DNA from: Clostridiales bacterium
Lineage (GTDB): Bacteria; Bacillota; Clostridia; Oscillospirales; JAAYOS01
DNA length: 33,094 bases
Direction: 5' to 3'
Assembly: GCA_012520195.1 (NCBI GenBank)
Contig: JAAYOS010000051.1
Coordinates: forward strand, 1 to 33,094
In this document: piece by piece, positions 1-33,094 of the stretch
Layout of the letters: each line of letters starts with the position of its first letter
Position numbering within the stretch: position 1 is the first letter of the stretch
Translations under genes and position numbers: made by a program
The notes under the pieces: model-generated
What the model was told of the DNA's origin: nothing
The model's input: the letters and a program-made list of their open reading frames with translations, nothing else
Databases searched by the model: none

Positions 1-56
1 TACGACACCAACGCCTTTTGTATTTTATCGTAATTTCTTGAAAGGAGGCGGTAAGA

Positions 57-533
57 TTGTTTCATATCGGTGACAAGATTGTCCACCCCATGCACGGGGC
101 AGGGGTTGTGGAGAACATAGTCCAGAAGGAACTCGACAACGAAGTGCAGTCCTTCTACGTTCTTAACATGCCTTTAGCCGGAATGGTAATAATGGTGCCT
201 ATCAAATCCTGCAAAGGTATCGGAGTAAGAAAGGTAATCGACTCTAAGCAGGCGGATGAACTAATGCATCAACTTGAGGATATAGATGTTGACATGAACC
301 AGAACTGGAATCGCAGGTATCGCGAGAATATGTCACTTATCAAGAGCGGTAACCCCGTTGATGTTGCGCGCGTTGTTAAAGGGCTTATGATGAGGGAACG
401 CGATAAGGGGCTTTCAACAGGTGAGAGAAAGATGCTTCATTCTGCAAAGCAGATTCTGATTTCCGAACTGATTATGGCAAAGAGTTCAAACTATGATGAG
501 GTAGAACAGAAGATAAATAAAGCGCTCGCATAA
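57..533 (+). CDS. carD: CarD/CdnL-family transcription regulator
   Basis: A 158-residue protein of the CarD/CdnL family, which binds the RNA polymerase beta subunit and stabilises open promoter complexes, notably at rRNA promoters. The N-terminal segment (FHIGDKIVHPMHGAGVV, residues 2-18) is the typical opening of the CarD_TRCF beta-barrel (about residues 1-65). The rest is the helical DNA-contacting domain usual for the family, and total length is normal. The start is TTG at 57, preceded by AAAGGAGGCGG at 40-50, so a non-ATG start is well supported. The gene sits upstream of ispD, an arrangement common in Clostridia, but a hairpin and a separate promoter lie between them. Family assignment is firm; the exact regulon is not visible. 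Confidence 0.93.
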   Translation: MFHIGDKIVHPMHGAGVVENIVQKELDNEVQSFYVLNMPLAGMVIMVPIKSCKGIGVRKVIDSKQADELMHQLEDIDVDMNQNWNRRYRENMSLIKSGNPVDVARVVKGLMMRERDKGLSTGERKMLHSAKQILISELIMAKSSNYDEVEQKINKALA

Positions 534-537
534 AAAA

Positions 538-558
538 CGCGCCGAAAGGCGCGCCTTT
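538..558 (+). terminator. Short GC-rich hairpin after carD
   Basis: CGCGCC, loop GAAA, GGCGCG (538-553) forms a six-pair GC stem with a stable tetraloop, followed by CCTTTGCTTT. It starts five bases after the carD stop. The T-tract is interrupted, so termination may be partial. Confidence 0.6.
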
Positions 559-576
559 GCTTTAGCTACAAAAAAC

Positions 577-605
577 GTGACATAAGTAAAATAATTTACT
601 ATAAT
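577..605 (+). promoter_or_regulatory. Probable sigma-A promoter for ispD-ispF
   Basis: GTGACA (577-582) and TATAAT (600-605) are separated by exactly 17 bases, differing from the vegetative consensus at one position. The spacer contains AGTAAA and TTTACT separated by four bases, a possible small operator. It lies about 100 bases before ispD and after the carD hairpin, so ispDF is probably not only read from carD. Confidence 0.65.
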
Positions 606-710
606 GAATATTGTAAGAATACAGGTAATAAGCTAAATCATATATCATTCGGATTTTGGTTTATTATTTTTTTGTCGCTCGTTAGCAAAAACTGGGAGGA
701 TGGTGTGACT

Positions 711-1436
711 ATGGGCATTTTGTCCTTCTTAAAAAAAAGGAAGAAGCATAAGCGTCCAACCTGCGCTGCAGTAATCGCAGCTGCCGGTTCTTCAACCCGT
801 ATGGGACAAGATAAGCTGCTTATGTTCCTCGATGATGCTCCAGTTATCGTACACACAATGCTCGCATTTGAACAGTGTGATCTGGTTGACAAGATTATTC
901 TGGTTACAAGGAGCGACATGATAGTCGATATGAACTCCCTTTGTCGCGATTACGGATTATCAAAGGTAACCGACATCATAAGCGGCGGCGAAAATAGGAG
1001 TCAGTCAGTCCTAAAAGGTGTCATTGCCGCAGGCGATGCGGAGTATGTAATGATTCATGACGGAGCAAGACCTCTTGTATCAGAGGAGGTAATCGCCGAT
1101 ACATTTAACGCGGCTGTCGAGTTTGGGGCCGCTGCTCCCGGAGTGAGGGTAAAGGACACAATAAAAATCGTGAAGGGCGACCTTGTCACTTCAACCCCTG
1201 ATAGAGATTCACTTGTAGCTGTACAGACACCTCAGGTCTTTTATACAGGCTTAATAAAAGGGGCCCTAAGCAGGGCTTTAGAGAATAATGAATCCTTTTC
1301 CGACGACTGTGCCGCAGTGGAAGCAATTGGCATGAGTGTTCATATAACAAAGGGTGATTACCGCAACATAAAAATAACGACCCAGGAGGACTATATTACT
1401 GCATGCGCTCTTATAAGCGGGGAGGTACTGGTATGA
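711..1436 (+). CDS. ispD: 2-C-methyl-D-erythritol 4-phosphate cytidylyltransferase
   Basis: Transfers CMP from CTP to 2-C-methyl-D-erythritol 4-phosphate, step three of the non-mevalonate isoprenoid pathway, in the cytoplasm. The nucleotide-binding signature [13 protein letters not shown] (about residues 24-36) and the conserved [11 protein letters not shown] segment are present. The frame is open back to a TTG at 672, but GGGAGGA at 694-700 supports a start at GTG 705 or ATG 711; I chose the ATG (241 residues). Relative to the usual length of about 230, there is a short lysine-rich N-terminal extension (residues 8-15). The stop overlaps the start of ispF (ATGA), so the two products are probably translationally coupled and act in the same pathway. 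Confidence 0.93.
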
Positions 1437-1906
1437 GGATTGGACATGGATATGATGTCCACCGCCTTGTTTCGGGCAGAAAGCTCATTCTAGGTGGAGT
1501 AGAGATTCCGAATGATAGGGGTCTCCTTGGTCATTCCGACGCGGATGTTCTTGTGCACGCAATAATGGATGCACTGCTGGGGGCATCAGCCCTCGGTGAC
1601 TTGGGTAGTCATTTCCCTGACACCGATATGAGTTATAAAGACGTATCGAGTATTGTGCTTCTCAAAGAAGTGAGAGAGCTTTTAAGGAGAAAAAACTACA
1701 GTGTTCTGAACATTGACTCTACGATAGTGGCCCAAAGCCCCAAGCTTGCGCCCTATATACCCGAGATGAAAGAGAACATCTCGAAGGCTCTCGAAATAGA
1801 TCCAGACAATATAAATATTAAAGCAACTACTGAAGAGGGTCTGGGAATCAGCGGTACTGGTGACGGCATAGTCTCACACGCCGTATGCTTAATTGAGAGA
1901 ATATGA
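1433..1906 (+). CDS. ispF: 2-C-methyl-D-erythritol 2,4-cyclodiphosphate synthase
   Basis: Cyclises 4-diphosphocytidyl-methylerythritol 2-phosphate with release of CMP, step five of the non-mevalonate pathway; the family forms trimers with a divalent metal in each active site. The N-terminus [12 protein letters not shown] carries metal ligands Asp8 and His10, and [16 protein letters not shown] carries the next conserved His. The C-terminal [16 protein letters not shown] matches the family. The frame extends 10 codons upstream, but ATG 1433 is chosen because it gives the exact family N-terminus and follows GGGGAGG (1419-1425). It overlaps the ispD stop by four bases. At 157 residues it has full normal length. 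Confidence 0.95.
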
Positions 1907-1915
1907 TAAATATCT

Positions 1916-2497
1916 TTATTTGAGTTCTGTCCTTTCACATATCTCCGTGATTTTGAGCCTTAAGCTCTCAAAGTCTTCAAAGGAACCCGGTCTGCGTCTT
2001 GGATCACGCAGTAAGGCTGCAGGATGCAATGTGGCCATCATATGCGTGTTTGCCTTAACAAACCACTTGCCGTGCTCCTGTGTTATTTTGAAATCAGGTC
2101 TGATAATAACTTGAGCCGCAATTCTGCCGAGGCATACGATTATTTTTGGCCTCATCAGTGCAGTTTGAGCGCGAAGCCACTCTATACAGATCTCCTGCTC
2201 TTCTGCAAGGGGATCACGATTATTTGGAGGTCTGCATTTTACTATATTGGCAATGAAAATCTGGGAGCGGTCAAGACCAATCATGGCCAGCATGTCGTCT
2301 AGCAGTTTTCCTGCCCGCCCCACGAATGGGAGGCCACTGGCATCTTCCTGTGCACCCGGTCCCTCCCCTATAAAGAGCACTTCGGACTCAGGATTTCCAT
2401 CGCCGAAAACCACATTGGTTCGTGTTTCACTGAGTTTGCACTTCTTACAGCTTAAGCATTGCTCTTTTAGTTCTTCCCATGTAATCAAAATCAACAC
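1916..2497 (-). CDS. Family 4 (Fe-S) uracil-DNA glycosylase
   Basis: Removes uracil from DNA arising by cytosine deamination or dUTP misincorporation. Motifs of the family 4 branch are visible: GEGPGAQED (motif A, about residues 44-52), FVGRAGKLLDDML, the NIVKCRPPNNRDP segment, and the C-terminal active-site segment HPAALLRDP. The cluster CLSCKKC near the N-terminus plus later cysteines (KCRPP, VCLG) fit the family's 4Fe-4S ligands. The window gives GTG at 2497; TTG at 2494 is the alternative and has better spacing from GAAGGG just upstream. It converges with ispF, nine bases away, and lies downstream of rnpB on the same strand, so it may be read partly from the rnpB promoter. Length of about 190 residues is normal. 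Confidence 0.9.
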   Translation of the reverse strand: MLILITWEELKEQCLSCKKCKLSETRTNVVFGDGNPESEVLFIGEGPGAQEDASGLPFVGRAGKLLDDMLAMIGLDRSQIFIANIVKCRPPNNRDPLAEEQEICIEWLRAQTALMRPKIIVCLGRIAAQVIIRPDFKITQEHGKWFVKANTHMMATLHPAALLRDPRRRPGSFEDFESLRLKITEICERTELK

Positions 2498-2519
2498 AGC
2501 CCTTCATCGTTTTTATGTC

Positions 2520-2553
2520 AATAATGGCACGGGCATACGCCCGTGCCATTATT
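2520..2553 (-). terminator. Perfect 15-bp hairpin between rnpB and the glycosylase gene
   Basis: AATAATGGCACGGGC and its exact complement flank a four-base loop. It begins directly after the 3' end of rnpB. No U-tract follows on either strand, so it may be a weak terminator, a processing barrier or a stabilising element rather than a full intrinsic terminator. Confidence 0.55.
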
Positions 2554-2554
2554 G

Positions 2555-2899
2555 ACGAGTAAGCCATGTAAGCCGAGTTCTGTCGAGAACGGTCATCTAT
2601 CTGGGATGCATGTTGCCACACACCTCAAGCCATCTGTCCGGGGACGCCGGGCCGGCTTAACCCCCGAGTCGATGTTGCACCGGGTAGAGTTTACAGGATT
2701 CCACGGTCTCCCGCAGAACCGGTGAGCTCTTACCTCACCTTTCCACCCTTACCAAGGATCAAAAGCTTCAACCCTTGGCGGTATATTTCTGTTGCACTTG
2801 TCCTGGAGTCACCTCCGGCGGGCGTTACCCGCTACCCTTGCCCTGTGGAGCTCGGACTTTCCTCACGAATTTCTTCGCGCGACCGCTCAGCTTACTCAC
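2555..2899 (-). ncRNA. rnpB: RNase P RNA, catalytic subunit
   Basis: Catalytic RNA that removes 5' leaders from precursor tRNAs. Read on the minus strand it contains the hallmark GAGGAAAGTCCGAGCTCC near the 5' end, AGGGTGGAAAGGTGAGGTAA in the middle, GGGGGTTAAGCCGG (L15 loop GGTTAA that pairs with the tRNA 3' CCA), and ACAGAACTCGGCTTACATGG near the 3' end. Helix P1 is visible: GAGTAAGC at the 5' end (2890-2897) pairs with GCTTACTC at the 3' end (2557-2564). These define the ends to within a few bases. The length of about 345 fits bacterial P RNA. A near-consensus promoter lies at 2906-2934. Short open frames across this stretch are artefacts of the RNA. Confidence 0.95.
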
Positions 2900-2905
2900 T
2901 TGTTA

Positions 2906-2934
2906 ATTGTAGTTGAACTTCTTGTGCATGTCAA
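2906..2934 (-). promoter_or_regulatory. Promoter of rnpB
   Basis: On the minus strand TTGACA (2929-2934) and TACAAT (2906-2911) are 17 bases apart, one mismatch from consensus. The expected transcription start, about 2899, coincides with the 5' end of the RNase P RNA helix P1, which supports both calls. Confidence 0.8.
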
Positions 2935-2992
2935 TCCTATGAAATTGGTAAAATGGAAAGTGAGGTGTCTCCGTTCATTGAACGGCAACTGG

Positions 2993-3021
2993 TTGTATTT
3001 TTTGGCACAGCGTTATATAAT
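2993..3021 (+). promoter_or_regulatory. Possible murD promoter
   Basis: TATAAT (3016-3021) is a perfect -10; TTGTAT (2993-2998) at 17 bases is a poor -35. It lies about 40 bases before the murD start and is divergent from rnpB. Confidence 0.4.
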
Positions 3022-3060
3022 TAGTTTCTGAGTATGATATTGGTCGGGAGGGGACAACGC

Positions 3061-4497
3061 ATGCTTTTTGAAGAGTATTTCGCCACACATTCAGGCAAGA
3101 CGGTTGCGGTCTGTGGTCTGGGTGTAAGCAATCTACCCCTTATTCGCCTGCTTTGTGAGCGCGGAATCACGGTTGAGGCTAGAGACCGAAAGAGTGAAGA
3201 AGACCTCGGACGAACAGCTTCAGAAATCCGAGAAATGGGTGCAAAGCTAATCTGTGGACAGGGCTATCTCGATAATCTTGACGCGGATATCATATATCGT
3301 TCACCGGGAATACATCCCCACATAGAGGAATTTACGAACGCTATTCAAAGAGGTGCAGTTTTGACCTCCGAGATGGAAGCTTTTTTTGAGGTCTGTCCCT
3401 GCAGAACTATAGGAATTACTGGTAGTGACGGTAAGTCGACCACATCTACCATTATATCAAAGATGTTGGAGAAAGCCGGATACAGAGTCTGGTTTGGTGG
3501 AAATATTGGAGTACCCCTTCTTGACAGGGTGCCAGACATACAACGTGAACACATTGCGGTAATAGAATTATCCTCCTTCCAGCTGATGACAATGAGAAAA
3601 AGTCCCGATATCGCTGTTGTAACAAATGTGTCGGAGAATCATCTTGACGTTCACAAGGATTTTGAAGAGTATATTCTCTCAAAGAAAAATATTTTTCAAA
3701 ACCAAACAGCAGAAGGTATAACAGTATTAAACTGGGACAACGAAATTACTCGCAGTTATGCATCTTCAGCTAACGGTGAAGTGAGAATTTTTTCGTACTT
3801 TGATTCTTCAGAAACTATTGAAAGAGGCTTGCAGGAGCTCGGATTATGTGGAGAAGCCGCAGATAGAGCCCTTACTGTTACATTACAGGATAACTGCATC
3901 AATGTGCATGTAAGAGGCAGAAGTACAAGTATACTCGATGTGAATGAGATAAAGCTCCCCGGAGCGCACAATGTCGAAAACTATATGGCATGTGTCGCTT
4001 CGGTATATTCTCTTTGTTCAAACGATGATATTTCAGCGGTAGCCAGAACTTTCGAGGGTGTAGAGCATCGCCTTGAGTTTGTCTGTGAGTACGGGGGTGT
4101 GGGCTTCTACAACGACTCTATCGCTTCTTCACCCGCTCGCACTATTGCGGGACTCAAGTCCTTTGACAAGAAGGTCATACTTATCGCTGGTGGCTATGAT
4201 AAGCAGCTATCCTATAAGCCGCTTGCAGATGAGCTTGTTTCACACGTGAAGGCACTCGTCCTTTTGGGTCAGACTAAGGAAAAGATAAGGGCAGAAGTTG
4301 ATAGACTTGATCCTCCCGTTGAGTTCCCTGTGTATGAGACGTGCTCCCTGGAGGAGGCAGTCAAGGCCGCGTACATGGCTGCTCAAGCAGGAGATATAAT
4401 ACTGTTTTCGCCCGCAAGCGCCTCATTCGATATGTTTAAGAACTTCGAACAGAGGGGAAATGCTTTTAAAACCATTGCAAATAGTCTTGTTCAATAA
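3061..4497 (+). CDS. murD: UDP-N-acetylmuramoyl-L-alanine--D-glutamate ligase
   Basis: Adds D-glutamate to UDP-MurNAc-L-Ala in peptidoglycan precursor synthesis, in the cytoplasm. Features in order: an N-terminal Rossmann motif (AVCGLGVSN), a P-loop ITGSDGKSTT (Gly121-Thr127 region), the NVSENHLDVH motif of the Mur ligase middle domain, and a C-terminal domain with HNVENYMA, GVEHRLEF, IAGGYDKQLSY and SPASASFDMFKNFEQRG. YDKQ and SPASASFDMF are typical of MurD among the Mur ligases. The frame is open from 3034, but GGGAGGGG at 3046-3053 points to ATG 3061, giving 478 residues, slightly longer than the usual 450. It stands apart from other cell-wall genes here and is followed after 26 bases by the M42 operon, so it may be cotranscribed with it. 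Confidence 0.94.
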   Translation: MLFEEYFATHSGKTVAVCGLGVSNLPLIRLLCERGITVEARDRKSEEDLGRTASEIREMGAKLICGQGYLDNLDADIIYRSPGIHPHIEEFTNAIQRGAVLTSEMEAFFEVCPCRTIGITGSDGKSTTSTIISKMLEKAGYRVWFGGNIGVPLLDRVPDIQREHIAVIELSSFQLMTMRKSPDIAVVTNVSENHLDVHKDFEEYILSKKNIFQNQTAEGITVLNWDNEITRSYASSANGEVRIFSYFDSSETIERGLQELGLCGEAADRALTVTLQDNCINVHVRGRSTSILDVNEIKLPGAHNVENYMACVASVYSLCSNDDISAVARTFEGVEHRLEFVCEYGGVGFYNDSIASSPARTIAGLKSFDKKVILIAGGYDKQLSYKPLADELVSHVKALVLLGQTKEKIRAEVDRLDPPVEFPVYETCSLEEAVKAAYMAAQAGDIILFSPASASFDMFKNFEQRGNAFKTIANSLVQ

Positions 4498-4523
4498 TCT
4501 AGTTTCTAAGATAAGGATGTGTT

Positions 4524-5558
4524 ATGTTGGATATTAAAGCGGTACTGAGCGAGCTCAGCACAATGGCCGGGCCCTCCGGTTTTGAGCATGAGGTTGCCCG
4601 AAGAGTTTCAGATCTGATGCGACCTTATGTCGACGAGGTCAACACCGATGCACTGAGTAATGTTTTCGGGATAAAGCGCTCAAAGAAAGATGGAGCAAAG
4701 AAGCTTCTGATGTCGGCGCATATCGATGAGATTGGTCTGATGGTGACAAAAATAGAAGATGGTTTTTTGCGCTTCCGAACCATTGGTGGGATCGATCCGC
4801 GAGTTCTTCCTGCAAGGGAGATCAAGGTGCTTACCGAGCCACCTATGTACGGAGTGGTAGGTGCGCTCCCACCACACCTCCAGACAAGGGATGAGATGAA
4901 AAGCCCACTACCACTTGAAAAACTCAGTATAGATGTTGGGCTGTCACAAGAAGAGGCAGAAAGGCTCGTACCGATAGGAACGCCGGCAGTGTTCGTAGAA
5001 AAGACTGTAGAATTAGGTGAACAGCTGTTTTCGGGCAAGGCACTGGATGACCGTGCATGTTTTGTAATGCTTCTACGTATGTTAGAACTGCTTAAGGACG
5101 AAGAGCTTAGCGTAGACCTTGTTGTGCTCGCAAGTTCACAAGAAGAGGTAGGTACAAGAGGTGCGACAGTCGGTGCTTTCAGGCATGATCCTGATTACGC
5201 GGTTGCTGTTGATGTAACACACGGACAAACCCCTGATGCCCCCAAAGAAGGAACCTTTAAGATTGGCGAAGGCGTTCCAATAACAATGGGTCCGAACATT
5301 ACCCGTAAACTGTCCGATAGGCTAATCAAGCTTGCGAAGGCAAATGAAATACCCTGGCATCCGGAGGTAGCTGAAGGACGAACCGGTACCGATGCATGGC
5401 CAATGCAGGTCACGCGCAAAGGCGTTGCGACTGCACTTGTTTCACTGCCTCTTAAGTACATGCATACTCCATGCGAGGTTATAAGTATTGAGGATCTTGA
5501 AAACGGAGCTAAGCTATTAAGCGAGTTTGTAAAGAGCCTGGAAAGAGGTGAAGAGTAA
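4524..5558 (+). CDS. M42-family metallopeptidase, paralog 1
   Basis: Member of peptidase family M42 (TET-type aminopeptidases, once mis-named cellulase M/CelM), dinuclear metal enzymes that usually form large cytoplasmic dodecamers and trim peptides. Expected ligands are visible: SAHIDEIG with His66 and Asp68, LDDR near 175, SSQEEVGTRGA with Glu207-Glu208, AVDVTHG with an Asp, and YMHTPCE with His314. The 344-residue length is standard, and there is no signal peptide. It is first of three adjacent M42 genes, its stop sharing one base with the next start (TAATG). Compared with the next two it has GTDAWP where they have GTDAG, so the substrate pocket probably differs. Exact specificity cannot be read from sequence. 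Confidence 0.9.
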   Translation: MLDIKAVLSELSTMAGPSGFEHEVARRVSDLMRPYVDEVNTDALSNVFGIKRSKKDGAKKLLMSAHIDEIGLMVTKIEDGFLRFRTIGGIDPRVLPAREIKVLTEPPMYGVVGALPPHLQTRDEMKSPLPLEKLSIDVGLSQEEAERLVPIGTPAVFVEKTVELGEQLFSGKALDDRACFVMLLRMLELLKDEELSVDLVVLASSQEEVGTRGATVGAFRHDPDYAVAVDVTHGQTPDAPKEGTFKIGEGVPITMGPNITRKLSDRLIKLAKANEIPWHPEVAEGRTGTDAWPMQVTRKGVATALVSLPLKYMHTPCEVISIEDLENGAKLLSEFVKSLERGEE

Positions 5559-6589
5559 TGCTTTCTTTGGTCAAAGAGCTTTGCACACTAGATGGAGTCT
5601 CTAGCTTCGAGGACGCTGTACGCGACTATATAAAGAATAGGATTGCGCCCTATGTAGATGAGATGTATGAGGATGTAATGGGAAACCTCATTGTGCATAA
5701 AGTGGGAAGTATGGTTCCTGAAGGAAGAGTAATGTTTGCTGCGCACATGGACGAGGTCGGTTTTATTATTAAGGGGATCACAGATGAAGGGTACCTTCGC
5801 TTCAGAGCGGTAGGAGGCATCGATACCCGTGTGATAATTGGAAAGAGAGTGCTTGTCAGCAGTAACAAAGTACCCGGAATAATCGGAATAAAGGCCGTGC
5901 ACCTTGTCAAGGAGGAAGAGAGGAAGACTGTACCGAAAATTATCGATATGTACATCGATATTGGAGCCTCTGATAAGGAGAGCGCTGAGAAGTTGGTAAG
6001 CATTGGAGACTACGCTGTTTTCGATTCGGATCCACGTGAGTTTGGTAGCGGGCTCCTAAAAGCAAGGGCTATAGATGACCGTGTCGGATGTGCTGTAATG
6101 ATCAAGCTGATCGAAGATGGCCCGGATGTGGATGCCTGGTATGCCTTTACAGTTCAGGAGGAAGTCGGCACTCGTGGTTCAGGCCCTGCAGCGTATGAGG
6201 TCGAGCCTGAAATTGCCATTATACTTGAGGGAACAACAGCAGGAGACATGCCTGGTACCGAACCTCACAGAAAGGTCTGTGTCCCAGGTAAGGGAGCGGT
6301 CTTGCCGTTTATGGATTCATCTTCAATATACGACAAGGGACTGCATTCACTGTTGATAAAGACAGCGGAAGAGAACAACATTCCATGGCAACATAAGGAA
6401 TATGTGTCCGGTGGGACCGATGCGGGAACCATCCAAAGAACAGGCGGCGGAATTAAGGTCGGTGCAATCTCTGCGGCTGTACGATATATTCACTCCCCGT
6501 CATGTGTCGCTTCAGTTGAAGATTTTGAATCGATATATCGTCTTGCATATGAATTTTTGAAGAATTGCGGAGGTTTACAGAATGTTTGA
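5558..6589 (+). CDS. M42-family metallopeptidase, paralog 2
   Basis: Second M42 aminopeptidase of the operon, 343 residues. It has AAHMDEVG (His63, Asp65), IDDRVGC, VQEEVGTRGS with the Glu-Glu pair, and YIHSPS with the last His ligand. At the position where paralogs 1 and 3 carry Asp in AVDVT, this protein has Glu in ILEGTTAGD, a substitution that some M42 members also appear to carry, so it is probably still active but with altered metal geometry or specificity. It begins within the stop codon of paralog 1 and overlaps the start of paralog 3 by eight bases, so the three are almost certainly translated as one coupled unit. No export signal is seen. Confidence 0.9.
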   Translation: MLSLVKELCTLDGVSSFEDAVRDYIKNRIAPYVDEMYEDVMGNLIVHKVGSMVPEGRVMFAAHMDEVGFIIKGITDEGYLRFRAVGGIDTRVIIGKRVLVSSNKVPGIIGIKAVHLVKEEERKTVPKIIDMYIDIGASDKESAEKLVSIGDYAVFDSDPREFGSGLLKARAIDDRVGCAVMIKLIEDGPDVDAWYAFTVQEEVGTRGSGPAAYEVEPEIAIILEGTTAGDMPGTEPHRKVCVPGKGAVLPFMDSSSIYDKGLHSLLIKTAEENNIPWQHKEYVSGGTDAGTIQRTGGGIKVGAISAAVRYIHSPSCVASVEDFESIYRLAYEFLKNCGGLQNV

Positions 6590-7619
6590 TGTATTTGAAA
6601 CAATAGCAAAGCTTGCAGCGGTCCATTCTCCTGCCGGCTTTGAGACCCCCATTACCGAAGTACTGACCGAACTGGCAACACCTTACGCCGATGAGATAAG
6701 AGTCGATGCACTTGGTAATCTTATAGTCTACCGGAAGGCTGACGCAGTTCAGGACGGGGACTATGCACCCAAGAAAGTTATGCTCTCCGCCCATATGGAC
6801 TCAATCGGTATGATTGTCACCCATATCGATGAGAACGGATTTATTAGATTCTCAAATATCGGAGGTCTATCCCCAGCTACTATCCTCAACATTCCTGTAA
6901 AGTTCGCAAATGGAACAAGGGGAGTCGTTGCAAAGGATGGCAAGGTGGAGATCAAGGACCTGAAAATCAACGATCTCTATATCGATATAGGTGCTGGCTC
7001 AAAGGAGGAAGCACAGAAGTATGTAAGTGTTGCTGATGTGGCGGTATTCGCATCGGAGACATACAGAGTGGGACAGACACGCATCGTGTCTCCGTATATG
7101 GATGACCGTATTGCATGTGTAGTACTCTTGAAAGTACTAGAGTCTATAAGAGATAGTAAGAATGACTTGTATTTTGTGTTCTCCTCACAGGAAGAAGTCG
7201 GTATAAGGGGCGCCAAGACAGCCGCATTCAGCATTGAGCCGGATGTAGGTCTAGCTGTAGATGTAACATCTACCGGCGACACACCCGACATGAAGGTGCC
7301 GATGGAATGCTCCATTGGTAAGGGTGCGGCAATAAAGGTAATGGATGCCTCTCTCATATGTTCACCTAAGATAGTGCGTACTTTAGAAAGCATTGCAAAG
7401 GAATACGAAATCAAGCATCAGTTTGAGGTGCTACAACATGGAGGGACTGATGCAGGCGCTATCCAACTCGCTAGAGCGGGAGCACATGTAGGTGCAGTCT
7501 CTATACCGACACGCTATATCCACTCACCTCAGGAGATGTGTGACGAAGAAGATGTTAAGGCAGCTTGCGCTCTGATTGGATTGTTTGTAGCAAATGAGCT
7601 AGAGCCTAAAACCAATTGA
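6582..7619 (+). CDS. M42-family metallopeptidase, paralog 3
   Basis: Third M42 aminopeptidase of the operon, 345 residues. Metal-site motifs are SAHMDSIG (His71, Asp73), MDDRIAC, SSQEEVGIRGA, AVDVTSTGDTPD and YIHSPQE. It has Ser where the other two have Glu after the metal Asp (HMDS rather than HIDE/HMDE), and an insertion around residues 48-60 (KADAVQDGDYAPKK) compared with paralog 2. The start overlaps the previous gene, with GGAGG at 6571-6575. A strong terminator follows 28 bases after the stop. Three divergent copies in tandem may act as one mixed-specificity peptide-degrading complex or as three separate TET particles; this is inference. Confidence 0.9.
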   Translation: MFDVFETIAKLAAVHSPAGFETPITEVLTELATPYADEIRVDALGNLIVYRKADAVQDGDYAPKKVMLSAHMDSIGMIVTHIDENGFIRFSNIGGLSPATILNIPVKFANGTRGVVAKDGKVEIKDLKINDLYIDIGAGSKEEAQKYVSVADVAVFASETYRVGQTRIVSPYMDDRIACVVLLKVLESIRDSKNDLYFVFSSQEEVGIRGAKTAAFSIEPDVGLAVDVTSTGDTPDMKVPMECSIGKGAAIKVMDASLICSPKIVRTLESIAKEYEIKHQFEVLQHGGTDAGAIQLARAGAHVGAVSIPTRYIHSPQEMCDEEDVKAACALIGLFVANELEPKTN

Positions 7620-7646
7620 AAATTGATAGAAAAGATAGCGTTAAAT

Positions 7647-7685
7647 AGACCGCACAGAAGGATTCCCTTCTGTGTGGTCTTTTCT
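7647..7685 (+). terminator. Intrinsic terminator of the M42 operon
   Basis: AGACCGCACAGAAGG (7647-7661), a four-base loop, and CCTTCTGTGTGGTCT (7666-7680) make a 15-pair stem with one G-U pair, followed by TTTCT. It lies between the M42 operon and the convergent LCP gene, so it may serve both strands. Confidence 0.85.
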
Positions 7686-7743
7686 AAGAGCGAATACTTT
7701 GAGCTTCAACTGTACGGAATGTACTTAGGAACTTTTGTTGGCG

Positions 7744-8679
7744 CTATGAAGCTTCTTCATAGGTCTCATTCTGAGAAAAGGTCTCAGCCTGTGAAAATCT
7801 ATTCAGAAGCTCCTCTCTGTTTGCGTTGAGGTCGATCTCAAGCACACTTCTTCCGGATTTCGAAGCATATCGCCATGTATCATCAAGAGGGACCTGTATC
7901 TGTTCGATTTCAAGCTTATCATCGAATAATACAGCTGTACTGAGGTTGATAATCTCTTTTAGTTTCATATTTGTGCCCGCATATTTCAATGTGGACAAGA
8001 GGAGCTTCCAGAGCTCTTTTGGGTTACTGTTGTTTCTTATGCTGCTATAGAGCCCAACTATAACATCGCGTTGCCTGCGGGTTCGCTCAAAATCAGCGTT
8101 TCCCACACTCCGATTACGGCAGTGAGTTAGCGCTTGAGTTCCCACGAGCACGTATACGCCGTCCTCTTCAGGGAGTCTATCTTCCTCAATCCTAGCGTGT
8201 CGATTTATGTATACAGCTTCCTCTCTTGTTATGTGAATTTCTATTCCCCCAATCGAATCGACTATTGATATAAGGCCGAAAAAATCAATCAAAACATAGC
8301 TCTCTATATCGAGTGAAAAGTTTTCGTTTAGAGTATCGATCAGCATTTCCGGCCCTCCAATAGCATGGGCTGCATTCAGACGGTTATAGCCATGATTGGG
8401 TATATCTATCCAAATATCCCTCATGAAAGATGTCAGGCAAGCTTTATTAGTGTTTGGGTTATATGAAAGCAGCATCATGACATCAGACCTACCGGTCTCT
8501 CGTTCGTTATCATCTACATCGGTTCCAATCACCAGAATATTGTGGATCGTTTTAGCTATGCCAATCGAATCATTATCCATAGCCATTTCGCTAGAACCAT
8601 CGCCCTCCTGCGTTGAAACCCGACTCGGCGCATTGGTGGAGCCCTCATTAGTATCTTCGGCTGTCGCAAATATGGGCAT
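7744..8679 (-). pseudogene. LCP-family (LytR-CpsA-Psr) protein, N-terminus lost
   Basis: LCP enzymes transfer teichoic acids or capsule polymers from lipid carriers to peptidoglycan outside the cell. The catalytic domain appears intact (about residues 47-215): ILVIGTDVDD, GRSDVMMLLS, TSFMRDIWIDIP, YNRLNAAHAIGG, then RNRSVGNADFERTRRQRD with the conserved arginines. What is missing is the cytoplasmic tail and transmembrane helix that all typical LCP proteins have. The frame opens with a polar linker whose first codons are antisense to the CpsD fragment beginning at 8672. The ATG at 8679 has no ribosome binding site; the bases before it are C-rich. I infer a gene truncated at about 8660-8675 and probably not expressed or exported. 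An intact short protein is possible but unlikely. Confidence 0.75.
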
Positions 8680-9217
8680 AGCACTGGCAAGAGGGGGGAA
8701 GAGGGTTCTGTTGATCGACTGTGATTTGAGAAAGCCTCAACTACATGAGAAATTTCGAATCGCAAAGAACTCTGTAACATCATTTTATGGATTTGAGACA
8801 AAGAGTGAGCGGAGAAAGTGCATAATTGAAGTATTTAGTGGACTTTATGTACTTCCGTTCATTAATGACATAGATAAGAACCACACTTTTTTCCAAACTA
8901 GCGGCTTTTCAAATGCTGTCCATGATTTTGAGAGTGAATATGACATCATAATCTTTGATTCAGCACCGGTCTATGACGTCACCGACTCCTTAAGTCTTGT
9001 CGGACTCTCTGATGCTGTGATCATGGTGATCAAACAGGACGAGGCCCTTATAAGCGAACATATAAAATCTACCGAAAAGCTCAGTGCGGTTGGCGGCAGA
9101 TTTCTAGGTTCAATATTTAATGATGTGAAGTATGTCATGCAGAAATCAAGATATATTGATAAGTATAGCTATCACCGGTTCACCAATAATGGAAAAACCG
9201 GGCAGCTGCCCGGTTAG
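8672..9217 (+). pseudogene. CpsD/Wze-type tyrosine kinase, 5' part lost
   Basis: Bacterial tyrosine kinases of this type, with a Wzz/CpsC partner, control chain length of exopolysaccharide. The frame contains NMGIALARGGKRVLLIDCDL (Walker A' region), YDIIIFDSAPVYDVTDSL (Walker B) and a tyrosine-rich tail (YIDKYSYHRF). The Walker A P-loop (expected GEGKST form) immediately upstream is absent: the sequence there belongs to the oppositely oriented LCP gene. ATG 8672 exists but has no ribosome binding site. Without the P-loop it cannot bind ATP normally, so I call a pseudogene. Its last codons (QLPG) run into the terminator of the convergent cysteine desulfurase operon, suggesting that the 3' end was also altered. 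Confidence 0.8.
9196..9215 (-). terminator. Terminator of the comM-desulfurase operon, overlapping the stop codon
   Basis: AACCGGGC-AGCT-GCCCGGTT is a perfect 20-base palindrome. On the minus strand it is followed by TTTTTCC, a proper U-tract, and it overlaps the TAA (9214-9216) of the cysteine desulfurase gene. It also overlaps the end of the CpsD fragment on the plus strand. Confidence 0.85.
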
Positions 9218-10317
9218 GATAAATCTTTAAGCGCTTCGACAAGAGCGTCTATATCGTCATCTGTGTTGTCTTTGGAAAAGCTTATACGGATAGAGGATTT
9301 TATTAGTCTTGGATTCACCCTCATCGCTTCTAGAACTGTACTGCTTTTGCCGCGATTGCATGCCGAACCTCCTGAGACAAAGATTCCCCTGCTTTCCAGC
9401 ATCCTGATAAGGACCTCGGTGGGGTACTTAGGTACAGCAATGTTTACGATAGCGCCTTCCGCTGCGATAACAGTAACGCCGGAGAGTTTTTCAATACCCT
9501 TAAGCAGGCTTTCACGCAAGTGAGAGACATGGTCTATGTTGCTCTTCAATGCTTGGTTTGCTTCGCGGACCGCCACGCCAAATCCTGCGATAGCCGGTAC
9601 TGCCTCGGTACCAGATCTGAGTCCCGATTCCTGTCCTCCGCCATGTGACATAGGCTTTAGCCTAATACCGTTTCGGACATAGAGAGCGCCAGCGCCCTTT
9701 GGACCATGGATCTTGTGTGAGCTCACGCTGAGCATGTCTACTCCGAGTGTCTGAACATCGAATTCATACTTCATGTAGGCCTGTACGGCATCGGTGTGAA
9801 AAATGATATCGGGGTGGATTGGTCTAACTAGCTTTACCACATCGGCAACAGGTTGAAGTGCTCCGGTCTCATTGTTGCATAGCATCATTGACACGAGTAT
9901 TGTATCCGGACGGATAGCTTCGACTATTCTTTCAGGATCGATTTTTCCGTTCTTTTCAGGTGCCACAAACGTTACATCAAATCCATTTTCGCCTAGATAC
10001 TTGATAGTGTTTGCAACAGAAGGGTGCTCAATGGCGGTGGAAAGAATGTGCCTGCCCTGTCTTTGCATAAGGTTAGCTGTCTGCAGAATTGCAATATTAT
10101 TTGATTCAGTACCCCCGGAAGTAAATAGGATTTCATTGGGCTTGCAGTTGAGGGAGGCTGCGAGCTCTTTTCGTGCATCCTCTACGATGTTCTCGGCCTC
10201 AATACCCATTGAATGAACAGAGGAGGGGTTTCCGAATCTTATAGTCATCGCGTCCATTACTGCTTCTGCAGCGCCGGTAGATACTTTTGTTGTCGAAGCA
10301 TTGTCCAGGTAATGCAT
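9214..10317 (-). CDS. Cysteine desulfurase (NifS/IscS class)
   Basis: PLP enzyme that takes sulfur from cysteine as a persulfide for Fe-S clusters, thiolated tRNA or other uses. Visible are the N-terminus YLDNASTTKV, TSGGTESNN (PLP phosphate site), HTDAVQA (Asp and Gln to the PLP ring), SSHKIHGPKG with the Schiff-base Lys, SGLRSGTE, and the loop GSACNRGKSS with the catalytic Cys. Length is 367 residues, a little shorter than IscS. It is the last gene of a minus-strand operon after comM and an unknown membrane protein, without a neighbouring IscU-like scaffold gene. MnmA, a well-known sulfur acceptor, is encoded 9 kb away. AAGGAG lies 12 bases before the ATG, a rather long spacing. Confidence 0.92.
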   Translation of the reverse strand: MHYLDNASTTKVSTGAAEAVMDAMTIRFGNPSSVHSMGIEAENIVEDARKELAASLNCKPNEILFTSGGTESNNIAILQTANLMQRQGRHILSTAIEHPSVANTIKYLGENGFDVTFVAPEKNGKIDPERIVEAIRPDTILVSMMLCNNETGALQPVADVVKLVRPIHPDIIFHTDAVQAYMKYEFDVQTLGVDMLSVSSHKIHGPKGAGALYVRNGIRLKPMSHGGGQESGLRSGTEAVPAIAGFGVAVREANQALKSNIDHVSHLRESLLKGIEKLSGVTVIAAEGAIVNIAVPKYPTEVLIRMLESRGIFVSGGSACNRGKSSTVLEAMRVNPRLIKSSIRISFSKDNTDDDIDALVEALKDLS

Positions 10318-10360
10318 GCTAAGCCATGGCTCCTTATATTAGTTTCAAAGACTCCTAGAC

Positions 10361-11251
10361 TCAGTGTCTAAGCATATGGTTCTTTCTAACTCTTGTGTTG
10401 TACAAGGTCTCTTCGATTATATAGTGCGTTGTATAGACCTTCTTTTTCTCCTTATAGGTGGACTCATGCGTTATCTCTTCATCGATTTCGGCGCACACTT
10501 TGTCTATGTCACCGAACTTGGCTATCCTAATATAGTTGGGGTGGATATTGGGCTTAAACAAACAGAGGATACTATAGATAAGAAAAGTAGGGAAGAGTAT
10601 CGAGAAAAAGATGACCAGCCCAAAGTCAACAAACTCATCCTCAACTGTAAGGCCTCTGAGGTCGACGATATATGAAGGGATGTTGGCTCCCGCGTTCTCA
10701 GTCATGCCTAGGTCATGGCCGACGAATAGGGGAAGCTCAGAGAAAACAGCACCCTTTATTGTATCTCCAGGAATTATACTATAGTCTGCAGGGAGCAGGG
10801 CAACATACTTGACTCCTTCTATAGATATAAAACCGACCTTAAATTCCGTATTTGGAGGGTAGGAGTGTGTTTGAGGATTGGCGTAGAGTATTTCCAGGGT
10901 CTTACTTTCAGTGACGCCATAGCCAAAACCCGCATCCTCAAAGCTCTCAGCAGTAAACTGAAAACGATAGCTTGCTCCGTCAACAAAGAGTTCGTTGATA
11001 CGAAGAAAAGGCGGCATAACTACCATAAGGTCTCGAGTATTGAATGCTTCCGATTCTGGCTCTATAGTGAGTACTCTCGAATTAGATCTAAGATTGGCAG
11101 CATCCAGCTCATGGCCTGCTGAGTGGGCGTTAAGGAGATAGATATAGGAGTCCGAGACGTATAGAATACAGAGTATAAAAAGCACAATAGCCCAAACGAG
11201 CATTGCAATAGTATTCTTCCGCGTTTTATTATAGATATATCCTCTGGTCAA
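10361..11251 (-). CDS. Two-helix membrane protein of unknown function
   Basis: I do not recognise a named function; it may belong to a DUF6709-like group, but I cannot confirm that. The 296-residue protein has one hydrophobic helix near the N-terminus (about residues 13-35, IAMLVWAIVLFILCILYV), an extracytoplasmic-looking segment of about 170 residues without cysteine, a second strong helix (about 212-236, GLVIFFSILFPTFLIYSILC) and a charged C-terminal tail rich in Lys/Glu. Its start overlaps the end of comM by four bases, and the cysteine desulfurase starts 43 bases after it, so the three genes form one transcription unit. Partners are not evident from sequence. Confidence 0.75.
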   Translation of the reverse strand: MTRGYIYNKTRKNTIAMLVWAIVLFILCILYVSDSYIYLLNAHSAGHELDAANLRSNSRVLTIEPESEAFNTRDLMVVMPPFLRINELFVDGASYRFQFTAESFEDAGFGYGVTESKTLEILYANPQTHSYPPNTEFKVGFISIEGVKYVALLPADYSIIPGDTIKGAVFSELPLFVGHDLGMTENAGANIPSYIVDLRGLTVEDEFVDFGLVIFFSILFPTFLIYSILCLFKPNIHPNYIRIAKFGDIDKVCAEIDEEITHESTYKEKKKVYTTHYIIEETLYNTRVRKNHMLRH

Positions 11252-12765
11252 AGTGAATTACCTCCTGCAGTACGGTATTGAAGCGCTTCTGCGATGTGGT
11301 ACGGTTTGATATGGGGGGACTTTTCAATATCTGAAATCGTACGGGCAAGTTTTAGCACCCTGTCATACGATCGGGCGGTAAGGCCCAATTTGTCGAATGC
11401 GGACTTAAGGAGAGCTATACCTGAGGAGTCCGGTTTACAGAATCTCTCAATGAGATTCGAAGGGAGATGCGCGTTTGATTCGATGCCGAACTCACTGTAT
11501 CGCTCCTTGGCGAGAGAGCGCGCTTCTGTTACGCGTTTTCGAATTGAGGCGGACCCTTCGCCGGAAGGTTTGCCGGACAGTTCATCAAAATCTAGCGGGG
11601 GGACGTAAACCGTCATATCGATTCGGTCCAGGAGTGGGCCTGATACTTTACCCAAATAGGATTTAATTTGCGACTCTGAACAGACGCAGGGGTGAGTCGG
11701 ATGACTATTCCAGCCGCATTTGCATGGATTCATGGCACAGATAAGTATAAATTTGCAGGGATATCGAACTGTGCCTGAAACACGGGATATAACTATTGAA
11801 CCATCCTCAAGTGGCTGTCTCAGAGTTTCAAGTGAGCGGCGCTCAAACTCTGGAAGCTCATCCAGAAACAGTACTCCGTTGTGGGCTAAAGATATTTCGC
11901 CGGGTTTTGGAACATTACCGCCGCCTGATAAGCCGGCAACTGAAATTGAGTGATGTGGCGACCTGAAGGGGGGATAGGTCAAAAGAGGTCTATCCCTAGT
12001 TACTAGTCCTGCCACTGAGTGAATTGCAGTAGATTCTATTGCTTGTCTATCAGTTAGGGGAGGGAGTATAGAGGGGATCCTTTTAGCGAGCATACTCTTT
12101 CCAGAGCCCGGTGGTCCGACAAGAAGAACATTATGACAACCGGCTGCTGCAATTTCCAATGCGCGCTTTACGCTGTCCTGTCCCTTTACATCCGAAAAAT
12201 CGGGAAGAACGCTGCTCTCACCATTTACAACAGGGTTTTTTACCGGGTCAAGCAAAACCCTGCCGTTGAGGTGGCGGACAATCTCGCCTCCATTTCGCGG
12301 GGCGTAAATTGTAATACCGTCAACAAGCGCCGCCTCCGATGCGTTGTCACTCGGAACGTAGAGCTCCTCTATTCCAGCATCGCGGGCAGCGAGAACCATA
12401 GGAAGTACTCCATTGACCGGCCGCAGCTCACCGTTAAGCGAAAGCTCACCGATGAATGCAGAGTTTTTCTGAGGCATTATGATTTGGCCCGAAGCGGTGA
12501 GCAGTCCAAGCAGGATGGGGAGGTCATAGACAGACCCCTCCTTTCTGGTGTCAGCTGGCGCAAGATTTACTGTGATTCTACCTTTTGGAAAGTTAAATCC
12601 GCTATTTCGAAGAGCTGCCCGCACTCTCTCCCGGGATTCACGAACTGTAGTGTTCGGAAGCCCGACAATATCGAAGGAAGGCAGCCCCTGAGACAGAAAA
12701 CACTCAACCGTCACCATATATCCGCTAATTCCGAAGATGCCTGTAGAATTGATGTTGCTCACCAT
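11248..12765 (-). CDS. comM: YifB/ComM-family Mg-chelatase-like AAA+ ATPase
   Basis: In Gram-negatives ComM is a helicase that promotes branch migration of incoming DNA during natural transformation; the role in Bacillota is less clear. The N-terminal Lon-protease-like domain (IVGLPNTTVRESRERVRAA, RITVNLAPADTRKEG) is followed by an AAA+ module with Walker A GPPGSGKSMLAKRIPSILPP, Walker B GVLFLDELPEF, a CKCG...CVC zinc-ribbon-like insert and LDRIDMTV, and then a C-terminal Mg_chelatase_C helical part (LTARSYDRVLKLARTI). The frame continues 23 codons upstream, but AAGAGGTG (12772-12779) followed by ATG at 12765 gives the usual family N-terminus MVSNINSTGIFG (505 residues). Confidence 0.92.
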   Translation of the reverse strand: MVSNINSTGIFGISGYMVTVECFLSQGLPSFDIVGLPNTTVRESRERVRAALRNSGFNFPKGRITVNLAPADTRKEGSVYDLPILLGLLTASGQIIMPQKNSAFIGELSLNGELRPVNGVLPMVLAARDAGIEELYVPSDNASEAALVDGITIYAPRNGGEIVRHLNGRVLLDPVKNPVVNGESSVLPDFSDVKGQDSVKRALEIAAAGCHNVLLVGPPGSGKSMLAKRIPSILPPLTDRQAIESTAIHSVAGLVTRDRPLLTYPPFRSPHHSISVAGLSGGGNVPKPGEISLAHNGVLFLDELPEFERRSLETLRQPLEDGSIVISRVSGTVRYPCKFILICAMNPCKCGWNSHPTHPCVCSESQIKSYLGKVSGPLLDRIDMTVYVPPLDFDELSGKPSGEGSASIRKRVTEARSLAKERYSEFGIESNAHLPSNLIERFCKPDSSGIALLKSAFDKLGLTARSYDRVLKLARTISDIEKSPHIKPYHIAEALQYRTAGGNSL

Positions 12766-12824
12766 AATGCTCACCTCTTGGTAGTGGACAGAATAATGGA
12801 ATCTTATGCCAATGATACAACCAT

Positions 12825-12853
12825 ATTCTACCACTATTAAAGAGGCGCGTCAA
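12825..12853 (-). promoter_or_regulatory. Promoter of the comM operon
   Basis: Minus-strand TTGACG (12848-12853) and TAGAAT (12825-12830) are 17 bases apart, each one mismatch from consensus, placed about 60 bases before the comM start codon. Confidence 0.65.
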
Positions 12854-13011
12854 CAGATTGCATTGTGGTGAACATACAATAGGCCAGGTAAACAAAACTT
12901 GGCAAGCACTTAATTGAGCGTATATATTTACTGATATTATACTAACATAGGCATCCAGGTGCGTCAATAACCGTGAAAGCTTTCAAACAGTTCATTTTTC
13001 GACCATGAGTG

Positions 13012-13040
13012 TTTACAGTTTAGTATTTTCATGGTAAAAT
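13012..13040 (+). promoter_or_regulatory. Promoter of the PFOR gene
   Basis: TTTACA (13012-13017), 17 bases, TAAAAT (13035-13040), with TG one base upstream of the -10 (extended -10). It predicts a 5' leader of about 107 bases before the PFOR start. The rest of 12854-13011 shows only AT-rich sequence without a gene. Confidence 0.7.
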
Positions 13041-13094
13041 GCTATGTGGACAATATCGTTTGTCAGACAATTAACATAGAGGCAGACCGATGTT

Positions 13095-13125
13095 CAAACC
13101 TACCTATTATTGTAACGGAGGTTTG
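13095..13125 (+). promoter_or_regulatory. Hairpin in the PFOR leader
   Basis: CAAACCT (13095-13101) and AGGTTTG (13119-13125) form a seven-pair stem around a 17-base loop, ending 12 bases before the AAGGAGG of the PFOR gene (13138-13144). It could modulate mRNA stability or translation; no known riboswitch motif is recognised. Confidence 0.35.
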
Positions 13126-13154
13126 CCATCAATCACTAAGGAGGAAGTACATAC

Positions 13155-16100
13155 ATGGCTCGTAAAAAGAAGACCATGGACGGCAACACAGCCGCAACGC
13201 ATGTATCCTATGCATTTACCGATGTTGCGAGTATTTACCCGATTACGCCCTCGTCGGTAATGGCTGAGCTTGCCGACAGTTGGTCAGCTAACAACATGAA
13301 GAACATCTTCGGTCAGAACGTCAAGGTTCAGGAGATGCAATCTGAGGCAGGAGCTGCTGGCGCCGTTCACGGCTCTCTGGCAGCAGGAGCCCTCACCACA
13401 ACATTTACCGCTTCCCAGGGACTGCTTCTAATGATTCCCAACATGTACAAAATCGCAGGCGAGCTCCTTCCGGGCGTTATCCACTGTTCAGCACGTACGG
13501 TAGCATCGCATGCGCTCAGCATATTCGGAGATCACTCTGATGTAATGGCATGCAGAGCCACTGGATTTGCTATGTTGGCCTCAACAAACCCTCAAGAGGT
13601 AATGGATCTTGGTGCTGTTGCTCATCTGGCAGCGATTAAGGGAAGGGTACCTTTCCTCCATTTCTTTGATGGATTCAGGACCTCACACGAGCAGCAGAAG
13701 ATCGAAGTGTGGGACTACGATACACTGGCTAAAATGGTAGACATGGACGCAGTTGACCGTTTCCGTAAGCATGCCCTAAGCCCTGACAGACCTGTCCTTC
13801 GCGGTTCTGCTCAAAATGGTGATATCTTCTTCCAGGCACGTGAAGCAAGTAACTCATATTACGATGCTCTCCCCGCAGTTGTCGAAGAATATATGGATAT
13901 GGTCAATGCCGAGATCGGCACAGATTACAAGCTGTTCAACTACTACGGCTCGCCCGACGCAGAGCATGTAATCGTAGCTATGGGTTCAGTCTGTGACACC
14001 ATTGAAGAGACAATCGACTATCTGATCGCTAACGGTGAGAAAGTTGGACTAATAAAAGTCCGTCTGTACCGTCCGTTTGTAACAGAGAGATTTATCGAAG
14101 CAATTCCCAAGACTGCAAAGTCAATTTCTGTTCTTGACCGGACAAAAGAACCCGGCTCACAGGGAGAGCCCCTCTATCTCGATGTTATTACTGCTCTCAG
14201 CAATAGCGGTCTGGACAATATCAAAGTATACGGCGGACGCTACGGCCTGAGCTCAAAGGACACCCCACCCTCAAACATTATCGCAGTATATAAAAATATG
14301 CAGTCCGATAACCCGAAGAGGATGTTCACAGTCGGTATCGAGGACGATGTAACAAACCTGTCACTCCCAATTTTAGAGAATCCAAACACAACTCCCGAGG
14401 GCATTGTTTCATGCAAGTTCTGGGGGCTTGGCTCGGATGGAACTGTCGGAGCAAACAAAAACTCCGTCAAGATTATCGGTGACCACACCGACATGAACGT
14501 ACAGGCATACTTCTTCTACGATTCAAAGAAATCCGGCGGAATAACGATTTCGCACCTCCGTTTCGGAGACAAGCCGATAAAATCAACATACTATATCTCA
14601 CGGGCCGACTTTGTTGCATGCCATAACCCCTCTTACATAGGTAAGTACAAGATGGTACAGGATGTAAAGCCCGGGGGTACATTCCTCGTTAACTGCCCTT
14701 GGACACAGGAGAACATCTCCGATTACCTGCCCGCAGAGGACAAGCGCTATATTGCTGAAAACAACATTAAGCTATACGTTGTAGATGGCGTAAATATTGC
14801 AAAAGAGATCGGACTTGGCGGCCGTATCAATATGATCCTAATGTCGGGGTTCTTTAAGCTGTCTAATATCCTTCCAATTGATGAAGCGGTTGAATATATG
14901 CGCAAAGCAGTTGTTGATTCCTACGGAAGACGCGGCGAGGCCGTTGTAAACATGAACTATAAGGCGATCGAAGCCGGCGTATCTAGCCTCATCGAGATCG
15001 AAGTACCTGAAGACTGGAAGAATGCAACGGACGACAAGAAGCCTGCACAGCTCACCGGAGACCGCGAGGAGCTCCTCGAGTTTGTCGAAAAGATCATGAT
15101 TCCTGTAAACAACCAGCAGGGCGACAGTCTGCCGGTCTCTGCGTTTGTAGATTCAGCGGACGGCACATTCCCCCAGGGCTCATCAGCCTATGAGAAGCGC
15201 GGTATCGCTGTCGATGTACCAAAGTGGCTTCCTGACAACTGCATTCAGTGCTCGCAGTGCTCACTCGTCTGCCCACACGGCGTAATCAGAGTCTTTGTTT
15301 CCAACGAGGAAGAGGTTAATAACGCACCTGAAGGCTATAAGTCTAAGAAGATGGTCGGTAAAGATCTCGGTCACCTGCAGTACTCGATTATTCCATCGGT
15401 GCTTGACTGCACAGGTTGCGGCGTATGCGCAAATGTATGCCCTGCCAAGAACAAAGCACTGGTTATGACTCCCCTTGATGAGGAGCGTTCGAATCAGAAA
15501 CACTTTGACTATGCATTCAAGGAGCTCTCTGATAAGCCAGAAGTAAGGGCTGCATTCCCGACAACCACACTTAAGGGCACGCAGTTCAAGCAGCCACTGC
15601 TTGAGTTCTCAGGTGCATGTGCTGGCTGTGGTGAGACACCATATGCTAAGCTGATCACACAGCTATTCGGAGACAGAATGATCATTGCAAACGCCACAGG
15701 ATGTACTTCCATTTGGGGCGGATCAGCACCTGCAACTCCGTATACCGTTAACCGTGAAGGCAAAGGTCCCGCATGGGCAAACTCCCTCTTTGAGGACAAC
15801 GCAGAGTTCGGATTCGGAATGCTGCTTGCAACCGAAGCACGTCGTGAAGCACTAGTTGCAAAGGTTCAAAAACTTATTGAAATTCCATACTGCGATGAGC
15901 GTATCATAGAGACAGGTAAGGCCTGGCTTGAGACCATGAATGACGGTGATGCCTCCAAACAGTCAGCAAAAGACTTTGTTGAAGCACTAAACCTTCAGAA
16001 GGACGACTGTGGCTGTGAAGCATGTGCACTGGCTAGAGAGGTGCTCAATGAGTCTGATATGCTAGTCAAGAAGTCCATATGGGTATTCGGCGGTGACGGT

Positions 16101-16724
16101 TGGGCATACGATATCGGCTTTGGCGGATTAGACCATGTAATCGCCTCGGGTGAAGATATCAACATCTTTGTCTTCGATACCGAAGTTTACTCAAACACCG
16201 GTGGTCAGGCATCCAAGGCCTCCCAGATCGGACAGGTTGCACAGTTTGCCGCAGCAGGTAAAGCACAGGCGAAGAAGAGCCTCAGTGAAATTGCAATGTC
16301 GTACGGCAACGTCTATGTCGCACAGGTTGCTATGGGTGCTAACATGAACCAAGTCATTAAGGCACTTAATGAGGCCGAGAGCTATCCGGGTCCATCACTG
16401 GTTATCGGATATTCACCCTGCATAAACCACGGAATTAGGGGTGGAATGACCAACTCCATGGCCCAGTCAAAAGCAGCCGTAGAGGCAGGTTACTGGCACC
16501 TGTTCCGCTATGACCCACGCCTCAAGGCTGAAGGCAAGAGCGCTTTCATGCTTGACAGCAAGGCTCCCACAAGCTCTTACAAAGACTTCCTAGCAGCTGA
16601 GGTCCGCTACTCAAGTCTCATGCGTTCCTTCCCAGATCGTGCTGAGGAGCTGCAGGAGAAGGCAGAGCAGCATGCCAAGGAGCGCTATGAAAAACTTGTG
16701 CGCCTACAGGAACTGTACAAATAG
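13155..16724 (+). CDS. nifJ: Pyruvate:ferredoxin (flavodoxin) oxidoreductase
   Basis: Oxidises pyruvate to acetyl-CoA and CO2 with electrons passed to ferredoxin or flavodoxin, the central step of anaerobic pyruvate metabolism. This is the single-chain form (1189 residues, near the usual 1170-1200). Order of parts: the pyruvate/pyrimidine-binding domain (YPITPSSVMAELAD near residue 25), the CoA/middle domain, two 4Fe-4S motifs CIQCSQCSLVCP (about 696) and CTGCGVCANVCP (about 751), CAGCGE (about 821) for the proximal cluster, and the TPP domain with GDGWAYDIGFGG (about 979) and TEVYSNTGGQ. Later cysteines (CGCEAC) are also present. AAGGAGG is followed by ATG 13155. It is monocistronic with its own promoter and a terminator region downstream; codon use suggests high expression. 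Confidence 0.97.
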   Translation: MARKKKTMDGNTAATHVSYAFTDVASIYPITPSSVMAELADSWSANNMKNIFGQNVKVQEMQSEAGAAGAVHGSLAAGALTTTFTASQGLLLMIPNMYKIAGELLPGVIHCSARTVASHALSIFGDHSDVMACRATGFAMLASTNPQEVMDLGAVAHLAAIKGRVPFLHFFDGFRTSHEQQKIEVWDYDTLAKMVDMDAVDRFRKHALSPDRPVLRGSAQNGDIFFQAREASNSYYDALPAVVEEYMDMVNAEIGTDYKLFNYYGSPDAEHVIVAMGSVCDTIEETIDYLIANGEKVGLIKVRLYRPFVTERFIEAIPKTAKSISVLDRTKEPGSQGEPLYLDVITALSNSGLDNIKVYGGRYGLSSKDTPPSNIIAVYKNMQSDNPKRMFTVGIEDDVTNLSLPILENPNTTPEGIVSCKFWGLGSDGTVGANKNSVKIIGDHTDMNVQAYFFYDSKKSGGITISHLRFGDKPIKSTYYISRADFVACHNPSYIGKYKMVQDVKPGGTFLVNCPWTQENISDYLPAEDKRYIAENNIKLYVVDGVNIAKEIGLGGRINMILMSGFFKLSNILPIDEAVEYMRKAVVDSYGRRGEAVVNMNYKAIEAGVSSLIEIEVPEDWKNATDDKKPAQLTGDREELLEFVEKIMIPVNNQQGDSLPVSAFVDSADGTFPQGSSAYEKRGIAVDVPKWLPDNCIQCSQCSLVCPHGVIRVFVSNEEEVNNAPEGYKSKKMVGKDLGHLQYSIIPSVLDCTGCGVCANVCPAKNKALVMTPLDEERSNQKHFDYAFKELSDKPEVRAAFPTTTLKGTQFKQPLLEFSGACAGCGETPYAKLITQLFGDRMIIANATGCTSIWGGSAPATPYTVNREGKGPAWANSLFEDNAEFGFGMLLATEARREALVAKVQKLIEIPYCDERIIETGKAWLETMNDGDASKQSAKDFVEALNLQKDDCGCEACALAREVLNESDMLVKKSIWVFGGDGWAYDIGFGGLDHVIASGEDINIFVFDTEVYSNTGGQASKASQIGQVAQFAAAGKAQAKKSLSEIAMSYGNVYVAQVAMGANMNQVIKALNEAESYPGPSLVIGYSPCINHGIRGGMTNSMAQSKAAVEAGYWHLFRYDPRLKAEGKSAFMLDSKAPTSSYKDFLAAEVRYSSLMRSFPDRAEELQEKAEQHAKERYEKLVRLQELYK

Positions 16725-16835
16725 TTTTAGGGCTAATATTTAAACCATTAGAATACTCTGTCAAAGCTTTATGAATGCTTATATTTTGTAAAGCGCGACA
16801 TGACCCTTAAAATTTAGCTGTGAGCTATCTTATAT

Positions 16836-16893
16836 GCTCCCTCTATAGGAGGCAGTGAAGTAAAACACTGTATCTTATGGAGGGAGCGTTTTT
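16836..16893 (+). terminator. Long two-part hairpin with T-run after PFOR
   Basis: GCTCCCTCTATA (16836-16847) pairs with TATGGAGGGAGC (16876-16887), 12 pairs with one G-U; inside it CAGTG/CACTG makes a second short stem. GTTTTT follows. It lies 110 bases after the PFOR stop. It fits an intrinsic terminator; an attenuator for the downstream gene is an alternative. Confidence 0.7.
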
Positions 16894-17214
16894 AATAGAA
16901 CCTGTTTATATTCATCAGCAACTACTCCTATTGGCCCTGTTAAGGCGGAGTCCATCTGGTTTTAGAGGGAGGTATGTATATATGAATATATCAATAACAT
17001 ATTATGAACAATCATTGTTATTAACAAAAACATTGCCTATAATTAGAAATAAATATGGCAATTTATTTCTTGGGAAGGCCTAAATCCCACTCTAGGATAT
17101 GCTGGTAACTGAAAATTCAAGATACTTCCCAAAGAACCGAGGAACTGTACGGCAAGGAGAGCATAAGTTTTGCCTATGGAACGCTGTAAACAAGAATAAT
17201 AAGGGGGCTAATTC
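16894..17214. other. Intergenic stretch with possible gene remnants
   Basis: No convincing gene. A 33-codon frame at 16982-17083 (MNISITYYEQSLLLTKTLPI...) has a good AGAGGGAGGT eight bases upstream, so a small protein is possible. A second short frame ends at about 17189 with ELYGKESISFAYGTL, which looks like the C-terminus of a lost protein. Together they suggest degraded coding sequence between PFOR and the beta-helix gene. I recognise neither. Confidence 0.3.
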
Positions 17215-19119
17215 ATGCTAAATAAAGATTTAACTGCAAGATTACCTAATGGAGAATTCTTTGAGTCTTGGGAAGTGGAGCAGAAGTTTGAACGGGAAAT
17301 CCATGTCAATAATGGGCACCCAAATGCATCCGATGCAAATGACGGTTCTGAAGATCGTCCCAAAAAAACTATTAATGCAGCAGCGCAGATTGCAACACCC
17401 GGAACAAGAGTTCTAATCCACGGAGGCACATATCGTGAAACTGTACAGCCGGCTATGAGTGGTTCGGGTCCAGATAAGATGATTAGCTACGAAGCTTATA
17501 ATGGGGAAGAGGTTATTATTTCGGCATCTGTTGAAGTTAATGACTTTAAGCCCAGTGTTGGCTGGAACATTAGTAGAGGTTTTAGAGGTCGGTCAGTTGA
17601 TACTTCAAACATAAAGATCTGGGAAATTGAATTGAACCCTGAAGACTTCAAGGGATATAACCCCTTCTGTGCGGTAAATATACTGCATGACCGCCTGTAT
17701 ATAGAGTATGATAAGACGGATATGACCACATATCTAAACAGAAGAGGCATGGTTTTTGTAGACGGAAGACCCATGAAGCAAGTTCAGCTGTATTACCAGC
17801 TAGGCCTCAATGATAATACTTATTGGGTAGAGGCAAATGGACAAAAGGTACATATACGGCTTTCTGGGGATGATGACCCATCAAACCACAAAATTGAACT
17901 AACTTCCCGTGAACAGTGCTTTGCACCTAAAATTCCTTTCCTATCTTACATTAAGGTAAAGGGACTTACCCTAGCTCACGCAGCCACGGGAGCTCCTGTA
18001 CCCCAGCGCGGCTCTCTGTCGTGTTATCGTGGACACCACTGGATTATTGAAGACTGCACAATAGACTGGTCAAATGCCACAGGAATAGATTGTGGAAACG
18101 AATGTTGGCACCACACCCGTGATGAAGGACCTCCCCCGGGATACACCATCATCCGCAGAAACATAATTAAGGATGCAGGTGTTTGCGGCATTGCCGGTAT
18201 GTCCGTTCAAAACATGCTGATTGAAGACAACCTAATATCAGGCACAGGCTGGCAACGTATGGAGCTTTCTTGGGAGGCCGGAGGAATAAAGGTACATCAC
18301 TCGCGCAACTCCCTTTACAGGCGCAACATAATTAGGGACTGCTACGGGTGTGACGCTCTATGGATGGATGTGGGAAATATTAATAACCGTATCACATCAA
18401 ACCTATTCCTTGATGGTTGGAACTCCAGAGAGCATATCTTTATGGAGTGCTCCAGAGACGATGAGAACCTGATTGACAATAATATCATTTGGAATGTTGA
18501 GGGAAGATACAACAAGGAAGAAGTAAAGCCCGAGCCAGGCTCCTCCGGTTGGTATAAAACCACAGAGCAAACCGTAAAAAATGGATACGGTATTTATCTT
18601 GAGGGCACAGACAGACTGCGTATTGTTAACAACCTCATAGGAGGATGTCACTATGCCGGGTATTTTGCCAAGGTTGTTGCGTTTAGAATTGATTGGAGGC
18701 GTGGAGGAACATCACGTGAAAACAAGCTATTCAACAATCTTTTCTACGACTGTGGTGATGCTGCAATTATCCTCCCCAATGAACACAATCAAGTTGAGGG
18801 TAATGTATACTCAAAAATGCCCGGGGGTTACCTGCGTGTAATGAATCCGGAGCCAGAAATGTGTCTTGATCTTGCTACGTGGCAAGAATTTTGTGGATTT
18901 GATCTGACCGGATGCAACTGTGACCTTCACATTGAAATAGACAGTGAAGAGTTAACCATGGAGGTTACTGTCAACGAAGAACTGCCTGCAATAACAGCAG
19001 ACGATAAAGTTGAAACTGACTATTTTGGAAATCAACAGACTGGTGATAGGTGTGCCGGTCCGTTTGCCGGTCTAAAGGTCGGTAAAGTCAAATTCAATAT
19101 TGATCCGCGAAAATTATAA
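17215..19119 (+). CDS. Parallel beta-helix protein, probable carbohydrate-active enzyme
   Basis: A 634-residue protein with a right-handed parallel beta-helix. The N-terminal part (IHVNNGHPNASDANDGSEDR, TINAAAQIATPGTRVLIHGG) matches the DUF1565-type start seen in pectate-lyase-like proteins; residues about 240-520 contain repeated helix rungs (WIIEDCTIDW, YTIIRRNIIKDAG, MLIEDNLISGTG, NSLYRRNIIRDC, LRIVNNLIGG, NKLFNNLFYDCG). Such folds occur in polysaccharide lyases, epimerases and glycosidases. There is no signal peptide, so it acts inside the cell or on imported oligosaccharides. AAGGGGG lies just before ATG 17215. No sugar transporter or other glycan genes are beside it, and the substrate cannot be inferred. 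Confidence 0.8.
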   Translation: MLNKDLTARLPNGEFFESWEVEQKFEREIHVNNGHPNASDANDGSEDRPKKTINAAAQIATPGTRVLIHGGTYRETVQPAMSGSGPDKMISYEAYNGEEVIISASVEVNDFKPSVGWNISRGFRGRSVDTSNIKIWEIELNPEDFKGYNPFCAVNILHDRLYIEYDKTDMTTYLNRRGMVFVDGRPMKQVQLYYQLGLNDNTYWVEANGQKVHIRLSGDDDPSNHKIELTSREQCFAPKIPFLSYIKVKGLTLAHAATGAPVPQRGSLSCYRGHHWIIEDCTIDWSNATGIDCGNECWHHTRDEGPPPGYTIIRRNIIKDAGVCGIAGMSVQNMLIEDNLISGTGWQRMELSWEAGGIKVHHSRNSLYRRNIIRDCYGCDALWMDVGNINNRITSNLFLDGWNSREHIFMECSRDDENLIDNNIIWNVEGRYNKEEVKPEPGSSGWYKTTEQTVKNGYGIYLEGTDRLRIVNNLIGGCHYAGYFAKVVAFRIDWRRGGTSRENKLFNNLFYDCGDAAIILPNEHNQVEGNVYSKMPGGYLRVMNPEPEMCLDLATWQEFCGFDLTGCNCDLHIEIDSEELTMEVTVNEELPAITADDKVETDYFGNQQTGDRCAGPFAGLKVGKVKFNIDPRKL

Positions 19120-19153
19120 CTTTGTTTGGTTCGCAATAACCTTTCTCATGAGA

Positions 19154-19189
19154 ATAGGACGTGCGCCATAAAAATGGTTCACGTCCTAT
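19154..19189. terminator. Hairpin between convergent beta-helix gene and mnmA
   Basis: ATAGGACGTG (19154-19163) pairs with CACGTCCTAT (19180-19189), with a further CCAT/ATGG stem inside and an AAAA loop. The U-tract is weak on both strands, but the position between two stop codons suggests a shared terminator. Confidence 0.55.
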
Positions 19190-19209
19190 AATTTGCGTGT
19201 GATTTCAGT

Positions 19210-20337
19210 CTACTTCCGGGTGGGTGTTGCAATACGCCTTGTGAAATCAAAATCTGTGCTCTTAAGGATGGTTCCGCCTCCGACAACCTTGTCGCCGTCA
19301 TAGAAGACTGCTGCCTGTCCGGGGGTAACAGCACGCTGTGGTTCGTCAAATACGACTGATACGATACCGTTCTTTCCCGAATATATCGTTGCAGGTGCTT
19401 CGATTTGACTGTACCTCGTTTTTACAGCAACAGCCATCGGCTCATTAAGCTGCTCGATCGAAATCCAGTTGACATTGTCTGCGATAAATCCGTTTTTGTA
19501 GAGATCGGTCTCATCGCCGAGCACAACAGTGTTTGTCTTGGCATCCTTATCTACAACGTATTTACGTCCATTGAAGCTGATGCCTATCCCTCGCCTCTGT
19601 CCAATTGTATAGTGGATTATTCCCTTGTGTCTGCCCAGGACGTTTCCCTCGGTATCAACAAAGTCGCCTGGTTCCGATTTTTTACCGGTGGTGAACTCTA
19701 TAAACCGAGCATAGTCGCCGTCGCTGACAAAGCATATGTCCTGACTGTCTGGCTTCTCTGCATTGACTAGCCCGTGGTGCTGGGCATATTCCCGCACCTC
19801 TGATTTTAGCATATCTCCTAAAGGCAGAAGCGTACGAGAAAGCTCAGACTGCGTGAGTGAATATAGCACGTATGTCTGGTCCTTTGATCTGTCTTTTGCC
19901 TTTAGTAGCTCATATCTTCCGGTTTCAGTATTATACTTGATGCGTGCATAATGGCCTGTAGCAATATAGTCCTGTCCCATCAAATCAGCACGGTCGATCA
20001 GCTTTCCGAATTTTATGAATCTATTACAATCTATACACGGGTTAGGTGTTCTGCCATCGAGGTACTCGCACACAAACCGTTCCATTACCGTGTTCTGAAA
20101 ATGAGTTCCGAAGTTGAACACGTAATGCTCAAAGCCCAGTTTGTATGCAACTCTGCGGGCATCCTCCACGTCCTCAAGGGAGCAACATGTCCGGCTTGAA
20201 TCGGTTATATCGATATCGCTATTTGAAAAAAGTTTTAGGGTTACTCCGCAAACCTCAAATCCCTGGTCAAGTAGAATTGAGGCAGCTACGGAGCTATCGA
20301 CGCCCCCGCTCATAGCGACCATGGCTTTCTTACTCAT
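19210..20337 (-). CDS. mnmA: tRNA-uridine 2-sulfurtransferase
   Basis: Installs 2-thiouridine at U34 of Lys, Glu and Gln tRNAs, using ATP and sulfur relayed from a cysteine desulfurase. The PP-loop ATPase motif SGGVDSSVAA is at residues 9-18. PNPCIDCNRFIKFG carries the first catalytic Cys, GHYAR and SQDICFVSDGDYARFI (second Cys in the ICF) follow, and GIGQ-type residues appear in YTIGQRRGIG. At 375 residues it has normal length. AAGGAGAT precedes the ATG. The promoter is probably within 20338-20460, where an extended -10 TGGTAAAAT (minus strand, 20398-20406) is seen but without a clear -35. It is divergent from the Crp/Fnr gene. Confidence 0.95.
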   Translation of the reverse strand: MSKKAMVAMSGGVDSSVAASILLDQGFEVCGVTLKLFSNSDIDITDSSRTCCSLEDVEDARRVAYKLGFEHYVFNFGTHFQNTVMERFVCEYLDGRTPNPCIDCNRFIKFGKLIDRADLMGQDYIATGHYARIKYNTETGRYELLKAKDRSKDQTYVLYSLTQSELSRTLLPLGDMLKSEVREYAQHHGLVNAEKPDSQDICFVSDGDYARFIEFTTGKKSEPGDFVDTEGNVLGRHKGIIHYTIGQRRGIGISFNGRKYVVDKDAKTNTVVLGDETDLYKNGFIADNVNWISIEQLNEPMAVAVKTRYSQIEAPATIYSGKNGIVSVVFDEPQRAVTPGQAAVFYDGDKVVGGGTILKSTDFDFTRRIATPTRK

Positions 20338-20461
20338 TGAAATCTCCTTGTAATATTCGTTGTGCGATTATTATTCTATTAGTGTGCTTATTATCCCATT
20401 TTACCACAAGCTTTTCACAAATAACAGAGCGAGACTGTATACCAAAGAAATATCTCTCTCG

Positions 20462-20490
20462 TTGACAAGAGCAAAAGCGCTAGATATAAT
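20462..20490 (+). promoter_or_regulatory. Exact consensus sigma-A promoter of the regulator pair
   Basis: TTGACA (20462-20467), 17 bases, TATAAT (20485-20490). Every position matches the vegetative consensus. It predicts a start at about 20497 and a short leader of about 45 bases. The spacer has no clear Crp/Fnr-type palindrome. Confidence 0.85.
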
Positions 20491-20541
20491 GAAATATAAG
20501 ATATTTTAAGCTTTAGTAATTCGGAATGGAGATGCGAACAA

Positions 20542-21228
20542 TTGATAACGAAAGACGACCTCACCTTTTTGAAAGATGCGCTGCCATTCTGGAGCAGGCT
20601 CTCTGACGCACAGCAACGGGAGTTGAGTGAAGGAGCGATCGCGTATCAGTTCCCTTCCGGATCCACAGTGCACGGTGACAGCGAGGAATGCTCCGGTCTT
20701 TTTCTTGTAAAGAGTGGACGTGTACGTGCATTTATACTATCCGATACGGGTAAAGAGGTGACGTTGTATCGTCTGTTCGAGAGGGATGTATGCCTGTTTT
20801 CAGCATCCTGCGTCATGCGAGACATACATTTTGATATTAATGCAGAAGCTGAGATAGATACGTACGCAATATTGATCCCAACCCTCCTATATGAGAAGAC
20901 TATTATGGAATCACTTCCTGCCTCAAACTATATAAATCAACTACTGGCATCTAGAATGTCCGAAGTGATGTGGCTTGTTGAACAGGTTATGTTTATGAGA
21001 TTTGATTCAAGACTGGCACTGTTTTTAGTCGAACAGTCCGCTATCGACGATAGCAACAGCATTATGCTCACACATGAAGGCATTGCAAAGCATCTCGGGA
21101 CTGCGAGAGAAGTTGTATCGAGAATGCTGAAGCACTTTGAAGGGGAGGGCTACGTCGAACTGTTTCGCGGTGGAACAAGAATCATAGATATGGACAGGCT
21201 GATTGCAATAGCTGAAAGAAAGGATTGA
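20542..21228 (+). CDS. Crp/Fnr-family transcription regulator
   Basis: A 228-residue regulator with an N-terminal cyclic-nucleotide-binding-like beta-roll (about residues 15-125, including SGRVRAFILSDTGKEVTLYRL) and a C-terminal winged helix (about 165-215) with recognition region HEGIAKHLGTAREVVSRMLK. The N-terminal cysteine quartet of Fnr is missing, and the phosphate-binding GE...R.A...R motif of true cAMP receptors is not seen, so the ligand is unknown; resemblance is to the heterogeneous Clostridial Crp-like group. The start is TTG 20542 with GGAGA nine bases upstream; ATG 20532 is in a different frame. It is followed after three bases by a MarR gene, and the pair is transcribed from an exact consensus promoter. 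Confidence 0.85.
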   Translation: MITKDDLTFLKDALPFWSRLSDAQQRELSEGAIAYQFPSGSTVHGDSEECSGLFLVKSGRVRAFILSDTGKEVTLYRLFERDVCLFSASCVMRDIHFDINAEAEIDTYAILIPTLLYEKTIMESLPASNYINQLLASRMSEVMWLVEQVMFMRFDSRLALFLVEQSAIDDSNSIMLTHEGIAKHLGTAREVVSRMLKHFEGEGYVELFRGGTRIIDMDRLIAIAERKD

Positions 21229-21231
21229 ACA

Positions 21232-21753
21232 GTGATAAGAGAAGATATGATGAGTAACGTTCAAAATGATAAGACAAACAATGAGCTTGAGGAGAGGTTC
21301 CAGGAGGTCTACTCCAAGTTTAAGCTCAACTTTTACCGAGGGATTTTTGACCGTATCAGCGAGCGTGTAGGAAGCTTAACAGCAACTGAGGCGTTTGCAG
21401 TCGAAGCTATCTACGCACTGAGGGAGCCAAGAGTCGGTGAGTTTGCGGAGGCAATTGGAATTTCTCAACCGAATGCGACATATAGGGTAAACTCTTTGAT
21501 AAAGAAGGGGTATGTAGAAAAGATCAACTCCGAAACGGATAAACGTGAATACCATCTCAGAGTTACTCAAAAGTTCCTGGACTACTATAACATAAACAAT
21601 GAATATATCCATACGGTTATGGAGCGTATCAAAGAGAGATTCACTCCAAAACAGACTGAGGACCTAACTGAGATGCTCAGAATTATTTCACGTGAACTGA
21701 TGCCTGAAAACTCTCAAATCCAGAATCGTTATGCAGTGGATATAGAGGACTGA
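21232..21753 (+). CDS. MarR-family transcription regulator
   Basis: A 173-residue MarR-type winged-helix protein; such dimeric repressors often respond to phenolic or oxidant ligands. The core is ATEAFAVEAIYALREPRVGE followed by FAEAIGISQPNATYRVNSLI (recognition helix) and the wing GYVEKINSETDKREYHLRVT (DKR motif typical of the family). The start at GTG 21232 follows AAAGGA, which overlaps the end of the Crp-like gene; ATG 21247 or 21250 are alternatives. The C-terminal tail (about residues 155-173) is polar. The tight spacing to the Crp/Fnr gene suggests the two regulators act together. No dedicated target gene is adjacent; the MscS channel is convergent, 20 bases away. Confidence 0.85.
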   Translation: MIREDMMSNVQNDKTNNELEERFQEVYSKFKLNFYRGIFDRISERVGSLTATEAFAVEAIYALREPRVGEFAEAIGISQPNATYRVNSLIKKGYVEKINSETDKREYHLRVTQKFLDYYNINNEYIHTVMERIKERFTPKQTEDLTEMLRIISRELMPENSQIQNRYAVDIED

Positions 21754-21772
21754 GAAACTCATACCAGTCCTG

Positions 21773-23062
21773 CTATGCCTCAGGTTCAGAAGATGGGGAT
21801 ACTTTTTCTTCTGTAGCAGGTTTTGTCGGTAGGATTTCCATAAACATCCTAAAATCATAACTGCTGGGCTGTTGATATATCTTCAGGTCAAATAGTGGTG
21901 CCGCAGCGATTATATGGTCGAAGATATCCGACTGGATGCCCTCGTATTCTACCCAAACAGTGGTGGAAGCAAATGCATAGATTTGCAGGTAGATGCCCTT
22001 ATCATCAGGTGCAAGCTGTCTGACCATTATTGTCATCGACTGATTGACACCGGGGATGCTCTGAAGGTAGTTGAGGATGTATGCCCTAAATGTACCTAAG
22101 TTTGTAAGCCTTCTCCCGTTAATAGGTACCGATTCGTCTATCTGATGTTTTTCATTATATTGTTCAATCTCATCCAGCTTACGGGCTATATAGCCCTCTA
22201 GAAGCTGGATTTTCTTATATTGTTCAATCATTTCATCGGTACAGAATTTGACTGAACTCAAATCTATCTGTATAGAACGGATAATACGGCGTCCGCCCCA
22301 GTCGAACATGCCACGCCAATTCTTGAAGGACCCTGAGATAAGGGCGTATGCAGGTAAGTGGACGAATGTTTTATCAAAGTTCTGTACCTTGACAGTCGTC
22401 ATAGTCAGATCCACTACAGTACCGTTCGCCCCGTAAGCGGGCACTTCAATCCAGTCACCGATTCGAAGCATGTCATTGCCCGTTAACTGAATACCCGCAA
22501 CGAATCCTAGTATTGGGTCCTTAAATATCAGCGAAAACAGAGCAGTGGCTGCGCCTATTCCACCGATAAGCACGAAGGGGTCCTTTCCGGCGAGAGTTGC
22601 GATAAGTACAATACCCATCAGTATAAACATCGCGACCTTAACGATCTGCAGAAGGCCCTTTATAGGACGTGTTTTTGATATCTCGTAGGAAGTGTAGATA
22701 TCGTTAACAGACTTAAGTACGGCGTTTATGACAAGGGCTAATACAATTATTATATAGGAGATGGCCAGGCGTCTAATGAGATCCAAATAGACTCCGACTA
22801 ACGGGGCAGCGACGTAGATTACAACTGCTGGGACAATATATGAGGCATAGTCAAAGACTCTGTTTTTAAGAAATACATCGTCCCATTTGGCTTTGCTTTT
22901 TTCAACGACTTTCTTTACGATCCTGAGCAATACCTTTTTTGATACGAAGCCTGCAAGCACTACTAGAGATAAGATTATCAGAAGTCGCAGAAGTGTGAAT
23001 AAAACCGCAGTAATCTCCTCGCTGCTTGTTAGGATTCCGATGGATTCAAGAAAACGCAACAT
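21773..23062 (-). CDS. MscS-family mechanosensitive ion channel (YbdG-like)
   Basis: Membrane channel that opens under tension to release solutes on osmotic downshock. It has several N-terminal transmembrane segments (about 18-40, 73-95, 98-118, 138-158), then the MscS pore and beta domain: GIGAATALFSLIFKDPILGF, the Gly-rich pore helix variant, ending with GDWIEVPAYGANGTVVDLTM and the NFDKTFVHLPAY segment. The large C-terminal domain with an additional coiled insertion (about 265-310) is like the YbdG/YnaI group rather than short MscS. Length is 429 residues. AAAGGAG precedes the ATG. It is monocistronic and convergent with the MarR gene, with a short inverted repeat (AGGACTG/CAGTCCT, 21746-21771) between them. 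Confidence 0.88.
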   Translation of the reverse strand: MLRFLESIGILTSSEEITAVLFTLLRLLIILSLVVLAGFVSKKVLLRIVKKVVEKSKAKWDDVFLKNRVFDYASYIVPAVVIYVAAPLVGVYLDLIRRLAISYIIIVLALVINAVLKSVNDIYTSYEISKTRPIKGLLQIVKVAMFILMGIVLIATLAGKDPFVLIGGIGAATALFSLIFKDPILGFVAGIQLTGNDMLRIGDWIEVPAYGANGTVVDLTMTTVKVQNFDKTFVHLPAYALISGSFKNWRGMFDWGGRRIIRSIQIDLSSVKFCTDEMIEQYKKIQLLEGYIARKLDEIEQYNEKHQIDESVPINGRRLTNLGTFRAYILNYLQSIPGVNQSMTIMVRQLAPDDKGIYLQIYAFASTTVWVEYEGIQSDIFDHIIAAAPLFDLKIYQQPSSYDFRMFMEILPTKPATEEKVSPSSEPEA

Positions 23063-23263
23063 TTGGTGAGTTCTCCTTTCGGGGTACTTGTTGGTTAAGC
23101 ATTTTCAATTGAGAGAAAGAGAGACTTTTCACTATTATAACCTCAAAATACCAAAAAAGCGAATAATATAGCGAACAATACTAACTGTTGGCTGACATAT
23201 ATGCCATAAAGATGCTATTGAACCGGCCGGAACTCGGCGTAACTGACTTTAAATAAAAAAGAA

Positions 23264-23285
23264 CCTACATCTATAAAGATGTAGG
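23264..23285 (-). terminator. Hairpin terminator downstream of the Ltp-repeat gene
   Basis: CCTACATCT and AGATGTAGG pair around a four-base loop; on the minus strand TTCTTTTTTATTT follows, a proper U-tract. It is 240 bases past the stop of the Ltp-repeat gene, so either the 3' UTR is long or the terminator ends a small RNA in this gap. Confidence 0.6.
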
Positions 23286-23302
23286 CAAAGGGAAGAGAAT
23301 AA

Positions 23303-23347
23303 GGTGTATAGAAATTGCTATCGAAATAGCAAATATCATTTTACACC
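23303..23347. other. Nested inverted repeat, possible structured RNA
   Basis: GGTGTA (23303-23308) pairs with TACACC (23342-23347); inside, TTGCTAT and ATAGCAA make a perfect seven-pair stem with a CGAA loop. With the adjacent terminator hairpin it could be part of a small RNA or a long 3' UTR read on the minus strand. Confidence 0.35.
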
Positions 23348-23524
23348 ATAATTCAACAAAAATCAAAGAATTGTTTAATATTTAACATGTTAATTTTTGC
23401 CATACGACATTTTCCGAAACTCGAATTTTTAACTCAGCATAAGAGACTAGATACACTATCTTATATAGATTCATCCTTATTACAGACAAACAGAGGCTCT
23501 TATTGACACCTAGCCTTCTTCGCA

Positions 23525-24082
23525 TCAATATCCATTTTCCTCTGCGCCGTGCACAGCCTGCTCGTGTGTAAAACCATCATATTCTAGCTGCTCAATCAGC
23601 CCATCTCTAGAAAACGATGAAAAACTCAGATATGATTCGGCCGCCTTAACTGCCTGCTCAAACCAATCAGCTCCACAATTGTCAGCAGCATAGATTGCAT
23701 CTTCCCTTGAATACTTTTCGTACATCAGCTGCTCAACTAAACCTTTATATGAAAAAGCTGAGAAGCTTAAATACGACTTAGCAGAGCGCAGCGCATTCTT
23801 TTGGCCGGTAGTTTCTCCTGCGATAGGCGACTCTTCCGGAGATGGACTAGGTGTGGAGGTAGGGGTTGGGATAGGAGAAGCCGTGTTTGTAATTGCAGGA
23901 CTCTCGTTCGGGCTAGGTGATGGATCGGCTTGCGGAGAAGTGCTTAGATCTGGAACCTTATCACCTGTATCAGTATCATCGCCCAGTGCTGAAATAGCTA
24001 CAATAACTGCGACTGCAACTAATGCCCAGAACCACCATCTCTTGAAAATCGACTTCTTGCTTTCGCTATTGTCTCTTTCCAT
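23525..24082 (-). CDS. Membrane-anchored protein with two Ltp repeats
   Basis: A 185-residue protein: charged N-terminus, one transmembrane helix (about residues 16-33, WWFWALVAVAVIVAISAL), a Pro/Ser/Thr-rich linker (about 44-88) and two related repeats of the Ltp (host cell surface-exposed lipoprotein) type, residues 95-139 and 141-185, each with A-SYLSFS-FS-GL-EQL-Y--- ---A. Ltp of Streptococcus thermophilus phage TP-J34 blocks DNA injection by other phages, but similar repeats occur in many chromosomal Bacillota proteins of unknown role. Here the anchor is a helix rather than a lipobox, as no Cys follows the helix. GAGGAG precedes the ATG. It stands alone between the channel and ABC genes, with no phage genes nearby, so a defence role is only a possibility. 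Confidence 0.8.
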   Translation of the reverse strand: MERDNSESKKSIFKRWWFWALVAVAVIVAISALGDDTDTGDKVPDLSTSPQADPSPSPNESPAITNTASPIPTPTSTPSPSPEESPIAGETTGQKNALRSAKSYLSFSAFSYKGLVEQLMYEKYSREDAIYAADNCGADWFEQAVKAAESYLSFSSFSRDGLIEQLEYDGFTHEQAVHGAEENGY

Positions 24083-24158
24083 ACTTCAAAACTCCTCTGT
24101 TCCAAAATGCACTATTACTTTTAGTTATTCTAACCGGAGGAGTGATAAAAATGCCTGG

Positions 24159-25325
24159 CTATGCGTATCTTTTTCTCTTTGCCACCACTAATGCAACTGC
24201 AAACATAGCCACAGCAAAGCCAAGCTGTATTAGGATGGAGGAAAATACTGATTCCAGTTGTTCAAATCCAAAGCTTGTAAGCCCTGCTATTTCATTATTT
24301 GCTTTCACATACCAGTAAGAAGGGGTAAAGCTAGCAATTCGTAGAACTGATTGACTAATAAGTTCCTGTGGTACGAAAACACCACTGATGAAACTGGGGC
24401 CTAGTGTTACTACATTACAAACCGCAGATAGTGCTTCCTGATTGGTAACCGCTGTACCTATGAGATAACTAAGGCTAGTGCCGCAAATCATAAATATAAA
24501 GGAGTTAAGCACGAAATAGAGTGTTGCTGGAGTGAGACTGTTCTTGAAATTAAACATTATGCAAAAACCAACCATAATAAACCAGGTCACCATAGCAAAT
24601 GTTAGGTTTGCTAAGATGAACTGCATGTTGATTCTTGATGTGCTAATGGGTGAGCATGCATTTCTTCGTTTTATATCTTTATCACTGAATACTACCATCA
24701 GTGCGCTCATACCCATAACTAAAACACCTAGCATCGAGTATGACAAGTAATTGAAATAGAAGTTAGCATAGGAGGTATCGGCCTTATTTGCCCTAGTATC
24801 ATAGAGTTCAACATTTGTAGTAACCGATAGGTCTTTAAGCACCTTGGAAACAAGTTCTTCTTCGGCTATGTTTTCAACATTAGTAAGATACAGCCTAGCT
24901 AAGTCAAAATATTTCTCTACGCTGATGTCTACATATGCACTGGAGTAGGATTCGGGAATAGTGGTCTTTTGGATCTTGACATCCTCACCCCCCATGAACC
25001 TTTCGGTAAAACCGTTTGGTATGTAGAGGGCATATGTGACCCTTCTGAAGTAAAGCGCGTCTTGCAGAGCCTCTGTATCTCTTTCTATTTCAACAAAGTT
25101 TGCTACTTTGCTGAGTTCTTCCTTGAGACCATCCACTAGGGGTCCCGTCTCATCGCTAATAAACGCTATATCCGTCTTTGTAGGGGTAAATGAAGCCATC
25201 TCTTTACTTTCATTTGACATAGAGGAGGTTGCAAGGATCGATACGCCTAAGAACACAACTACATATATCATAAGAGTTGGTATATTGTCCTTGATGATTT
25301 TCAAGCATAGTTTAAATACTTGCAT
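24159..25325 (-). CDS. ABC-2 type transporter permease (second permease)
   Basis: A 388-residue ABC-2 family membrane subunit with one N-terminal helix (about 15-33), a long extracytoplasmic domain (about 40-190) and five or more C-terminal helices (for example YSMLGVLVMGMSALMVVF, FVLNSFIFMICGTSLSYLIG, LIQLGFAVAMFAVALVVA). This topology is that of the YhgE/DrrB/LnrN-like exporters. It overlaps the preceding permease gene by 14 bases and forms an operon with it and with the ATPase gene. The substrate is unknown; by analogy with LnrLMN of B. subtilis it may remove membrane-active antibiotics. Its sequence differs clearly from the first permease, so the transporter is probably a heterodimer in the membrane. 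Confidence 0.85.
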   Translation of the reverse strand: MQVFKLCLKIIKDNIPTLMIYVVVFLGVSILATSSMSNESKEMASFTPTKTDIAFISDETGPLVDGLKEELSKVANFVEIERDTEALQDALYFRRVTYALYIPNGFTERFMGGEDVKIQKTTIPESYSSAYVDISVEKYFDLARLYLTNVENIAEEELVSKVLKDLSVTTNVELYDTRANKADTSYANFYFNYLSYSMLGVLVMGMSALMVVFSDKDIKRRNACSPISTSRINMQFILANLTFAMVTWFIMVGFCIMFNFKNSLTPATLYFVLNSFIFMICGTSLSYLIGTAVTNQEALSAVCNVVTLGPSFISGVFVPQELISQSVLRIASFTPSYWYVKANNEIAGLTSFGFEQLESVFSSILIQLGFAVAMFAVALVVAKRKRYA

Positions 25326-26421
25326 ATTTACGCCTCCTCACAATAAAGTAGGTACCAAACCAAAAAACGAGAATAAACATTGTCAATAGGGCCATATTGA
25401 GCCAATATCTTGAGAGTGAGTCAAAGAAATGTAGGGAGTACAGTGCATCGGTCAACAGATTTACCGGATTTAGGTAGGATAGAATAGGAACGTTCTCAGA
25501 TACTGAATACTTAATGCTGTGCATCATCATACCCGCAAGGAAAGAGCAGACCATTGAAAAGGTAATGAGTATTGCGATTTTTAGGCCTTCTTTTTTCTTA
25601 ATAAGTGCACTTACAATTGCTCCAAAGGAGACACCAGCAATAGAACCTATAATGGTAGTAAGTAGCACGTATCCTATTCTAGCTCCAAAGTCAACCTTGA
25701 GTACAAGTATCAGATAGATCAAAAGAATTAACAGCTCAACTATGTGAATGAAAAAGGATGCACACATGCTATAAATAAAAGCTTTGAGCTTATGTGTAGG
25801 GGCGATGTTGATTCTTGCTGCAATTGAGGAGTTATCTGCTTGAATTTCCATTACTTCTCTGAGGCCGAAGAGACTTCCATAGAAACATGCCATAGCAATC
25901 AGACTATAGAAATAGTTAAGGTGTATATTTGGCTCTGCTTTTGATATAGAGACCTCTTCCAGAACTTCTTTTCCTATGCTATCAAAATCCTGGGCTCTCA
26001 CCGCCATTGCTGCGGACGATGTTTGCATGAACCTGTCAAGGAAAATCTTAATGATGTTCTGTCTAAGTCCTGACTTTGAAACCACTAATCTAACGGGAGT
26101 TTCAGCCACCATGTATCCTGCAATTTCGCCATCTTGTAGTAGCCGAGCAGCATTCTCAAGTGTTACTGTTTGGAGATTAAATATCCGCTCTTCACCTGTG
26201 GAGACTTCATTAAGAACAGTCTTAAAGATTTGATTGTTATTATAATTTTCATCGTTAACGACTGCTACTTCAATAGGTGAGAATCTCTCGTTATTTCCAA
26301 TGTTGGCTAGCGCTAACTGGAAGAAGGTCGCTAAGACCAGAGGGAATATCATAGTCCAGAAAATCGTGACTTTGTCCTTGAAAAGGCATTTGAGCCTGTA
26401 TCTGAAAATATGTACAAACAT
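25312..26421 (-). CDS. ABC-2 type transporter permease (first permease)
   Basis: A 369-residue ABC-2 membrane subunit. It starts MFVHIFRYRLKCLFKDKVTIFWTMIFPLVLATFF, a classic beginning with an amphipathic segment and first helix, then an extracytoplasmic region (about 45-170) and five C-terminal helices (for example ILITFSMVCSFLAGMMMH near 280, WLNMALLTMFILVFWFG near 340). The gene follows the ATPase gene after 11 bases and overlaps the second permease. It pairs with that permease to form the channel. No substrate-specific feature is recognised. Confidence 0.85.
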   Translation of the reverse strand: MFVHIFRYRLKCLFKDKVTIFWTMIFPLVLATFFQLALANIGNNERFSPIEVAVVNDENYNNNQIFKTVLNEVSTGEERIFNLQTVTLENAARLLQDGEIAGYMVAETPVRLVVSKSGLRQNIIKIFLDRFMQTSSAAMAVRAQDFDSIGKEVLEEVSISKAEPNIHLNYFYSLIAMACFYGSLFGLREVMEIQADNSSIAARINIAPTHKLKAFIYSMCASFFIHIVELLILLIYLILVLKVDFGARIGYVLLTTIIGSIAGVSFGAIVSALIKKKEGLKIAILITFSMVCSFLAGMMMHSIKYSVSENVPILSYLNPVNLLTDALYSLHFFDSLSRYWLNMALLTMFILVFWFGTYFIVRRRKYASI

Positions 26422-26432
26422 AAGTTCCCCTC

Positions 26433-27365
26433 CTAATCCCTAAGCTCTTTGCCAGTGATTTCGAGGAACACGTCATTAAGCGTGGGCAGCTCTGAGTAGA
26501 TTGTTCCAAATTGTATACCTTCCTGTTTAGCGAAGTCCAAAACACTCTCCAAGTTGTTTTTGCCTTTAGTGGACTTTATGACAAGATTGCTGCCGTTGTA
26601 CTCAGCAGACAGGACATTTGGAAGGTTCCCTGCCGCTGAAATTTGCTCAGGTGTCAAGCCGTATGTCTGAAGAGTGATCTTTTCACCGATAGTTATCATG
26701 TTCTTGAGCTCTTCCTTTGTTCCTGATGCAATTGCCTTGCCCTTATCGATGATGAGGATACGGCTGCAGATCTGCTCAACTTCCTCCATGTAATGGGACG
26801 TATAAACGATGGTTGCACCTTGTCGGTTAAGCTCCAAAATTCCTTCCAGGATTTTATTGCGGCTCTGAGGATCTACTGCAACTGTAGGTTCATCTAGAAT
26901 TATGAGCTTTGGTTTATGTGCAATACCACATGCTATGTTCAATCTTCTAAGAAGACCGCCGCTTAGTTTCTTTGGCTGGAACTTAACATAGTCCTCAAGC
27001 CCAACAAACTGTATAGCTTCATCCACCAGTTGTTTTCTTTTAACTTTATCCGGAACATAGAGTCCGCAGAAATAATCTATATTCTCATAGACGGTTAGTT
27101 CCTTATATACGGCTACGTTCTGCATGACAATTCCAATATCTCGCTTGGTATCGTAAGACTCCGGTGTCATAGGCTTATTAAAGACTTCAATATCACCTTT
27201 GTCGAATTTGAGTAATGAGAGGATACAGTTTATTGCAGTGGTTTTTCCTGACCCGTTTGGACCTAGAAGCCCAAAGATTTCACCCTCCTTAACATCTAGT
27301 GATAGGTGATCCAACGCAACTAGATTTCCGTAGCGTTTTACAAGGTTTTTCACTCGAATAACCAT
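26433..27365 (-). CDS. ABC transporter ATP-binding protein (DrrA/LnrL-like)
   Basis: A 310-residue nucleotide-binding subunit that powers the two ABC-2 permeases encoded after it. Walker A GPNGSGKTT (about residues 35-43), Q-loop (VMQN), a signature written LSGGLLRRLN rather than LSGGQ, Walker B LIILDEPTVAVDPQ and an H-loop (YTSHYMEE) are all present. The C-terminal ~80 residues are the extra domain common in drug and lantibiotic exporters of the DrrA class. GGGAGG precedes the ATG at 27365. The promoter region is shared with the divergent kinase-response regulator pair and carries a palindrome (27429-27456), which suggests control by that two-component system. Confidence 0.9.
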   Translation of the reverse strand: MVIRVKNLVKRYGNLVALDHLSLDVKEGEIFGLLGPNGSGKTTAINCILSLLKFDKGDIEVFNKPMTPESYDTKRDIGIVMQNVAVYKELTVYENIDYFCGLYVPDKVKRKQLVDEAIQFVGLEDYVKFQPKKLSGGLLRRLNIACGIAHKPKLIILDEPTVAVDPQSRNKILEGILELNRQGATIVYTSHYMEEVEQICSRILIIDKGKAIASGTKEELKNMITIGEKITLQTYGLTPEQISAAGNLPNVLSAEYNGSNLVIKSTKGKNNLESVLDFAKQEGIQFGTIYSELPTLNDVFLEITGKELRD

Positions 27366-27428
27366 ATTTATTTCCTCCCTTGTTTAGTATGTAACCACAG
27401 TATACCCAACCCTCTACTTCATTGTAAG

Positions 27429-27456
27429 TGTCATGAATCACTATATTATGGTGACA
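27429..27456. promoter_or_regulatory. Inverted repeat between divergent ABC and two-component genes
   Basis: TGTCA (27429-27433) and TGACA (27452-27456) are arms of an imperfect palindrome in the 120-base divergent gap. Position and symmetry suit a binding site for the LuxR-type response regulator encoded at 28566. I could not assign firm -35/-10 boxes for either direction. Confidence 0.4.
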
Positions 27457-27485
27457 AATGTAATCTTAAGTGTTAACATATTCAT

Positions 27486-28559
27486 ATGATGTACTTGAAA
27501 AGTCTGGTGGATAAGGCCTTAATATTTGTATGTACCCTAATAATTTATCTAGCTTTCTCTGAACCTAGAATTGCCACAGTGCTTGTGTCCATAGCTTTTG
27601 GTGGCTTTCTAAGCTATGTGGACAGTAAAAAGCTGAAAGCTATGCTGATTATAGGCTTTTTAGTGCTGTGCTTTTATTACCCAGTTCTGATGTTTTTCCT
27701 GCCGGTAATCGTTTATGACATGTTCTTTTACAGCTATCAAGCTATAAGTGTTGTAGTGCTTATACCCTTAGTCAACTTTGTTCAAAGTCAACCAATTCAG
27801 TCCTCGTTAACGGTAATAGTACTCTCAATACTTTCAGTCTTGCTCAGGTACCGCAGTAACATATATAGCAAGCTTTACTCAGAACATATTAATTTATCAG
27901 ACGCAACACGCGAGATGTCCATGACCCTTACAGATCAAAAGAAAAAACTTATTGAGAAACAGGACTATGAGCTAGGTCTAGCAACTCTAAATGAGCGTAA
28001 CCGTATAGCCCGCGAAATTCACGACAGTGTTGGCCACCTTCTGTCAAGGGCAATCCTGCAAATTGGTGCAATGCTCAGTACAAAAACTGATGAGGGTACT
28101 ATTCAAGGCCTTAGACAGCTCAATGAGACGCTCTCAAACGCTATGAACAGTATACGTGAGAGCGTCCATCAACTGCACGCAGATTCCATAGACCTAAACA
28201 CTCAGATACATCAGCTAATCGAATCCTTTACCTTTTGTGATGTGAAATTCACTTATCAGCTAGACAGTTTACCTGACATCAAGATTAGGTATGCATTTAT
28301 TGCAGTAGTTCAGGAAGCACTTGCTAATATTATGAGGCACTCAAACGCAACTCAGGCTTCAATCACACTGAGGGAACATCCAGCCTTTTATCAGCTAATA
28401 ATTAGTGATAACGGAGTCGTGATGAACCATAACCCTGAGTTATCTGGAGGTCTAGGACTCAAAAGCATGGCGCAGAGGGTAAATGCTCTCAACGGTAACA
28501 TCAGCTTCAACACTAATCAAGGCTTCCAAGTATTTATAACTGTACCAAAGGGGGATTAA
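27486..28559 (+). CDS. NarL-type sensor histidine kinase
   Basis: A 357-residue membrane kinase. Residues 1-115 hold four to five hydrophobic helices with short loops and no large sensor domain, as in intramembrane-sensing kinases of antibiotic responses (LiaS, LnrJ). Then comes a HisKA_3 module with NRIAREIHDSVGHLLSRA (phospho-acceptor His179), an N box QEALANIMRHSN (about 276) and a G box GGLGLKSMAQR (about 321). It starts at ATG 27486 (or 27489); no clear ribosome binding site precedes it, so translation may be weak or the transcript leaderless. Its stop is six bases before the response regulator. It is likely the sensor for the divergent ABC exporter. Confidence 0.9.
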   Translation: MMYLKSLVDKALIFVCTLIIYLAFSEPRIATVLVSIAFGGFLSYVDSKKLKAMLIIGFLVLCFYYPVLMFFLPVIVYDMFFYSYQAISVVVLIPLVNFVQSQPIQSSLTVIVLSILSVLLRYRSNIYSKLYSEHINLSDATREMSMTLTDQKKKLIEKQDYELGLATLNERNRIAREIHDSVGHLLSRAILQIGAMLSTKTDEGTIQGLRQLNETLSNAMNSIRESVHQLHADSIDLNTQIHQLIESFTFCDVKFTYQLDSLPDIKIRYAFIAVVQEALANIMRHSNATQASITLREHPAFYQLIISDNGVVMNHNPELSGGLGLKSMAQRVNALNGNISFNTNQGFQVFITVPKGD

Positions 28560-28565
28560 GAGAAC

Positions 28566-29186
28566 ATGACTGTACTAGTAGTTGATGATGACGTACTTGT
28601 AACCTCGTCCCTGAAAACAATCCTGAAAGCAGACAGCGAAATCCAAGTCGTGGGAACTGGTAACAGTGGTCAGGAAGCGGTCAATCTATACTCAGCTCTT
28701 AAGCCGGATGTATTGCTGTTAGACATAAGAATGGATGGCATAACCGGACTAGAGGCTGCGGAGGAAATCACATCAGTACATAGAGACGCAAAGATACTCT
28801 TCCTTACTACATTTTCGGATGATGAGTATATAGCCAAAGCGTTTAGTATTGGCGCTAAAGGTTATATCTTGAAGCAAAACTTTGAAAGCATTGCCCCCTC
28901 AGTAAAAGCAGTGTATATGGGACAGCGCGTATTTGGTGATGAGATAATAGCAAAAATCCCCGTCCTAAAGGATAGGGGTTCTGATAAAGACTTCTCTTCA
29001 TACGGAATAAGTGATAAAGAGCTAGAAATTATTACTAAGGTAGCTGAAGGACTTTCAAACAAAGAGATATCGGAAGTTCTTTTTCTAAGCGAAGGCACTG
29101 TTCGTAACTACATAAGTGCTATCTTGGAGAAACTTAACCTTAGAGATAGGACACAACTAGCTATCTTCTACTACAAAAGCATGTAA
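28566..29186 (+). CDS. LuxR/NarL-family response regulator
   Basis: A 206-residue regulator: receiver domain (about 1-120) with acidic Asp7-Asp9, phospho-acceptor Asp53 in LLLDIRMDGITGL, the Thr of LTTFSDD and Lys of YILKQN; and a C-terminal LuxR-type helix-turn-helix (about 140-203) with VAEGLSNKEISEVLFLSEGT and VRNYISAILEKLNLRDRTQL. Its ATG follows the kinase gene by six bases and both are probably one transcript. Partnership with the kinase is inferred from adjacency; the likely target is the ABC operon that diverges at 27366. Confidence 0.93.
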   Translation: MTVLVVDDDVLVTSSLKTILKADSEIQVVGTGNSGQEAVNLYSALKPDVLLLDIRMDGITGLEAAEEITSVHRDAKILFLTTFSDDEYIAKAFSIGAKGYILKQNFESIAPSVKAVYMGQRVFGDEIIAKIPVLKDRGSDKDFSSYGISDKELEIITKVAEGLSNKEISEVLFLSEGTVRNYISAILEKLNLRDRTQLAIFYYKSM

Positions 29187-29216
29187 ACTCCCATCTGCAA
29201 ATTCATTGGGATATCC

Positions 29217-29906
29217 TTAATTCCATCCGACTAAGACATCACTATCGATCTGAGAGGCATCAAATCGGTAGTGACCGGTGACGGGTGCGCGGTCTAAAAT
29301 ATCCTCCTCACGGTTCGGTTGTCCGCCGTTATGAATAATATATGGCTGCCCTTTCCGATTACGTTTATCGGACACAATACCGATGTGTTCATTATCACCG
29401 AAGATTACAATATCTCCTGGCTGCCACTCTTCAATCTGCTCGGTTTCATGAGTCAGAGAAACTCCAAACTCCCCAAAAAAGGTCCGCAGATTCCGAACAC
29501 GTCTGAAATCAATATTTATATCTCGTTTTTTGATTTCCTTATAAGCATCTGGACGAGAAATGATATCGTTATCGACCATGTCCCGTAGAGAATACCCCGC
29601 ATGCTTAAAGGCTCTCCAAATGACATCTGTGCATACTCCAATATCATCGGGCGGATACCCTCCGACGTAGTATGAACCGTCATACGTCGGATGATTTTCG
29701 GCATCGGCTCTCGCGCCAAGCAAAATATCCGTGTAATCGTCTATACCGTTGTCGTTGAAATCCACACTGCTTAGTATGGTATCGATCCCGAAGTCTTCTG
29801 CTGAGTAGGTTTTCTTGGGTAATAGGTTGAAATAGTTAAGTATTAGGAGAACGGCAACAAGCAACACTGTCAATAACGAGAATATGATTATTTTGCTCTT
29901 ATGCAC
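29217..29906 (-). CDS. DUF1287-like protein with a dockerin-like calcium loop
   Basis: A 229-residue protein with an N-terminal signal or anchor helix (about residues 5-24, KIIIFSLLTVLLVAVLLILN). The C-terminal part resembles DUF1287/YiiX-like NlpC/P60-related hydrolases: GVCTDVIWRAFKHAGY with Cys92, W-PGDIVIFGDNEHIGIV with the candidate catalytic His, and YIIHNGG. Between the anchor and this domain lies a single EF-hand/dockerin-like loop, residues 49-60 (DFNDNGIDDYTD), followed by ILLGAR. The role may be cell-wall-related hydrolysis but is not proven. The start is GTG 29906 after AAAGGGG. It is convergent with the response regulator gene and divergent from the serine hydrolase pair. Confidence 0.8.
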   Translation of the reverse strand: MHKSKIIIFSLLTVLLVAVLLILNYFNLLPKKTYSAEDFGIDTILSSVDFNDNGIDDYTDILLGARADAENHPTYDGSYYVGGYPPDDIGVCTDVIWRAFKHAGYSLRDMVDNDIISRPDAYKEIKKRDINIDFRRVRNLRTFFGEFGVSLTHETEQIEEWQPGDIVIFGDNEHIGIVSDKRNRKGQPYIIHNGGQPNREEDILDRAPVTGHYRFDASQIDSDVLVGWN

Positions 29907-29974
29907 CGCGAATTCCCCTTTCTCCTGTTAACCGATGGTAAAATTTCCTTGTCTTCCTACCAAAGGCTTGCTTT

Positions 29975-30003
29975 ACCGTATCACAGTCGTGATAGACAAT
30001 CAA
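29975..30003 (-). promoter_or_regulatory. Weak promoter with palindrome in the spacer, DUF1287-like gene
   Basis: Minus-strand TTGATT (29998-30003), 17 bases, TACGGT (29975-29980), with TG before the -10. The spacer contains the palindrome TATCAC-AGTC-GTGATA (29979-29994), which could be an operator. Confidence 0.35.
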
Positions 30004-30021
30004 GATGAATGCTTCCTATTT

Positions 30022-30040
30022 TGGTAAATTTTATTTACCA
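30022..30040 (+). promoter_or_regulatory. Palindromic operator candidate TGGTAAAT-TTT-ATTTACCA
   Basis: A perfect 8-base inverted repeat with a three-base centre. It overlaps the -35 box of the serine hydrolase promoter (30034-30039), where a bound repressor would block transcription. Confidence 0.5.
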
Positions 30041-30062
30041 CTAGATGTTAATGTGTTATAAT
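30034..30062 (+). promoter_or_regulatory. Promoter of the serine hydrolase pair
   Basis: TTTACC (30034-30039), 17 bases, TATAAT (30057-30062), with TG one base before the -10. It predicts a start at about 30069 and a leader of about 124 bases. Confidence 0.7.
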
Positions 30063-30071
30063 ATGGTGGAA

Positions 30072-30165
30072 ATCGACAGATTTAGCGGTCGATCCCAGAA
30101 ATGTTTGGGTTACATATCAATTTAGCACCAAGTGATTAGGACACGTGGCGCTTCGTAGGCGCCTA
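30072..30165 (+). promoter_or_regulatory. Structured 5' leader of unknown class
   Basis: Three hairpins in about 95 bases: ATCGAC/GTCGAT (30072-30077 with 30088-30093), directly stacked on CCCAGA/TTTGGG (30094-30109), then GGCGC/GCGCC (30147-30151 with 30159-30163), with a competing TTAGG/CCTAA pairing (30136-30140 with 30162-30166). It does not match a riboswitch I know. It ends about 15 bases before TAGGAGG. Confidence 0.4.
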
Positions 30166-30192
30166 AAATATAGTGGACTGTAGGAGGTATTT

Positions 30193-31368
30193 ATGGCCAG
30201 AACAAGTGAACTGGACAGGCTTCTTGAAAGCTTTGTAGAAGGGGGACTTCCAGGATGCGGAATGAAAATTACCCAGAGAGGCGAAACGATTTATGAGGGC
30301 TACTTTGGTTATGCTGACATTGAGAACAAGGTCCCTGTAACAGGTAAATCTGTATTCCGCCAAGCATCCATGTCGAAAATCCCGCTATACACGACTTTGA
30401 TGATGCTATATGAGCTCGGTAAGTTCCAGATGAACGACCCCATTTACTTATACTTTCCTGAGTGGAAGCACAGTAAAAAGTTCGTCAAAAATCCTAATGG
30501 ATACGTTAGAGTTGTACCGACTGAGAGCCCAATAACATTTCGCGATGTCATGTCAATGAAATGCGGACTTCCGTACTGCCATTTTCCAACTGACAGTGAG
30601 AATAGAACTGTTCAGGAGATGCAGAAGTATATGCAACCGCTTTGGGACAAAGGGCATTACACTCTCAGAGAACAGATTGAAGCAATGTCACATGTACCTC
30701 TCGCGTGTGAGCCCGGTGAACGTTGGATTTACGGCTTCTCAAGTGAGCTGGCTGCAGGTCTTATTGAAGCCATATGCGGAAAGCCCATTGACGATGTTTT
30801 TCAGGAGATGCTGTTCGACCCGCTGGAGATGGGCGATACTCGCTCCCACTTCTTCGGCGACATACCTGAGCGCTTAGTTAAAATGTATACCAAAACATCG
30901 GAGGAGAAGCTAGAGGCTGCTGGTGCAGAAGTGTTTGACTCCAGATTCAATCGCCACGAGAATAATGAAGCCGGATGGGCTCGATTATTCTCCACAGTAA
31001 ATGATTTCTCAAACCTTATGACAATGTTTGCTAATGGAGGAGTGTATAAAGGGAAGCGCATTATGGGCCGCAAAACGATCGATCTCATGCGTGCCAACGG
31101 CCTAAACGAACTGCAGCAAAAGGACTTTGAGGATCTTTATAATGCGGGTTATGGCTACGGCTATGGAGTGAGAACCCTTATAGATAAGAACAGAGGCAAC
31201 CATAACGGTTCTTTAGGTGCATTTGGCTGGACTGGTGGTTTTGGTACTTGGTGCGAGTCCGATCCCGAGGAGAATGTCTCCATTGTCTACATGCACAACA
31301 TGATGCCAAACGAAGAGGTATACTACCATTTGCGTGTCCGTAATGTTGCATATGGATGCATTGAGTAG
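30193..31368 (+). CDS. Serine hydrolase, beta-lactamase/PBP-like fold, paralog 1
   Basis: A 391-residue member of the class C beta-lactamase-related family, which includes esterases, D-aminopeptidases and low-molecular-weight PBPs. The nucleophile motif SMSK gives Ser59 and Lys62, and Tyr180 in WIYGFSSELAAGLIEA is the second-motif Tyr. The third region is HNGSLGAFGWTGGFGTW near the C-terminus. There is no signal peptide, so it acts in the cytoplasm, which favours an esterase or peptidase over a cell-wall role. TAGGAGG is followed by ATG 30193. It is the first of two tandem paralogs behind a promoter with an overlapping palindrome. Confidence 0.88.
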   Translation: MARTSELDRLLESFVEGGLPGCGMKITQRGETIYEGYFGYADIENKVPVTGKSVFRQASMSKIPLYTTLMMLYELGKFQMNDPIYLYFPEWKHSKKFVKNPNGYVRVVPTESPITFRDVMSMKCGLPYCHFPTDSENRTVQEMQKYMQPLWDKGHYTLREQIEAMSHVPLACEPGERWIYGFSSELAAGLIEAICGKPIDDVFQEMLFDPLEMGDTRSHFFGDIPERLVKMYTKTSEEKLEAAGAEVFDSRFNRHENNEAGWARLFSTVNDFSNLMTMFANGGVYKGKRIMGRKTIDLMRANGLNELQQKDFEDLYNAGYGYGYGVRTLIDKNRGNHNGSLGAFGWTGGFGTWCESDPEENVSIVYMHNMMPNEEVYYHLRVRNVAYGCIE

Positions 31369-31388
31369 AAAGGGGATAGGTGATATTT

Positions 31389-32588
31389 ATGTCAGATTTC
31401 AGACACTTGGACGCACTGCTGCAAAAGTTTGTTGATGATGGTCTACCGGGCTGCTCCTGCGTAATTGCGAAAAAAGGCGAGATTCTTTACGAAAACTATT
31501 TCGGTTGGGCCGATATTGAAAACAAAAAGGCGTTGACTCGAGAAAACGTCTTTCGCCAGGCATCTTTGACAAAAATCGCTATGTATACCGTCGCTATGAT
31601 GATGTACGAGCAGGGAAAGTTCTTAATGACCGATCCAGTGTATGAGTATTTCCCCGAATGGCGACACTCCACAAAGCTTGTGTATTCTGAGAATGGCGAT
31701 GTAGATGTCGTGTCGGTTGAAAAACCTATTACTATTAAGAACATCATGAATATGACATGCGGACTACCGTATGACATGATTATGGGCGATATCCCTGTTA
31801 AGCATCCCACAGCTGAGGCAATGGCAAAGGCAATGGCTCCTTTGCGAGAGAAAGGCCACTACACTCTGAGGGAGCAGATTAGGGCTATATCACAGGCGCC
31901 GCTCGCTTTCGAACCCGGTAGCCGCTGGTTATATGGTTTTGCCAGTGAGCTTACAGCAGGTCTTATAGAGGAAATAGGCGGCAAGCCTGCCGAGTTGGTA
32001 ATCAAAGAGATGCTGTTCGAGCCATTAGGAATGGAGAGCACTGCGAATTTCACTTTTGGAGATATTCCTGATAGACTTGTTAAGAACTACCACTTAAATC
32101 GCGGAAAAAACCTCGGCGACGATGATGCGTTGACTGCTCTGCCGCCTGAGCGCGATGCCATGTTTGTGGGTCCTCTTGGTACAGTGTCCGGATTCTCTCG
32201 CGTAATCACAAACTGTTATGACTATACAAAGCTTATGCAGATGCTTGCAAACGGCGGTGTCTACAACGGTGAGCGCATAATGGGGCGCAAAACCATCGAT
32301 CTTATGCGTACAAATACAATTACAGACCAGATGATCTACGAAGATTACTGGAACTCATATCTTGCAGGGTATGGTTACGGATACGGTGTACGCACAATGT
32401 CACACCCCTATGAGGGTCAACACAATGGTTCTCTTGGAGCCTTTGGCTGGACCGGAGGCTCGGGAACATGGGCTGAGGCTGATCCGTCGGAGGGCGTTTC
32501 GATCGTGTACATGCATAATCTGCAGCCTAACCTTGAGGAGTATCACCATCTCCGCATGCGCGCTGTCGCATATGGCTGCCTAGAGTAG
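31389..32588 (+). CDS. Serine hydrolase, beta-lactamase/PBP-like fold, paralog 2
   Basis: A 399-residue paralog of the preceding gene. SLTK gives Ser59 and Lys62, and Tyr182 lies in WLYGFASELTAGLIEE. The C-terminal region is HNGSLGAFGWTGGSGTW. The two proteins align over nearly their full length, with an insertion here around residues 230-265 (GDDDALTALPPERDAM region). The frame is open from GTG 31380, but ATG 31389 with AGGTGA just upstream gives the same N-terminus as paralog 1 (SDFRHLDALLQKFVDDGLPG). It starts 20 bases after the previous stop and is cotranscribed. The final codons adjoin a decamer repeat array. Confidence 0.88.
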   Translation: MSDFRHLDALLQKFVDDGLPGCSCVIAKKGEILYENYFGWADIENKKALTRENVFRQASLTKIAMYTVAMMMYEQGKFLMTDPVYEYFPEWRHSTKLVYSENGDVDVVSVEKPITIKNIMNMTCGLPYDMIMGDIPVKHPTAEAMAKAMAPLREKGHYTLREQIRAISQAPLAFEPGSRWLYGFASELTAGLIEEIGGKPAELVIKEMLFEPLGMESTANFTFGDIPDRLVKNYHLNRGKNLGDDDALTALPPERDAMFVGPLGTVSGFSRVITNCYDYTKLMQMLANGGVYNGERIMGRKTIDLMRTNTITDQMIYEDYWNSYLAGYGYGYGVRTMSHPYEGQHNGSLGAFGWTGGSGTWAEADPSEGVSIVYMHNLQPNLEEYHHLRMRAVAYGCLE

Positions 32589-32590
32589 AC

Positions 32591-32680
32591 TATGGTAGCC
32601 TTTAGTAGGCTTTGGTACCCTTTAGTACCCTTTAGTACCCTTTAGTACCCTCTAGTAGGCATTGATAGATATTGATAGAC
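32591..32680. repeat. Tandem array of about nine degenerate 10-bp repeats
   Basis: Successive decamers read tatggtagcc, tttagtaggc, tttggtaccc, tttagtaccc (three times), tctagtaggc, attgatagat, attgatagac. The core is TTTAGTACCC, identical three times at 32621-32650, with flanking copies diverging. It begins two bases after the stop of the second serine hydrolase. The exact 10-base period matches about one helical turn. Confidence 0.85.
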
Positions 32681-32750
32681 TATATGGTATTCTATTGAGT
32701 CTTGAGCGTACCAATCACGATTTGCTGTGTCGTGGTGTCAATGAATACGA

Positions 32751-32782
32751 AAAAACCATACCTTTTAAGGTATGGTTTTTCT
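32751..32782. terminator. Strong hairpin terminator after the serine hydrolases
   Basis: AAAAACCATACC (32751-32762) pairs with GGTATGGTTTTT (32769-32780), 12 pairs with a six-base loop; the flanking A and T runs provide a U-tract on both strands. Confidence 0.85.
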
Positions 32783-33094
32783 TTGGAGCTACCACAAGTA
32801 CGGCAGTCCAGTTATTGCTAACCAGTCAGATGACGTGATTGTGTTCAGCAATGGTATCAGTAATGCCTTAAGCAACAGATAATAGAAAAGCATATAGATA
32901 AGTATAGGTAGAATAGAAAAGAGGTTGCATAAAAGGAGTTCAACATAGGTATTTACGAAACGGAACTGGTCAAGTCCTTTATTGTGTGTAAATTCATTCG
33001 GTTAAGGTTAATGTATCAAATAGCTCGCTTAGACGCTTGCTATCTTAAGCTTAGGATGCCATTAGAAGTTTTATCTGTTCTTGGGCTATCTCCA
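32783..33094. other. Downstream stretch without a clear gene
   Basis: Mostly AT-rich non-coding sequence. One frame is open from about 32945 to the end of the window (50 codons) and is listed separately; otherwise I see nothing. Confidence 0.4.
32945..33094 (+). CDS. Possible 5' end of an unknown gene, incomplete
   Basis: A frame open to the window edge (YETELVKSFIVCKFIRLRLM... then YQIARLDACYLKLRMPLEVL). AAAAGGAG at 32931-32938 is a good ribosome binding site, but the only codon at ideal spacing is ATA 32945, a non-standard start; the next ATG is 33011. It may be a chance frame. I do not recognise the peptide. Confidence 0.2.
   Translation, partial: MGIYETELVKSFIVCKFIRLRLMYQIARLDACYLKLRMPLEVLSVLGLSP

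Follow-up and report, generated by a model that had tools for sequence, protein, structure and literature searches.

The window, a stretch of 33,094 bases that makes up one entire contig (C140) of a draft genome (2.45 Mb in 209 contigs, 96% complete, 4% contaminated), carries two genes that lie head to head at about 8650–8670 and have both lost their 5' ends. On the minus strand (7744–8652) is a gene for an LCP (LytR-CpsA-Psr) glycopolymer transferase without its N-terminal membrane anchor. On the plus strand (8654–9217) is the 3' part of a gene for a CpsD/CapB-type BY-kinase without its Walker A motif. The original prediction had described this double 5' truncation at a single junction, at about 8660–8675, and had named both families; profile matches agree with both names (PF03816 for the LCP protein, TIGR01007 for the kinase), and the limits of homology put the break no more than a few tens of bases from the predicted position.

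The LCP domain is encoded by a minus-strand open reading frame at 7744–8679. The Pfam profile LytR_cpsA_psr (PF03816) matches it with an E value of 3.5 × 10−32 (112 bits against a cut-off of 24.6) over profile positions 1–148 of 150, and by this match the catalytic domain is complete. The best PDB match is 3pe5 (E = 1.4 × 10−35), with TagT, TagU, TagV and Cps2A also matched. LCP family members typically carry an N-terminal transmembrane anchor, with the domain outside the cell (PMC7831098). The absence of this anchor, also part of the prediction, was borne out when we tested the window protein for one: there is no hydrophobic segment before the domain. The maximum 19-residue hydropathy (Kyte-Doolittle) in this region is −0.23. 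Of 27 relatives, 26 reach 1.7 to 3.7, and the exception (L187) is an open reading frame that starts inside the domain. A same-genus orthologue, 52% identical, in G001 (the closest genome and the sole member of the genus among those examined) is whole with its anchor intact, and about 75 of its N-terminal residues, including the transmembrane segment, are absent from the window protein. A search for the missing start in the rest of the assembly found none; this search was weak, because the region is poorly conserved. Two further LCP genes lie elsewhere in the genome (contigs C25 and C63). Searching contigs with the window LCP protein alone returned no relative, and with a two-sequence LCP profile, five distant LCP genes were the only matches besides the known same-genus relative.

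The kinase gene matches TIGR01007 at model positions 32–203 of 204, starting from window position 8654, with 75.2 bits, which is below the 108-bit cut-off. When the window kinase is aligned with nine CpsD proteins, it has 'SLVS' in the column where the Walker A motif 'EGK[ST]' stands, and homology begins only after that column, in keeping with the predicted loss of the Walker A loop. The same alignment shows that Walker A' ('VLLIDCDLRKP') and Walker B ('YDIIIFDSAP') are kept. At the C-terminus, four tyrosines are dispersed over YVMQKSRYIDKYSYH, a weaker feature than in the CpsD on contig C80 of the same genome. PDB matches include VpsO (6u1q, E = 5.2 × 10−13) and Staphylococcus aureus CapAB (3bfv, E = 4.4 × 10−11). 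We sought the missing kinase start in the assembly with a profile of CpsD starts and found only the intact copy on C80 (E = 3.8 × 10−25). Because that copy, itself a member of the profile, was found, such a start would be seen if it were present elsewhere. A Wzz/CpsC search of the genome likewise gave a match on C80 only and none adjoining the window kinase; C80 retains an intact CpsC-CpsD-CpsB cluster. In plasmid and phage collections we found only distant kinases (about 25–33% identity) and no related locus.

Two side observations concern these kinase genes. On C80 (L064, G000:C80), similar long repetitive surface-protein genes flank the CpsC-CpsD-CpsB cluster at both contig ends (1–1718 and 6977–8702), the right-hand one with SLH-like repeats, and these genes may explain why the contig ends there. 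In the window, a perfect 20-base palindrome (AACCGGGCAGCTGCCCGGTT, 9196–9217) lies inside the last kinase codons and is terminator-like for the leftward NifS operon; furthermore, the kinase and NifS genes overlap by 4 bases at their stop ends. Given the palindrome and the overlap, the 3' end of the kinase gene may also be altered.

Aligning both proteins to their families, a check proposed with the prediction, delimits the junction to 8607–8672. LCP homology to the same-genus orthologue is traceable up to 8607, with the linker plausibly extending to about 8650–8670, and kinase homology starts at about 8654. The sequence thus places the break within 8610–8672, most likely at 8650–8672; its exact base is not fixable because the LCP linker is not conserved. 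A search of the genome's own assembly, allowing up to three mismatches, found the junction sequence once. We detected no direct or inverted repeats at the junction, no mobile or insertion element at the break, and no tRNA genes in the window. Promoter scans of the junction region gave matches at chance level only. Ribosome binding sites are missing from both genes, as predicted: none of the candidate starts (8679 on the minus strand; 8396, 8632, 8635 and 8672 on the plus strand) is preceded by a Shine-Dalgarno-like sequence, whereas most of the other window genes have one. Base composition and codon usage give a sharp foreign signature on neither side, although kinase GC is slightly low (0.41). 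Both truncated frames are open, with codon use inside the range of the other window genes, at its low end.

The two genes belong to different conserved blocks. To the left, MurD and three tandem M42 peptidase genes (3034–7619, plus strand) form a block that contains the LCP gene, in the order found in G001 (contig C114) and other genomes of the family. The three M42-type genes (4524–7619) are tandem paralogues that follow MurD, and the set is kept in most family genomes. In G001, the whole LCP orthologue follows MurD and the three M42 genes on the opposite strand, as in the window, except that a GGDEF gene lies between them. Its divergent neighbor there is a BTAD-type transcriptional regulator, and CpsC and CpsD are absent; the names BTAD-type regulator and GGDEF are our reading of the sequences. 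We sought this regulator in the window's own genome, in a search run without a positive control, and obtained no match. To the right of the kinase, genes for a NifS-type cysteine desulfurase, a membrane protein and a YifB/ComM-type ATPase (9214–12834, minus strand) start a second block that continues with PFOR (13155–16724). This order is kept in the family (G002–G007), several genomes having an extra gene between NifS and the membrane protein. Farther right are two ABC-2-type permease genes and an ATPase gene that adjoin a divergent histidine kinase and response regulator (24159–29186), and two adjacent, clearly paralogous serine beta-lactamase/esterase-like genes (30193–32588).

Wherever this can be checked in family genomes, the NifS-PFOR block never adjoins the MurD-M42 block. 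In G004, C1 carries one block and C4 the other. The distances from the blocks to the closest ends of these contigs are about 42 kb and 57 kb, which puts the two at least about 100 kb apart. G001 gives no such comparison within the genus: a search of its assembly for a NifS orthologue of this type returned only a 42% paralogue, and its YifB contig ends inside YifB. Protein identity to G001 is 76–83% for the M42 peptidases, 86% for PFOR and 76% for MnmA. Both flanks, being similarly close to G001, belong to its genus, which makes a cross-species chimera unlikely.

Because the blocks are separate in the family and the LCP orthologue stands without CpsC or CpsD, we conclude that the junction joins two unrelated loci, and the simplest reading is that they were brought together either by rearrangement or by misassembly. 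On the left, the joined part would be the 3' end of the MurD-M42-LCP locus; on the right, it would be the 3' part of a CpsD-type kinase gene beside the NifS-YifB-PFOR block. We give about an even chance to a recent chromosomal rearrangement. A recent illegitimate event (a deletion, inversion or translocation) would have removed the start of the LCP gene with the membrane anchor, together with the start of the kinase gene, its Walker A motif and whatever preceded it. This reading draws on the intact same-genus LCP orthologue in the same MurD-M42 context. It would also account for the absence of the kinase start and of a second CpsC from the assembly, and for the lack of a repeat at the junction. 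In this reading, the join would be present in the organism, and it would be recent because both remaining frames are still open. Against this, a misjoin would also look like this, with cut genes that abut and show no decay, repeat or insertion element. The window is, moreover, a complete contig from a draft in 209 contigs, and the junction was seen in no second genome among those examined.

Misassembly, which the prediction had allowed for, is only slightly less likely than a rearrangement: the contig would join two non-adjacent places of the same genome, with both genes whole in the organism. The fragmentation of the draft, a break that falls where two separate synteny blocks meet and the undecayed state of both frames all point this way. 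G001, the relative in the same genus, was binned from an anaerobic-digester metagenome and is, judging by its isolate name, part of a Megahit-assembled biogas collection (PMC7038595), and chimeric contigs have been reported in assemblies of complex metagenomes, mainly at low to intermediate coverage (PMC7881036). However, the junction sequence is unique in the assembly even with up to three mismatches. For a de Bruijn misjoin, a repeat common to both places would normally be required. Furthermore, neither the lost start of the kinase gene nor a further CpsC turned up anywhere in the assembly, which slightly favors a real event, although the other halves could be unbinned.

The original prediction had preferred to derive both truncations from a single deletion in a divergent capsule locus in which the LCP gene and CpsC-CpsD would have stood head to head. 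We now regard this as improbable. The head-to-head geometry and the related functions of the two genes speak for it, and the single same-genus LCP locus does have a divergent neighbor; that neighbor, however, is the BTAD-type regulator, and the LCP gene there is part of the MurD-M42 block. No relative shows the proposed arrangement: an intact divergent locus was found in neither LCP nor CpsD neighborhoods. Near LCP relatives in the order, there was no CpsC or CpsD in the stretches examined, which for some short contigs span only a few kilobases, and the one LCP gene near the CpsD relatives examined is co-directional and downstream. Among the family genomes examined, other than the window's own, no CpsD-family match exceeds the cut-off; the weak matches look to us like MinD/ParA-type ATPases.

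That both short proteins function as they are, as a soluble LCP protein and a kinase-like protein lacking the P-loop, with a bidirectional start region, is very unlikely, because open frames with codon use within the window's range, though at its low end, are offset by starts without ribosome binding sites, an LCP without signal or anchor, a kinase that has lost Walker A and promoter-like matches at chance level; their expression from a bidirectional region in new roles is less credible still.

If the join is real, the LCP product would stay in the cytoplasm, neither exported nor anchored, and would be inactive, given the organization of the LCP family (PMC7831098), and the kinase product would be unable to bind ATP and likewise inactive, given the motif layout of BY-kinases (PMC4574921). 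Both genes would thus probably be pseudogenes. With CpsC-CpsD-CpsB intact and two other LCP genes present, the loss is probably tolerated and its consequence probably small. A real rearrangement would mean that an uncultured clostridial lineage has recently lost an LCP transferase and a BY-kinase, one of each, while intact paralogues were kept. A misjoin would be a warning against inferring gene neighborhood or gene loss across position 8650 of the contig. Neither reading opens a new question.

The window LCP protein shares a complete catalytic domain with known LCP transferases (TagT/TagU/TagV, Cps2A) and differs from them in having no N-terminal transmembrane anchor. Similarly, the kinase has the Walker A' and Walker B motifs of BY-kinases (the CpsD/CapB proteins and Wzc in its cytoplasmic domain) and a few C-terminal tyrosines that may correspond to the family's tyrosine cluster, but lacks Walker A, everything upstream of it and an adjacent CpsC partner. 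The junction is a real sequence feature and an ordinary kind of damage rather than a new system. Compared with pseudogene pairs at rearrangement breakpoints or contig misjoins, it has nothing special, its break being without a detected repeat or mobile element; like them, it is a pair of genes severed at a single site, on the boundary between two synteny blocks.
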